NCBI GenBank assembly: GCA_041874725.1
Contig: CP097466.1
Location: 6,425,672 to 6,489,671 of the forward strand
Direction: 5' to 3'
Length of the DNA: 64,000 nt
Origin: Duganella sp. BuS-21
GTDB taxonomy: Bacteria; Pseudomonadota; Gammaproteobacteria; Burkholderiales; Burkholderiaceae_D
Position numbers and translations under genes: made by a program
Shown here: positions 1 through 64,000 of the stretch, one piece after another
Position numbering within the stretch: the stretch's first letter is position 1
Layout: each line of letters starts with the position of its first letter
The notes under the pieces: generated by a model
Databases searched by the model: none
Seen by the model: the letters and a program-made list of their open reading frames with translations, nothing else
Told to the model about the DNA's origin: nothing

Positions 1-1189
1 CGGCCGGCAGTTGATAGCGCAATGTCAGTTCGCGCGTGATGCGCTCCGGGTAGACGATGCCCTTGTTGCGGGTGATCGGCAGCGCCAGCTCGATCGGCGA
101 TGCCGGGTCCAGGCCGGCCTGGCTGATGACGCGGAACACCGTCACATTCTCCGCCGCCAGCGGCACGGCGAGCTTCAGCTCCAGGTCGAGGTCGCGCATA
201 TCGATGGGCAGCTTGTCCTGACGGAGCAGCAGCCGATCGGGCACGCTGCCGCGCACGAAATCCTCCCCCGTTACGCTGTAGCGGCCGGACGACATGACGA
301 TCAACGCGTGATCGCCCTCCTCCAGGCGGCCCTGCAGCTTGCGCCAACTGCCGGCCGTCAGCAGATTGCGGCCGATGGTCGGCACCGAGACGCAAGCCAC
401 GTACAGATCGATAAAACTATCGACGGGATGCGCCAGCGCCTCCGCATCGAGTCCTGCGCCCGCGCTGCCGGCGAACAGCTGCTCGGCTTCGCGGTTGGTC
501 ACGCGCAGCCGCTGTACCAGTCCATTCCCCAGCATCTGCTGCAGGTCCAGCGGCCGGAACACATCCTGCCGCACGCGCGCGATCTGGTCGGGATCGCGGC
601 CGCCGGCAAAGCCCAGCTTCTTGCGCGAGACCTTGAGCGCCGCCGCCAGCACGCTTTGGTTAATGATGCGTACCGAGGCCGTGGCCTTCGACACACCATC
701 GATATACGCATGCGCCGCATCCGGATGGCGCGCACGGCGGCTGCCGGTCTCGATACTGATGTTCTGCTTCAGCGACAAGTCCTTGTACTGTTTGACGAAC
801 TGGTACAACGGCGCCTCGCCCAAACCATCCAAGAACACCGGTTCATGATGCGACAAGACTTCCACGCCGATGAACACGCCCTTGGGATCGATGGCCACCA
901 TCAGATTGAGCGGGACGCCGGAGAAGCCTGGAATGGGCGCGAGGTCGATCGACTCGAACACATAGCCCACCAGCTCCGTCGCCGTGGCGTTCTGCCGGAA
1001 CAGCGGCCATACCGGCAGCTCCGCATCGCGCGCACCGACGATCAGCGGCGCCGGGAAGCGCCGCGTCATCGCGTCTTGCGTCAGCACGCCGGCCTGCGCC
1101 GGCGTGGCGCCCAACACCAGCGCCAGCGCACCGGCCAACAGACACAAAATGCTGGTGAGCGCGCGCATCATGTTCATCCGAGGCGTCAT
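1..1189 (-). CDS. NosR/NirI-like FMN-binding protein, C-terminus cut by window edge
   Basis: The reading frame is open from an ATG at 1189 to the window edge, so only about the first 396 residues are seen. A signal-like hydrophobic start (LCLLAGALALVL...PAQA) is followed by an FMN-bind domain. That domain contains DGVSKATAS, matching the S/T-G-A-T-type motif in which a Thr carries covalent FMN in NosR, NirI and RnfG/NqrC relatives. NosR/NirI proteins normally continue into membrane segments and a 4Fe-4S domain; that part is outside the window. The first ATG overlaps the porin stop (ATGA), so the two genes are probably cotranscribed; in-frame ATGs at 1177, 1171 and 1168 are alternatives. In this context it may move electrons for the quinoprotein system, which is inference. 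Confidence 0.75.
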   Translation of the reverse strand, partial: MTPRMNMMRALTSILCLLAGALALVLGATPAQAGVLTQDAMTRRFPAPLIVGARDAELPVWPLFRQNATATELVGYVFESIDLAPIPGFSGVPLNLMVAIDPKGVFIGVEVLSHHEPVFLDGLGEAPLYQFVKQYKDLSLKQNISIETGSRRARHPDAAHAYIDGVSKATASVRIINQSVLAAALKVSRKKLGFAGGRDPDQIARVRQDVFRPLDLQQMLGNGLVQRLRVTNREAEQLFAGSAGAGLDAEALAHPVDSFIDLYVACVSVPTIGRNLLTAGSWRKLQGRLEEGDHALIVMSSGRYSVTGEDFVRGSVPDRLLLRQDKLPIDMRDLDLELKLAVPLAAENVTVFRVISQAGLDPASPIELALPITRNKGIVYPERITRELTLRYQLPA

Positions 1190-2340
1190 CAGAAGAAGAT
1201 GATGCCGCCCAGCGAAACGCCGTTCATCTTGCCTTCGCCACCGGCGTAGGCTTTGGAACGCGTTTGCCCGATTTCGCCGACCAGCGTGATGACGCTGTTG
1301 AGCGAGTAGTAAGCGCCGGCGGTCAGGTTGGCGTTCGACTTCAAGCCGCCGGTGCCGACGTTGTTGTCGTCATTGCGGCTGATGCCGTAGCTCAGGCCGA
1401 CCTTGAGCTTGTCGGTCGCCTTGTACGTCGCCTGCACAAAGTAGGCCTTGGACTTGTTGTCGCCTTGGTCCGCATCCGACAAAATGCCGAGCCCTTTCCC
1501 GCCCTGGAAGTTGGTCACCACGCCCAGCGGCCCTGCCTGATACGAGGCCCCCACCTCCACACCCGACATCGTGAAGTCACGCGCACCCGGTGCGGTGGCG
1601 CTGAACTTCTGCGACTTGGCGCCCAGCCAGCCTTTGAAGCCGCCGCCGGCGTAGCTGAGCTGCGCCTGCATCTGCGGGCTGGTTTTCGACGTGTAGCCAG
1701 GAGCGGTCAAGAGCGGCGTGTCGGCGACAGGGCTCAGCAGCGCCACGTCGAAGCCGATGCCCGATGCCGACTTCGGCGCGCTGTAGGCGATCTGGCCGTA
1801 GTAGCCCACGTAGCTGTAGCCGGCGCCGATGTGGCCCAGCGTCACGCGGCCGCGCTGCGTGGCCTGCACCGGTGCGCCGGCGCCGATCAGCGTCATGTCG
1901 GAGAAGATCACGGAGCCGAAGATGCCGTTGTCGCGGCCAAGCTTGATGGTGCCCATGTCCGCATTACCGAAGGTGAAATAAGCCTGGCGCACATCGACGC
2001 CGCTATTGGCGGCAATCGCGCTGTCGGTAGCGGTGGCGTTGTAGATGCCGATCAGCGCCTTCACATCGTAGTCGCCCTGACGCGAGGTGGCCGACGTCAC
2101 CAGGCCGTTGGGCAGCAAACCATTGCCGATGGTGGTGCGGTTGTTCTCGCCGCCGCAGCCCAGTCCTTTGCCGCCCAGCGCCAGCCCGCCCACCGCATCG
2201 CCGCTGCACGAGACCTGTGTGTAGTAGGCGTTGACGATGCCGCCCAGCGCCACGTTCCAATCCCCAGCCTTGAAATCGACCGCTTGCGCGCCCTGCGTTC
2301 CTGCGATGGCCAGTGCACCCAGCATGAATACGGTTTTCAT
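1189..2340 (-). CDS. outer membrane porin
   Basis: This is a 383-residue protein with a cleavable signal peptide (MKTVFMLGALAIAGTQGAQA). The body is beta-barrel-like, with alternating aromatic/Gly-rich strands, and ends in Phe (GVSLGGIIFF), as trimeric porins of betaproteobacteria do. The ATG at 2340 is chosen because AAGGGAGATC lies just upstream and the signal peptide begins there; the longer open frame to 2469 has no coding character. It overlaps the downstream NosR-like gene by ATGA. Position directly after the alcohol dehydrogenase operon suggests a role in substrate entry, but no specificity can be read from the sequence. Confidence 0.85.
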   Translation of the reverse strand: MKTVFMLGALAIAGTQGAQAVDFKAGDWNVALGGIVNAYYTQVSCSGDAVGGLALGGKGLGCGGENNRTTIGNGLLPNGLVTSATSRQGDYDVKALIGIYNATATDSAIAANSGVDVRQAYFTFGNADMGTIKLGRDNGIFGSVIFSDMTLIGAGAPVQATQRGRVTLGHIGAGYSYVGYYGQIAYSAPKSASGIGFDVALLSPVADTPLLTAPGYTSKTSPQMQAQLSYAGGGFKGWLGAKSQKFSATAPGARDFTMSGVEVGASYQAGPLGVVTNFQGGKGLGILSDADQGDNKSKAYFVQATYKATDKLKVGLSYGISRNDDNNVGTGGLKSNANLTAGAYYSLNSVITLVGEIGQTRSKAYAGGEGKMNGVSLGGIIFF

Positions 2341-2364
2341 TATTTGATCTCCCTTTATTGTTGA

Positions 2365-2384
2365 TGTACATCGAGCGATGTACA
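2365..2384. promoter_or_regulatory. 20-bp palindrome in the porin leader
   Basis: TGTACATCGAGCGATGTACA has two 9-bp arms around a 2-bp centre. It sits around the start site predicted from the sigma-54-like element at 2394-2408, 24 bp before the porin ATG. A 2-nt centre is too tight for an RNA hairpin loop unless inner pairs open, so a protein operator is the more natural reading. Confidence 0.5.
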
Positions 2385-2393
2385 GGGTGATTG

Positions 2394-2408
2394 GCAATTT
2401 GCGTGCCC
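2394..2408 (-). promoter_or_regulatory. sigma-54-like -24/-12 element of the porin gene
   Basis: On the minus strand the sequence is GGGCAC-GCAAA-TTGC, one mismatch from TGGCAC-N5-TTGC and retaining the invariant GG and GC with correct spacing. Predicted start near 2382, leaving about 40 nt of leader. It is the weakest of five such elements in this cluster. Confidence 0.45.
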
Positions 2409-2500
2409 ACACGCCGCTACAGGAGAAAGTACGCCTTATGCGCAAAGGGCTTGTGCCGGATCGGATCAATCGTGCCGTGGCACTGTTCAGAATTTGATCG

Positions 2501-2526
2501 AAAAAAAAGGGTGGCCGTAGCCACCC
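2501..2526 (-). terminator. Rho-independent terminator after the PQQ alcohol dehydrogenase
   Basis: Read on the minus strand: a 7-bp stem GGGTGGC/GCCACCC with loop TACG, followed by eight T (2508 to 2501). It lies 20 bp after the dehydrogenase stop and separates that operon from the porin unit. Confidence 0.9.
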
Positions 2527-2546
2527 GAAAGTACAGGAGACACTTT

Positions 2547-4286
2547 TTACCTGGCCAGTTTAAACACCCACACCGAGCCACCTTGTTCGAGGAAGTTCAC
2601 TTTCTTGGCCACTTCGCCGCCCCACAGCGGCACGGCGCCGCCCCAGCCCGAGACCACCGCCACATACTGCGTGTCGCCATCCTGCCAGGTGACCGGTGGC
2701 GCCACCACGCCAGAGCCGGTCTGAAACTTCCACAGCTCCTTGCCCGACTTGGCGTCCAACGCTTTCAGATAGCCCTCCGGCGTACCGTAGAACACCAGGC
2801 CACCGGCAGTGGTCATCACGCCACCCCACAGCGGTGCCGTGTTCTTGACCTCCCACACGATCTTGCCCGACTTCGGATCGACCGCGCGCAGCGCGCCGAT
2901 GTAATCATCGAACAGCGGCCGGATGGTGAAGCCCGCACCGAGGTAAGCACCGCCTTTCTTGTAGCTGATCGGCTCATTCCAGATATCCATGCCCCATTCG
3001 TTGGCCGGCACGTAGAACAAGCCGGTTTGCTGGCTGTACGCCATCGGCATCTGGTTCTTGGCGCCGAGGAAGGCCGGCGCCGCGAACACCGTGCTACCCT
3101 TTTTGCCTTCCTCACCCTTGGTCGGATCGCCAGGGCGATTAGCGGCGATGAAGTTGGGACGGCCGGTTTTCAAATCGATGCCGGATGCCCAGGTGATCTT
3201 CTTCACGAACGGGAAAGCGTTCTGCAGCTTGCCGTTGCTGGCGTCGATCACGTAGAAGAAGCCGTTGCGGTCCGCCTTGCCGCCGTAACGCTTGCCGTTC
3301 ATGTCGAAGGTGACGAATTCATTGGCACCGTCGAAGTCCCATGAATCGTTGGGCGTGTTCTGGTAGGCCCACTTGATCTGGCCAGTCTTCACATCCAGCG
3401 CCACGGTGGAGGACGAGTACAAATTGTCGCCCGGCCGCAGGTGGCTGTTCCATGGCGCCGGATTGCCGGTGCCGAAGTAGGCCAGGCCGGTCTTGGCATC
3501 GTAAGTGCCGCCCATCCAGGTCGAGGCGCCGCCGGTTTTCCACAACTCGCCCGGCCAGCTCTTGTTCACCGTGCCGGTGACGCCGTTGTCGCTCTCTTTG
3601 CCGTCCTTGTCGTAGCGATGTCCCATGTGGCCTTCCACCGTGGGGCGGGACCACACCAGTTCACCGGTCATCGGATTGCGCGCTTCAACCCGGCCCACCA
3701 CGCCGAACTCACCGCCCGATACGCCGGTCAGCAGCAAGCCGTCGGCGATCAGCGGTGCGGCCGTCATCGAATAGCCGGCCGCATAATCGTCGACCTTTTC
3801 CTTCCACACCACCTTGCCGGTATCCTGGTCCAGCGCCACCAACTGCGCGTCGAGCGTGCCGAAGATAACCAGGTTGCCGAACAAGGCCGCGCCGCGATTG
3901 ACCACGTCGCAGCAAGGCATGATGCCGTCCGGCAGACGGTGCTCATACTTCCACAGCTTGGCGCCGGTTTTCAGGTCGATCGCAAAGATGCGCGAGTACG
4001 ATGCGGTGACGAACATCTTGCCCTTGTAGATCAGCGGTTGCGACTCCTGCCCGCGCTGCTTCTCGCCGCCGAAGGAGAACGACCACGCCGGCACCAGCTT
4101 GCCGACGTTCCTGGTATTCACCTGCGCCAACGGCGAATAGCGCTGGCCTTCCGTGCCGAAGCCGAAAGCCAGCACGCTGTCGGTGCTGGTGGCTGCGTTC
4201 TTGAGCATGGCCGACGTGACGTCGGCCGCCTGTGCCAGCGACAGGATCGAGATCCCCACCAGCGATGCGATGATTTTCTTGTGCAC
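2547..4286 (-). CDS. PQQ-dependent alcohol dehydrogenase, lanthanide-type active site
   Basis: A 579-residue periplasmic quinoprotein of the methanol/ethanol dehydrogenase family, with signal peptide (residues 1-20) and beta-propeller tryptophan-docking repeats. The ring-forming vicinal disulfide is Cys125-Cys126 (MPCCDV). Metal ligands fit Glu193 (GGEFG) and Asn275 (GTGNPAPWN). The catalytic Asp317 lies in WDFDG, so Asp319 occupies the +2 position that is Asp in XoxF/PedH (lanthanide-dependent) and Ala/Ser in MxaF/ExaA (calcium-dependent). The start is GTG at 4286, with GGAGAACAAC in front. It is the last gene of an ALDH-DUF779-dehydrogenase operon and is followed by a clear terminator. It likely oxidises short alcohols and passes electrons to the PedF-type cytochrome encoded at 12627-13103. 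Substrate and metal are inferred. Confidence 0.92.
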
Positions 4287-4318
4287 GTTGTTCTCCGATT
4301 ATTATGGTTTTGACTAGC

Positions 4319-4687
4319 CTAGATGTGGTGCAGGAGCGCCAGCTCCTCGTCGCTGAACAGGCGCGAACGGGTCAGGAAGCGCCGGCCCGTGCCGTTATCG
4401 AGTGAGAACATGCCGCCGTTGCCCTCGACCACATCGATAATCAGCTGGGTATGCTCCCAATACTCGAACTGCTCGCGCCCCATGTAGAACGGCGTCCCAT
4501 CCAGATTGCCGAGATAGACGTCGGTGTCGCTGACGTCGAACTCCCCGGCCGGGTAACACATCGGCGTGCTGCCGTCGCAGCAGCCGCCGGATTGAAAAAA
4601 CATCAGCGGCCCGTGGCGGCGACGCAGGACGGCGATCATGTCGAGCGCCGCCGGCGTGGCCGTGACGCGGGCGATGATGTGGCTCAT
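4319..4687 (-). CDS. DUF779 family protein
   Basis: A 122-residue protein of the DUF779 family, which is routinely encoded beside acetaldehyde/aldehyde dehydrogenases; function unknown. Conserved features visible are FFQSGGCCDGSTPMC, with three close cysteines that could bind a metal or form disulfides, and the acidic MGREQFEYWEH segment. It starts 2 nt after the ALDH stop and ends 32 nt before the PQQ dehydrogenase start, so all three genes are very probably one transcript. No signal peptide, so cytoplasmic like the ALDH. Confidence 0.85.
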   Translation of the reverse strand: MSHIIARVTATPAALDMIAVLRRRHGPLMFFQSGGCCDGSTPMCYPAGEFDVSDTDVYLGNLDGTPFYMGREQFEYWEHTQLIIDVVEGNGGMFSLDNGTGRRFLTRSRLFSDEELALLHHI

Positions 4688-4689
4688 GG

Positions 4690-6210
<1,521 letters not shown>

Positions 6211-6291
6211 GTCGTCCTCTTTCTGCTGTGGTTTTATGAGGCCGCTCGCTGTGGGGCGTGGCGGCGGTGGGTAGTGCACGTGCTTCTTTTC

Positions 6292-6307
6292 GCAAGCCTC
6301 GTGCCAG
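6292..6307 (-). promoter_or_regulatory. sigma-54 promoter of the ALDH operon
   Basis: Minus strand reads C-TGGCAC-GAGGC-TTGC, an exact match to the TGGCAC-N5-TTGC core (-24 at 6306-6301, -12 at 6295-6292). Predicted start near 6280, about 70 nt before the ALDH ATG. Confidence 0.8.
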
Positions 6308-6354
6308 CATCGTTTGTGAGGGAAGTACGGGGTGCGAGGCGTTGCGGCCCTGTG

Positions 6355-6381
6355 ACAAGTGTTCAGCTTTGGAACAGTTGT
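6355..6381. promoter_or_regulatory. enhancer-like dyad upstream of the ALDH promoter
   Basis: Imperfect dyad ACAACTGTTC-N7-GAACACTTGT (minus strand), 9 of 10 arm positions complementary, centred about 88 bp upstream of the predicted start. This is where Fis-family activators such as AcoR bind. Its core TGTTCCAAAGCTGAACA recurs upstream of the pedF promoter. Confidence 0.6.
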
Positions 6382-6400
6382 CTGCCGATGGAGCAATCGC

Positions 6401-7342
6401 TCAGCGGATCACCACGCCCCATGGCAGCTCGCCGACTAACACCTCGGCGTGCTTGGCGGCGCTGGCCGTATCGATCACGGACACACTGTTGGAACGGCCG
6501 TTGGCCACATACAGCTTGGCGCCGTCCGGTGTCAACGCCATATTCCAGGGCCGCTTGCCGACTACAATCGTGGCCACCACCATATTGCTGGCGGTGTCGA
6601 CGACCATCACGCTGGCGTCGATGCCGTTGGAGACATACACCTGACGCCCGCTCGGATGCACTACGATGCCGTTGGCGTTCTTGCCGGCCGGGATGCGCGC
6701 CACCGCCGCCAGTGTCGCCATGTCCACCACGTAGACCGCGTTGGCCAGCTCGCAAGCCACATAGGCGCGCTGGCCGTCCGGGCTGAAGCCCATGCCGCGC
6801 GGGCGCAGGCCGACGGCAATCGAACCGCTCTGGCGGCGCGCGGCGACATCGATCACATCGACCTGCTCCGCCTCCTCCGCGCTGACCAGCAGCCAGCGGC
6901 CGTCCGGGCTGAAGACCGCGTGCTCGGGATTCTTGCCGCGCACCGGAATGTCGGCCGCCACCTGTCCGCTCGCCGTGTCGATCAGGGAGACGCTATTGCT
7001 CTCCTCGACCGCCACTGCGGCGTAGCGCCCATCCGCCGACACACTCACCCCCTCGGGCGACTTGCCCAGCGCGATGCTGCGCACCACGGCGCCGCTGGCG
7101 GTGTCGATCACCAGCAAGGCATTGCTGCCGGCGTCGGTGACGTACAGGCGTGCGCCTGCCGGATCGGCCGCGATGCCGCGCGGGCGCTTGCCGGCGGCAA
7201 TCTGACGCAGCACCGTATCGGTGGCGGTATCGATCACGCTGATGGTGCCGGACTTTTCGTTCGGTACGTAGGCCAACGGCGCGGCTAGCGCCGGGGGGCT
7301 CAGCACGATGAGCAAGGAAGCGAGAATGCGGAAGCTGTTCAT
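6401..7342 (-). CDS. YVTN beta-propeller protein associated with PQQ-dependent catabolism
   Basis: A 313-residue secreted protein (signal peptide [20 protein letters not shown]) made of seven repeats of about 42 residues with the signature YVTN/YVAN...VSVIDTAS...V...I.VG..P.G. This is the 40-residue YVTN propeller pattern of a family that accompanies PQQ dehydrogenase clusters. Its job is not established; a chaperone, scaffold or binding role in the periplasm is plausible. The start at 7342 follows AAAGGGTGATGAT and begins the signal peptide. It has its own sigma-54-like promoter (7376-7391), divergent from the PqqU-like receptor gene. Confidence 0.85.
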
Positions 7343-7375
7343 ATCATCACCCTTTGAGGAAAATGCCAACACCAT

Positions 7376-7391
7376 TGCAATCGCCGTGCCA
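7376..7391 (-). promoter_or_regulatory. sigma-54 promoter of the beta-propeller gene
   Basis: Minus strand TGGCAC-GGCGA-TTGCA, a perfect match to the -24/-12 consensus with the preferred following A. Predicted start near 7364, about 22 nt before the ATG. Confidence 0.8.
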
Positions 7392-7404
7392 CACGAAAAC
7401 CGGA

Positions 7405-7420
7405 TGGCAGGTATATTGCT
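7405..7420 (+). promoter_or_regulatory. sigma-54-like promoter of the PqqU-like receptor gene
   Basis: Plus strand TGGCAG-GTATA-TTGC-T, one mismatch (C to G at the sixth base) with exact spacing. Predicted start near 7431, 29 nt before the ATG, which has GGAGA in front. It lies back to back with the beta-propeller promoter. Confidence 0.6.
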
Positions 7421-7422
7421 TA

Positions 7423-7445
7423 TTGGTCCGTACAACACTGACCAA
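7423..7445. promoter_or_regulatory. TTGGTC-N11-GACCAA dyad between the divergent promoters
   Basis: Perfect 6-bp arms at 7423-7428 and 7440-7445. It is centred about 70 bp upstream of the predicted beta-propeller start and on top of the predicted receptor start, so one protein here could activate one gene and affect the other. Confidence 0.45.
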
Positions 7446-7459
7446 AAAACGGAGACAAC

Positions 7460-9574
7460 ATGAAGCACGCACATTTCCCACTGAATGCGATGGCCGCGCT
7501 GTTTGCCATCAGCAGTGGCGCCATCGCCGCCGAACCGGCCGCCGAACCTGTCGATGTGGTGGTGATCAGCGCCACCCGCGTCGGCCACACGGTATTCGAC
7601 ATGCCGGCCTCAATTGACGTCATCGACGCCGAGCGCATTCGGGAAGGCCAGGCACGCATCAACGCCAGCGAAGCGCTGGCGGCGGTGCCTGGCCTGGTGG
7701 CGCAAAATCGCCAGAACTACGCGCAAGACTTGCAAATCTCCTCGCGCGGCTTCGGCGCCCGTTCCGCTTTCGGCGTGCGCGGCGTGCGACTGATCGCCGA
7801 CGGCATCCCGGCCAGCATGCCCGACGGCCAAGGACAAGCCGCCACCTTCAACCTCGATATGGCCGAACGCATCGAAGTACTGCGCGGACCATTCTCGACC
7901 ATCTATGGCAACCACTCAGGTGGCGTGATCCAGCTGTTCACACGCGAAGGCGACGGTGCACCATCGATTGAAACCTCGCTCACCGCCGGCAGCTACGGCA
8001 GCCGCAAGGCGGACCTGAACGCGCAAGGCAAACAGGCCGGCATCGGCTACGTGCTGGATGCCTCGCGTTTTGAAACCGACGGCTACCGCGCCCACAGCGC
8101 CGCCACCCGCGACCAGGCCTACGCCAAACTGACACTGGCGCCGTTCGACAACGCCAAGCTGACCATCACCGCCAATGCGCTGCGCCAGGACGATACGCAG
8201 GACGCGCTGGGCACCAGCTGGGCCACCTACCAGCGCGACCCGCGCGCCGGTGAGATCGACGCCGCCGATACGCAGAATCCGAAACGCACGCTGGCGGACC
8301 GCTACAACACCCGCAAGAGCATTGACCATCAACAGATCGGCGCCAACTGGGAACAGCGCTTCGGCGACGACCGCCTGCGCATCACCGCCTACGGCGGCAA
8401 CCGTAGCGTGATCCAGTACCAGGCCTTCTCCAAGGCCTTCCAGGCGCCGGCCACGCACTCGGGCGGCGTGGTCGATTTCGACCGCGATTTCTACGGCACA
8501 GACCTGAATTGGCTGCACGTGAGCCAACTGGCGGGCGGCAAGCTGAGTACCACCATCGGCCTGGAATACGGCCGCTCCAGCGATGACCGTAAAGGCTATG
8601 AGAACTTTATCGGCTCGCAGTTCGGCGTCAAAGGCGCGCTGCGGCGCGACGAGAACGATAAGGTGACCAATCTCGATCCTTACATCCAGGCGGAGTGGGA
8701 AACCGGCGCATGGCTGTTGAGCGCCGGCCTGCGTCACAGCAGCGTCAAAATCTCGGTGGACGATCACTTCCTCGGCAACGGCAACGACAGCGGCAGTCTC
8801 GATTACAGCCACACCACGCCGGTACTGGGCCTGCTGTACAAGCTGGCGCCGTCGCTCAACGTCTACGCCAGTGCCGCGCGCGGCTTCGAAACGCCGACGT
8901 TGAATGAACTGTTCTATTCGGGCGCCGGCGGCGGCTTCAACTTCCGCCTGCAACCGGCGCAGAGCACCCACGTGGAGGCCGGCGTGAAAGCCCGCATCGG
9001 CGGCGACACGCGCATCAACGCCGCCTTGTTCCAGGTCCGCACGCGCGATGAACTGGTGGTCGACAGCAGTAGCGGTGGCCGCACCAGCTACCGCAATGCC
9101 GGCCGCACGCTGCGCCAGGGCGTGGAGCTTTCGCTCGACAGCACATGGCAATATGGCATCAGCACGCGCGTGGCCTTGACCACCCTGCGCGCCGTCTACG
9201 ACCAGGGCTTCGGCACGGTCTTGAAAGGTAGCCGCCTGCCGGGCGTCCCGAATGCCAACGCCTACGGCGAACTGGCATGGAAGGATAGTGCGGGCCGGTT
9301 TGGCGCGGCGTTGGAAGCTGTCGGCAGCAGCAAGATCTATGCGGAAGACGCCAACGCCGACCAGCCGGCGCCAGGCTATGGCGTACTGAATGCACGGGTC
9401 ACGGCCAACCAGCACTGGCAGGGCTGGCGCTTCAAGCAGTTCGCGCGTTTGAACAATCTGTTGGACAAGCAGTATGTCGGTTCGCTGATCGTCGGCGACA
9501 CCAACAAACGCTATTACGAAGCCGCCCCTGCCCGCAACTGGTTACTGGGCGTGAGCGCCCAGCACCAATTCTAG
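7460..9574 (+). CDS. pqqU: TonB-dependent receptor, PqqU/YncD-like PQQ importer
   Basis: A 704-residue outer membrane receptor with signal peptide, plug domain and 22-strand barrel, ending in aromatic QHQF. It carries distinctive stretches shared with E. coli YncD (PqqU), the characterised PQQ transporter: QNRQNYAQDLQ, RGFGARS, DGIPASMPDGQGQ, RGFETPTLNEL, VVDSSSGGRT, and a C-terminal YVGS.IV....RYYE..P.RN. Its place in a PQQ dehydrogenase cluster supports uptake of exogenous PQQ through the outer membrane. Transcribed divergently from the beta-propeller gene; its stop overlaps the stop of the convergent receptor gene by 4 nt. Identification is from recalled family sequence; transport is inferred. 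Confidence 0.87.
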   Translation: MKHAHFPLNAMAALFAISSGAIAAEPAAEPVDVVVISATRVGHTVFDMPASIDVIDAERIREGQARINASEALAAVPGLVAQNRQNYAQDLQISSRGFGARSAFGVRGVRLIADGIPASMPDGQGQAATFNLDMAERIEVLRGPFSTIYGNHSGGVIQLFTREGDGAPSIETSLTAGSYGSRKADLNAQGKQAGIGYVLDASRFETDGYRAHSAATRDQAYAKLTLAPFDNAKLTITANALRQDDTQDALGTSWATYQRDPRAGEIDAADTQNPKRTLADRYNTRKSIDHQQIGANWEQRFGDDRLRITAYGGNRSVIQYQAFSKAFQAPATHSGGVVDFDRDFYGTDLNWLHVSQLAGGKLSTTIGLEYGRSSDDRKGYENFIGSQFGVKGALRRDENDKVTNLDPYIQAEWETGAWLLSAGLRHSSVKISVDDHFLGNGNDSGSLDYSHTTPVLGLLYKLAPSLNVYASAARGFETPTLNELFYSGAGGGFNFRLQPAQSTHVEAGVKARIGGDTRINAALFQVRTRDELVVDSSSGGRTSYRNAGRTLRQGVELSLDSTWQYGISTRVALTTLRAVYDQGFGTVLKGSRLPGVPNANAYGELAWKDSAGRFGAALEAVGSSKIYAEDANADQPAPGYGVLNARVTANQHWQGWRFKQFARLNNLLDKQYVGSLIVGDTNKRYYEAAPARNWLLGVSAQHQF

Positions 9575-11787
9575 AAGCGATAACGCAGTCCGGCCGCCAC
9601 TGTGCGTGGTGCGCCGGGTGCGACAAAGCGCGCCTGTTCCGCTTCCGCGCCCTGCTGCTGCAATGCGCCGTTCGGGAACATATCGACTCCGACCGCACCG
9701 AAGCTTTCGTAACGGCGATTCGCCAGGTTGGTCACGCGCGCATACCATTCCCACTTCGGCGCCGGCTGATAGCTGGCATGCAGGCCAAGCAACGCATGGC
9801 CGCGTATGCGCCAGTCGCTGCCTGCCGGTGCGGCCTGGCCGTCTTCATTGCCCTGCGTGGTCATGTCCGACAACGCCACCACATCGACACCGACGGTCAA
9901 CGCCGCTGTGGCGCTCCAATCCAATCCCAGCTTGAGCGTATTGCGCGGCAGCCCCGCCAGGCGCGTGCCGGGAACCACATGCACATTGCGCACGCCGGTG
10001 AACAAATCGCCTTCGGTGTCGTAAGTCGCCGCCAGATAGCTGTAGCTCAGGCGCGCCGACCAGGCGCCGATACGGCGGCTGGCACTCAGGTCCACGCCTT
10101 GATGGCGTGTGCGGTCGAAGTTGGCGAAGTAGCCCTGCTGCGCCAGTGCAGCGCTGCGGAACAGGATGTCGTCACGGTTGATGGCGCGGTAGACCGACAC
10201 CGCCACCGTATCGCCACGCCCTCCCTGCCAACGCGCGCCGGCTTCGACGGTGCGTGATACAACCTGCTTCAGGTAGGGATCCGACTGCAGCCCCACCGGC
10301 AAACGGCAAGGCTGTTCCGGATCGGCGCAACCGAGTTCAATCACGGTCGGCACGCGGTTGCTCTGCGATAGATAGGCAAACACGCTCCAGCCATTGCCGA
10401 TGCCGCGCGCGATGCCGATGGCGGGATTGAGCTTGCGGTAGTTGAAGGTCTCGCGCGCTTGCGCTTCGTCGTCGCGGCGCAGCTGGTTACTGACGCGCGC
10501 ATGGTTGTAGCGTGCCGATACGGTGAGCCATGTCTCCGGCGCCACGGTCCAGGTGTCGGCGATATAGATGCCACCTGCGCGCGAGCTGCCATCGACCGAC
10601 GATCCGGCCTCGCGCTCTTCGTCTTCATCCATGACGACCGAGCGGTCGGGGGCGAAGCCTGCCTCCTGTTCGAACTGTGCGAAGCTCACGCTACTGCGGT
10701 CAAAGGTCACCCCGGCCGCCAGTTGGTGCGCGTCGGCGTTGCGGCTGAAGTGCGCGCTGAAGCCCTGGCTGTTCTGCCGCGTTTCGGTGGTGTTGTAAGA
10801 GGCTGGATGCGAACTTTCACCTTCAATGTAGTCGTCGTTGATGTCGCCGTTGACGCTACTGCGCTTGCTGTTGCGCGCATACAGTGCGGCAGTCAATTCG
10901 GTGTGCTCGTCAAAGTGATGCACGAGGCTGAATACGATCTGGCGCAGGCGATTGCGCGTCTCGTCGGGAGAAGTATAGGCGGCACGGCGGTCCTCTTCAT
11001 ACAAGCCGTCCGGCAGAAGGCCGTTGCCGATCAGGCGGCTGCGCGCCGCCAGCAGCGCCACGCTCCATTCGTTGTCGCCGGCACTGCCGGCCAGTTTTGC
11101 GTAAAGGTTGCCGAGGTGGCCGTTGGACTGATCGCGCCAGCCCTTATCGTTAAAGGCGGTTCCGGCGATGAAGGCGTGCCAGTGTTCGCCGCTGTCATAG
11201 CCGTATGCCAGGTCGGCGCGGCGTTGGCCGTTGCCGGTGGCAGATACGTTGGCATCCAGGCCGGGATGGCTCTTGCCGGATTTGCTGGTCAACACCAGGG
11301 CGCCGCCCAATGTATTCAAGCCGTACAAGGGATTCGATCCCGGCGCCAGCATCACGCTGTTGATCGCCGCTTCCGGCAGCATGTCCCAATTCACCACGTC
11401 GCCAAACGGCTCGTTGACGCGCACGCCGTCCAGATACACCGAGAGGCCCTGCGAAGAGCCGAGCACCGGCGAGGCACGGAAGCCGCGATAGCTGATGTCG
11501 TTCTGAAACGGGCTACCTGAAATCTCGTTGATGTTCACACCGGTGAGTTGGCGTGACATGAACTCGCCGAGACTCTGGCCTGCGGAGGCATCCATCAGGC
11601 GCGCACCGGCCGTCTGCACTTGGTAAGGCAGCTGGTTGCGGTCGACACCCAGTCCCGGCAAAGGTGCAACGCCGATGATCTCCACCGACAGCATGGTGGT
11701 GGCCGGATAAATCAGCGGCGCCTCTTCAGCCAGGGCCGCGCCGGCCCACGCCAGCAGCACGCCGGCGGCGATCGCGCGGTGCTTCAT
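9571..11787 (-). CDS. TonB-dependent receptor, second in PQQ cluster
   Basis: A 738-residue receptor: signal peptide (AAGVLLAWAGAALA), N-terminal plug with YRGFRASPVLG and LDGVRVNEPFGD, then a barrel ending RYRF. The substrate cannot be read from sequence. It is the third gene of a pedF / binding-protein / receptor operon: its ATG overlaps the stop of the binding-protein gene (11784-11787). In lanthanide-dependent methylotrophs a TonB receptor importing a metal chelate is tied to the same pathway, so a metal-chelate or cofactor ligand is the leading hypothesis. It is clearly different from the PqqU-like receptor next door. Confidence 0.85.
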   Translation of the reverse strand: MKHRAIAAGVLLAWAGAALAEEAPLIYPATTMLSVEIIGVAPLPGLGVDRNQLPYQVQTAGARLMDASAGQSLGEFMSRQLTGVNINEISGSPFQNDISYRGFRASPVLGSSQGLSVYLDGVRVNEPFGDVVNWDMLPEAAINSVMLAPGSNPLYGLNTLGGALVLTSKSGKSHPGLDANVSATGNGQRRADLAYGYDSGEHWHAFIAGTAFNDKGWRDQSNGHLGNLYAKLAGSAGDNEWSVALLAARSRLIGNGLLPDGLYEEDRRAAYTSPDETRNRLRQIVFSLVHHFDEHTELTAALYARNSKRSSVNGDINDDYIEGESSHPASYNTTETRQNSQGFSAHFSRNADAHQLAAGVTFDRSSVSFAQFEQEAGFAPDRSVVMDEDEEREAGSSVDGSSRAGGIYIADTWTVAPETWLTVSARYNHARVSNQLRRDDEAQARETFNYRKLNPAIGIARGIGNGWSVFAYLSQSNRVPTVIELGCADPEQPCRLPVGLQSDPYLKQVVSRTVEAGARWQGGRGDTVAVSVYRAINRDDILFRSAALAQQGYFANFDRTRHQGVDLSASRRIGAWSARLSYSYLAATYDTEGDLFTGVRNVHVVPGTRLAGLPRNTLKLGLDWSATAALTVGVDVVALSDMTTQGNEDGQAAPAGSDWRIRGHALLGLHASYQPAPKWEWYARVTNLANRRYESFGAVGVDMFPNGALQQQGAEAEQARFVAPGAPRTVAAGLRYRF

Positions 11788-12614
11788 GGCGTTTGCTCAT
11801 GCACGCCGTACTTGGCGAAGATGTTTTTCAGCTCACCGCTGGCTTTCATTTCATTGACGGCGGCCTGCAGCAGCTTCGCCATGTCCTGGTCATCCTTGCG
11901 CACCGCCATGCCTACCGCCCATCCCGCACGCGGCAGGCGCTGGAACGCCACTTCGTTCAAGGGAAAAGCGGGATCGTCGCGAAACACGGCGTCGATCTCG
12001 GAACGGTTGGCCAGCACCGCATCGAGCTGGCCGGCCTTCAGTTGTTCGAGTGCTTCCGCAGCGGTGTCGAAAATGCGCACCTTGTCGCGGAAGCGGCCAT
12101 TGCCTTCGCCCAGCATCACCATGGCGGCGATCGAGACTTTTTCGACGCCGATGGTTTTGCCGGCAAGCGCATCGACGCCATCAAACACCGGCATGCTGCT
12201 TGCGCTGCGGACCAGCCGCACCGTCTCGACGTGGTAGGGCGCGAAGATGGTGACCTTGCCGTTCTCGTTCATCAACTGCGGCTCAACCGGCACGTGCAGC
12301 ATCACATCGGCCGGCCCGTAGCCGAGATAGTGCCCTTTCCACACCATGTTGCGCAGATCGTCGCTGAGGTTTTCGCCGGCGGGGAAAGGCAGCAGGCTGA
12401 GTTTCAATCCCAGCTTGGCCGCCAGCGCCTGCGCGAGCTCCACATCGATGCCGGCGCCGCGATCGGAGAACGGCGCGAACTGATCGTACACGGCCACCTT
12501 GAGTGAACCGGATTGCCGGATTTTGTCCCAGTCCGCATGGGCGGGAACGGCGGCGCCCAGCAAAGCCAGGGCGAACGGGAACAGCGCGGCGGCGCGCAAG
12601 CGAGCACTCGACAT
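11784..12614 (-). CDS. MxaJ/XoxJ-like periplasmic binding protein
   Basis: A 276-residue secreted protein (signal peptide ending AVPAHA) with the type-2 periplasmic binding fold: GSLKVAVYDQFAPFSD, GIDVELAQALAAKLG, GKTIGVEKVS and a C-terminal KNIFAKYGV. It belongs to the group of solute-binding-like proteins linked to quinoprotein dehydrogenases (MxaJ, XoxJ and relatives). These lack a partner ABC transporter and are thought to help activate the dehydrogenase; none is encoded here either. It lies 12 nt after pedF and overlaps the receptor start by 4 nt. Confidence 0.85.
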   Translation of the reverse strand: MSSARLRAAALFPFALALLGAAVPAHADWDKIRQSGSLKVAVYDQFAPFSDRGAGIDVELAQALAAKLGLKLSLLPFPAGENLSDDLRNMVWKGHYLGYGPADVMLHVPVEPQLMNENGKVTIFAPYHVETVRLVRSASSMPVFDGVDALAGKTIGVEKVSIAAMVMLGEGNGRFRDKVRIFDTAAEALEQLKAGQLDAVLANRSEIDAVFRDDPAFPLNEVAFQRLPRAGWAVGMAVRKDDQDMAKLLQAAVNEMKASGELKNIFAKYGVHEQTP

Positions 12615-12626
12615 GGCGGCTCCCGA

Positions 12627-13103
12627 TTATTTAACGTCGTCGCGGCGGACATCCAGGTAGGTCTTGATGGCCCACATGGCTTCCTGATTGAATACGCCCT
12701 CGAACGGCGGCATGTACACCGCGCCGTTGCGTACTTTGCCGTGACGGACAGAGGCGAGGTAGTAGTTGTCGGTCTCCTTGTAGCAGGCCTTCTTCTTGGT
12801 CTCGTTCTTGACGCTGGCGCAGTCGCGATCGAGCTGACGCAGGTCCGGCGCGATGCCGCCGGTGACGGCTTCCAGGCCATGGCAGCGTGCGCAGTTCTGG
12901 TTATAGGCCGAGGAACCGATCTTCAGCGCGAGCTTGTTGCCGCGATAGGGATTCTGGTCCAGCCATTTTTCGCCGAGCGGGGTCAGGCCGGTGGTGTCCA
13001 CGCCTTGCGGCACCACATTGCCGTGGGCGTAGGCGTAGAGAGAGGTGGTGGCCGCGGCGGCGAGGACGGTAGCGACGGCGAGAATGCGGAATGGATGATG
13101 CAT
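12627..13103 (-). CDS. pedF: cytochrome c-550, PedF type
   Basis: A 158-residue periplasmic c-type cytochrome with signal segment (1-26), one haem site C71-A-R-C-H75 and the likely axial Met131 in YMPPFEG. Two extra cysteines (95 and 107) surround a charged insert. Family resemblance is to PedF, the electron acceptor of PQQ alcohol dehydrogenases in Pseudomonas. First gene of an operon with the XoxJ-like protein and a TonB receptor. SD CAGGAGACATCC precedes the ATG. The upstream region carries a sigma-54-like element (13143-13158) and a dyad shared with the ALDH promoter. It links the dehydrogenase at 2547-4286 to the respiratory chain. Confidence 0.88.
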   Translation of the reverse strand: MHHPFRILAVATVLAAAATTSLYAYAHGNVVPQGVDTTGLTPLGEKWLDQNPYRGNKLALKIGSSAYNQNCARCHGLEAVTGGIAPDLRQLDRDCASVKNETKKKACYKETDNYYLASVRHGKVRNGAVYMPPFEGVFNQEAMWAIKTYLDVRRDDVK

Positions 13104-13142
13104 GGATGTCTCCTGGCTGTTTTAAAAGATATACAGCCATTC

Positions 13143-13158
13143 AGCAAATGCCATGCCA
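13143..13158 (-). promoter_or_regulatory. sigma-54-like promoter of the pedF operon
   Basis: Minus strand TGGCAT-GGCAT-TTGC-T, one mismatch in the -24 hexamer, exact spacing, invariant GG and GC present. Predicted start near 13132, about 29 nt before the pedF ATG. Confidence 0.65.
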
Positions 13159-13188
13159 TGGGTTTTCCGCCTGAAACAGTATTCCTGC

Positions 13189-13205
13189 TGTTCAAATATG
13201 GTACA
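13189..13205 (-). promoter_or_regulatory. enhancer-like site upstream of pedF
   Basis: Minus strand TGTACCATATTTGAACA, identical at 13 of 17 positions to TGTTCCAAAGCTGAACA upstream of the ALDH promoter. It is centred about 65 bp before the predicted start. An overlapping dyad GAACAG...CTGTTTC extends to 13175. Confidence 0.5.
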
Positions 13206-13242
13206 GCTGTTACAGCGCATTGATCAACGGGGACGTAAACGC

Positions 13243-13268
13243 AAAAAGGCCCGGTCTTAGACCGGGCC
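13243..13268 (-). terminator. terminator of rRNA operon A
   Basis: Minus strand: GC-rich stem GGCCCGGT/ACCGGGCC with a 5-nt loop, then five T, 17 bp after the 5S gene. Confidence 0.85.
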
Positions 13269-13285
13269 CCCTCACTTAATAACTA

Positions 13286-13400
13286 GCTTGACGATAACCT
13301 ACTTTCACACTGGTTGCAGCACTATCATCGGCGTAGAGTCGTTTCACGGTCCTGTTCGGGATGGGAAGGGGTGGGACCGACTTACTATGGTCATCAAGCT
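13286..13400 (-). rRNA. rrf: 5S rRNA, operon A
   Basis: About 115 nt with complementary ends (GCTTGATGACCAT... / ...TCGTCAAGC) and the conserved CCCATCCCGAACAGG core; identical to the copy at 22796-22910. Ends are set by the terminal stem and may be off by a few bases. Confidence 0.93.
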
Positions 13401-13557
13401 TTGACTTGTATGCTCTGGCGCCACCGATTGGGCGCCACAGCGAATCTGGGAGAAGTAAAGCGACGCGTCAGCGTCGTCCCCGCGAACGCGGGGATCTCAT
13501 TTAGTTTATTGGGTAGCACACTCATCATCAGAGTAAATGCGTATAACCGTCAAGGTT

Positions 13558-16435
<2,878 letters not shown>

Positions 16436-16610
16436 AACCTTGACGGCTATAAGTCTAAGCATTTACTACTTTGTGATGATGAGTTTTACTACCCAAGCAT
16501 GTATCTGTCGATACACACTTAATAAAACTTTACTTCTTCCAGATTGTTAAAGAACGATACTACTTTTACCTAAACCCGAGCGCTTGGCTGGCTTACGTAA
16601 AAGCAGGTAT

Positions 16611-16686
16611 TGGTGGAGGATGACGGGATCGAACCGACGACCCCCTGCTTGCAAAGCAGGTGCTCTCCCAGCTGAGCTAATCCCCC
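16611..16686 (-). tRNA. tRNA-Ala(TGC)
   Basis: A 76-nt cloverleaf on the minus strand starting GGGGGATTAGCTCAGCTGGG, with anticodon loop CTTTGCAAG (TGC) and an encoded CCA end. It is in the 16S-23S spacer. Confidence 0.97.
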
Positions 16687-16699
16687 AATATGGTGCAAC

Positions 16700-16776
16700 T
16701 GGTAGGGCTGGTTGGACTCGAACCAACGACCCCCGCGTTATCAACACGGTGCTCTAACCAGCTGAGCTACAGCCCC
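16700..16776 (-). tRNA. tRNA-Ile(GAT)
   Basis: A 77-nt cloverleaf starting GGGGCTGTAGCTCAGCTGG, anticodon GAT in GTTGATAAC, T-arm GGTTCGAGTCC, encoded CCA. First tRNA after 16S in operon A. Confidence 0.97.
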
Positions 16777-16851
16777 AATATTTGCTGTTCTTTTATGGTC
16801 TACAGTCGATAAGTGTGAGCGCTTGAAATGTTCCGAAGAACCTGCAAACTC

Positions 16852-18386
<1,535 letters not shown>

Positions 18387-18580
18387 TCTCTGTTTAGTGA
18401 CCACTGCTGATCACTGGTTCGCTCTTACTCAAAATACTGACAGTATTTCTACTGAATATTTATTGCTTGAGCATTTAATGCTTTTTGTTGCAGCATCAAA
18501 CGCCCACATTTATCGACTGTAAATTTTTAAAGATCTTCTTCGTAGCTGCGAATCGTTGTGTCCTGCAGCGAAGAGATGAG

Positions 18581-18609
18581 ATTATGCTGTACGGCATTGA
18601 TTCCGTCAA
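18581..18609 (-). promoter_or_regulatory. rRNA operon A promoter
   Basis: Minus strand TTGACG-N17-CATAAT (-35 at 18609-18604, -10 at 18586-18581). The leader to 16S contains an AGATCTTTAAAAATTTAC box resembling an antitermination boxA region, conserved in operon B. The NSS transporter gene begins only 55 bp upstream in the opposite direction. Confidence 0.75.
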
Positions 18610-18663
18610 CCCTCTTTTTTCAACTGCTACAATCGCTATCTCAAAAAACCACGGCAAAATGCT

Positions 18664-20028
18664 ATGACTAATAAGACAATCGGCCGCAGCGGCTTCAGTT
18701 CCAGCTTCGGCGTATTGGCCGCAACACTAGGCTCCGCCGTGGGTCTGGGTAATATCTGGAAGTTCCCTTCGCTTACCGGCGCCAATGGCGGCGCCGGCTT
18801 TTTGCTGATTTATCTGCTGGCCACTTTATTGATCGGCCTGCCAGTAATGATCGCCGAGATCACCATGGGGCGCGCAGCCAAGGCCAACCCCATCACTACG
18901 CTGCAAACTCTGGCGCCGAAAAAGAGCCTGCCGTGGTGGCTGGTTGGTGCGGCAGGCATGCTGGCCGCCTTCCTGATCCTGTCCTTTTATTCGGAAGTGG
19001 TGGCTTGGGTGTTCGCCTATGTGTTCAAAGCCATCGACGGCAGCATCCTCAGCAGCGACCGCCATGTGACCGAAAGCGCTTTCGGCGCGCTGATCGCCGA
19101 TCCGCTGCAATCGCTGCTGTGGCAGTGGGGCGTGCTGGTCTTCATCGGCGGCATCTTGCTGATGGGTGTGACCAAGGGCATTGAAGGCATCACCAAGAAG
19201 TTGATGCCGGTATTGTTTCTGCTGTTGCTGCTGCTGTGCGCGGTCAGCCTGACTTTGCCCAAGGTGGCGGAAGGGCTGGCCTTCCTGTTCCAGCCGGACT
19301 TCAGCAAGATTACTGCGGGCGTGATCCTGACCGCCATGGGCCTGGCCTTCTTCAAGCTCTCGCTGGGCATGGGCACCATGATGACTTACGGCTCCTACTT
19401 CCGCGACGACCAGAATATCCCCGCCACCACCATGCGCGTGATGCTGGCGGATCTGTTTGTCTCCATGTTGGCCGGCATCGCCATCTTCCCGGCGGTGTTC
19501 ACTTTCGGCTTTGAGCCGTCGGCCGGCCCCTCGCTGGTGTTCATCACCATTCCGGCCGTGTTCTCGCAAATCCCAGGCGGCCATCTGCTGATGATCGCGT
19601 TCTTCGTGCTCGCTTCCGTCGCCGCCACCGGCGCCATGCTGTCGATGATGGAAGTGCCGGTGGTGATCCTGCATGAGCGCATGGGCATGAGCCGCGCCAA
19701 GGCGACGCTGCTCACCATCGCGCTGTTGATGGTGCTTGGCTCGACCTGTGCGCTGACCAACAGCACGCTGGCCGGCTTCAAGCTGTTCGGCATGAATATG
19801 TTCGACCTGTTCGACTTCGCCTCCTCCAATGTGCTGTTGCCCTTGGGTGGCATTCTGCTAGCGTTGTTTGTGGGCTGGGTGTGGGGGCGTGACAACTTCC
19901 AGCGCGCGCTGTCCAACCAGGGGACGCTGGCCAACGCCACAGTGACGGGCGCGGTGTTTTTCCTGCTGCGCTATGTGTCGCCGTTGCTGATCCTGGTGGT
20001 GATGTTGAAAGGCCTCGGCTTGTTCTGA
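18664..20028 (+). CDS. sodium-dependent NSS-family transporter
   Basis: A 454-residue inner membrane protein with about 11-12 hydrophobic segments. The first contains the NSS/LeuT signature GSAVGLGNIWKFP, which forms the substrate and sodium sites; GGAGFLLIY follows. The length fits bacterial neurotransmitter:sodium symporter homologues that import amino acids or tryptophan-like substrates with Na+. No specificity can be assigned. It lies divergent to rRNA operon A, with 77 bp between its start and the -10 hexamer. No clear operon partner; the next gene starts 46 bp later. Confidence 0.9.
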   Translation: MTNKTIGRSGFSSSFGVLAATLGSAVGLGNIWKFPSLTGANGGAGFLLIYLLATLLIGLPVMIAEITMGRAAKANPITTLQTLAPKKSLPWWLVGAAGMLAAFLILSFYSEVVAWVFAYVFKAIDGSILSSDRHVTESAFGALIADPLQSLLWQWGVLVFIGGILLMGVTKGIEGITKKLMPVLFLLLLLLCAVSLTLPKVAEGLAFLFQPDFSKITAGVILTAMGLAFFKLSLGMGTMMTYGSYFRDDQNIPATTMRVMLADLFVSMLAGIAIFPAVFTFGFEPSAGPSLVFITIPAVFSQIPGGHLLMIAFFVLASVAATGAMLSMMEVPVVILHERMGMSRAKATLLTIALLMVLGSTCALTNSTLAGFKLFGMNMFDLFDFASSNVLLPLGGILLALFVGWVWGRDNFQRALSNQGTLANATVTGAVFFLLRYVSPLLILVVMLKGLGLF

Positions 20029-20074
20029 CCCCTGTTATATACTGCCCTGATAACAAAAAATCTCAGGGTGGGAG

Positions 20075-21286
20075 ATGAACCAGAGCGAGATGCCAGTCAT
20101 TCCGATGCCGACGATCCTGATCGTCGACGATTCGCCGTCCTATCTGTCCGCGCTGCTGGATCGGCTGGAGCGGCACGGTTTTCTGATCGTGCTGGCGCAA
20201 ACCGCCGCCGAGGGCCTGATGCGCGCGGCCTTCGCCGAGCCAGACCTGATCCTGCTCGATGTTGTGATGCCCGACATCGACGGCTTCGAAGCTTGCCGCC
20301 GCCTCAAGGCCGGCAAGAACACCAAGGATATTCCGGTCATCTTCATGACCGGCCTGACCGATCCCAAGCAGAAAGTCACCGGCTTCGACGCCGGCGGCGT
20401 CGACTACATCACCAAGCCGTTCCAGATCGAGGAAGTGCTGGCCCGTATCAACACCCACCTGTCGCTACGCCGCGCCCACCGTGAACTACAGGACGTGATC
20501 GCCACGCTGGCCAAGGCGCGCGAAGAGCTGGTGCGCAATGAAAAGCTGGCTGGACTGGGCGCGCTGGTGGCCGGCATCGCGCATGAACTGAATACGCCGA
20601 TCGGCAATAGCCTGATGGCGGCCACCACCTTCGAGATGCAGACCGACGATATCGGCGCCCACATGGCCAGCGATGGCGGCGTCACGCGCAAGGAGTTCGA
20701 ACACTACATCGAGAACGCGCGGCTGTCGGTGGATATCCTCAGCCGCAACCTGCACCGCGCGGCCGACATCGTCACCAACTTTAAGCAAGTGGCAGTGGAC
20801 CAGACCAGCTCGCAGCGGCGCAGCTTCCTGCTGGCGGAGGTCATCGCCGGCAACCTGCTGACGCTGCAGCCGACCATCAAGCGCACGCCTTTCGTCATCA
20901 CCCAGCAGGTGCCGCCGGACTTGATGATGGAAAGCTACCCCGGCCCGCTGGGCCAGGTGGTGACCAACCTGATCAACAACGCCATCCTGCACGGCTACGA
21001 GGGCCGCAACGAAGGCCTGATCGCGGTGAGCGCGCAGCTATCGGCGCAAGGCTGGGTGACGCTGAGCGTGGAAGACCACGGCGCCGGCATCGCGGGCGCG
21101 GACTTGCCGCGCATCTTCGATCCTTTCTTCACCACCAAGATGGGGGTGGGCGGTTCCGGCCTCGGCCTGAACATCGTGCACAACATCGTCACTGAAATTC
21201 TCGGCGGCCGCATCGACGTCCGCAGCGAAGTGGGCGGCGGCACCCGCTTCACGCTGACCGTGCCGATGTCGGCGCCGCTTAGATAA
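20075..21286 (+). CDS. response-regulator receiver fused to histidine kinase
   Basis: A 403-residue cytoplasmic signalling protein. The receiver domain (about 12-130) has acidic pair VDDS, phospho-acceptor Asp in LLDVVMPD and Lys in ITKPF. A coiled linker follows, then a HisKA-type segment with phospho-acceptor His in GIAHELNTPIGN and an HATPase domain with LINNAILHGYEG (N box), DHGAGI (G1) and GSGLGLNIVHNI (G2). No membrane segment, so it probably takes input from another kinase or a binding partner. The start follows GGGTGGGAG. A CCCTGA/TCAGGG repeat (20045-20067) overlaps the leader. Confidence 0.9.
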   Translation: MNQSEMPVIPMPTILIVDDSPSYLSALLDRLERHGFLIVLAQTAAEGLMRAAFAEPDLILLDVVMPDIDGFEACRRLKAGKNTKDIPVIFMTGLTDPKQKVTGFDAGGVDYITKPFQIEEVLARINTHLSLRRAHRELQDVIATLAKAREELVRNEKLAGLGALVAGIAHELNTPIGNSLMAATTFEMQTDDIGAHMASDGGVTRKEFEHYIENARLSVDILSRNLHRAADIVTNFKQVAVDQTSSQRRSFLLAEVIAGNLLTLQPTIKRTPFVITQQVPPDLMMESYPGPLGQVVTNLINNAILHGYEGRNEGLIAVSAQLSAQGWVTLSVEDHGAGIAGADLPRIFDPFFTTKMGVGGSGLGLNIVHNIVTEILGGRIDVRSEVGGGTRFTLTVPMSAPLR

Positions 21287-21302
21287 ACCGCTCAGCCTAG
21301 CC

Positions 21303-22694
21303 CTATTCCTGGCCCCACACCGCCACCACGCCCTCGCTCACGCCGGTCCGGCGGTTGCCCAGATGCTGAACGATGAAGTAAGCCAGGCTGCCGTCCTTGC
21401 GCTTGTAGTGGTAAGCGGCAAACGTCAGGACTTTGCCGGTGCTCAGGTCGGGCAGCACCTGGCCGTTGAGCACGCTGGTCACGGCGGCGGCGTTAAACGT
21501 CATCACGCCCGCGCCCACCGGGAACACACCGCTGCCGTCGGCCTCGAATTTGAACGACGCCAGGTGGCTGCCGCCGACCTCGCAATTCTCGCGGTACACC
21601 GTGAACGTCTGGCCAGCCAGCTCTTCCGCGCTGGTCAGACGCCAGGCGTTGCGCGCGACCAGCACATCGGTCGACTTGGTCACGGTGCCGGCGGCCGTTT
21701 GCACCGGCTGGCACAACATGGTCATGGAAGGCAGGCCGTTGCCCGACACCAGATGCGCGCTGGCAGTCACCGGCGCGGCATAGGCATAGCCGGCCACATC
21801 GTCCCGCGTCCAGGCTATCGTCTGCGGCTCGGCGCCATACGTCAGGCTGCCGCTGGCGGACAGATAGGTAGGGAAGTCGCCCAGGCGGTAGCGGTAACCG
21901 GCCGCATACAGCGGCTCATTGTTCACGTCCTGCAGATAGTGATAGCCGACATAGCGCCGCACCACCAACTGGCCGCTACTGCTTTCCAGCGTGGAGATGA
22001 ACGCCACGATGTCAGCGCGGAAGGCGGCCAGGTCGGTGTTGGCATCGATGCGGCTGAACAGATCGCGGGCGCCGTCGTTGAAGCCGCCGGTGCCATAGGC
22101 CTGGGTTCTGATGTCGCTGTCGAGCAGCGAGGTGAACAGCACCGCCGCCTGCGCTTTCCTTGCCAGGATTTCGGTATCGCTGCCCTGCGCCGAACTCAGG
22201 ATGCTCAACACGGCCTGCGCGCGGGTGATCTGGCCGCGATCGATCAGGCCGGCCCAGTAATCGCGGCCGCCCTGTTCGGAATAACGGTTGAAGGCATTCT
22301 GATACACGGCATTGATGAAAGAAGCGTTGTTGCTGACGTAAAGATCCTGCGCTTCAACGCTGTTGACGTAGGTGTCGAGGATGGTCGTGACGTCGGGGTT
22401 GAAGCCGTAGCCGGCCACCCACTCGGGGAAGGTCAGCGGCAAATACTTTTCGCTGAAGATGGCGGTCCAATATGCCAGGCCGGCAGCATCGGCTGGCCGA
22501 CCGAAGAATCCCATGTAGAGATTTTGCGTCAACGCGATATAGTCGGCAGCCGGGCGCGGCGCCACCGGGACGGGATCGGCATTGCGCCCACCGAGTGGTT
22601 TGCGCGCTTCAGGTGCGGCGCCGGCGCCGGTATCGCTGCCGCCACAGGCGGCCAGCAATATGGCCAGGGATGCGATAGGAAGCCAGGTCTTCAT
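21303..22694 (-). CDS. lipoprotein with DUF4214 domain
   Basis: A 463-residue exported lipoprotein: signal peptide with lipobox LLAAC (Cys17), a low-complexity linker, then a DUF4214 region with the typical YMGFFGRPADAAGLAYW and a second NAFNRYSEQGGRDYW repeat. DUF4214 is found in S-layer and secreted surface proteins, often as an extracellular adhesion or anchoring module. The C-terminal third is a different, beta-rich domain with no recognised family. Monocistronic; flanked by the terminator of rRNA operon B upstream and the kinase gene convergently. Confidence 0.8.
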   Translation of the reverse strand: MKTWLPIASLAILLAACGGSDTGAGAAPEARKPLGGRNADPVPVAPRPAADYIALTQNLYMGFFGRPADAAGLAYWTAIFSEKYLPLTFPEWVAGYGFNPDVTTILDTYVNSVEAQDLYVSNNASFINAVYQNAFNRYSEQGGRDYWAGLIDRGQITRAQAVLSILSSAQGSDTEILARKAQAAVLFTSLLDSDIRTQAYGTGGFNDGARDLFSRIDANTDLAAFRADIVAFISTLESSSGQLVVRRYVGYHYLQDVNNEPLYAAGYRYRLGDFPTYLSASGSLTYGAEPQTIAWTRDDVAGYAYAAPVTASAHLVSGNGLPSMTMLCQPVQTAAGTVTKSTDVLVARNAWRLTSAEELAGQTFTVYRENCEVGGSHLASFKFEADGSGVFPVGAGVMTFNAAAVTSVLNGQVLPDLSTGKVLTFAAYHYKRKDGSLAYFIVQHLGNRRTGVSEGVVAVWGQE

Positions 22695-22750
22695 TGATGC
22701 CCTCCATTAAAAGGAAGCCAATGATACCTTTTTTACAACTATATGGGCGA

Positions 22751-22786
22751 AAAAAAACCCGCACAGAACGCTGAGCGGGTTTTTTA
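22751..22786 (-). terminator. terminator of rRNA operon B
   Basis: Minus strand AACCCGC...GCGGGTT stem with a 12-nt loop followed by a run of T; A-rich on the other side, so it may act in both directions. It lies 10 bp after 5S. Confidence 0.8.
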
Positions 22787-22795
22787 GTATAACTA

Positions 22796-22910
22796 GCTTG
22801 ACGATAACCTACTTTCACACTGGTTGCAGCACTATCATCGGCGTAGAGTCGTTTCACGGTCCTGTTCGGGATGGGAAGGGGTGGGACCGACTTACTATGG
22901 TCATCAAGCT
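22796..22910 (-). rRNA. rrf: 5S rRNA, operon B
   Basis: Identical to the operon A 5S over its full length; same terminal stem. Confidence 0.93.
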
Positions 22911-23070
22911 TTGACTTGTACAGGTGTCGCGTTTTTTTTCGCGCCACCAAGAATCTGGAAGAAAGTATTATAAACGATTTATATCGTTTATGCAGTAATT
23001 GTTTTTGGTAATGAAGATATTATCAACGAACGCCCAACGCACTTCTTATTCGATATAACCTGCTAAGGTT

Positions 23071-25949
<2,879 letters not shown>

Positions 25950-26143
25950 AACGTTAGCTCCTGCGACTAACAGGAAGCGTTTATAGGAATAAGAAGTATT
26001 ACATTGAATGTTTGTTGATACATACAATCATTACCCACCCACACAGTTCCCCGTGTGGGTCATAACAATTACTTTACTTCTTCCAGATTGTTAAAGAACG
26101 AGAACTGCTCTTACCTAAAGCGCAGAGCCTTACGTAAAAGCGG

Positions 26144-26219
26144 TGGTGGAGGATGACGGGATCGAACCGACGACCCCCTGCTTGCAAAGCAGGTGCTCTC
26201 CCAGCTGAGCTAATCCCCC
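26144..26219 (-). tRNA. tRNA-Ala(TGC), operon B
   Basis: Identical 76-nt sequence to 16611-16686, anticodon TGC. Confidence 0.97.
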
Positions 26220-26240
26220 ATTGGGTATTTCTAAATACCG

Positions 26241-26264
26241 GCAACTGGTAGGGCTGGTTGGACT
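26241..26264. repeat. 24-bp duplicate of the tRNA-Ile 3' end in the spacer
   Basis: The 24 bp at 26241-26264 repeat 26290-26313 exactly; they include the CCA end and the acceptor/T-arm part of tRNA-Ile. The second copy is part of the intact tRNA gene and the first is an isolated remnant. Operon A lacks it. Confidence 0.85.
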
Positions 26265-26294
26265 AGCGTCCACCTTACCTCCTCAGTCTGCAAC

Positions 26295-26371
26295 TGGTAG
26301 GGCTGGTTGGACTCGAACCAACGACCCCCGCGTTATCAACACGGTGCTCTAACCAGCTGAGCTACAGCCCC
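26295..26371 (-). tRNA. tRNA-Ile(GAT), operon B
   Basis: Identical 77-nt sequence to 16700-16776, anticodon GAT. A 3' fragment of it is duplicated immediately downstream. Confidence 0.97.
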
Positions 26372-26446
26372 AATATTTGCTGTTCTTTTATTGTCTACAG
26401 TCGATAAGTGTGAGCGCTTGAAATGTTCCGAAGAACCTGCAAACTC

Positions 26447-27981
<1,535 letters not shown>

Positions 27982-28180
27982 TCTCTGTTTAGTGACCACT
28001 GCTGGCCACTGGTTCGCTCTTACTCAAAATACTGACAGTATTTCTACTGAATATTTATTGCTTGAGCATTTAATGCTTTTTGTTGCAGCATCAAACGCCC
28101 ACATTTATCGACTGTAAATTTTTAAAGATCATTCTGTGTTGCAGCTGAAGAAGCGTTTTGTTCTTCAGCGAAGAGGCAAG

Positions 28181-28209
28181 AGTATGAAGCGTTTCGCACA
28201 TCTCGTCAA
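28181..28209 (-). promoter_or_regulatory. rRNA operon B promoter
   Basis: Minus strand TTGACG-N17-CATACT (-35 at 28209-28204, -10 at 28186-28181). The leader matches operon A up to about 150 nt before 16S and then diverges, yet the -35 hexamer and spacing are kept. Confidence 0.72.
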
Positions 28210-28309
28210 CCCCTACTTTTTCTCGCTAACTTCACATTGTCATGTGTTGTCTTGCGAGGGACAGAATCATAACAAGGGCCGCCGCGTCTGGCAAGGGTAA
28301 AATACACGG

Positions 28310-29782
28310 ATGTCTATCTTACTTACCACGCTTAACGCGCGCTACACCCACGCTTCGCTGGGATTGCGCTATTTGCTCGCCAATATGGGCGAGTTGCAGG
28401 AGCAAACGCGCCTGCAGGAATTCGTCATCGGCGCCAAGGCGACCGAGATCGTTGAACGCATCCTGTCGTATGCACCGAAGATCGTCGGCTTCGGCATCTA
28501 TATATGGAACGTCGACGAGACCACCAAGGTCGTGGCCATGCTCAAGCGCGTGGCACCGCAGGTGGTGGTGGTGCTGGGCGGCCCCGAAGTCTCGCATGAG
28601 ACCAACGAGCAGGAGATCGTCAAACTGGCCGACTATGTGATTACCGGCTGGGGCGACGTGACCTTCCCCAAGCTGTGCGGCGAAATCCTGAATGGCCCCA
28701 AGCCGCTGATGAAGCTGCACGCCGGCGTGCAGCCGCCCATGGCGGAGATCAAGCTGCCCTACTCTCTATATAGTGACGACGATATCAAGAACCGCACCCT
28801 GTACGTGGAGGCCTCGCGCGGCTGCCCGTTCAAGTGCGAGTTCTGCCTGTCGGCGCTGGACAAGACGGCCTGGCCGTTTGCGCTCGATAGCTTCCTGGGC
28901 GAGATGGAGTCGCTGCACCAGCGCGGCGCGCGTCTGTTCAAGTTTGTCGACCGTACCTTCAACCTGAATATCAAGACCAGCTTGAAGATTATGCAGTTCT
29001 TCCTCGATAAGCTGGAGGCCAACCCGGACGATCCGGTGTATGCCCACTTCGAGCTGGTGCCCGACCATCTGCCCGATGCGTTGAAAGAAGGTATCGCCAA
29101 GTTCCCGCCCGGTGCGCTGCAATTCGAGATCGGCATCCAGAGCTTCAATCCGGCGGTGCAGACGCTGGTCAGCCGCAAGCAGGACAACCAGAAAGCGGCC
29201 GACAATATCCGCTGGCTGACCAAGCAGTCGCACGCCCACATGCACGTGGATTTGATCGCCGGCCTGCCCGGCGAGACGGTGGAGAGTTTTGCCGAAGGCT
29301 TCAACAAGCTGTGGGCGCTGGAGCCGCACGAGATCCAGTTCGGGATTTTGAAGCGCCTGCGCGGCACGCCGATCATCCGGCACACGCAGGAATTCGGCAT
29401 GGTGTACGACCCGTATGCGCCGTACACCATCCTGGCCAACAAGGACATCGACTTCACCACCATGCAGCGACTGGTGCGGTTTGCGCGCTACTGGGATTTG
29501 GTGGCAAACTCTGGACGCTTCGGCCATACGCTGCCGGTGCTGCTGGGCGACGCGCCGTTCCAGCGGTTTATGGCGTTTTCGGATTGGCTGTATGCGAATA
29601 CCGATGCCACGCACCGCATTGCGCTGGAGCGGCTGGTGGCGATGGTGGCGCGCTATTTGCAGGCGCAGGGCATGGACAAGGCGGATGCCGAGGCGCTGCT
29701 GGCTAGCGATTATGCGGGGGCGAAACCCAAACCCGTCGAGACCCCGGCACCCAAGCGGCAGGCCCGGAGGCTGGCTGCCTGA
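28310..29782 (+). CDS. B12-binding radical SAM protein (DUF4080 C-terminus)
   Basis: A 490-residue protein. The N-terminal cobalamin-binding-like domain (1-150) contains VVVLGGPEVSHE. The radical SAM core has the 4Fe-4S motif CPFKCEFC (ASRGCPFKCEFC), and the TIM-barrel motif FEIGIQS and VDLIAGLPGET are present. The C-terminal part fits DUF4080, which follows this type of radical SAM protein. The reaction is not known. The start at 28310 lies about 100 bp from the rRNA operon B promoter, divergent. The last 25 residues are basic and proline-rich. Confidence 0.85.
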   Translation: MSILLTTLNARYTHASLGLRYLLANMGELQEQTRLQEFVIGAKATEIVERILSYAPKIVGFGIYIWNVDETTKVVAMLKRVAPQVVVVLGGPEVSHETNEQEIVKLADYVITGWGDVTFPKLCGEILNGPKPLMKLHAGVQPPMAEIKLPYSLYSDDDIKNRTLYVEASRGCPFKCEFCLSALDKTAWPFALDSFLGEMESLHQRGARLFKFVDRTFNLNIKTSLKIMQFFLDKLEANPDDPVYAHFELVPDHLPDALKEGIAKFPPGALQFEIGIQSFNPAVQTLVSRKQDNQKAADNIRWLTKQSHAHMHVDLIAGLPGETVESFAEGFNKLWALEPHEIQFGILKRLRGTPIIRHTQEFGMVYDPYAPYTILANKDIDFTTMQRLVRFARYWDLVANSGRFGHTLPVLLGDAPFQRFMAFSDWLYANTDATHRIALERLVAMVARYLQAQGMDKADAEALLASDYAGAKPKPVETPAPKRQARRLAA

Positions 29783-29808
29783 GGCTTCCAACCCGCAAAC
29801 CGGAGACA

Positions 29809-29838
29809 GGGGTCTGTCCCCGTACGGGGACAGACCCC
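29809..29838. repeat. perfect 30-bp palindrome (GGGGTCTGTCCCC arms)
   Basis: The arm GGGGTCTGTCCCCGT is followed by its exact reverse complement. It lies 27 bp after the radical SAM gene and 90 bp before the MlaE-like gene. It lacks a T-tract, so it is not a standard terminator; it looks like a dispersed intergenic repeat unit of this family of genomes (recall, not searched). Confidence 0.7.
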
Positions 29839-29928
29839 GCTTTGCTTTGGGTCTTACTTATGAGCGAGGGCGCACCCCGGCGCCAAGCTTTGGTAGCCTC
29901 CGGGGCCAAACTCCCTTAAACTTGCGCT

Positions 29929-31044
29929 ATGCCTACTGCCCAAGAGCCTACCCTCACCCTCAATGCCGGCGCCGTCGCCGCTACCGGCACCTGGCAAGTG
30001 CACGCTCTGGCGCAGGGCAAGGCGATGTCCACCATCTCCACTTTCCTGAAATCTCTGAAGGGCGACCTGAAATGGGACCTGTCGGCCATCGACAGCATGG
30101 ACCACATCGGCGCCCAGTTGTTCTGGAATGCCTGGGGCAAGACCCGCCCCGCCAGCCTGCAGCTGGCGCCGGGCATGGAAGAATTTTTCAAGCGCCTTGA
30201 AACCACCGGTACGTTGGAACTCCCGCGCCATCGCCAGAACCGCCTGACGCTGGTGATGAAGCTGGGCTTCGCCATGTTGCTGTTCTTCGAACACCTGACC
30301 GGCCTGCTGCGCCTGATCGGCCAGGTGGTGCTGGACTGCTGGCGGTTCCTGCGCCATCCGCTGCAAGGGCCGTGGAAGGAAATCTCCGCCAATATCTATC
30401 ACGCCGGCTTCCAGGCGCTGGGCATCACGGCGCTGGTGGGCTTCCTGATCGGCGTGGTGTTTTCCTTCCTGTCGGCCCAGCAGCTGCGCAACTTCGGCGG
30501 CGATATCTATCTGGTCAACCTGCTCGGCATGAGCATCATCCGCGAACTGGGCCCGCTGCTGGCGGCGATCCTGGTGGCCGGCCGCTCCGGTTCCTCCATC
30601 ACCGCGCAACTGGGCGTGATGCGCGTGACCGAGGAGCTGGACGCCATGCTGGTGATGGGCATCTCGCACGGCTTCCGCCTGATCATGCCCAAGGTGCTGG
30701 CACTGGCGATCGCCATGCCGCTGCTGGTGATCTGGACCGACACCATCGCGCTGCTGGGCGGCATGCTGTCGGCGAAACTGGAACTGAACCTGTCGCCGCA
30801 ATACTTCCTGCTCAAGCTCCCCGAAGCCGTACCGCTGGCGAACTACATGATCGGCATCGGCAAGGGCGTGGTGTTCGGCATGCTGATCGCACTGGTGTCT
30901 TGCCACTTCGGCCTGCGCATCAAGCCGAATACCGAGAGCCTGGGTCGCGGCACCACCACCTCGGTGGTGACGGCAATTACGGCGGTGATCCTGGCCGATG
31001 CGGTGTTCGCGATTGTGTTCAGCGGCGTGGGGTTCACCCGATGA
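29929..31044 (+). CDS. MlaE/YrbE-type ABC permease with N-terminal STAS-like domain
   Basis: A 371-residue inner membrane permease. Residues 1-90 form a soluble STAS-like domain (DLSAIDSMDHIGAQLFW), an extension found in a subset of MlaE proteins. The rest holds about five membrane segments and the MlaE signature, including LGMSIIRELGPLLAAILVAGRSGSSITAQLG. It works with the ATPase and MCE protein encoded next, moving phospholipids or other lipids across the periplasm. Its TGA overlaps the ATPase ATG (ATGA). Confidence 0.9.
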   Translation: MPTAQEPTLTLNAGAVAATGTWQVHALAQGKAMSTISTFLKSLKGDLKWDLSAIDSMDHIGAQLFWNAWGKTRPASLQLAPGMEEFFKRLETTGTLELPRHRQNRLTLVMKLGFAMLLFFEHLTGLLRLIGQVVLDCWRFLRHPLQGPWKEISANIYHAGFQALGITALVGFLIGVVFSFLSAQQLRNFGGDIYLVNLLGMSIIRELGPLLAAILVAGRSGSSITAQLGVMRVTEELDAMLVMGISHGFRLIMPKVLALAIAMPLLVIWTDTIALLGGMLSAKLELNLSPQYFLLKLPEAVPLANYMIGIGKGVVFGMLIALVSCHFGLRIKPNTESLGRGTTTSVVTAITAVILADAVFAIVFSGVGFTR

Positions 31045-31883
31045 GCGAACAGGAAAACACCTGCGGCCCCGGCACCGGCGAACTGACGCTCGACGGCAGC
31101 GTACCGGTGGTCGAGATCACCGGCCTGTGGACCAAGTATGGTCGCACCGTGGTGCATCAGGATTTGAACCTGGAGATCCAGCAGGGCGAAATCATGTCCA
31201 TCGTCGGCGGCTCCGGCACCGGCAAGACCACGCTGGTGCGGCAGATGCTGGGCCTCGAACGGCCGGCGCGCGGCTGCGTGCGCGTGTTCGGCGAAGACAT
31301 CAGCGAGATCGATTCCGACCAGCTGCAGCAGTTGCGCAATCACTGGGGCATGTTGTTCCAGCAGGGCGCGCTGTATTCGGCGCTGACGGTGTTCGAGAAC
31401 ATCGCCCAGCCGATGCGCGAACTGCAGGTGCTGCCGGATGACCTGGTGCGCGACGCCGTGCTGCTGAAGATGAACATGGTGGGCCTGGGCCCCGAGCACG
31501 CCAACAAGATGCCGTCCGACCTGTCGGGCGGCATGGTCAAGCGCGTGGCCCTGGCGCGCGCCCTGGCGCTGGAGCCCAAGCTGCTGTTCCTGGACGAACC
31601 GACCGCCGGCCTCGATCCCGATCTGTCGGAAGCCTTTGTGGCGCTGATCAAATCGCTGCACCGCGAGCTGGGACTGACGGTGGTCATGGTGACCCATGAT
31701 CTGGATACGCTGTTCGCGCTGTCCACCCGCATCGCGGTGCTGGCGGAAAAACACGTAATCGCGCTTGGCCCGCTGCGCGACGTGCTGAAAGTCGACCACC
31801 CGTTCATCAAGGAATTCTTCCTCGGTGACCGTGGCCGCCGCGCCCTTGAGGCGCTGGAAGAAAAAACATCAACGGAGCCCTGA
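31041..31883 (+). CDS. MlaF-type ABC transporter ATPase
   Basis: A 280-residue ATPase with Walker A GGSGTGKTT, Q-loop LFQQGALYSALTVFENI, signature LSGGM, Walker B LLFLDEPTAGLDP and switch His in VMVTHD. QQGALYSALTV and the RVALARALA region are typical of MlaF-like enzymes. ATG at 31041 overlaps the permease stop; the larger open frame upstream is an out-of-frame shadow of the permease. Its TGA overlaps the MCE gene start by 1 nt, so the operon is tightly coupled. Confidence 0.92.
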   Translation: MSEQENTCGPGTGELTLDGSVPVVEITGLWTKYGRTVVHQDLNLEIQQGEIMSIVGGSGTGKTTLVRQMLGLERPARGCVRVFGEDISEIDSDQLQQLRNHWGMLFQQGALYSALTVFENIAQPMRELQVLPDDLVRDAVLLKMNMVGLGPEHANKMPSDLSGGMVKRVALARALALEPKLLFLDEPTAGLDPDLSEAFVALIKSLHRELGLTVVMVTHDLDTLFALSTRIAVLAEKHVIALGPLRDVLKVDHPFIKEFFLGDRGRRALEALEEKTSTEP

Positions 31884-32821
31884 TGGAAAACCGATCCCAT
31901 GCCCTGACTACCGGCTTCTTCACGATCACGCTGCTGATAGCGGCGATCCTGTACGGCCTTTGGTTCAACCGCGACCGTGTCGAGCGCGTGCCCTACATGA
32001 TCGCCACCGCGCAATCGGTGCCGGGCCTGAACCCGCAGGCGCCGATCCGCTACCGTGGCCTGGAGGTGGGCCGCGTCGATGCGATCGACTTCGACCCGAA
32101 GGTGGCGGGCCAGATCATCGTCACCCTGAGCATCGACACCGATGCGCCGATCACCACCACCACCTTCGCCGGCCTGGGTTACCAGGGCGTGACCGGCATC
32201 GCCTTCATCGCGCTCGACGACGACGCGGTCGGCCCGCCGCGCCTGCCTTCGAGCGCCGAACATCCGGCGCGCATTCCGCTGCGTCCCGGCCTGTTCGACC
32301 AGCTGGAAAAGCGCGGCAAGGAGATCCTGACGCAAACCGAGGAAGTCACGCGCCGCCTGAATACCCTGCTCAATCCGGAAAACCAGAAAGTGATCCTGGG
32401 CGCGTTTGCCGACGTCAGCGAGACCGCGCAGAAGTACCGCGAGCTGCCGGAAAAACTGCAGCCGACCATCGACAAGCTGCCGGCGCTGGCCGACCAGACC
32501 CAGAAAACCCTGAACTCCGTGACCGCGCTGGCCACCGACGTCAACAAGCTGACCACCGGCCTGCAGGCCAAGGGCGGCCCGATCGACCGCATCACCACCA
32601 CCGTCGAGCACATCGGCGGCTCGGTGGACGCAGTGGCCGGCGGCCTGGAACTTGACACGCTGCCGCAGGTGAATTCGCTGTCGGACGAAACCCGCGCTTC
32701 CATGCGCGCGCTGCGCAAAACCATGAACAAGATTAACGACCGCCCGCAAAGCCTGATCTTCGGCGCCCCCGGCGCGCCGCCCGGCCCGGGTGAAGAAGGC
32801 TTCACCGCCCAGTCCAAATAA
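31883..32821 (+). CDS. MCE-domain (MlaD-like) protein
   Basis: A 312-residue protein with a single N-terminal membrane anchor (TTGFFTITLLIAAILYGLWF) and a periplasmic MCE domain (about 40-120: VPGLNPQAPIRYRGLEVGRVDAIDF...GVTGIAFIALDD). A helical, coiled-coil-prone tail (140-280) can extend across the periplasm, as in single-domain MCE proteins that form hexamers. It is the substrate-carrying part of the transporter encoded by the two preceding genes. Confidence 0.9.
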   Translation: MENRSHALTTGFFTITLLIAAILYGLWFNRDRVERVPYMIATAQSVPGLNPQAPIRYRGLEVGRVDAIDFDPKVAGQIIVTLSIDTDAPITTTTFAGLGYQGVTGIAFIALDDDAVGPPRLPSSAEHPARIPLRPGLFDQLEKRGKEILTQTEEVTRRLNTLLNPENQKVILGAFADVSETAQKYRELPEKLQPTIDKLPALADQTQKTLNSVTALATDVNKLTTGLQAKGGPIDRITTTVEHIGGSVDAVAGGLELDTLPQVNSLSDETRASMRALRKTMNKINDRPQSLIFGAPGAPPGPGEEGFTAQSK

Positions 32822-32832
32822 GGGATAACGAG

Positions 32833-33447
32833 ATGATCATGACCACCGTACGCAACACCATCACGATCGCCGCCATGGCCGTTATGCTTGGCGCCTGCGC
32901 CAGCAAGGGCCAGCCGACCGCGCAGTACGACTTCGGCCCGCTGCCGGCGCCCGCTGTCGGCACCAACGCCGGCGCGGCGGTCGGCGCCATCATCGTGGCC
33001 GACATCACCGGCCCGGCCGCGCTGGAGACGGAGCGCATGCATTACCGGCTGCTGTATGCCGACGCTCGCCAGTCGCGCCCTTACGCCTACAACCAGTGGG
33101 TCAGTACGCCGGCACAGCTGCTCACCCAGCGCATGAAGGCGCGCCTGTCGCAAGCCGGCGTGAAGGTGCTGTCGACCACCGACGCCGCCGCCAGCGCCAC
33201 CGTGCTGCGCATGGAGGTGGAGGACTTCGCCCAGAACTTCGACAGCGCCACCGGCAGCCAGGGCGTGGTGCGCCTGCGCGCCTCGGTGTTCCGTAATCAT
33301 CGGCTGGTGGATCAACAGTCCTTCAGCGCCAGCAGCGCCGCGCCGAGCGCCGATGCCGCCGGCGGCGCGCGCGCCCTGGCCGAAGCCAGCGATACCGTCG
33401 CCGCCGACCTGATCACCTGGCTGGCGGCCCTGCCGCCGTCGACATGA
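32833..33447 (+). CDS. ABC-type transport auxiliary lipoprotein (PqiC/YmbA-like)
   Basis: A 204-residue lipoprotein: signal peptide with lipobox MLGAC (TIAAMAVMLGAC), followed by a PqiC/MlaB-operon auxiliary domain beginning YDFGPL. These outer-membrane lipoproteins dock the MCE tunnel. It starts 11 nt after the MCE gene with GGGATAACGAG in front, and its stop overlaps the VanZ-like start by 4 nt. MIMTTV offers two starts; the first is used here. Confidence 0.85.
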   Translation: MIMTTVRNTITIAAMAVMLGACASKGQPTAQYDFGPLPAPAVGTNAGAAVGAIIVADITGPAALETERMHYRLLYADARQSRPYAYNQWVSTPAQLLTQRMKARLSQAGVKVLSTTDAAASATVLRMEVEDFAQNFDSATGSQGVVRLRASVFRNHRLVDQQSFSASSAAPSADAAGGARALAEASDTVAADLITWLAALPPST

Positions 33448-34628
33448 CGGCAACCACGCCGACGCCGCCATCGGCGCCCGCGCCCGCGCCAGACAAGCCC
33501 GTCCTGGCGCCGGTCAGCAAGACCTCGCCGCTCACGCGCGCGGCGCTGCTGGCCTACCTGCTGCTGATCATCTACGCCAGCTGGTTCCCGTTCTCGGGCT
33601 GGCACAACCAGGGCCTGTCGCCGCTGATCTTCCTTGAGTCGACCAGCATGCCGCGTTACTGGACCAAGTTCGACGCCATCATCAACGTCATCGGCTACAT
33701 CCCGCTGGGTATCCTGACCGCCTATGCGCTGTACCCGCGCATCAAGGGCATCTGGGCGCTGCTGCTGGCCGCCGCCGCCGGCCTGCTGGTGTCCGGCATC
33801 ATGGAGGCGGTGCAGACCTACCTGCCCAGCCGCGTCTCCTCCAACCTGGACTTCTACACCAACGCCGCCGGCTGCGCGCTCGGCGGCCTGATCGGCGTGC
33901 TGACCGTGCGCCGCCTGCTCGATCAGAGCCAGCTGCAGCGCCTGCGCCGCGCCTGGTTCGCGCCGCATGCCAGCCAGGGCCTGGTGCTGCTGGCCCTGTG
34001 GCCGCTGGCGCAGATCTATCCGCAAAACTTTTTATACGGTTTAGGCCAATTGCTGCCCATCCTGTCGGACTGGCTGTCGGAGCTGCTCGACATGGAAATC
34101 GACCTCGCCAGCCTGATCCGCCCGGAGGTGGACCTCACGGTGGAACAATACTGGCTGTCCGAAACCATCATCACCGCCTGCGGCATGGTGGGCGCCGGCC
34201 TGACCCTGCTTTGCCTGATGCGCCGGCCGTCGCCGCGCGGGCTGCTGCTGTCGGCCATGATCGCTTCCTCCATCTTGGTCAAGGCGCTGGCCTCGGCACT
34301 GCTGTTCGCGCCGGAAAACGCCTTCGTCTGGGTCACGCCCGGCGCCGAGGGCGGCTTTTTGATCGGCGCCATCATGCTGGCCGGCCTGGCCTACGCCCCG
34401 CACGTGGCGCAGCGGCGGCTGGCGGTCACCACGCTGCTGCTGGGCCTGGTCATCATCAACACCACCCCGGCCAACCCGTATTTCGTGGCCACGTTGCAGA
34501 CCTGGGTCCAGGGCAAATTCCTGAATTTCAACGGCGCGGCGCAGTTCCTGTCGCTGCTATGGCCGTTCTTCGCGCTGTGGTTCCTGTGGCTGCCGTCCCA
34601 CAAGCTGAACGCCGCCAAGGTATCATAG
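33444..34628 (+). CDS. VanZ-like membrane protein
   Basis: A 394-residue polytopic protein. After a proline-rich cytoplasmic start, the first half shows the VanZ pattern: WFPFSGW at the first membrane segment, DAIINVIGYIPLGI, and VSGIMEAVQTYLPSRVSSNLDFYTNAAG. The second half adds more membrane segments of unknown role. It is translationally coupled (ATGA) to the lipid-transport lipoprotein, so it may belong to that envelope operon. Function is not established. Confidence 0.8.
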   Translation: MTATTPTPPSAPAPAPDKPVLAPVSKTSPLTRAALLAYLLLIIYASWFPFSGWHNQGLSPLIFLESTSMPRYWTKFDAIINVIGYIPLGILTAYALYPRIKGIWALLLAAAAGLLVSGIMEAVQTYLPSRVSSNLDFYTNAAGCALGGLIGVLTVRRLLDQSQLQRLRRAWFAPHASQGLVLLALWPLAQIYPQNFLYGLGQLLPILSDWLSELLDMEIDLASLIRPEVDLTVEQYWLSETIITACGMVGAGLTLLCLMRRPSPRGLLLSAMIASSILVKALASALLFAPENAFVWVTPGAEGGFLIGAIMLAGLAYAPHVAQRRLAVTTLLLGLVIINTTPANPYFVATLQTWVQGKFLNFNGAAQFLSLLWPFFALWFLWLPSHKLNAAKVS

Positions 34629-34655
34629 CGGCTACCATTTAAACGAGGCATGGCC

Positions 34656-34973
34656 ATGAGCGATACCCAATACTTCAAGCACCACGTGTTCTTCTGCATG
34701 AACAAGCGTGACGACGGCCGCAACAGCTGCGGCGACCACGGCGCGGAAGGCGCGCAAAAGCACGCCAAGAAACGTTGCAAGGAACTTAACCTGAACGGCG
34801 CCGGCAAGGTCCGTATCAACCAGGCCGGCTGCCTGGACCGCTGCGAAGAAGGCCCGGTGCTGGTGGTCTACCCGGAAGGTACCTGGTACACCTATGTCGA
34901 CAACAGCGATATCGATGAAATTATCGACACCCACCTGGTACAGGGCAAGCTTGTCGACCGTCTGAAAATCTAA
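34656..34973 (+). CDS. thioredoxin-like (2Fe-2S) ferredoxin
   Basis: A 105-residue protein with the Shethna/thioredoxin-like ferredoxin pattern: HVFFCMNKR...NSCG... and later NQAGCLDRCEEGPVLVVYP. The four cysteines are spaced to bind one 2Fe-2S cluster. ATG 34656 is preferred over 34650 because ACGAGG is then 7 nt away. It sits 3 nt before the hydrolase gene, so the two are cotranscribed. Confidence 0.85.
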   Translation: MSDTQYFKHHVFFCMNKRDDGRNSCGDHGAEGAQKHAKKRCKELNLNGAGKVRINQAGCLDRCEEGPVLVVYPEGTWYTYVDNSDIDEIIDTHLVQGKLVDRLKI

Positions 34974-34976
34974 TCC

Positions 34977-35639
34977 ATGAACAAGAGCGAAAAATTCACC
35001 CTGGCCGGCGGCGCCGGCCAAATGGAAGGCGTGATCGATTATCCGGAAGCGGAACCGCGCGGCGTGGCCCTGGTGGCCCATCCGCATCCACTGTACGGCG
35101 GCACCATGGACAACAAGGTGGCGGTGACCCTGATGCGCACCTTCGTCAGCCTCGGCTATGTGGTGGCGCGCATCAACTTCCGTGGCGTCGGCAAGTCGGA
35201 AGGCGGGCACGACCATGGCCAGGGCGAAACCGACGACATGGCCCTGCTGCATGCGTGGATGAGCGAAAAATATCCCGAACTGCCGCTCGCGCTGGCCGGC
35301 TTCTCCTTCGGCACCTATGTGCAGAGCCGCCTGGCCGAGCGCCTGGCCGCCGCCGGCAAGCCGGCCGAGCGCCTGGTGCTGGTCGGCGCGGCCGCCAAGA
35401 AATGGGAAATGGCCGCCATCCCGGCCGACACCATCCTGATCCACGGCGAAAACGACGACACCATCCCGCTGGTCGACGTGCTGGACTGGCTGCGCCCGCA
35501 GGACATTCCGGTGATCGTGATCCCCGGCGCCGACCACTTCTTCCACCGCAAACTCGGCCACATCAAGAGCTGGGTGATCCAGCTGTGGGGTGGCGGCGGC
35601 TTAACCGGGGCTGAAACGGACACCGCAAGCGCCGATTAA
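34977..35639 (+). CDS. alpha/beta hydrolase
   Basis: A 220-residue cytoplasmic hydrolase. Visible are the oxyanion segment HPHPLYGGTMDNKV, RGVGKSEG, the nucleophile elbow GFSFG (Ser), acid in HGENDDTIP and His in GADHFFHRKL. These are typical of the small dienelactone-hydrolase/KANL3-like family widely encoded near ferredoxin and D,D-carboxypeptidase genes in betaproteobacteria. Substrate unknown. Confidence 0.85.
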   Translation: MNKSEKFTLAGGAGQMEGVIDYPEAEPRGVALVAHPHPLYGGTMDNKVAVTLMRTFVSLGYVVARINFRGVGKSEGGHDHGQGETDDMALLHAWMSEKYPELPLALAGFSFGTYVQSRLAERLAAAGKPAERLVLVGAAAKKWEMAAIPADTILIHGENDDTIPLVDVLDWLRPQDIPVIVIPGADHFFHRKLGHIKSWVIQLWGGGGLTGAETDTASAD

Positions 35640-35681
35640 GCATCTATAATCTTTGGGCTTTTAACTTTTACACCAGATCAC

Positions 35682-36827
35682 ATGAAGAAAATTATCGCGG
35701 CACTGGCCACCAGTGTGATGTTGATGACCTCGGCCGTGGCGCAAACGCTGCCGGCCCCGACCATCGCCGCCAAATCCTGGCTGCTGCTGGACGCTACCAG
35801 CGGCCAGATCATCGCCTCGCAAGATCCCAACGCCCGCATCGAGCCGGCCTCGCTGACCAAGATCATGACGGCCTATGTCGTCTTCGGCGCGCTGCGCGAC
35901 AAGAAGATCGCGCTGAACCAGATGGTCAACGTCTCCACCCGCGCCTGGAAGGTCGATTCGAGCAGCTCCAAGATGTTCATCGATCCGGCCACCCCGGTCA
36001 GCATCAACGACCTGCTGTACGGCCTGATGGTGCAGTCGGGTAACGACGCCGCCGTAGCGCTGGCCGAAGCCGTCGCCGGCGACGAGTCCGCCTTCGTGGT
36101 GATGATGAACAAGGAAGCCCAGCGCCTCGGCCTGAGCGCGACCCACTTCGCCAACCCGCACGGCCTGCCGAGCCCGGAGAACTATTCGACCGCGCAAGAC
36201 CTGTCGCAACTGGCGCAGCACGTCATCAAGGACTTCCCGGAGTTCTACAAGATCGATTCGGTGAAAAGCTTCACCTACAACAAGATCACCCAGCAGAACC
36301 GCAACCGCCTGCTGTGGCTGGACCCGACCGTGGACGGCATGAAAACCGGCCACACCGAAGCGGCCGGCTACTGCATGATCGCCTCGGCGCGCCGTCCCAA
36401 CGGTGCCGGCGAGCGCCGCCTGATCTCGGTGGTGCTGGGCACCTCGTCGGACCAGGTCCGCACGCAGGAAAGCCAGAAGCTGCTGAACTGGGGTTTCCAG
36501 AACTTCGACACGGTCAAGCTGTACTCGAAGGGTCAGCCGATCGCCACGCCGGAAATCTGGAAGGGTTCGAAGAACCAGGTCAAGATCGGTTTCGCCAACG
36601 ACGTGATGGTGACCGTGCCGAAGGGTGTGGCCGCCAAGATGAAGCCGGCGCTGGAACGCAAGGATCCGCTGGTCGCGCCGCTGGCCGAGAACAGCCGTGT
36701 CGGCACCCTGAAGATGGTGGTCGACGGCAAGCCGATGCTGGAACTGCCGGTGGTGGCGCTGGAGACGGTGGAACAAGCCTCGATCTTCGGCCGCGCCTGG
36801 GATTCGATCCGCCTCTGGCTGAAGTAA
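35682..36827 (+). CDS. D-alanyl-D-alanine carboxypeptidase (PBP5/6 family)
   Basis: A 381-residue secreted enzyme with signal peptide (MKKIIAALATSVMLMTSAVA). The three active-site motifs of S11 peptidases are present: S-L-T-K (EPASLTKIM), S-G-N (QSGNDAAVAL) and K-T-G (MKTGHT). The C-terminal domain ends in an amphipathic helix (GRAWDSIRLWLK) that tethers PBP5-like proteins to the inner membrane. It removes the terminal D-Ala of peptidoglycan pentapeptides. It has its own promoter region of about 40 bp after the hydrolase gene. Confidence 0.93.
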   Translation: MKKIIAALATSVMLMTSAVAQTLPAPTIAAKSWLLLDATSGQIIASQDPNARIEPASLTKIMTAYVVFGALRDKKIALNQMVNVSTRAWKVDSSSSKMFIDPATPVSINDLLYGLMVQSGNDAAVALAEAVAGDESAFVVMMNKEAQRLGLSATHFANPHGLPSPENYSTAQDLSQLAQHVIKDFPEFYKIDSVKSFTYNKITQQNRNRLLWLDPTVDGMKTGHTEAAGYCMIASARRPNGAGERRLISVVLGTSSDQVRTQESQKLLNWGFQNFDTVKLYSKGQPIATPEIWKGSKNQVKIGFANDVMVTVPKGVAAKMKPALERKDPLVAPLAENSRVGTLKMVVDGKPMLELPVVALETVEQASIFGRAWDSIRLWLK

Positions 36828-36833
36828 ACGCTG

Positions 36834-38126
36834 CTAGTCGGCGCTGGTGTGTTGCATAGACTCCTGCGCCCACTCGAAGGCGGCCTGTCCCACTGCGGGC
36901 AGGCCGTTGATATCGATCTCCAGCGTTTCCGCAATCCCCATCGCGCGCCCGACCTTGTCGCGCTCGAGCAGCATCACCATCATCAGATACGGGCTGTAGA
37001 CGCCCTCCGTGCCCAGCAGCACATCGCGGATATCGTCCGACAAATGCATCTTGCCGACCAGATTGGCCATCGGCACCCCCAGCAGCGCATCGAACAGCGA
37101 CAACAATCCCACCAGGAACAATTCATCGCGTCTGGCCTGCGGCAGCGTGCTGCACGTCTCCAGGAAACGCGCGCGCGTCAACGCCACTTCCAGCAGCGAC
37201 TCGTCGCGCTCCCGGGTAGCGCCGCCCCCCAGGCGGAACATGGACACCGTCAAACCGCGATACAACTGATTCCGTCCCAGCACCATGAAGGCCTGCTGCA
37301 GGCTGGTGACCTTGGTGGCCTGGCCGCTGCTCGGCGCATTGGCCCATTGCAGCACCTGGTAGGTCATGCCCGGATCGCGCTTGGCCACCTCGATCATGGC
37401 CGGCAGCTCGGCGTCGGTGCGCAGCAGATTCAGCAGCTCGATCGAGGTCATGCGACTCTGGTCGATCTTGGCGTCCGGGTCCACCTTGTCGGTCGTGGTC
37501 AGGAAGTGACCCATGAAATAATTGGCGCCCCACGAGGCGCACATGCGTTGCTCGTCCCACGACTCGACGCCGTCGACCACCAGCTTCAGGCCCGGGTAGC
37601 GCAGGCGCAGCTGCTTGGACAGGATCTGGAATTCGGCCAGCGTGTGTTCGTTCAGGTACAGGATCACGAAATCGCACAGGGCCAGCAGCGGCGCATCGTC
37701 CGCCTCCAGCGCCACGCCGCGCAGGGCCAGCTTGCCGCCGGCGGCGCGCAGCGCCGACAGCGGCGCCTCCGACAATCCGCCAGCGCGGCGGTCCAGCAGG
37801 AAAACGGTGTTGGGAGCAAGCAGCGGCAGGTAAAGATTTTCAGCCACTGCCTCGACGCCGATCTGCACCATCGCCATGCGGCTCTGGGCGAACCCGGGCA
37901 CGTCGGCGGCGACCAGGGCATCGATCATCGCCGCGTCCGGCGGCGGCGCGCTGAAGCGGTAGCCGGACAGGCGATGGCGATCATCGACGATCTCGGCGCG
38001 GGTGACCATGACCTTGCTCTCAGGCGGCGCCACGGCGGCCGGAGCGGAGGCAGGCATTGCGGCCGGCGCGCTGACCGGGGCTGCGTCGGGTTCGGGCTTC
38101 GATTTCAGAAACGATAAAAATCCCAC
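36834..38126 (-). CDS. HDOD/degenerate EAL signalling protein
   Basis: A 430-residue cytoplasmic protein. An alanine/proline linker (10-40) is followed by an EAL-like domain lacking the EAL metal-binding residues (e.g. LVVDGVESWDEQRMCASWGANYFMGHFL), then an HDOD domain (SRMTSIELLNLLRTDAELPAMIEVAKRDPGMTYQVLQWANAPS). This EAL-HDOD layout matches YuxH-type proteins, which act in motility and nucleotide signalling without diesterase activity. Convergent with the carboxypeptidase gene. Confidence 0.85.
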   Translation of the reverse strand: MGFLSFLKSKPEPDAAPVSAPAAMPASAPAAVAPPESKVMVTRAEIVDDRHRLSGYRFSAPPPDAAMIDALVAADVPGFAQSRMAMVQIGVEAVAENLYLPLLAPNTVFLLDRRAGGLSEAPLSALRAAGGKLALRGVALEADDAPLLALCDFVILYLNEHTLAEFQILSKQLRLRYPGLKLVVDGVESWDEQRMCASWGANYFMGHFLTTTDKVDPDAKIDQSRMTSIELLNLLRTDAELPAMIEVAKRDPGMTYQVLQWANAPSSGQATKVTSLQQAFMVLGRNQLYRGLTVSMFRLGGGATRERDESLLEVALTRARFLETCSTLPQARRDELFLVGLLSLFDALLGVPMANLVGKMHLSDDIRDVLLGTEGVYSPYLMMVMLLERDKVGRAMGIAETLEIDINGLPAVGQAAFEWAQESMQHTSAD

Positions 38127-38204
38127 TACGGCCTCCGTTCGGTCTGGCTAACCTTCCGATCATACTATAATTCCCGCCTCTCACTTAACTTGGAAAGTAT
38201 GCCC

Positions 38205-39116
38205 ATGACCGACCTGACCTGCCCTACCGTCGTTACCTACCAAGGCGGCCTGACACTGTCGCGCATCGTGGCCGGCATGTGGCGCATGAACGAATGGAAG
38301 CTGACGCCGCAACAGCGCGTCGAATGGATCGAGCAGGCGCTGGCCATGGGCGTGACCAGCTTCGACCACGCCGACATCTACGGCGGCTACGGCGTCGAAG
38401 CCACCTTCGGCGAGGCGCTGGCGCTGCAGCCTTCGCTGCGCGAGCAGATGCAGATCATCAGCAAATGCGGCATCAAGCTGGTGAACGGCGCGCGTCCCGA
38501 GCACACCATCCAGCACTATGACACCAGCGCCAGCCACATCATCGCCTCGGCGGAAAACTCGCTGCGCCAGTTGGGCACCGACCACCTGGACCTGCTGCTG
38601 ATCCACCGCCCGGACCCGCTGATGGACTTCGACGACATCGCCGGCGCCTTCGCGCAGCTCAAGCAGGCCGGCAAGGTCAAGCATTTCGGCGTGTCCAACT
38701 TCAGCCGCCACCAGTTTGAAAGCCTGAACCGCCGCATCGCGCTGGCCACCAACCAGGTCGAGTTCTCGCCGCTGAACGTGGCGCCGATGTTCGATGAAAC
38801 CTTCGACGGCCTGCAGGACCTGGGCGTGGCGCCGATGATCTGGTCGCCATTGGGCGGCGGCCGCCTGTTCAGCAGCGACGACGCGGCCGGCGTGCGCGTG
38901 CGCGCGGCGATTCAGAAGGTGGCCGACGAACTGCAACGCCCGCTGGGCAGCGTGGTGTTCGCGTGGATTATGCAACTGCCTTGCCGCCCGCTGCCGTTGA
39001 CCGGCTCGGGCCGCATCGAGGCGGTAAAGGAAGCGGTGCAAGCGACCCAGTTCAGCCTGAGCCGCAGCCAGTGGTTCGAGATCCTGCGCGCGGCGCGCGG
39101 CCACGAAGTGGCGTGA
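38205..39116 (+). CDS. aldo/keto reductase (YdhF-like)
   Basis: A 303-residue NADPH-dependent reductase barrel. The catalytic tetrad positions are visible: Asp and Tyr in FDHADIYGGYG, Lys in ISKCGIKL and His in LLLIHRPDPLMD. The nucleotide-binding tail includes PLTGSGR. The start at ATG 38205 is favoured by GGAAAG 9 nt upstream; 38199 ATG and 38190 TTG are alternatives. Substrate unknown. Confidence 0.87.
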   Translation: MTDLTCPTVVTYQGGLTLSRIVAGMWRMNEWKLTPQQRVEWIEQALAMGVTSFDHADIYGGYGVEATFGEALALQPSLREQMQIISKCGIKLVNGARPEHTIQHYDTSASHIIASAENSLRQLGTDHLDLLLIHRPDPLMDFDDIAGAFAQLKQAGKVKHFGVSNFSRHQFESLNRRIALATNQVEFSPLNVAPMFDETFDGLQDLGVAPMIWSPLGGGRLFSSDDAAGVRVRAAIQKVADELQRPLGSVVFAWIMQLPCRPLPLTGSGRIEAVKEAVQATQFSLSRSQWFEILRAARGHEVA

Positions 39117-39899
39117 TCAGTCGCCGTCGTACACAACCGGCGGGGCGACGCCCGTCCAGCCGGTCTTCCACGCCGCGTTCAGCAGCAGCGTGAAGCCGAT
39201 GTAGCAGGCAAAGAACAGCACGAAGTAAGCCTCCTGCAGCCATGCCAGCAGGCCCAGGTTGACCAGCAACAGCACCAGCGCGCCCCAGCTTTTCTTTTGC
39301 TTGGAACTGGGGAAGCGCACGGTCGATACCATCAGGCTGCCCACCGCGAACAACAGCAGCACAATCAGTCCGCCCTGCAGCACGGAGGTGGCCGGCGACG
39401 GCCACGCCACCACCACCGACGCCACGCAAGCCGCCCCCGCCGTGATCGGCATGCCGACGAAGTAGCGCGGATCGGTGCGGCCGACGCTGACATTGAAGCG
39501 CGCCAACCGCAGCGCACCGCAGGCCACGAAGAAGAAACTGGCCATGCCGCCCAGCCGCAGCAGGGTCGGATGATCGAGTGCCATGTGCTGGAAGCCCCAG
39601 CAATACAGCAGCAGGCCCGGCGCGCAGCCGAAATTCATCACGTCGGCGATGGAGTCGAGCTGCATGCCGAAGTCCGACTGGGTATTGGTGGCGCGCGCCA
39701 CCATGCCGTCGAGCGCGTCAAACACGCCGGCCAGCACCAGCAGCACGGCGGCCAGGCGATAGTCCTGGGCAGCGCCTTCCCGCGCATTGTCGACCGAAAT
39801 GACGATGCTGCCGAAGCCGCAGGCGATCGACATCAGGGTGACGATACTAGGCAGGGCAAACTTGGCGCGCTGCATGCGCTGGTGGTGTGAGGGCTTCAA
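39117..39899 (-). CDS. pssA: CDP-diacylglycerol-serine O-phosphatidyltransferase
   Basis: A 260-residue integral membrane enzyme that makes phosphatidylserine from CDP-diacylglycerol and serine, the first step to phosphatidylethanolamine. The CDP-alcohol phosphotransferase motif DG-x2-AR-x8-G-x3-D-x3-D is complete (DALDGMVARAT...SDFGMQLDSIAD). About seven membrane segments follow. The frame opens with TTG at 39899; ATG at 39875 is an alternative giving 252 residues. Tail-to-tail with the reductase gene. Confidence 0.9.
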   Translation of the reverse strand: MKPSHHQRMQRAKFALPSIVTLMSIACGFGSIVISVDNAREGAAQDYRLAAVLLVLAGVFDALDGMVARATNTQSDFGMQLDSIADVMNFGCAPGLLLYCWGFQHMALDHPTLLRLGGMASFFFVACGALRLARFNVSVGRTDPRYFVGMPITAGAACVASVVVAWPSPATSVLQGGLIVLLLFAVGSLMVSTVRFPSSKQKKSWGALVLLLVNLGLLAWLQEAYFVLFFACYIGFTLLLNAAWKTGWTGVAPPVVYDGD

Positions 39900-40000
39900 A
39901 TCGGGTGCAATCCTAAATAAACGCCAAGCTTAACATGTGTATCGAAAGCGGCGAATCCGGAATACGGCTTAGAATCGGACTCATGGCACAGGAGCACATC

Positions 40001-40942
40001 ATGGAAAAATGGCGATTATCTCTGGCGGCGCTGCTGAGCTCAGCCTTGCTGGCCGCTTGCGGCGGTGGCGGTGGCGGCGACAACTCGGCCGTGACCGGCC
40101 CCACCACCAACCTGCCGCCGGCGATGCAGGAACCGGGCGCGCCCACGCTCACCGGCAACACCGCGACCGACGGCTTCAACTGGTTCAACTACCGGCGTGC
40201 GCAGGTGGGCTTGTCCACGCTCACGCGCAACAGCCGCATCGACATCGCCGCGCAGGGGCATTCGGACTACCAGCGCCTGAACCGCACCATCACCCATGAA
40301 CAGACGCCCGGGCTGAGCGGTTTCACCGGCATCTCACTGACCAGCCGGCTGAACGCGGCAGGCTATGTACTGGCCGGTGACTTTGTGGCCGGGGAAGTCA
40401 TTTCCGCCACCACCAGCGGCTCCGGTTTCTTCCAGGCCGAGGAGCTGATCACCGCCATTTACCACCGCTTCGTCATCTTCGAACCGACCTTCAAGGAGCT
40501 CGGCACGGGAGCAGCCACCATTGCCGGCAGCTATACCTATTTCACGGCAGACTTCGCCGCCATCAACGGCTTGAGCGGGCTGGGCGCGGGCAAGATCGCC
40601 ATCTACCCGGTCAACAACCAGACCGGCGTGCCGGCCAATTTCTTCAGCGACAGCGAATCACCCGATCCCGTGCCCGACCGCAACGAGGTCGGCTATCCGG
40701 TCAGCGTGCATGCGGACCAGCGCAGCACGGTGGTGGTGCAAAGCTTTACCATCACGCCGCGCGGCGGCACCGCGCTGGCCACCCGGCTGCTGAGTTTGGG
40801 TGCCGGCACCAGCCAGGTGGCCAGCGCGGCCGCCATTGTGCCGCTGGCGCCGCTCAAGGCTGCGACCGTGCACGACGTCAGCTTCACCGGCACGGTCAGC
40901 GGCGCGGCTGTCACGCGCACCTGGTCGTTCACCACCAAATAA
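40001..40942 (+). CDS. CAP/SCP-domain lipoprotein
   Basis: A 313-residue exported lipoprotein. The signal peptide ends LLAAC followed by GGGGGG, a common outer-membrane lipoprotein linker. The CAP domain follows (FNWFNYRRAQVGLSTLTRNSRIDIAAQGHSDYQRLNR), with His residues in HSDY and HEQT. The C-terminus is a beta-sandwich (VQSFTITPRGGTAL..., ending TVSGAAVTRTWSFTTK) like an Ig/cuticular domain. ATG 40001 is chosen for GGAGCACATC. Role unknown. Confidence 0.85.
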   Translation: MEKWRLSLAALLSSALLAACGGGGGGDNSAVTGPTTNLPPAMQEPGAPTLTGNTATDGFNWFNYRRAQVGLSTLTRNSRIDIAAQGHSDYQRLNRTITHEQTPGLSGFTGISLTSRLNAAGYVLAGDFVAGEVISATTSGSGFFQAEELITAIYHRFVIFEPTFKELGTGAATIAGSYTYFTADFAAINGLSGLGAGKIAIYPVNNQTGVPANFFSDSESPDPVPDRNEVGYPVSVHADQRSTVVVQSFTITPRGGTALATRLLSLGAGTSQVASAAAIVPLAPLKAATVHDVSFTGTVSGAAVTRTWSFTTK

Positions 40943-41025
40943 AAGCGCCGGATGTTGCAGGATTTTAACTGCGAAAGCTAAGGGCTCTGCTATCTTAGCG
41001 GTAACACCAACAGCCCATCCACCCG

Positions 41026-41646
41026 ATGACCTCAACCAGCACGCCCCCATCCACCGAGGGCCACGTATTGCAAGTAGAGACCGGCTTGCAACAGCTGATG
41101 GGAGACCGCGACCTCTACCTGCAAATCCTGCGCCGCTTCCGCCAACGCTATCCGGACAGCGGCTGCGAAGCACGCAAGGCGCTGACCGGTGGCGAACCCG
41201 GCCACGGGCAACGCATCATCCACACCCTCAAGGGCGCAGCCGGCATGATCGGCGCACAGCAAGTGTATCTGCTGGCCTCGCAACTGGAGCCGCTGTGCGC
41301 GGGACCGGCGGCCGGCTGGTCGGCGCTGCTGGCGCAGCTGGAACAGGCGCTGCGCAGCCTGGTGGTGGAAATCGACGGCGTACTCGATAACGAAGGGCAG
41401 GCTCTGCTGGCGACGGCGCCGGCGCCGGCGGCCGGCAACCTACACCAGCCCGAAACCAGCATGCTATTACAGCATCTGGCGCGCCTGCTGGATGAAGGGG
41501 ATGGATCGGCGATCGATGTGCTGGAGCAATCGGCCACGGTGCTGGCGGCAAGCCTGGGCGTGGCGGTATTTCAGGAAGTGACGGAAGCGGCGCACCAGTT
41601 CGATTTTGAAGCGGCGCTGGCGAGCTTGCGGGCGGCGATCAACTAA
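41026..41646 (+). CDS. histidine phosphotransfer (HPt) domain protein
   Basis: A 206-residue cytoplasmic protein. The phospho-accepting His lies in IIHTLKGAAGMIGAQQVY, the HPt consensus. The second half is helical without a recognisable domain. It could relay phosphate for a multi-step phosphorelay; no partner kinase is adjacent, though the receiver-kinase at 20075-21286 would need such a partner. Confidence 0.8.
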   Translation: MTSTSTPPSTEGHVLQVETGLQQLMGDRDLYLQILRRFRQRYPDSGCEARKALTGGEPGHGQRIIHTLKGAAGMIGAQQVYLLASQLEPLCAGPAAGWSALLAQLEQALRSLVVEIDGVLDNEGQALLATAPAPAAGNLHQPETSMLLQHLARLLDEGDGSAIDVLEQSATVLAASLGVAVFQEVTEAAHQFDFEAALASLRAAIN

Positions 41647-41664
41647 CGATCAAAGCAAGCCACC

Positions 41665-41871
41665 CTAGCGCGTATATTCCTTTTCTTCATCGAAGGCGTC
41701 GGCGCACTCCTTGTCGCAGAAGCGGCGCACATTATCGAGCGGTTTCTCGCAATACCAGCAGGCCCCCTTGGGCGGCAGCATCTGGCGCGTACGCGCCGGC
41801 GTCATCGGCGCGGCGGCGGACGGCGGCCTGGGCGGGCCGTCGTCCGCCATGCTCTCTTGTATCGGTTCCAC
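41665..41871 (-). CDS. small zinc-ribbon-like protein
   Basis: A 68-residue protein ending in a Cys4 motif, CWYCEKPLDNVRRFCDKEC, like the short zinc ribbons of DUF2116-type proteins. The N-terminal 35 residues are low-complexity. Convergent with the HPt gene, 18 nt apart. Function unknown. Confidence 0.7.
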   Translation of the reverse strand: MEPIQESMADDGPPRPPSAAAPMTPARTRQMLPPKGACWYCEKPLDNVRRFCDKECADAFDEEKEYTR

Positions 41872-42130
41872 GATCCCCTCCTTTCCAGGCCAAGCTCAGG
41901 TCAGTTGCAAGATTACTTCAGCGGAATTATCGCAAGCATGAGAATTATCAACGGTTGCATGAACCGCACAGCCATTTGCGACAATCAATAATAGCAGGAT
42001 AAATGCGACGGTCGCTGCGGCAAAAGACGGCGAAATATTTTTCAATGAAAACCCTGCCGGCGATAGGCAAGCCCTGTCAGGTCCGAGCGCTTATAATCCA
42101 GACACCCCAACTGACGTGCCTGGATATCGC

Positions 42131-43084
42131 ATGCAAGAAAATCACTTTTCCGCCCGTGTGCTGGGGCTGGCCAACCTGGGAATGATCGTGGTCGACGCCA
42201 GCCTGCACATCGTGCTCTGGAACCAATGGATGGCCAGCCGGTCCGGCAAGTCCGCGCACCGGGTGATCGGGCAAGACCTGTTCGACCTGTACGGCGAGCT
42301 GCGCGGCCAGCGGCTGGAGCAGGCAGTACACAGCGCGCTGCAAAGCAAGCTGCCGCAGACGCTGTCGCCGGCGCTCAATCCGTCTCCGTTTCCGCTGTAC
42401 CCGGCCGGCAGCTGGGGCGGCGAGCGGGTGGAACAGGCGGTATCGGTGACGCCCTTCAACGAGGGCCAGGAACGCTACTGCCTGATCGAAGTGAGCGACA
42501 TCAGCACCATCGTCGGCCGCGAGCGCCAGCTGCGCAGCCAGGCCGAAGCGCTGCGCGCGCAATCGTATGTGGACGGCCTGACCGGCATCGCCAACCGCCG
42601 CCACTTCGACGTCGCCATGGACCGCGAACTGCGGCGCGCCATGCGCAACGAAGGGCAGCTGTCGCTGCTGCTGATGGACATCGACTCCTTCAAAGCTTAC
42701 AACGACCACTTCGGCCACCAACAGGGCGATGCCTGCCTGACGCTGGTGGCAGAGGCGTTCGCCTCCATGCTGCAGCGTCCGGCCGACCTGGCGGCGCGCT
42801 ACGGCGGCGAGGAATTCGCGGCCGTGCTGCCGGACACCAGCGCCGAGCAGGCGGCGCAGCACGCCGAAGCGATCCGCGCCAAGATCGCCGCGCTGGAAAT
42901 CACGCACGCGCCGGCGGCCATGCGCCCGCACGTGACCATGAGCATCGGCGTGGCCACCTTCGACAAAGACCACCTGGCCGATGTCGCCGCCATGCTGGCC
43001 GCCGCCGACGGCTGTTTGTACGCGGCCAAGAAGGCCGGCCGCGACTGCGTCATCGTGTACCGTCCGCAGGCCGATGCGGCCTGA
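42131..43084 (+). CDS. PAS-GGDEF diguanylate cyclase
   Basis: A 317-residue cytoplasmic protein. The N-terminal PAS-like sensor is GMIVVDASLHIVLWNQWMA. The GGDEF domain has active-site RYGGEEF and DGLTGIANRRHFD, so it should make cyclic di-GMP. No obvious RxxD inhibitory site in front of GGEEF. The ATG at 42131 is preferred to the GTG at 42116. The 258 bp upstream hold no gene; a minus-strand promoter for the zinc-ribbon gene is expected there. Confidence 0.88.
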   Translation: MQENHFSARVLGLANLGMIVVDASLHIVLWNQWMASRSGKSAHRVIGQDLFDLYGELRGQRLEQAVHSALQSKLPQTLSPALNPSPFPLYPAGSWGGERVEQAVSVTPFNEGQERYCLIEVSDISTIVGRERQLRSQAEALRAQSYVDGLTGIANRRHFDVAMDRELRRAMRNEGQLSLLLMDIDSFKAYNDHFGHQQGDACLTLVAEAFASMLQRPADLAARYGGEEFAAVLPDTSAEQAAQHAEAIRAKIAALEITHAPAAMRPHVTMSIGVATFDKDHLADVAAMLAAADGCLYAAKKAGRDCVIVYRPQADAA

Positions 43085-43118
43085 TTATTCACTCCCACTC
43101 ACCGACAGGATCCACACA

Positions 43119-44057
43119 ATGAAATTACGTCACCTCGTTCTCAGCCTGGTAGCCGTGCTGGCCGCGCCCTACGCCCTGTCCGCGCCTGGCGCGTGCAGCG
43201 GCAAGGCGCCGTCCGGCGAACTGACGGCCACCCGCATCGCCGCCGCCAACAGCACGCGCAGTGAGCCGGGCTTGTACGAGGGACCGGTATGGATCAAGGA
43301 CGCGCTGTACTTCTCGGACTTCACATTCGGCCCGGGCTTCCCGTCGCGCATCCGCAAGCTGGACGCCGACGGCAAGGTCAGCACCGTGATTGAAGACAGC
43401 GGCAGCAACGGCCTGGCGACGGACGGCAAGGGCAATCTCATCGCCGCCACGCACAAATACAAATCGGTCTCGCGCTACACGCTGGACGGCAAGCGCAGCG
43501 ACGTAGTCAAGCAATACGAAGGCAACGTCTTCAACTCGCCGAACGACATGGCGCTGGCGGCCGACGGCACGCTGTACTTCAGCGACCCGGCCTTCCAGCG
43601 CGATGCCGCGCCGGGCGGCCAGGACAAGACGCGCGTGTACCGCGTGGCGACCGACGGCAAGGTCACGGTGGTGGACGACACGCTGAAGAATCCGAACGGC
43701 GTATCGCTGTCGCCGAAAGGTGATGTGCTGTACGTGAACGGCATGGTGGGCGAGCACGGCGTGCTGCGTTCTTATGCCATTGTGAATGGCGTGCCGCAGC
43801 AGGGCAAGACGTTGGTGGACAAGCTGGGCATCCCGGACGGCATGGCGGTCGACTGCCACGGCAACATCTACGTGACGGAGCATGCGGACCAGCGCCTGAG
43901 CGTGTTCACGCCGGCGGGCCAGAAAATCGCCACGATCAAAGTGGACGCCAACGTCACCAACGCCGCCTTCGGTGGCGCCGACGGCAAGACGCTCTACATC
44001 ACCGGCGCCGGCGCCGTCTGGCAGCTCAAACTAGCCGTCACCGGCTCGCCGTATTAA
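43119..44057 (+). CDS. SMP-30/gluconolactonase-like secreted protein
   Basis: A 312-residue exported beta-propeller (signal peptide MKLRHLVLSLVAVLAAPYALS). It has the SMP-30/gluconolactonase pattern: GPVWIKDALYFSDF, NGLATDGKGNLIAATH, NSPNDMALAADGTLYFSDP, NPNGVSLSPKGDVLYV, PDGMAVDCHGNIYVTEH, with the metal-binding Glu/Asn/Asp positions. Probably a lactone hydrolase of the periplasm. The two neighbouring genes are unrelated. Confidence 0.87.
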   Translation: MKLRHLVLSLVAVLAAPYALSAPGACSGKAPSGELTATRIAAANSTRSEPGLYEGPVWIKDALYFSDFTFGPGFPSRIRKLDADGKVSTVIEDSGSNGLATDGKGNLIAATHKYKSVSRYTLDGKRSDVVKQYEGNVFNSPNDMALAADGTLYFSDPAFQRDAAPGGQDKTRVYRVATDGKVTVVDDTLKNPNGVSLSPKGDVLYVNGMVGEHGVLRSYAIVNGVPQQGKTLVDKLGIPDGMAVDCHGNIYVTEHADQRLSVFTPAGQKIATIKVDANVTNAAFGGADGKTLYITGAGAVWQLKLAVTGSPY

Positions 44058-44193
44058 GCGATATTTTTGTTGAGTTCTTGCGTGACTTCAAAGTTTCGAT
44101 CTGTACGACGACTAATGTGTGACGACATGGTGCATGGATATCCTACACAGATGTTCCATTTGACCTCTCCATCTGTCGTCACTAATATTAATC

Positions 44194-44472
44194 GTGCAGA
44201 TCGAATTCGATCTAAAGAAGCGCAACCAGACATTGGCCGAGCGAGGTCTGGATTTCGCACATGCCGACAAAGTATTCAATGGACCGACGAAAGAATGGCG
44301 GGACGACCGTTTTAGCTATGGTGAACCACGATACATTACGTTCGGGCGGCTAGGTGCTAGGTGGGTGGTGATCGTCTGGACGCCACGAGACTCAGCCCGC
44401 CGAATTATCTCAATGAGGCACGCAAATGCACGTGAAATCAAAATTTACTCGGGCCAAGTGGGTCGATCCTGA
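44194..44472 (+). CDS. brnT: BrnT family toxin (RelE-like RNase)
   Basis: A 92-residue protein starting at GTG 44194. It fits BrnT: FDLKKRNQTLAERGLDFAHADKVFNGPTKEWRDDRF... and RIISMRHANAREIKIY, the R/H-rich RelE-like active region. BrnT cleaves RNA and is neutralised by the downstream BrnA. Overlaps brnA by 47 nt, the usual toxin-first order of this system. It lies just outside the left end of the integrated element. Confidence 0.8.
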   Translation: MQIEFDLKKRNQTLAERGLDFAHADKVFNGPTKEWRDDRFSYGEPRYITFGRLGARWVVIVWTPRDSARRIISMRHANAREIKIYSGQVGRS

Positions 44473-44701
44473 CGATGCGCCGGAGTTGACGACTGAGTTT
44501 TTCAAAAATGCCGTGTCTCGCATCGGAGACCGTATCGTATCGCAGGAAGAATTTGTTGCCGCAGTAAAGCGACTGGAAGAAGAAGCGCCGGCTATCAATG
44601 CTTCGACCATCAAAAAGCGCCTGGCGGCTGTCAGGCGCGGCAAAGCACGCACTTCTTCTGCCGAAACAGTGTTCCGAAAGCTCTATCGACGCCTTCCTTG
44701 A
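44426..44701 (+). CDS. brnA: BrnA family antitoxin
   Basis: A 91-residue protein with the BrnA entry motif WVDPDDAPELTTEFFKNA. It is unusual in that its C-terminal half (SQEEFVAAVKRLEEEAPAINASTIKKRLAAVRRGKARTS) is helical and basic rather than the short RHH tail normally seen. It could bind DNA and autoregulate. Stop is 28 bp from the left att repeat, so the reading frame ends right at the junction. Confidence 0.7.
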   Translation: MHVKSKFTRAKWVDPDDAPELTTEFFKNAVSRIGDRIVSQEEFVAAVKRLEEEAPAINASTIKKRLAAVRRGKARTSSAETVFRKLYRRLP

Positions 44702-44729
44702 CGCGAATAACCAGCACTGCCAACTATTT

Positions 44730-44745
44730 CGATGCAGAAGCGGCT
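44730..44745. repeat. left att repeat
   Basis: CGATGCAGAAGCGGCT, identical to 59523-59538 inside the mnmE 3' coding end. Confidence 0.8.
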
Positions 44746-44795
44746 TGAATTAAATAGAGCCCGCAGCTAAAGGGCATTCCTGAAAAATCGACATT

Positions 44796-44830
44796 CTGTG
44801 TACTAACCTGTGTACTAAAAAGAAAAAGTG
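44796..44830. repeat. integrase arm-type repeats, left end
   Basis: Two copies of CTGTGTACTAA spaced 12 bp apart, matching the repeat motif found four times at the right end (59353-59406); a likely arm-binding site of the tyrosine integrase. Confidence 0.65.
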
Positions 44831-44873
44831 TCTCGCTGCGCGCTTGTCGACGGGCCGCTATCATGAGCACCAG

Positions 44874-44895
44874 GCTGGCGCTGAGCAGCGCCAGC
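44874..44895. repeat. perfect hairpin near left end
   Basis: 9-bp stem GCTGGCGCT/AGCGCCAGC with loop GAGC. No T-tract after it. The surrounding 44702-45000 holds att, arm repeats and this hairpin, and no gene. Could be a transcription barrier or a mobilisation-related structure. Confidence 0.5.
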
Positions 44896-45000
44896 AAAAG
44901 TTTAAAGCACCAGCATAGTTTTAGCGGACGAAAAGCCGGCTCTTCACCGGCCTTGCTGGTGCCCCGATTGCTGAAGACTGCACCTTGAAGGGGTGTATAG

Positions 45001-45909
45001 ATGAGTAAGACTGCCCCAAACTGGGCGATATGGAAACGCGTCCGCGACGTGAATGCCAAGGAGGCTGTCGCGTTGACGCTAAATATCGAACCCCGCACGC
45101 CCGGGACTGTGAGGACACAGGAGTATTCCGATCGGCTTTTTTTGATCGAGCGTGTTCTAGGAGCAAACATCCACATAACCCTAGCAGACCTTGCTAAGTG
45201 GTCCCATTCTATGGAGTGGAATATTCCTCTGGAACTCGGCGCTATGGCCTCTGTAACCGCGATTATCTATCCGTCTCCGCCACAAGATAAAGCTTTTGAT
45301 ATTCTAGGCTCGATCATTGCGCCAGGTAGGGATCTGGCCGAGCTGCAATCTGCCCTTGAATCTGAAGGGTGCAAACTTGTAACAACGGAGGATGGTTTGG
45401 CAATACATGTCCAGGATGGCACCGTGGCAGGCTCCATGCGTGATATTAAGGACATTTATTCGGTCGCGAGTGACGCGTATAGTCGCTCCAAAAATCCGAA
45501 GATAGGACAACTCATGCGCGCGTCCCAAAACTCTGGTGGCGGAGCATCGCAATCTAATGTGCGGTTAGCACACGGGTACGTGAGCTCTCTCGCTGTGGAG
45601 GCAGGGAGAGTGCTGGTCAAATTAAACGAAAGCGAGAAACCAAAGCCAAGGGTTGAGCTTTCTTGGCAGGACGAGGCCAGAAAAGAGGCAAATGCGGCTT
45701 ATCTGGAAGCAAAGAAATTAGGTTATGAATTAGGCAAGGAAGAGATATCGAGAAAAGTCGAGGAGCGACTTGCTGCAAGGCAAATAGAATCTACTCGGGG
45801 CCGACTAACAGCTCCAAACATTCTTCGAGAAGCGTTGGCGCCAACTAAGTGGAAGAAGCCCAGCTCCAGCACAGGGAAAGTTGGGGAAATCGGGGAAGCC
45901 GAAAAGTAG
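45001..45909 (+). CDS. hypothetical protein, element cargo
   Basis: A 302-residue soluble protein, not recognised. The N-terminal 100 residues (WAIWKRVRDVNAKEAVALTLNIEP...) include an ordered, mixed alpha/beta segment, a pattern common in proteins carried by integrated elements. The C-terminal third is charged and helical (KEANAAYLEAKKLGYELGKEEISRKVEERLAA). SD GAAGGGG precedes ATG. Neighbours are the left att and the AlpA-like regulators; composition is lower in GC than the core genome. Confidence 0.6.
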   Translation: MSKTAPNWAIWKRVRDVNAKEAVALTLNIEPRTPGTVRTQEYSDRLFLIERVLGANIHITLADLAKWSHSMEWNIPLELGAMASVTAIIYPSPPQDKAFDILGSIIAPGRDLAELQSALESEGCKLVTTEDGLAIHVQDGTVAGSMRDIKDIYSVASDAYSRSKNPKIGQLMRASQNSGGGASQSNVRLAHGYVSSLAVEAGRVLVKLNESEKPKPRVELSWQDEARKEANAAYLEAKKLGYELGKEEISRKVEERLAARQIESTRGRLTAPNILREALAPTKWKKPSSSTGKVGEIGEAEK

Positions 45910-45948
45910 CGATCGGGGGAAAATTCCCGGTGATTTAAAATCAAGGAG

Positions 45949-45982
45949 AGCCAGTGCCCATAAGGGTTACTGGCTTTTTTTG
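45949..45982 (+). terminator. terminator after the 302-residue ORF
   Basis: AGCCAGT/ACTGGCT stem, 13-nt loop, followed by TTTTTTTGTTTT on the plus strand. GGGAAAAT-type palindromes flank it on both sides (45915-45930, 45994-46006). Confidence 0.75.
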
Positions 45983-46050
45983 TTTTACTTGCCGGGGAAA
46001 ATCCCCAGCTGTGAAGTAGAGCCATCGAATATCACAAGGAGTGACATGAC

Positions 46051-46254
46051 ATGGCAAGCAACCAAACCTATGCTGTATCTGTAAGGGAAACGATGACGAC
46101 GGCGCAAGCCGCAGCCGCCCTCAACCGCAAGCCCCTCACGCTGAACCGCTGGGCATGGACCAACACCGGTCCGGTGCGCCCTCTGCGCATACATGGCCGC
46201 TTGGCGTGGCCGAGCGATGAAATCGCGGCGCTGCTGAGTGGAGTTCAACAATGA
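46051..46254 (+). CDS. AlpA/MerR-like helix-turn-helix protein
   Basis: A 67-residue DNA-binding protein: TAQAAAALNRKPLTLNRWAWTNTGPVRPLRIHGRLAWPSDEIAALL is the winged HTH seen in excisionase and AlpA-like regulators of integrated elements. Stop overlaps the next gene's ATG (ATGA). Likely controls integrase or excision; inference from family. Confidence 0.75.
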   Translation: MASNQTYAVSVRETMTTAQAAAALNRKPLTLNRWAWTNTGPVRPLRIHGRLAWPSDEIAALLSGVQQ

Positions 46255-46478
46255 GCGCCGTCCCATCGCCAAGCTTGCCGACCGTGGGCATGTCGCGCTG
46301 GCTGCAGCTCCAACACATAATCCCCGTTTCGCGTGAAAAGTGGCGCCAGCTTTGCATGGCTGGCCGCGCGCCGGCACCGGTTCGCCTATCTGAGCGCTGC
46401 ACTATGTACCCGAATGCTGAGGTGCATCGTTGGCTGGCCGATCCCGTCGGCTATCGCCAGGAAGGCGGTGCAGAATGA
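46251..46478 (+). CDS. AlpA-like regulator
   Basis: A 75-residue protein: GMSRWLQLQHIIPVSREKWRQLCMAGRAPAPVRLSERCTMYPNAEVHRWLADP. It follows the AlpA/Cox pattern of phage-type element regulators, with a final Trp-Leu-Ala-Asp segment. Coupled to both neighbours by 4-nt overlaps, giving a three-gene regulatory operon. Confidence 0.7.
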   Translation: MSAVPSPSLPTVGMSRWLQLQHIIPVSREKWRQLCMAGRAPAPVRLSERCTMYPNAEVHRWLADPVGYRQEGGAE

Positions 46479-46897
46479 CTGCCAGAAAACGAAACGCCTC
46501 CGGCAAGGGAGGCGCTCGACCTACAAAGCTGGCGGGCGGCGTAGGTGGGCAAATCAAAGTTCTGAAGTGCTCCAACCAGTATATCGCAAAGCTGCGTCGG
46601 GAAGTGCGCCGCGCCGGCCTGTTCCTGCGCGACACCACCGGACGCAGCCAGCGCGAGACGCTGCTTGGCGTGCTGCAATACCTTGGCAGCCGTGGGTTAA
46701 ACACACTGGAGGGCGTCGGGCTTGGCTTCTATCGGATCGCCACCCGCGTGCAGGAGCTGCAGGAGGCGGGCTTCAGCATTGACTCGCGCCCTGAACGTGT
46801 CGAAGGCCCGGACGGCCTGGTGCACTGTCGCATCGCGCGTTACGTCTTCTGCGGCCGCCTGCAGGACGCGCAGGGCAAACTGGATCTTGGTGAATGA
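46475..46897 (+). CDS. winged-helix DNA-binding protein
   Basis: A 140-residue protein. A basic N-terminus (MTARKRNASGKGGARPTKL) precedes a winged-helix-like segment, SQRETLLGVLQYLGSRGLNTLEGVGLGFYRIATRVQELQEAGFSI...VHCRIARYVF. Similar proteins sit upstream of mobilisation and replication genes in such elements. The start at 46475 overlaps the AlpA-like gene stop by 4 nt. Role in replication or control is inferred. Confidence 0.65.
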   Translation: MTARKRNASGKGGARPTKLAGGVGGQIKVLKCSNQYIAKLRREVRRAGLFLRDTTGRSQRETLLGVLQYLGSRGLNTLEGVGLGFYRIATRVQELQEAGFSIDSRPERVEGPDGLVHCRIARYVFCGRLQDAQGKLDLGE

Positions 46898-47006
46898 TCG
46901 CCGCCGCCCACCGCCTTTGCGCCGTGGCGCTGCGCCCGCTGCCGCCACCACCGCCCAGCCTCTTGGTCCTGCTGGCGCTGGTGTGCACGGCAAGCAAAGG
47001 GTGTGC

Positions 47007-48371
47007 ATGACCGACGCGTTGTACTTGCGGATCAAGAGCTTGAACACCCGGACCGTGCGCGGCGTTACTTCGCCCAAGAACATCGTCCGGGTGGCGGCCT
47101 TGCACAACCTGCGCGAGATACAGGCCGAGTTGGGCGCCAACGCCACCAGTGGGATCAACCCCGCGCGCATGCACCTGAACTACCAACTACGCGGCCCAGC
47201 GACCGCCGACGATGTGGCCGGCCTCGCGCTGGCGCTGCTGGACAACGCCGGCGTGCAGTCGCTGCGCCGTGACGCGTGCATGGCGCTGGAACTGGTCGTG
47301 AGCGTGCCGGCCGATACCACCATCGACCACCGCGCATACTTCTCCGCCGCCGTGGCATGGGCAGACGCCCATTTCAATGTCCCTATCCTGAGCGCCGCCG
47401 TCCACCTGGACGAAGCCGCGCCGCATTGCCACATCCTGCTGCTGCCGCTGGTCGCTGGCCGAATGCAGGGCGGCGCGCTCGCCGGTGGACCGGCCAAGAT
47501 CCGCGCCATGCTGGCCGACTTCCAGCAGCAGGTTGCGCAGCGCTTCGGCCTGACCCACCAGCCGCGCGCTAAGCGCCTCAGCAAGCCGAACAGGGATGCG
47601 TCCGGTCGCATGGTGCTGGACGCCCTGCGCGCGCGCCCTGAGCGCATGAGCGAGCCGGGCATGCGCGATGCGCTTATCTCAGCCCTTGGCAGCCAGGCGG
47701 AGACGCTGCTGGCACTGCTGGGCTTAAGCATGCCGACCACCAAGGAGAAGGCAAAGAGCTTCGCGGACATCATGACGGCGCCGTGCAAGCCTGATCGCAC
47801 GCGTCGCGCAGCATCGAACACGATGCATATAGACGTTGCACAAAATTTGAGCAATCAGGATGGCAAGAAATTCGACAACGTCTATGTCTCTGTAGACGTT
47901 GCTCCTTCACCCTCCCCAAATCCAGCAGGTGCGCAGCCGCTGCAGCCGGCCACCGACCAGGCGACCGGCACCGCCGACCAGCGCCAGCACTCAGCCGAAA
48001 ACTTGGCCCAGCAGCAGGCCGCCCAGGTCGAGCAGCGCGAGGCCCGCACCGGCGCCGCTGACCAGTCGGCCGAGGGTATGCAAAGTCCTCTGCACACCTC
48101 CGCGTCGACCACCGGCCAAGCCGCGCCGACCAGCGCCAGCACCGCGCCGGCCAAGCGCAAGCGCACTGCGACAAGTCGCCACTCGGCCGACACAGGGGGT
48201 GTCCGCAAAATTTCGGCCCCCCCTGAGCCATGCAGAGCCGGGCGAGGTCGACGTGAGCAATTCTGCACGCACCACGCCGCAGTCCACCGTCCGCGCCGGC
48301 AGCAGAGATGCATCCAGATCTGGACACATGCCCATCGGTGCGGCCAGCGACTTCCACCGCCAGCGCGATGA
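47007..48371 (+). CDS. MobV/Pre-type relaxase
   Basis: A 454-residue protein. The metal-binding three-His motif of the Mob_Pre relaxases is present at residues 133-142, HLDEAAPHCH (HxDE..PHxH). The N-terminal MTDALYLRIKSLNTRTVRGVTSPKN is like Pre/Mob starts. It would nick at oriT and pilot the single strand through a helper secretion system. The last 60 residues (from about 48190) read in a low-GC3 frame and overlap a better-coding +1 frame; see findings. The ATG at 47007 is chosen over the upstream shadow frame. Confidence 0.8.
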   Translation: MTDALYLRIKSLNTRTVRGVTSPKNIVRVAALHNLREIQAELGANATSGINPARMHLNYQLRGPATADDVAGLALALLDNAGVQSLRRDACMALELVVSVPADTTIDHRAYFSAAVAWADAHFNVPILSAAVHLDEAAPHCHILLLPLVAGRMQGGALAGGPAKIRAMLADFQQQVAQRFGLTHQPRAKRLSKPNRDASGRMVLDALRARPERMSEPGMRDALISALGSQAETLLALLGLSMPTTKEKAKSFADIMTAPCKPDRTRRAASNTMHIDVAQNLSNQDGKKFDNVYVSVDVAPSPSPNPAGAQPLQPATDQATGTADQRQHSAENLAQQQAAQVEQREARTGAADQSAEGMQSPLHTSASTTGQAAPTSASTAPAKRKRTATSRHSADTGGVRKISAPPEPCRAGRGRREQFCTHHAAVHRPRRQQRCIQIWTHAHRCGQRLPPPAR

Positions 48372-48543
48372 CGACCACCCGGCCGCGACCTGGTGCAGTG
48401 TCCGCGGTGAGTTCGTGCAGGCCACCGGCCCGCCGCCCAGCGCCTGCCACTGCACCAATGACCAACCAACCGGCCCGGCGGTACCGGGAGCGAAGTGGGA
48501 TTTCCCTACTTCGAATAACTTGAACCGAAAGGCAGCACCATGA
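48253..48543 (+). CDS. possible small ORF overlapping the relaxase tail
   Basis: 96 residues from GTG 48253 in the +1 frame relative to the relaxase (MSNSARTTPQSTVRAGSRD...GHMPIGAASDFHRQRDDDHPAATWCSV...). GC3 is strongly biased, as in real genes here, whereas the relaxase frame is not. Either a separate gene or the true continuation of the relaxase after a frameshift at the C7 run near 48216-48222. Its stop overlaps the next ATG (ATGA). Confidence 0.45.
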   Translation: MSNSARTTPQSTVRAGSRDASRSGHMPIGAASDFHRQRDDDHPAATWCSVRGEFVQATGPPPSACHCTNDQPTGPAVPGAKWDFPTSNNLNRKAAP

Positions 48544-49172
48544 AATTGAAATTGAACAAAGACGGCTCGGCCGTCGTCAAGGATGGCAAACCCGTGTACG
48601 TGCACGACAGTGGGCGCGAGGAAGCGTTCGACGCCACGGCCGCCTGGAGGTTGGCATTGAGCGCGCACTTCGCAGCCTCGCCGGTGATGGCCGGCCTCAA
48701 ATTGCCCGCTGACGTGGCCGCATCATTTTTCGGCGACGCGTTCCGCCTCGAAGGGGGCAAGCTGATCGCGATCGATAAGCACGGCATCCAGTTGTATTCG
48801 CCAACGCGCCACGGTGAGGCGGCGAACTTCGATGAAGCGTTTGGGCAACTGGTCGACCGTTACGAGCGCAAGGGCATGATTCTGCGCGAAGGCGGCGCAC
48901 TTCCCGCACCTGGTGCTGGTGCTGCCGGCGCTGCGCCGGTTGGCCAGCCCGCCGCAGGCCGCGCGGTGACCCGCCAGCAGTTCGACTCAATGGACCCGGA
49001 ACAACGCATGCGCCACATCAAGGCCGGCGGCTCTGTCGCTGATGGCGCCACCGGGCCAGCACCTGCCGCGCCTGCGCGTGGCGCCAAGGTGATGACGCGC
49101 GCGCAGTTCGACCAGTCCTCGCAGGGCGACCGCGCGGCATTCATCAAAGCCGGTGGCTCCGTGTCCGACTGA
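48540..49172 (+). CDS. phage scaffold-like protein
   Basis: A 210-residue protein. The N-terminus MKLKLNKDGSAVVKDGKPVYVHDSG and the segment FGDAFRLEGGKLIAIDKHGIQLYSPTRHGEAANFDEAFGQLVDRY resemble phage capsid-assembly/scaffold proteins (DUF6651 type). It ends with two repeats, VTRQQFDSMDPEQRMRHIKAGGSVAD and VMTRAQFDQSSQGDRAAFIKAGGSVSD, the tail motif of those proteins. The long coiled-coil middle of the phage version is missing. No capsid gene is nearby. Assignment by recall of family sequence; function here unknown. Confidence 0.55.
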   Translation: MKLKLNKDGSAVVKDGKPVYVHDSGREEAFDATAAWRLALSAHFAASPVMAGLKLPADVAASFFGDAFRLEGGKLIAIDKHGIQLYSPTRHGEAANFDEAFGQLVDRYERKGMILREGGALPAPGAGAAGAAPVGQPAAGRAVTRQQFDSMDPEQRMRHIKAGGSVADGATGPAPAAPARGAKVMTRAQFDQSSQGDRAAFIKAGGSVSD

Positions 49173-49286
49173 GCAAATCGGCCCGCTGAGCGGCTGGCGC
49201 TGCTCGGCTAGACCAACCTACCCGGCGAGGCGTGTTCGCGTCGCCACGGAGCGATAAACCGCCTTGCCGGGTAAACGGAGATGGAT

Positions 49287-49586
49287 ATGAACGACAGAGA
49301 ACTCATAAACGCCGCGTTGCAGTGGCACGCAGCCCACGTCCGCCGGCTGGCCGTAGGCCGGGAGAAGCGTCGCATCGACGCCCAGCTCAAGGCCGGCGGC
49401 GATGACGGCTGGAACCTACAACGAATCATTCAGCAGAACGAAACCGGCCGCCAGATCACCGAACTGAAACGCCGCGAATTGGCCGCCCTGCGCGCGCTGG
49501 CCAAGGTGTGCGCGAAGCAGCGCGGCCACCTGCAGGCCGCCGACGTCATTGACGTGGACGGCGCCGTGGTGCTGTTGTCAGCCTAA
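49287..49586 (+). CDS. hypothetical helical protein
   Basis: 99 residues, not recognised. Strongly helical and charged (WHAAHVRRLAVGREKRRIDAQLKAGGDDGWNLQRIIQQNE...TELKRRELAALRALAKVCAKQ). ATG 49287 is preferred (GGAG 6 nt before) over 49281. An inverted repeat GCCGGGT/ACCCGGC (49220-49272) lies in the leader. Confidence 0.6.
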   Translation: MNDRELINAALQWHAAHVRRLAVGREKRRIDAQLKAGGDDGWNLQRIIQQNETGRQITELKRRELAALRALAKVCAKQRGHLQAADVIDVDGAVVLLSA

Positions 49587-49620
49587 TTCCATAACCGCCC
49601 ACATGGGCAGAAAGCAAAAC

Positions 49621-49956
49621 ATGAACCCGACTATCTACCGTAACGGCGAGCCCGCTAATCTTGGCGGCCCCGAAATCCTTGTCATTTGCGGCGACATCTT
49701 GCGCTGTAATGGCGATGTCGGCGACGATGAGCCGGTACCGCTGGAGGGTATGCAGTTCGCCCGCGAGGCTGTAGCTGGCATCCTCGCAGCTGCGCGCGCC
49801 GGCGGCTACAAGCAATGCGATATCCTGGAAACGCTGCTGCTGTGCGGTGATTTGACGCCACGCATTGGCGCCATGGCCAGGGACGCATGTGCGGCCGCCG
49901 GAGTTCCCGCGCTGCGTGAGCTGTTCGCCCGCATCGGCCCCTTTGTGGACGAATGA
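49621..49956 (+). CDS. hypothetical protein
   Basis: 111 residues, not recognised: NPTIYRNGEPANLGGPEILVICGDILRC...PLEGMQFAREAVAGILAAARAGGYKQCDILETLLLCGDLTPR. Good GC3 coding bias. It precedes the DUF2280 gene and may be part of the same transcript. Confidence 0.55.
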   Translation: MNPTIYRNGEPANLGGPEILVICGDILRCNGDVGDDEPVPLEGMQFAREAVAGILAAARAGGYKQCDILETLLLCGDLTPRIGAMARDACAAAGVPALRELFARIGPFVDE

Positions 49957-49994
49957 GCCGCTTCTACCTTTACCCAGCTTGACAGATTCGCACC

Positions 49995-50363
49995 ATGGCC
50001 AACATCCCTACCGCCGTCGCAATCCATATCCTGCAAGGGCTGGCGTGCTTTGACACCCCCGAGCAGGTGGCCGCCTCCGTCAAGGTGAATTTCGGCCTGG
50101 TGCTGACCCGCCAGCGCATCGAGGCGTGGCACCCTGAGCGGCGCGCCGGCGCCAAGCTTGGCGCGCACTGGAGGGAGATATTCTACGAGACGCGCGCTAG
50201 ACTGCTGGCCGAAGTCGAGAACATCCCGATTGCCTGCCGGTCTTACCGTCTCAAGGTGCTAGACCGAGTTGCGCACCAGGCTGAGGCGATGGGCAATATC
50301 GCGCTGGCCATGCAGATTCTGGAGCAGGCCGCGCGCGAGGTCGGAGCCGAGCAGACCGGCTAG
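49995..50363 (+). CDS. DUF2280 protein, terminase-small-subunit-like
   Basis: 122 residues closely following the DUF2280 pattern of phage proteins encoded in the terminase small subunit position: LQGLACFDTPEQVAASVKVNFGLVLTRQRIEAWHPERRAG and a helical C-terminus YRLKVLDRVAHQAEAMGNIALAMQILEQAAREVG. A small-terminase-like protein recognises packaging sites. No large terminase, portal or capsid gene is found in the element, so it stands alone. Stop overlaps the stop region of the minus-strand lipoprotein gene. Confidence 0.75.
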   Translation: MANIPTAVAIHILQGLACFDTPEQVAASVKVNFGLVLTRQRIEAWHPERRAGAKLGAHWREIFYETRARLLAEVENIPIACRSYRLKVLDRVAHQAEAMGNIALAMQILEQAAREVGAEQTG

Positions 50364-50503
50364 GACTGGCGCTCAGTGCAGCCCTGCATGCTGGCCGCAT
50401 GCGGAATTTCATCCGGGTTGCAAGGTGCGACGGGAATGGTGGCGCAGCCCGCAAAGGCGCACGAAATGATGATGGCCGTGATGATACGAATAAGCTTTTG
50501 CAT
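50360..50503 (-). CDS. very small lipoprotein
   Basis: 47 residues from ATG 50503: MQKLIRIITAIIISCAFAGC with lipobox FAGC (Cys20), then ATIPVAPCNPDEIPH. AGGAATACCAC lies in front as SD. Read convergent to the DUF2280 gene, ending in its stop. No family recognised; size and type resemble spanin-like or entry-exclusion lipoproteins of mobile elements, which is only a guess. The 288 bp upstream contain nothing else evident. Confidence 0.55.
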   Translation of the reverse strand: MQKLIRIITAIIISCAFAGCATIPVAPCNPDEIPHAASMQGCTERQS

Positions 50504-50791
50504 GTGGTATTCCTAGAATCTTGCGAGTGGTGGAGATTGGTATAGGAAAAAACCGCACACGTTTTAGCCAAATTGCATCTCACACGCAAAATAAAGATTC
50601 GGGCCAGCCAGCGTCACGAGGATCGGAGCCGGCGCGCACTATTCCAAAGTGCGCAAATTTAAACCGCGCACCATCTCGGAAAGCTAGCGTTCATGCGGGT
50701 TTGAGGGAATCTAGTGCCGCACCGCCCGAAACGATAGTTGCGCATTTTCGACCCGCTGCGCAACAAAACGAACTTTTCAAAAGGAGAGAGC

Positions 50792-51037
50792 ATGCCCAGA
50801 TGGACCGACGCAGCGCGCGCCAAGCAGGCCGCCCTGATCGCCCGCTGGAAGCCGTGGCAGGCCGCCACCGGGCCGCGCACCGCCGACGGAAAGGCCAAGA
50901 CTGCCCGTAACGCCGACAAGGGTGGCGATGCTGGCCGCGCCCAGCGCCTTGCCGATGCTCACACCGAGCTGAAGGCGGCGCTAGCTAAGGTGGACAGGCT
51001 CAGTAAGGCGAAACGTCGCAGGCGGGAAGCGCCCTGA
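50792..51037 (+). CDS. small basic conserved protein
   Basis: 81 residues: WTDAARAKQAALIARWKPWQAATGPRTADGKAKTARNADKGG, a short motif (W.PW..STGP.T..GKA..ARNA.KGG) that recurs in many betaproteobacterial accessory regions. Very basic and Ala-rich. Excellent SD (AAGGAGAGAGC). Function unknown. Confidence 0.65.
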   Translation: MPRWTDAARAKQAALIARWKPWQAATGPRTADGKAKTARNADKGGDAGRAQRLADAHTELKAALAKVDRLSKAKRRRREAP

Positions 51038-51178
51038 TGGGGGCTGCGGGTGAGGGGTATGTTGCAGCGCGTATCTCGTATGCTATCTGCGTCCATCCTC
51101 AATGAACACTTCAGTTAACTTTATGTAGTTCCGAAATGCAACCTCCATGTTGTTATTTTTGAATTTAAGGAGGATGTG

Positions 51179-51394
51179 ATGACCACTCAAGCGGAAGCCA
51201 TAGAGGCTTTGATTAAATTAAGTCGAGATTCTACGGCTGGAACAGCCGTAAGGTGCGCAGCTGCCGAAGGTTTGGGATATGTTGGAGGCTCAGAGGCACG
51301 GACCGAGTTGCTAAAACTCATGACGACACATAATGCTGGAACTGATATCAGGTCTGCTGCTGCAAGGGCACTCGGCCATGCAGCTAAAAGCTAG
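51179..51394 (+). CDS. small HEAT-repeat-like protein
   Basis: 71 residues: two helical repeats (AVRCAAAEGLGYVGGSEARTELLKLM and DIRSAAARALGHAAKS), like a minimal HEAT unit. SD AAGGAGG precedes ATG 51179. Lower GC than neighbours. Not recognised beyond the repeats. Confidence 0.6.
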   Translation: MTTQAEAIEALIKLSRDSTAGTAVRCAAAEGLGYVGGSEARTELLKLMTTHNAGTDIRSAAARALGHAAKS

Positions 51395-51969
51395 CAAGCT
51401 GATACGGAAAATCCTGCAACGCCCGGTTGTGGGGAAACCCCACTTTGCCATCGTCAGCTCTAAAACCGGGAAAATCCCGGTATTTTAAATCCCATAGCGC
51501 TGCCGGTGCCGATGTCCTGAGATTTAAGGAGATGTTTGCCGGCGCGCTAGGTGCAGCCACCGCCGCCATTCGCGAGAACTCGCGAGCCTTCGCGACTCCT
51601 CGCGCGGTCGGCTGTAACGGCACCTGACACGGCACCCGTAACGCCTGCAACGCATTGCAGGTCAGCGCCAACGTTTCGGGAAGCCTATCGAAAGAGTTTC
51701 GGGAACCCTTTGCGGAAGCCTATCGGGAACCCCTTCGAAGCCCCTTGCAAGCCCCTTCCATGAGCCTGCGGCGTCCGCATTCCGTCCGCAATTTGTCCGC
51801 GCCGCTGCGGACGTGCTGCGGAAACCCAGCTGGTTCCTATCCGGTACTAGGCCGGTTTCAACGGGCGTTGAGCACTCGCTGGAAATCACTCAGAAGCCGG
51901 GTAGATTGCGGGGGGGGACTTTAAGTCCCTCACTAATTCTGCAGAATTAACCTCCGATAGAATGAGGGA
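51395..51969. other. 575-bp repeat-rich non-coding region
   Basis: No convincing gene. It holds GGGGAAACCCC (51431-51441), the dyad ACCGGGAAAATCCCGGT (51465-51481), CGCGA repeats (51570-51605), degenerate GGGAAGCCTATCG-like units (51678-51745) and GTCCGC repeats (51780-51815). Such iteron-like composition suits an origin of replication or transfer, but this is not shown. Confidence 0.45.
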
Positions 51970-52275
51970 ATGTCAAAAACTCCCAAATTCCCCGGCCCGC
52001 TGACCGCGCGCGGCGCCGTCCTGGCTGTGCTCTTGTCCGATGCGGACCAGACTGGCGTCGAACCGCTGCAGGGCCGCACGTCGTTGGCCGCCATCGTCAA
52101 GATGCTGAAACGCAAATACCATTAGCCCATCGAGTTCAGCAGCTTCCCGTCCAATGCTGGTGATGGCCGCGCCACTAGGGCGACGGTGTACAGCCTGTCG
52201 GTGACGGTTGTGATGAAAGCGCTGGACAGCGGCGGTCGGGAGTGGCTGGACAGCAGAATGAGGGCCAACGCGTGA
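51970..52275 (+). pseudogene. conserved element protein with in-frame amber stop
   Basis: The frame from ATG 51970 reads MSKTPKFPGPLTARGAVLAV...VKMLKRKYH, then TAG (52123-52125), then continues PIEFSSFPSNAGDGRATRATVYSLSVTVVMKALDSGGREWLDS to a stop at 52275. The whole of it, read as TGG, matches a conserved betaproteobacterial protein that has W-P-I-E at this point. One G-to-A change would create the stop. Pseudogene unless amber is read through. Confidence 0.75.
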
Positions 52276-52525
52276 CTTCGCAGCATGGCTGACATCGTGC
52301 GTTAAGGTCGGAAGGTTCGAAGATGTTTTGATGCTGCGCAAATGTCAATGATGGGTGAGGGAAAGGCACCACACCTCCCCAGAGAAACGTGCCTTAATGT
52401 TGGCCGTCATACGTTGCTGTTCAATTTTTGAACTATAATCGGCGCAAGATGCCGTACATTTTTGTGTGCGACTCAACCGTCAAGGTACTTTCGAGCCGAA
52501 AAGAGATGATGCCGTGCCGCTAAGC

Positions 52526-53335
52526 ATGACCCGCCCCGCAGACTTGCCTGATTTCTCCAAGCCGCCCTTGAACGAGGTTGTGTTGGGTGTGCAGTTTTCT
52601 CCACCTGCTGGATACACACAGATTCAAGCTGGTGAGGTTTGGAGCCTCTATCGGGAAAGATATCCTCGGGTAGAGGAATATATGCCTTTACCACCGGCTT
52701 ACGAACTCTTCGGGCTTCCAGGTATGGGGCAGACCTCCAATCAATTTAGTTTCTTGGAGGGGCCATTGCATGACCGATATTGGTTTCTACGGCCTGCCGG
52801 GGATGAGCTGATTCAATTCCAAAACGACCGTCTTCTGCATAATTGGAGAAAAGTCGGTGACAGCTCTAATCCATACCCAAGATTCGAGAATATGCTCCCT
52901 CAGTTTGAGGATGAACTGAATGCTCTAGAGCGTTATGTGACTAGATTAGTTCCGCAAAAGCTCACGATAAATCAGTATGAAATCTCGTATATAAACCATA
53001 TACCAGTTAGCCAGACTGGCGATTTTCGGGTGGCGGAATGGCTAAACTTCTTGAAGGAAGTTCCCGCTGATGCCGAGGGATTTCAGTTTAGTTTTCGCGA
53101 AGTTATTAAGGAAAACGAAGACTCTCTCTTGGGAAGACTGATTTGTGAAGTGGTTGGCGGCTATAAGCCAACTGGAGAGAGATTGATTTCTCTATCGCTG
53201 ACGGTCCGCGGAGCTCCGGGTGATTCGACAATAAAATCTGCGCTTGATTCTATCGTTAAAGCCCGAAGGATAATTGTTGATAAGTTTTCCGAAATAACTA
53301 CATCAGTAGCTCACAAATTATGGGAGCGAAAATAA
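52526..53335 (+). CDS. TIGR04255 family protein
   Basis: 269 residues from ATG 52526, beginning LPDFSKPPLNEVVLGVQFSP, the hallmark of the sporadically distributed TIGR04255 family; family role unknown. Mixed alpha/beta with no membrane segment. It opens a three-gene operon with two small proteins. AT-rich relative to the host. The GTG-initiated longer frame from 52466 is possible but the conserved start fits 52526. Confidence 0.8.
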   Translation: MTRPADLPDFSKPPLNEVVLGVQFSPPAGYTQIQAGEVWSLYRERYPRVEEYMPLPPAYELFGLPGMGQTSNQFSFLEGPLHDRYWFLRPAGDELIQFQNDRLLHNWRKVGDSSNPYPRFENMLPQFEDELNALERYVTRLVPQKLTINQYEISYINHIPVSQTGDFRVAEWLNFLKEVPADAEGFQFSFREVIKENEDSLLGRLICEVVGGYKPTGERLISLSLTVRGAPGDSTIKSALDSIVKARRIIVDKFSEITTSVAHKLWERK

Positions 53336-53337
53336 TT

Positions 53338-53814
53338 ATGAATAACACGATTAGCGCATTTTCTGGATTAGATACTTCGTTTGTTAGGGGCGCACAGGCT
53401 CGTGCGCAAAGGGGTACATTGGTGCACTCTGCTCATTGGCGAGCTGCAGTGGCACGCCGACTTAAGGAGCTTGTAGCGCTGCAGGCTGGTTGGGATGGTT
53501 ATAAGGCTATTCCGGTTAAAGCTGAAAATGCTTCTTTTGCACTTGAGCTACTCGGTGTTATATGTGATGTGCACACACAGGCCCCGCAAATCGTCCCTGG
53601 AACAAGTGGAGATTTGCAGATTGAATGGCATACCGCTGTTGGGGATGTCGAGATTCACATTGCTGGCCCCAATAAAGTGCATGTGTGGTATTCCATTGCG
53701 GCAGACGATGATGATGGTGTGTCATGTGAACCGCGAAGTAATTTTAAAATGGTAGCGGTATGGGTAAAAGAAATCGCAGGGGACGAGATTGCCACTCAAC
53801 CTGCCATCGTATGA
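53338..53814 (+). CDS. hypothetical partner of TIGR04255 protein
   Basis: 158 residues, starting 2 nt after the TIGR04255 stop. A basic helical first half (RRLKELVALQAGWDGYKAIPVKAENASFALELL) is followed by a beta-rich second half with GDLQIEWHTAVGDVEIHIAGPNKVHVWYS. LQAGWDGYKA-type motifs occur in small proteins found beside this family. Function unknown. Confidence 0.7.
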   Translation: MNNTISAFSGLDTSFVRGAQARAQRGTLVHSAHWRAAVARRLKELVALQAGWDGYKAIPVKAENASFALELLGVICDVHTQAPQIVPGTSGDLQIEWHTAVGDVEIHIAGPNKVHVWYSIAADDDDGVSCEPRSNFKMVAVWVKEIAGDEIATQPAIV

Positions 53815-54262
53815 TGCCAGTGGGCGAGTAACTCCACATGACCATCCTGGCATACTGGCGGATGATTGGGTTATTCGTCGTATTTCTCAGCAGTGGGTCA
53901 TAGCTGATGTGAAAGTCCCCGGAGGAAAACGCCTTTCCACACAGGCGTTTGAATCTTCATCCACCGAGCACGGGGGAGGCTTGTCTTTGGATTTGCAGAC
54001 GCAAATCTTGGAGGCCGGCGCAGATGTGGTCACGCACGTCACGACTCCTAGATGGATAGCGTCTGTTCGACTTAAGGTTCAGTCATTCCGTGAGTTAGAG
54101 TACCTAGTTGGTTTTTCTCCAGTTCTGGCCGCCCCTGGTATTGAGGCTAATCCCCATCATGGAGAGGCGTGGGGGGATGACACCAAAGGAAAACGAAAAA
54201 AACTACTGCGGGCTAGTGAGTGGCTGGTGCCCATTGAGGGATGCCAAGTCAGTCCAGATTGA
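53789..54262 (+). CDS. hypothetical protein, third gene of the TIGR04255 unit
   Basis: 157 residues from TTG 53789 with AGGGGA 6 nt before. It has VIRRISQQWVIADVKVPGGKRLSTQAFESSS...GGGLSLDLQTQIL...NPHHGEAWGDDTKGKRKKLLRASEW, a pattern I associate with proteins in defence-rich accessory regions, but the family has no assigned role. Overlaps the previous gene by 26 nt, so translation is coupled. Confidence 0.65.
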   Translation: MPLNLPSYDASGRVTPHDHPGILADDWVIRRISQQWVIADVKVPGGKRLSTQAFESSSTEHGGGLSLDLQTQILEAGADVVTHVTTPRWIASVRLKVQSFRELEYLVGFSPVLAAPGIEANPHHGEAWGDDTKGKRKKLLRASEWLVPIEGCQVSPD

Positions 54263-54413
54263 TTCCTAGGGGTTGACGGCAATACTTGTATCGGCTGAAC
54301 CTTAATCTCTAAGAGATAACTGTTTTTATTTCCTGTGTCGCAACATCATCCCACAGGATGCTAATCTTCGTTGCGACGAAAACGCCTTGACGGTTTACTT
54401 CTGCTGCCTATCC

Positions 54414-54441
54414 TAAAAAAAGCACCGAACAAAGACGGTGC
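54414..54441 (-). terminator. minus-strand terminator
   Basis: GCACCG/CGGTGC stem with a loop of about 8 nt and seven T on the minus strand. No obvious gene on that strand ends here; the region 54263-54653 is otherwise non-coding. Confidence 0.6.
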
Positions 54442-54467
54442 CGGGTTTGACAGCTCGAACTGATGAA

Positions 54468-54499
54468 GGCGGACAACCGCCACCCTGGCGGCTTTTTTT
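54468..54499 (+). terminator. plus-strand terminator after the TIGR04255 unit
   Basis: CCGCCA-CCC-TGGCGG stem followed by C and seven T; an overlapping GGCGG...CCGCC alternative stem is also possible. Confidence 0.7.
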
Positions 54500-54653
54500 C
54501 GTCCGTACCATTGCGTCTCCTATGGAGTGGCGGTGGCGGGGAGGCTTCGGCCTGCCGGTTTCCTTTGTCACCGGTCTGTCAACCCTGCCACTTGCCGCTC
54601 CTCCCGTTTGACAGCGGGTTGTGCGGTTCATCACCGACAATGGAGGCTACAAC

Positions 54654-55139
54654 ATGCCAGGCACCACCACACCCAGCGCTAGCACGGCGCGCGCACCATC
54701 CCACATCACCAACCTGCTGGCCGAGCTCCACCACGCCGACCACATCATCAAGACCATGCTTCGCGCCATGACCGTGCAGCAGCAGGCGCGCGTCGGCGCG
54801 CAGCTGGAGGCGGCCGGTGTAGCTGGCGAAGGAATGACACGCCACCACGAGCGCGCGGCCGTCATCGCGGCGGCCACTGCGGCCCCGGCCAGCGCCACCA
54901 CCGGCACCGCGCCGGAATTGCTGGACATCGAGGCTCAGGCGGTCGACGTCCTAACGCAGGCAGATCACGCCGACATTTTGCTGCGCCTGCTGTTTGAGCG
55001 ACTGGACCAGGAGGCCGACACGATGCCCGCCGGCGCCACCATCAACTGCCTGGCCACCTGCACCGCGCGCACCGTGGAGCTGATGCGCGAGGCTGGTAAC
55101 AACATCGTGGCTCTGGTGGCGAAAGGTGGTGCGAAATGA
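54654..55139 (+). CDS. hypothetical helical element protein
   Basis: 161 residues, Ala-rich, helical: NLLAELHHADHIIKTMLRAMTVQQQARVGAQLEAAGVAGEGMTRHHERAAV, and a second half with DIEAQAVDVLTQADHADILLRLLFERLDQEAD. SD TGGAGG precedes ATG. Its TGA overlaps the next ATG (ATGA). No family assigned; such proteins are common in ICE/plasmid backbones. Confidence 0.6.
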   Translation: MPGTTTPSASTARAPSHITNLLAELHHADHIIKTMLRAMTVQQQARVGAQLEAAGVAGEGMTRHHERAAVIAAATAAPASATTGTAPELLDIEAQAVDVLTQADHADILLRLLFERLDQEADTMPAGATINCLATCTARTVELMREAGNNIVALVAKGGAK

Positions 55140-55687
55140 ATCGCCCGGTGATGGTCACAGGCCCCGCCACCGGTGCGACGGTGTACGACGTATTCAACGA
55201 ACGGGGCGTGGTGCTGCTGCTGGGCGTGACCCACGCGGTTGCACGTCGAACAGTGGACGAGCGACAGGCTGCAGCTGATCCACAGTGGGCCGGCGAGATC
55301 CGCATTGTGCTGGCGCGGCGCGGCCCCGAGGTACTGGCAATGCGGACTACCATCGAACGTGTGGCCGGCCGGGTTGAGGTATGGTGCGAGGTCGACCGCC
55401 TGCTGCCCAGCGGCCTGTCGATGGCAGAGTTGTTCGTCAAGGTGCGGCCGCAGCTGGTCGCCGCTATCGAGGAGGCCGCCGCCCGCGCACCAACCCAGCA
55501 GCCGGCCCCGCAGGCGGTGGGCATGAGCATGGATGTGGGCGCCGCTGACCCGGGCGTTGTGCTTCAAGTGCACGACCCGGTGGCCTGCACAACGGATATG
55601 GCCGGCCAGCTAGATTATCTGCAACGTATCGTCGAAAAGGTGATTGAGGGGCAGCGTGCTTGCGGGGAGTGGCGCATGGGGCTGTAG
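55136..55687 (+). CDS. hypothetical protein coupled to previous gene
   Basis: 183 residues with ordered start (VMVTGPATGATVYDVFNERGVVLLLGVTHAVARRTVDERQAA) and low-complexity Ala-rich middle; not recognised. Translation overlaps the previous gene by 4 nt. Confidence 0.55.
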   Translation: MNRPVMVTGPATGATVYDVFNERGVVLLLGVTHAVARRTVDERQAAADPQWAGEIRIVLARRGPEVLAMRTTIERVAGRVEVWCEVDRLLPSGLSMAELFVKVRPQLVAAIEEAAARAPTQQPAPQAVGMSMDVGAADPGVVLQVHDPVACTTDMAGQLDYLQRIVEKVIEGQRACGEWRMGL

Positions 55688-55749
55688 TTACGGTTTTTCA
55701 TGGAGGGGACTGCGCTTGTGAAATTAAGTAGCGAAATGCCGCCCGAGCC

Positions 55750-56157
55750 TCACTTCCTCGTGAGCAGCGTCGCAACGATCCCGCCAATTGCAATTAGCGG
55801 AGTAAGCCAAGCAAGCCACCGCCCCCAACTTTCGTGACGCGCTTTCGTCTCATGGCGAATTGCTTCGCGCAGCTTTGCTCTTCCAGTCTGGCTAAGTGTT
55901 TGCTTGTAAAAATATTGCCCCCCTTGCCAGTCTTCATTGTCATCGTCCTCGAAGGGGCGAGGCGGGGTTGGCAAATCCAACTTTCGAGCTTTTGCTAAAA
56001 CCGAATTGCTTCGTAGGAGTTCCTCTTCCTCATTCAGCATATCTAATTCATAGCGATGGTCCCAATGCACGGACTCCACCTGTTCTGGTGTCTGCTTGGC
56101 AGCTCTTGCCACTTGAACTCGATGGGTGAATATTTCATTAATCAACATTCGGTCCAT
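55750..56157 (-). CDS. hypothetical membrane-anchored protein
   Basis: 135 residues from ATG 56157 (SD AAAGAGA). Acidic, charged soluble part (EQVESVHWDHRYELDMLNEEEELLRSN) ending in one C-terminal membrane segment, LAWLTPLIAIGGIVATLLTRK. Not recognised. Unlike its neighbours it runs on the minus strand. ATG 56244 would lengthen it to 164 residues without coding support. Confidence 0.6.
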   Translation of the reverse strand: MDRMLINEIFTHRVQVARAAKQTPEQVESVHWDHRYELDMLNEEEELLRSNSVLAKARKLDLPTPPRPFEDDDNEDWQGGQYFYKQTLSQTGRAKLREAIRHETKARHESWGRWLAWLTPLIAIGGIVATLLTRK

Positions 56158-56280
56158 TGATATTCTCTTTAGCCGAGAAATAGGAAGGCGTCGTATAACC
56201 CAAAATCGGAAGCCGACGAAACGAGGAGCGGATTGGTTTTTCATATTGCTATTTTACAATGCACCTAAGCTCGTAGTTCC

Positions 56281-56396
56281 TGTTAGAAAACGATCGATTT
56301 CCAACATCACCAAACATCACAACCAATCACTGTTGAAAATATAAGGCTTGCTATTTCTAACAGGTGCATATATTCCAACAGTGTTTTCTAACAGCC
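56281..56396. promoter_or_regulatory. candidate resolvase res site
   Basis: Three related half-sites around the resolvase gene start: TGTTAGAAAA (56281-56290), TTTCTAACAG (56354-56363, opposite orientation) and TTTTCTAACAG (56384-56394). Spacing and inverted layout fit serine resolvase subsites overlapping its promoter. Confidence 0.5.
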
Positions 56397-56413
56397 CTAA
56401 CCGGGAGATCAGC

Positions 56414-56980
56414 ATGGCAACCTTCGCATACGGCCGCGTCAGCACCACCGAACAGAGCTCCGACAACCAGAAGCTGGAAATCGAAGCGGCCGGCCATGTG
56501 GTCGATTACTGGTTCGCCGATACGATCAGCGGCAAGACCAGCGCGACGCAGCGCCCGCAGTTCGCCGCGCTGCTCGGCCAGATCCGGAACGGTGAAACGC
56601 TGGTGGTCGCGAAGCTGGACCGCCTGGGCCGTGACGCGCAGGACGTCGGCGCCACCGTCAAGCTGTTGGCTAGCCGCAAGATCAGCGTCATCGTGCTGCA
56701 ACTGGGCAAGCTGGACCTGACCTCGCCAGCTGGCAAGATGATGCTGACCATGCTCGCCGCCGTGGCGGAAATGGAGCGAGATTTGCTGGTGGAGCGCACG
56801 CAAGCGGGCCTGGCTCGTGCGAAGAGCGAAGGCAAGACACTGGGTCGCCCATCGAAGACGACCGCCGCGCAGCGCGCCGACATCATTTCGAAGTACACCG
56901 CTGGTGAGAGCGTCAGCGCCTTGGCGCGCATGTTCAGTGTCTCGCGTGCAAATATCCTGGGAATAGTTAAGCCAGCGTAG
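56414..56980 (+). CDS. serine recombinase (resolvase/invertase)
   Basis: A 188-residue small serine recombinase: catalytic Ser in YGRVSTTEQS, DTISGKTSATQRP, KLDRLGRD, AEMERDLLVERTQAGLARA, GRPSKTTAAQ, and a C-terminal HTH (GESVSALARMFSVSRANILGIVK). Full-length for resolvases of this type. ATG 56414 follows GGGAGA. Could resolve dimers of the excised element or invert a segment. An ideal terminator follows at 57001-57024. Confidence 0.9.
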   Translation: MATFAYGRVSTTEQSSDNQKLEIEAAGHVVDYWFADTISGKTSATQRPQFAALLGQIRNGETLVVAKLDRLGRDAQDVGATVKLLASRKISVIVLQLGKLDLTSPAGKMMLTMLAAVAEMERDLLVERTQAGLARAKSEGKTLGRPSKTTAAQRADIISKYTAGESVSALARMFSVSRANILGIVKPA

Positions 56981-57000
56981 TTGCTGGTGCAACTCCCTCG

Positions 57001-57024
57001 GCCCAGCCCGTGCTGGGCTTTTTT
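57001..57024 (+). terminator. terminator after the resolvase gene
   Basis: GCCCAGC-CCGT-GCTGGGC stem followed by six T. Confidence 0.85.
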
Positions 57025-57180
57025 AATGGGGAGGGCGTCCTTATTCCTGAGCGCATGCAGTCGAGAAGTCTACGCATACGTCACAAAATTTAGTCGCAGT
57101 GCATCTATCGAAAACCGAAGAAAGAAGGTATCCTAAAATTGCAAATATGCAATCGAAATTAAATTTTGGGTACAGCGCTT

Positions 57181-57831
57181 ATGAAAAATCCTGGGCTATA
57201 CGCGTTTTACGAAAAGCTCTACTTCCATGAAGTCGAGGCGCGGGAACAAATGACCACACGCCTTCAAATTCCACTGGCATTGTTGATCTCCATCGTCGGC
57301 GCCCTAGGCTTCATGGTTCAAAATCTGGAGCGCGGACAGACCGGCGCGTGGGCCCACATTTTCTTCTGCCTCTTTCTCGCTTCTACCGCATTTTTGACGG
57401 CCAGCGGATATCACTGCATTCGATCTGCTTGGGGCCATGATTATTCCATGCTGCCTGTCGCCTCAGACTGGGACGACTACCACGAGCAATGCGTGGGAAC
57501 TTATGCTATCTATCCAAATAACAGGCAATTGGTTTGGACTGCCATTCAGACCGGGATACACGCAAAGTATGTCGAGTGTGCCTCCGTGAATGCACGAATC
57601 AATGAGCTGCGTTCGTTTCATTACCACATGACAATAAAGTATCTCATCGTTGCTGTTGTTCTAGGATTTTTCGCATTTGTGAGCTTCTACTTTGGTAACC
57701 TCGACAAGTCCTCGCATAATAAGGCGACGGAAGTTAGGCTAGTTGCCCCGATTGAATTGAAAGGAGCCGAAAATGGCAAATCAACACCCCCCACCGCCAC
57801 CGCCACCACCACCGCCGACTCGCCACGTTAG
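57181..57831 (+). CDS. three-segment membrane protein, first gene of poly-proline operon
   Basis: 216 residues. An N-terminal soluble helix (MKNPGLYAFYEKLYFHEVEAREQMTTRLQIP) runs into three membrane segments: LALLISIVGALGFMV, AHIFFCLFLASTAFLTASGY, IKYLIVAVVLGFFAFVSFYFG. Between the second and third is a soluble domain with DYHEQCVGTYAIYPNNRQ. The layout resembles SLATT-like membrane effectors, but the family is not certain. Its last 20 residues are out-of-frame with, and forced by, a poly-proline ORF. Confidence 0.65.
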   Translation: MKNPGLYAFYEKLYFHEVEAREQMTTRLQIPLALLISIVGALGFMVQNLERGQTGAWAHIFFCLFLASTAFLTASGYHCIRSAWGHDYSMLPVASDWDDYHEQCVGTYAIYPNNRQLVWTAIQTGIHAKYVECASVNARINELRSFHYHMTIKYLIVAVVLGFFAFVSFYFGNLDKSSHNKATEVRLVAPIELKGAENGKSTPPTATATTTADSPR

Positions 57832-57877
57832 AGACGACCGACGCCCTCCAGCTCCACCACCACCGCGTAGAGGTTAA
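57773..57877 (+). CDS. 34-residue poly-proline peptide
   Basis: ATG 57773 with SD AAGGAG 6 nt in front, inside the 3' end of the membrane-protein gene (+1 frame). It encodes MANQH followed by ten Pro, then TRHVRDDRRPPAPPPPRRG. A strong SD and a stop at 57875 give a discrete ORF. Strongly basic with two proline tracts; no known family. Could be an SH3-like ligand or an assembly tail for the membrane protein; not shown. Confidence 0.5.
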   Translation: MANQHPPPPPPPPPPTRHVRDDRRPPAPPPPRRG

Positions 57878-57879
57878 GA

Positions 57880-58002
57880 ATGACGTCAAACAAACCGACA
57901 GCAGTTCCACCGCCGCCGCCGCCGCCGCCAACCAGGTCGGTGAAAACAGAGGTGGACCCACCGAAAGTTGTTGTTCAGGTGCCTTTAGTAGAGAAAAAGT
58001 AA
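57880..58002 (+). CDS. 40-residue poly-proline peptide
   Basis: ATG 57880 starts 2 nt after the stop of the previous ORF. It encodes MTSNKPTAV, eight Pro, then TRSVKTEVDPPKVVVQVPLVEKK. It shares the layout polar start, Pro8-10, T-R, charged tail with the previous ORF, so the pair look like paralogues. Codons in the tail are non-repetitive, arguing against a pure repeat artefact. Confidence 0.5.
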   Translation: MTSNKPTAVPPPPPPPPTRSVKTEVDPPKVVVQVPLVEKK

Positions 58003-58016
58003 GAAGTAGCGCCCCA

Positions 58017-58044
58017 TGCACTCAGCAGACAATTGCTGAGTGCA
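58017..58044. repeat. strong hairpin downstream of poly-proline operon
   Basis: An 11-bp perfect stem, TGCACTCAGCA/TGCTGAGTGCA, with loop GACAAT and no T-tract on either strand. A second stem, GGATTGCTG/CAGCAATCC, spans 58070-58102 and ends just before the integrase stop at 58117. Confidence 0.6.
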
Positions 58045-58116
58045 GTAAGGATTAATATCGAAAGTGAGCGGATTGCTGGACACGACGCAAACTCAGCAAT
58101 CCAGGTCTAAGTCGAA

Positions 58117-59349
58117 TTAGGCTGCAGCCCCAAACCGACCGACCACTACCTTGTTACTTTCGTTAATCTGGGCATCAACGAAGGTAGCCCAGAGCTGTAG
58201 GATCTTTCGGCGCTCGTCCGCATACTGGGCGCGGTTATACACTCCTTTGATACCCTTGATGGAGTGAGCCAGTGCCTTTTCAATCGCATCGGACGACATC
58301 CCCATTTCATGCAGGTGCGTGGACGCCGTGCGCCGGAAGTCATGTATGACGAAGTGCTGCACGTCCGCCTTCATTGCACGCACCGCCTGGTTGAGCGTCG
58401 ATTTCGCAATCGGCCTATCCTCATAGCCGCGCCGCATGGGAAACACGAAGCGCTGGCTGTGCGACAGAGTGCGCAGCTCGCGGATCATCTCGACCGCTTG
58501 GGCCGATAGATACACCCAGTGCTCGTTGTCCTTCTTCATGCGCGCGGCCGGGATGCGCCAGATGCCCTCCTCCAAGTCGAACTCCTCCCACTCCGACTCA
58601 ATTAGTTCGGACTTGCGCACCATCGTGATCACCAGCAGGTGCAGCGCTAGCTTATAGGCTCGACTCATGTTGGAGGCGTAGACCGATCGCAGCAGACGGC
58701 CTATCTCGTCCGGAGCCAGCACGCGGGTGCGGCTCTGCGGAGTGGCGATGTACCGGGCGACTAGCTGCTGAGCGGGATTGATCGCGGCCAGCTGGCGCGC
58801 GATGGCGTATTGGTACATGCGCTTCAGGACGTTGCGGGTGAACAGCGCCGACTGCGGCGCGCCGCGCCCTTTCACCTTGTCGCAGATGGCCAGCACGTCG
58901 CCGGCGTTGACGTCGACCATCGGCTTATTCCCGATAGCCGGATAGATATCCTTGTCCAGCGCCCGGCGCGTCACCGTGCTGTACGATTTCGATTTCGGCT
59001 CGATTTCAGTCTGATACCAGTGATCGCCAAACGCGCGGACGGTATCTAGCGCTAGGGAGGCGCCCCGATCCTTCTTCGCATCGGCAATCGGCGAGACGCC
59101 GGCGGCCACCGTCTCGCGGTACCGGTCCGCCCGGCCACGCGCATCCTGCAGCGTAACCGATGGGTATTCGCCGATCGTCACCATGGGCTGCTGCTTGCCG
59201 TGCAGAGAGTAGCGATAGCGCCAAATCCTCGCCCCGGACGCCATGACCTCAAGGACCAGGCCGCCGCCATCGGCGACCAGGTACCGTTTGTCCTTGGGCT
59301 TTAGCGCCTTGATGCGCTTGTCGTTGAGGGGAGTGGCGGATTTTGGCAT
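58117..59349 (-). CDS. P4-family tyrosine integrase
   Basis: A 410-residue integrase: N-terminal DUF4102 segment (PLNDKRIKALKPKDKRYLVADGGGLVLEV) and SAM-like domain (100-200). Catalytic residues are Arg245 (VRKSEL), H336-x-x-R339 (IHDFRRTAST), His362 (AHSIKG) and a nucleophile Tyr at 371 or 376 (VYNRAQY). Full length, so likely active. The gene lies next to the mnmE-proximal end of the element, with four arm-type repeats (59353-59406) right in front of its start. Confidence 0.93.
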   Translation of the reverse strand: MPKSATPLNDKRIKALKPKDKRYLVADGGGLVLEVMASGARIWRYRYSLHGKQQPMVTIGEYPSVTLQDARGRADRYRETVAAGVSPIADAKKDRGASLALDTVRAFGDHWYQTEIEPKSKSYSTVTRRALDKDIYPAIGNKPMVDVNAGDVLAICDKVKGRGAPQSALFTRNVLKRMYQYAIARQLAAINPAQQLVARYIATPQSRTRVLAPDEIGRLLRSVYASNMSRAYKLALHLLVITMVRKSELIESEWEEFDLEEGIWRIPAARMKKDNEHWVYLSAQAVEMIRELRTLSHSQRFVFPMRRGYEDRPIAKSTLNQAVRAMKADVQHFVIHDFRRTASTHLHEMGMSSDAIEKALAHSIKGIKGVYNRAQYADERRKILQLWATFVDAQINESNKVVVGRFGAAA

Positions 59350-59352
59350 CGT

Positions 59353-59406
59353 TAGTACACAGTCTTAAGTACACATGGATTTGTGTACTTAACTGTGTAC
59401 TAAAAA
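59353..59406. repeat. integrase arm-type repeats, right end
   Basis: Four copies of an (A/C)TGTGTACTTA-like sequence in alternating orientation. The last, ACTGTGTACTAAAAAAGTG, closely matches 44806-44830 at the left end. Confidence 0.65.
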
Positions 59407-59514
59407 AGTGTGGGTGTCAATCGGCATTACTTGGCAAACTTTGCACCTAAGTCTTTGATTCTATGGTGTAGAATCGCGAACTATCGGCAACGCCTGACAT
59501 ACCTTGGCGACTGT

Positions 59515-60894
59515 CTACTTTCCGATGCAGAAGCGGCTGAAGATGACGCCTAGCAGGTCGTCGGAGGAGAAGGCGCCGGTGATACTTGAGAGCTGTACTT
59601 GCGCCAGCCGCAGTTCTTCCGCGAACAGGTCCAGCGATTGGTCGCTTTGCGCCGCGTGTTCGCCCGCCCGTTCCAGATGCGCGCCGGCGTTCTTCAGCGC
59701 GATCAGGTGGCGCTCGCGCGCCAGGTAGAGCGATTCGCCGGTCTGCTGCCAGCCGGCGATGCGCAGCAGTTCCTTGCGCAGCAAATCAATGCCGATGTGC
59801 TCGTGCGCCGACAGGTAGATGTGGGTGGCGTCGTCCATCTGGTCCACCGCCGGCTTATGGCCCGACAGGTCAATCTTGTTCCAGATGCGCAGCACCGGCA
59901 CGCTTGCCGGGAAGGCGGCGGTGATGCTTTCATCCGAACGCGACGGCCCGTGGTCGGCGTCCAGCAGATGCAGGATGACGTCGGCCTTGCCGACCTCGGC
60001 CCAGGTGCGCTCGATGCCGATGCGTTCCACCACGTCCACCGCTTCTTCCGCCGCGCGGATGCCGGCCGTGTCGATGATATTGAGCGGGATGCCTTCGATC
60101 TGGATGGTTTCCGTGACCTTGTCGCGCGTGGTGCCGGCGATCGGCGTGACGATGGCGACGTCGTTCCCCGCCAGCGCATTCAGCAGCGACGATTTGCCCA
60201 CGTTGGGCTGCCCCACCAGCACCACGTTCAAGCCTTCGCGCAGCAAGGCGCCCTGCGCCGCCTGTTTGAAGACTTGCTCTAATGCGCTGACGATGCCCTT
60301 CAGTTGCCCGCGCGCGTCGGATTTTTCCAGGAAGTCGATCTCTTCTTCCGGAAAGTCCAGCGTCGCTTCCACCAGCATGCGCAGGTTGGTGACGCTGCCC
60401 ACCAGCGTGTTGACCGTTTTCGAGAACGCGCCCGACAGCGATTGCGAGGCCGATTTGGCCGCCGCTTCGGTCGAGGCGTCGATCAGGTCGGCCACCGCTT
60501 CGGCTTGCGCCAGGTCGAGCTTATCGTTGAGGTAGGCGCGGCGCGTGAATTCGCCCGGCTCGGCCAGTCGCACGCCCTGCTCCGCACCCGCTTCCAGCAC
60601 CCGCGCCAGCAGCATCTGCAGCACGATCGGGCCGCCGTGGCCTTGCAGTTCCAGCACGTCTTCCCCGGTGTACGAGTTCGGCCCCTTGAACCAGATGGCG
60701 ATGCCCTGATCGATCACGCCGCCATCGGCCTGCGTGAACGGGATGTAGGTGGCGTGGCGCGGCTTCAAGGCGGTGTCGCCGAACAACGCAGCGATCAGCG
60801 GTTTCAGGTTTTTGCCGGAGGCGCGCACCACGCCGATGCCGCCGCGTCCCGGTGCGGTGGCGATGGCGGCGATGGGGGAGGAGTCGATATTCAT
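59515..60894 (-). CDS. mnmE: tRNA modification GTPase MnmE (TrmE)
   Basis: A 459-residue GTPase that with MnmG makes the cmnm5 group at uridine-34 of certain tRNAs. N-terminal domain begins [20 protein letters not shown] and binds 5-formyl-THF. The GTPase domain has P-loop GQPNVGKSS, switch GTTRDKV, DTAG and NKID, and the C-terminus is FCIGK with the essential Cys. ATG 60894 is used because the [12 protein letters not shown] start is conserved. The 16-bp att repeat lies in the last codons (S-R-F-C-I), so the element supplies the final codons and stop. Confidence 0.96.
59523..59538. repeat. right att repeat inside mnmE
   Basis: Identical to 44730-44745. In the mnmE frame it encodes S-R-F-C-I, next to the terminal GK and stop. 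Confidence 0.8.
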
Positions 60895-60908
60895 AGACCT
60901 ATTGTAAT

Positions 60909-60962
60909 AAAAAAATCCCATGTGGCTGTGCAGCGGCCTTGGCCGGTGCAGCGCACATGGGA
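60909..60962 (-). terminator. terminator between yidC and mnmE
   Basis: Minus strand TCCCATGTG...CACATGGGA stem with a GC-rich inner part (28-nt interior with its own GGCC pairing) followed by seven T. Confidence 0.8.
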
Positions 60963-60986
60963 CTTTTAAGCAACAGCTTGCGGTAA

Positions 60987-62744
60987 TTAAGCTTTTACAG
61001 GCTCAACCGCGCCGAACTTCTTGGAGATCACATACTGTTGACCAATCGACAGCACGTTGTTCACCACCCAGTACAGCACCAGGCCGGACGGGAAGAAGAA
61101 GAACATGACCGAGAACGCCAGCGGCATGAACAGCATCATCTTGGCCTGCATCGGATCGGCCGGCGCAGGATTGAGCTTGGTGGTGATGAACATCGAGATC
61201 GCGTACAGCACCGGCAGGATCGCATACGGATCGTGCTGCGCCAGGTCGGTGATCCAACCCATCCACGGCGCGCCGCGGATTTCCACCGCCGCCTGCAGCA
61301 CGTAGTACAGCGAGATGAAGACCGGCATCTGCACCAGGATCGGCAAGCAGCCGCCCAGCGGATTGATCTTCTCCGATTTGTACAGCTCCATGGTGGCCTG
61401 GTTCATCTTGGCCGGGTCGCCCTTGTAGCGCTCGCGGATCGCTTGCATCTTCGGCGTGACCAGCTTGACCTTGGCCATGCTGCGGTAGCCAGCGGCCGAC
61501 AGCGGGAAGAACAGTAACTTGATCAGGATGGTGAACGCGATAATGGTCCAGCCCCAGTTGCCCAGCACCGAGTGGATCTGCTCGATCACCCAGAACATCG
61601 GCTTGGCGATCATGGCCAGCCAGCCGTAATCCTTGACCAGTTCCAGGCCCGGCGACACCGGCTCCAGCAGCTTCGATTCCTGCGGCCCCGAGAACAGCTT
61701 GGCATCGTTGCTCACCGTCGCGCCAGGCGCCAGCGTGCCCAGCGGCTGCTTGATGCTGATGCCGTAGACGTTGGTGTCGATCTTTTCGGTGGTGATGTCA
61801 TGCGTCAGCTTAGGCTGAGGAATGAAGGCCGACACGAAGAAATGCTGCGAGATCGCGATCCAGCCGTTGTCGGCCTTGGTGGCGTGTTCCTGCACCACAG
61901 GCTTGCCGGTCTTGGCCGATTCCTGCGCGGCTTTTTCCAGCTTTTCGAACTGCAGCTTCTCGTAGCGCTTTTCTTCCGTGTACAGGGTAGGACCGGTGTA
62001 GCTGCTGTTGAAGAAGGAGTCGCCGGCCGGCTTGTTGCCGTCGTGCGCCAGTTGCAGGTACAGCTGCGGCGCCACCGGCGCGGTGCCGGTGTTGGTGACG
62101 TCGTGACGCACGTCCACCACGTAGTCGCCGCGCTTGAAGGTGTAGGTCTTGGTCAGCTTGACGCCGCCCGATTCCGATTCCAGCACCAGTTGCACCTGGT
62201 TGGCGTCGTTCAGCATGCGCGGGCCAGGCTTGGCCACGAAGCCGGTGGTGTGGTTCGGCAGGCCAGGCGCGCCGATCAGGCCGGTACGGGCCAGATAGGT
62301 CTTGCCGGTGGCAGCGTCCACATCGAACAGCACGATGTTTTTGGTATTGTCGCCCGGCTTGCACCAGTCGAACAGGCCGAAGCAGCCACCGAACCAGCCC
62401 GGATGGCCGTTTTCCTTGTATTTGAGCAGTTCCAGACGGCGGATCACGCCACCCTGGGTATCAATGTCGGCACGGACCACGTCGGTGGTGATGGTGATGC
62501 GCTCGGCTTTGAACGGCGCGGCATCGGCAGCAGCGGTGGCGCCCGTTCCTGGCACGGCGGCGGCGGAACCAGCTGCGGCAGCGGCCGGCACATCGGATTT
62601 CTTCGCCTCAGGCGCCTTGGCCGTCTGCGCCGGCGGCGGCGCAAACATCGATGGATGGCCGTTGGAGATCTGCCAGTTGTTCCACAGAACAAACAGCGAC
62701 ACCGCAAACACGATCCACAGGATGGTACGTTTATTGATATCCAT
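60987..62744 (-). CDS. yidC: membrane protein insertase YidC
   Basis: 585 residues. First membrane segment [20 protein letters not shown], large periplasmic domain rich in Ala/Pro linker (60-110), then the conserved five-segment core with [34 protein letters not shown] and [37 protein letters not shown]. YidC inserts proteins into the inner membrane with or without SecYEG. ATG 62744 begins the conserved start; it lies 8 nt after yidD. Confidence 0.96.
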
Positions 62745-62752
62745 TATTTCAA

Positions 62753-63007
62753 TCAGGAGTGGTTGCAACCGCAAGCGGTTGTAGAAGAATTCGATTTGCC
62801 AGGCACAGGATCAACACCGCCGGGATGCCACGGATGACAGCGGCACACGCGCTTGACGGCCAGCAGGCTACCCTTGGCGGCGCCATGGACTTGCAACGCT
62901 TCCAGCGCATAGTTTGAGCAGCTCGGATGAAAGCGGCAGCTCGGCGTCATCATCGGGCTGATGGCCAGTTGATAGAAGCGCAGCAGGAAGCGGAGCACGG
63001 TTTTCAT
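62753..63007 (-). CDS. yidD: membrane protein insertion efficiency factor YidD
   Basis: 84 residues: [62 protein letters not shown], the complete YidD signature with paired cysteines. Start overlaps the rnpA stop by 4 nt. Usual order rpmH-rnpA-yidD-yidC-mnmE is kept. Confidence 0.95.
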
Positions 63008-63465
63008 GGCGACGACTCTGGCGGCGGCGGCGTGGAAGGCAAGACCGGCCGGCCCACTTTCGCCTGCGCGGCGAACAGACGTGTCAATTCCACCCGCAAG
63101 GCCGCTTTCAGCTTTGCAGTGGTGGCAGGTCCGTCCTTGCTGTTGACCGGCTTGGCCAGGCGCACCACGCAATCGATGGCGGGCAGGCCGGTGGTGCGGA
63201 ACAGCTCGCGCGTGACACGCTTGATCGTATTGCGGGTGACGGCGCGCGGCGCAAAGCGCTTGGCCACCACGACGCCCAGCCGCGCATGCGGCAGTTGGTT
63301 CAGACAGGTGTACAGCACGAAATGCGCGCTTTTTTGGCTAGGGCGCAAACGAAAAACGGATGAAAATTCATCCGTTTTAACGATACGCCGAGCGCGCGCG
63401 AAGTCGTGTGAACCTTCGCCTGTCGAGCCGCTGTTGATGCAGCTGTCCACGCGATCAGCTAACAA
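63004..63465 (-). CDS. rnpA: ribonuclease P protein component
   Basis: 153 residues, slightly long. Contains [25 protein letters not shown], the RNR motif that binds RNase P RNA for tRNA 5' maturation, and [24 protein letters not shown] start (SHDFARARR). A Pro-rich tail ([11 protein letters not shown]) extends the usual end. Starts 10 bp after rpmH. Confidence 0.93.
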
Positions 63466-63474
63466 GCTAATGGC

Positions 63475-63609
63475 TTATACAGCCAGACGCTTGCGGCCTT
63501 TGGCGCGGCGTGCGTTCAGCACTTGGCGGCCACCACGGGTAGCCATGCGTGCGCGGAAGCCGTGGGTACGCTTACGGCGTACAACGGAAGGTTGGTAAGT
63601 ACGTTTCAT
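63475..63609 (-). CDS. rpmH: 50S ribosomal protein L34
   Basis: 44 residues, [27 protein letters not shown]..., identical in layout to bacterial L34. First gene of the block; sigma-70 promoter at 63806-63834. Confidence 0.97.
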
Positions 63610-63805
63610 GTTGGTCTCGCTAAAAGCAGAAAAAAATGCAAAATCGGGTCAGACGGCCCGTCAGTTTTTGGTGCCAATGACACTTCGCGCACCCATGCCA
63701 ACACTAACCGGCACAAGCTGGGTCCATCTCATCGCCCGCTAAATCCTCGCTACTCCATATCGCTATCCATGTGAAGAAACAAGGAATACGGGCGGGGAAC
63801 CCTGA

Positions 63806-63834
63806 ATTATCAGCATTTCGGTCCCGCTTGTCAA
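63806..63834 (-). promoter_or_regulatory. rpmH promoter
   Basis: Minus strand TTGACA-N17-GATAAT (-35 at 63834-63829, -10 at 63811-63806), about 195 bp before rpmH. The region 63610-64000 holds no gene and should be the start of the rpmH-dnaA intergenic region. Confidence 0.7.
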
Positions 63835-63897
63835 CACCAGACTGCCGCCAATTACCGTCCCGCCCCCGCCTTGGGCACGAAAAAATCCTGCCGTGCC

Positions 63898-63906
63898 TGT
63901 GGATAA
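63898..63906. promoter_or_regulatory. DnaA box
   Basis: TGTGGATAA, the perfect complement of TTATCCACA. A possible -10 TAGAAT for rightward (dnaA-direction) transcription lies 17 bp beyond it (63923-63928). Only one perfect box is seen; the rest of oriC probably lies past 64000. Confidence 0.65.
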
Positions 63907-64000
63907 CTAAGGCGAGCGAGAGTAGAATAGCGCGTTACGTGTGAAAAACTTCAAAGTTGCCCACACCCTTATACAGCAGTAAAGAACAAGATAGCGATTC

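Follow-up and report, generated by a model that had tools for sequence, protein, structure and literature searches.

The window, by which we mean the whole 64-kb stretch of DNA analyzed here, lies at the very end of a genome of 6.49 Mb. Between a resolvase-type recombinase gene and a tyrosine integrase gene, it encodes a small membrane protein, hereafter M, and two proline-rich peptides, the first of which starts inside the M gene (Table 1). The three-segment membrane protein of the first-pass annotation was recovered as a protein of 216 residues, with hydropathy placing its helices at residues 28–46, 56–74 and 154–172; an alternative TTG start at 57166 would add five residues. An aromatic EKLYFHE motif lies ahead of helix 1, a short loop joins helices 1 and 2, a soluble loop of 79 residues precedes helix 3, and the protein ends in a short tail. 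In an alignment of 69 rows, N137 and N141 never vary, and conservation is ≥90% at E11, K12, Y14, F15, H16, E17, R27, P31, F61, Y88, Y100 and Y108. Charge counts do not decide the topology.

Table 1 Features of the M locus and of the island around it (window positions)
Feature	Position	Strand	Evidence
Resolvase-type recombinase, upstream of M	56348..56980	+	Pfam Resolvase PF00239, E 1.7e-37 (scanned from 56408)
Terminator-like hairpin between recombinase gene and module	57000..57019	+	Consensus scan with 6 hits; shuffled sequence gives 4.0 on expectation
M, three-helix membrane protein, 216 aa	57181..57831	+	ATG 57181, stop at 57831; ORF reading and hydropathy
Peptide 1 ribosome-binding site AAAGGAG, within M gene	57760..57766	+	6 nt before ATG
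Peptide 1 (MANQHP10TRHVRDDRR...), 34 aa, P10	57773..57877	+	ATG 57773, TAA end 57877
Peptide 2 weak ribosome-binding site AGAGGT, abuts peptide 1 stop	57869..57874	+	Read from sequence
Peptide 2 (MTSNKPTAVP8TRSVKTEV...), 40 aa, P8	57880..58002	+	ATG 57880, TAA end 58002
Tyrosine integrase	58117..59349	-	Arm-DNA-bind_3, Phage_int_M and Phage_integrase
Inferred island end, 3' end of mnmE (gene by eye), repeat TTCCGATGCAGAAGCGGCT	59520..59538	.	Pairs with 44727-44745, 95%
Other copy of island-end direct repeat	44727..44745	.	Pairs with 59520-59538, 95%

Both short ORFs that the first-pass annotation had described are present. Peptide 1 (34 residues) reads in the +1 frame relative to M, covers the last 59 nt of the M gene and has its own ribosome-binding site, with an anti-SD pairing of -7.9 kcal/mol and a control minimum in the same gene of -5.9. 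Peptide 2 (40 residues) begins 2 nt past peptide 1. The two were also said to look like paralogues, and they indeed do, because both carry P(8–10)-T-R-x-V-[RK].

No Pfam family matched the window's M above the cut-off; when the 69 alignment rows were compared with Pfam, 16 families were matched by any row, the best at E 2.4e-4. PADLOC models gave no match to the three M proteins scanned, no recognized effector domain was found in M, and solved structures provided no useful relative. M matches phrog_36961 of PHROG (unknown function, E 1.8e-14) and is thus represented, with no function named, in a library of phage families. A search of 55600–59600 for non-coding RNAs gave no Rfam match at gathering scores.

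Conservation and coding of the polyproline peptides

Relatives of M, of which the protein search returned 30 and the search with a profile 50, occur in Pseudomonadota, Thermodesulfobacteriota, Campylobacterota and viral contigs. Polyproline was found at the same place after M in 41 of 45 contigs (the window, L002–L022, L025–L028, L033–L035, L044, L046, L057–L066, L069, L077, L087 and L089), which are distinct but not independent; L058–L065, L069, L077, L087 and L089, for example, are related. Polyproline ORFs with a conserved SD and reading frame, which the first-pass annotation had proposed to look for beside M homologues, are thus widely present, and this supports its idea of a two- or three-part membrane-associated unit. 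Among the four contigs without polyproline, L019 and L046 have M relatives with ample flank, in L009 the sequence past M runs for just 130 bases, and L016 breaks off within M. Dropped before counting were L029 and L030 (weak, no M), L040, L048–L050 and L052–L054 (TonB-like tail matches), and L047, L051 and L055 (weak or partial, with no polyproline seen after M; taken as M, they would give 41/48). Also dropped were duplicates of loci already included or of one module (L001, L023, L024, L031, L032, L036–L039, L041–L043, L045, L056, L067, L068, L079, L080, L082, L086, L088 and L091), L092 (att site only), and L070–L075 and L093–L099 (other families).

Runs of at least six prolines numbered 51 in the 20.7 kb around the M stops of 35 loci (same strand) and three in 456 kb of flanks (both strands). 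Such runs were present at 30 of the 35 loci; of the remainder, L005, L011 and L057 reach five prolines in a row, and L009 and L019 lack a run altogether. The peptides measure 29–54 residues with 23–55 percent proline, and the motif PPP[x]Rx[VI][RKQL] is present in 41 of 48. Proline codon use is mixed (CCA 180, CCG 157, CCT 64, CCC 17). Over the first 22 codons in ten viral loci, pS is 0.672 and pN 0.078 in the peptide frame, giving a pN/pS of 0.115, and the ratios in the other two frames of the same codons are 2.2 and 6.8. Purifying selection thus acts in the peptide frame only, in keeping with the frame conservation anticipated by the first-pass annotation. The mixed codons and the pN/pS together rule out a simple DNA repeat artefact. 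A scan of viral contigs with the DNA motif only gave 19 hits, 12 of which are a short ORF after an M gene; these comprise nine known module contigs and three new ones (L077, L087 and L089), whose M had been missed by the protein pattern. The other seven hits have no M upstream, and two of them (L078 and L090) are also readable as short ORFs. M is encoded together with one or two polyproline peptides of some 30–50 residues, which are selected as protein and have conserved starts.

Three coding arrangements occur: the peptide may continue the M reading frame as a fusion, may follow the M stop codon, or may use a different frame. The in-frame fusion of peptide 1 characterizes most near relatives; the fused tail of P0004 reads KGVTMATRPLP(n)TRQVKD, and a contig of Massilia sp. 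BJB1822 also carries a fused M-peptide gene. The first-pass description of the peptides as separate mini-genes therefore holds for the window and many relatives, and fails for the many in which peptide 1 doubles as the tail at the C-terminus of M. A stop codon separates M from the peptide in L025 and L026, and the sister genome L027 has a sense codon there. The window's split C-terminus is common to its two closest relatives, P0001 (95%) and P0002 (86%; proteins compared), which makes a sequencing error unlikely. A tree was built from 83 M proteins, each trimmed to 200 residues; some of its long branches meet, and on it the fused or separate state changes at least nine times, with six changes forced by well-supported branches; for proteins without DNA, "separate" here means only that no polyproline lies within the M protein. 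The window lineage is nested in a mostly fused clade of this tree, and so a split probably happened.

Fused genes retain an SD before the internal start (combined p 1.3e-8 over 11 loci, relative to other codon positions of the same gene; nine below 0.05, L005 at 0.054 and L028 at 0.265), as do separate peptides (combined p 2.3e-11 over 19 cases, 12 below 0.05), although these p values are optimistic because the loci are related. The persisting internal SDs and starts and the recurring separate forms rule out the fused gene as the only true form. By our reading, two proline peptides are present in 15 loci, and the second start overlaps the first stop in nine of them, by exactly 11 nt in six, as expected for coupled translation.

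Mobile settings and defence neighbors

The direct repeats of Table 1 bound an inferred mnmE island of ~14.8 kb (44727–59538), whose limits rest also on position because the imperfect 19-mer was found among many chance-like repeats. With up to two mismatches allowed, the genome contains a single copy of an 18-base stretch from the mnmE end, and a second repeat pair of 25 nt (44797–44821 and 59382–59406, 92%) lies inside the end repeats. The island also holds a relaxase-like ORF (46722–48371, by eye). Adjoining the recombinase gene, a 164-residue ORF with a hydrophobic C-terminus (55750–56244, minus strand) shows weak DUF4079 similarity only.

Elsewhere, the module travels in other elements. The L020 island (10.3 kb, 1213–11550) is bounded by 49-nt repeats, one of which is the end of a tRNA-Met gene, and contains integrase-like, DUF5906, GmrSD_N, HEPN and NERD genes. 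In L057, the module lies between the baseplate-assembly and tail-completion genes of a prophage that is P2-like by gene order. Palindromes of the TAACAA...GCGTTA type, as in integron cassettes, directly follow the peptide stop in L014, L021 and L022; these attC-like sites were recognized by eye (L021, L022) or by pattern (L014, L021), with no attC model behind them. A row of such palindromes surrounds the module and the next ORF at L021:7840–9220, which suggests an integron cassette array. The first-pass view of the module as integrase-adjacent mobile cargo is thus borne out by the tyrosine integrase, the mnmE island, the prophage and the tRNA-Met island.

M is rare and patchy. It was found in 6 of 392 genomes of the family (eight rows, two of them spurious), 3 of 399 of the order (the window's own included), 1 of 369 of the class (the window's own) and 6 of 398 of the phylum, again including its own, with two weak and seven TonB-like rows in addition. 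Four plasmid records carry it. GenBank phage records gave no match to the window's M; the viral scan returned none with the window's M protein alone and 11 with the later profile. An all-vs-all comparison of 386 ORFs from 27 loci detected no conserved extra partner gene beside M: the largest non-M cluster spans six loci and includes the window's integrase, and the others span only two or three.

In at least nine of 31 loci, which fall into seven groups, a defence gene lies within two ORFs of the module in one direction or the other, which supports the defence context suggested in the first-pass annotation; nine is a floor because individual scans covered only 24 of the 120 near ORFs. Most M loci have no recognized adjacent defence gene. 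PADLOC matched 179 families among the 120 near ORFs of the 31 loci vs 54 among 95 far ORFs (25 of each set are listed), a tally that is indicative only, since many families match one protein and far ORFs share contigs. The far-gene control also matches defence models, at a level that is weaker but not nil. A type IIG RM enzyme ends 11 nt upstream of M in L010, and near neighbors elsewhere include PD-Lambda-3_B (L033), Septu PtuA and PtuB (L018), a PD-T4-7-like protein (L002) and HEC-08/DUF3644 (L012). We did not count as defence loci L013 (reverse transcriptase, probably of an intron), L015 (WYL regulator, E 8e-21) or the weak L020 and L034. Beside the L015 module lies what we take to be a BREX-like locus (1514–7287, minus strand), with a BrxC-like start and the WYL regulator found by PADLOC. 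In L046, the distant M relative that has no polyproline ORF (1501–2067, minus strand of the locus) directly follows an HsdR-like ORF (by eye).

In some loci, the module adjoins genes for a TIR protein and a caspase. The gene order is M, peptide, TIR, caspase in L017, a Campylobacterota contig (2155–4274), and TIR, caspase, M, peptide in viral contigs (L063:4587–6650, L064:783–2848, L065:3366–5433 and L069:3582–5636), with neighboring genes spaced from a slight overlap to ~20 nt apart. ThsB_TIR and Peptidase_C14 were found by Pfam in L017 and L065 and by homology in L063, L064 and L069. When viral contigs were queried with one caspase, all four contigs returned, which are close relatives only, carried an adjacent M and peptide. 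TIR–caspase pairs without M or peptide are found at L073:5072–6543 and L074:4463–6251 (TIRs by eye), and the caspase family of these pairs, of roughly 324 residues, is very large, with matches for 7999 of 7999 candidates scored. The link of M to TIR–caspase is thus optional, because such pairs exist without M and M occurs mostly without them. In the window, tblastn found no match to the L065 or L017 TIRs, the neighbors being the resolvase, the integrase and unknowns; for the caspase, neither the window nor, at E 1e-40, the genome as a whole gave a match.

A candidate ligand-controlled membrane effector and its alternatives

Known systems share parts of this arrangement. Type IV Thoeris comprises a TIR and a caspase-like protease (PMC12847820, citing Rousset 2025, in the portion available); L017, L063, L064, L065 and L069 join the module to a ThsB-type TIR and a Peptidase_C14-type gene, whereas the window's M has neither beside it, and that portion of PMC12847820 mentions no membrane protein or proline peptide for the type. 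Similar to the small membrane effectors of CBASS, Pycsar and retron-type systems (SLATT, PycTM), M is a small multi-helix membrane protein with sometimes defence surroundings; however, no nucleotide cyclase or similar partner was seen beside the window's M. In profile tests, M appears to be neither PycTM nor SLATT_1: PF18967 (PycTM) and PF18181 (SLATT_1) did not match M in its own genome, hhalign against one member of each gave probabilities of 1.3 and 0.8 percent, and no SLATT family is among the 16 Pfam families matched by any of the 69 rows. P0012 and P0015 carry a precomputed PycTM label, which hmmscan of both does not reproduce at E 1.

Two-ORF abortive infection or toxin–antitoxin pairs (such as PD-T4-10; PMC9519451, in part) likewise have overlapping ORFs, a small partner and a mobile distribution, but the partner of M is a polyproline rod of ~35 residues that is doubled in many loci and can fuse to M. 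Like the antiviral hotspot cargo of prophages and satellites (PMC9122126, in part), the module rides in a P2-like prophage (L057) and a tRNA-Met island with defence-type genes (L020); in L057, however, its position lies outside the gpA–gpQ hotspot, and the part of PMC9122126 available does not mention such a module. The M profile also picks up TonB-like proteins (L040, L048–L050 and L052–L054, named by eye), in which a helix and a short stretch precede a proline run. This likeness to the M tail may be of composition only; no TonB C-terminal domain was found after the proline region, at or soon after which M ends. No description of a module of M and polyproline peptides was found in the titles and abstract starts of the best literature matches.

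Proline runs organize other assemblies, such as the PRAD/WAT of acetylcholinesterase, and serve as ligands of SH3, WW and EVH1 domains. A proline run with an arginine is the form of a polyproline-II (PPII) ligand, and PPII-binding surfaces are usually aromatic. The peptides share with these cases, by analogy only, a PPII rod with flanking Arg as an assembly or binding element; no SH3, WW or EVH1 partner was noticed. Control of M assembly or gating by the peptides is favored because the peptides have the PPII-ligand form and the most conserved patch of M is aromatic. Additionally, an abortive-infection-type effector fits the mobile cargo, the defence neighbors and the small membrane protein. 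We therefore favor, at about even odds (roughly 0.5), a small conflict module that moves horizontally and most likely acts against phage, in which M would be a membrane effector and the polyproline peptides its dedicated ligands. The proline run would form a PPII rod ending in [x]-R-x-[VI]-[RK] and would dock on the conserved aromatic, probably cytoplasmic face of M, made up of the EKLYFHE helix and the loop with conserved Tyr, Asn and Arg. The docked peptide would set the assembly or gating of M; as to direction, an inhibitory, antitoxin-like peptide seems a little more likely than an assembly factor. Overlapping, coupled translation could keep the amounts of ligand and effector matched, and one ligand copy could come in cis from the fused form. 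Infection would disturb this balance, whereupon M would perturb the membrane, halting growth of the infected cell and perhaps protecting against phage. In some loci, the module would be an addition to a TIR–caspase (Thoeris-like) operon. Topology poses a real difficulty for this ligand reading: with three helices and the N-terminus inside, a fused tail would be periplasmic and a free peptide cytoplasmic.

Several other explanations cover part of the same evidence. A toxin–antitoxin or plasmid/phage maintenance unit, with M as toxin and labile proline peptides as antitoxins and no specific anti-phage role, would fit the tiny overlapping partner genes, the mobile-element distribution and the standalone cassette-like units. 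It overlaps with the favored conflict module, and since alone it leaves the TIR/caspase operon and the repeated company of defence genes unexplained, we consider it unlikely. That the runs act in cis as translation-stall elements is unlikely; in this reading, EF-P-dependent pauses would report translation stress or phage takeover and tune M output, the peptide itself having no function. Runs of 8–13 prolines are strong EF-P-dependent stall sites, and that of the window overlies the last codons of M. However, the run occurs in frame with M, out of frame or wholly downstream, so that no single cis geometry is conserved; moreover, R-x-[VI]-[RK] after the run is conserved and changes among viral loci are mostly synonymous, which points to a peptide product. 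Decidedly improbable is an envelope-spanning strut, in which a TonB-like periplasmic polyproline tail would couple to or block an outer-membrane partner (a phage receptor system, for example) and free peptides would be decoys or regulators. The profile matches to TonB-like proteins, via helix and polyproline tail, and a simple topology that places the fused tail outside both speak for it; yet the matches extend over only about 60 positions and probably reflect composition, many M proteins are almost tailless with a separate peptide lacking an evident signal sequence, and M stops at or shortly past the proline region.

The gene neighborhood admits the further idea that the caspase of a Thoeris-like system has the peptides as its substrates or regulators, in which case standalone modules would be remnants. 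The genes are adjacent in five contigs and in two orders, and an Arg follows the proline run. Nevertheless, this is very improbable: in one comparison of loci by homology only four had this caspase, the window's genome shows none at E 1e-40, internal starts and motif persist without it, and TIR–caspase pairs exist without peptides. Finally, the window copy might be a decayed gene, with a frameshift in a fused ancestor leaving meaningless short ORFs. Its lineage does lie within a mostly fused clade, but peptide 1 retains its SD, start, proline run and tail, the same split C-terminus is present in P0001 and P0002, and separate forms are common elsewhere, making decay barely credible.

Returning to the ligand-controlled effector, we rate the module as categorically new in architecture, with a probable purpose, defence, of a known kind. 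More tentatively, it may represent a new class of immune effector, in which M is controlled by overlapping-frame PPII peptides, in cis or in trans through fusion and fission, and can be plugged into TIR–caspase signaling. If true, this would be a widespread though rare module that goes unrecognized by the Pfam and PADLOC models searched; its peptides can be missed because they fall below the usual gene-finder limits or are taken for another protein's tail. The repeated switches among fused, overlapping and separate coding offer a clear natural case of a single peptide retained throughout. Polyproline peptides as signaling or gating ligands are best known from eukaryotes. The module makes such ligands a testable idea in bacteria and ties these peptides to TIR–caspase genes and phage cargo.
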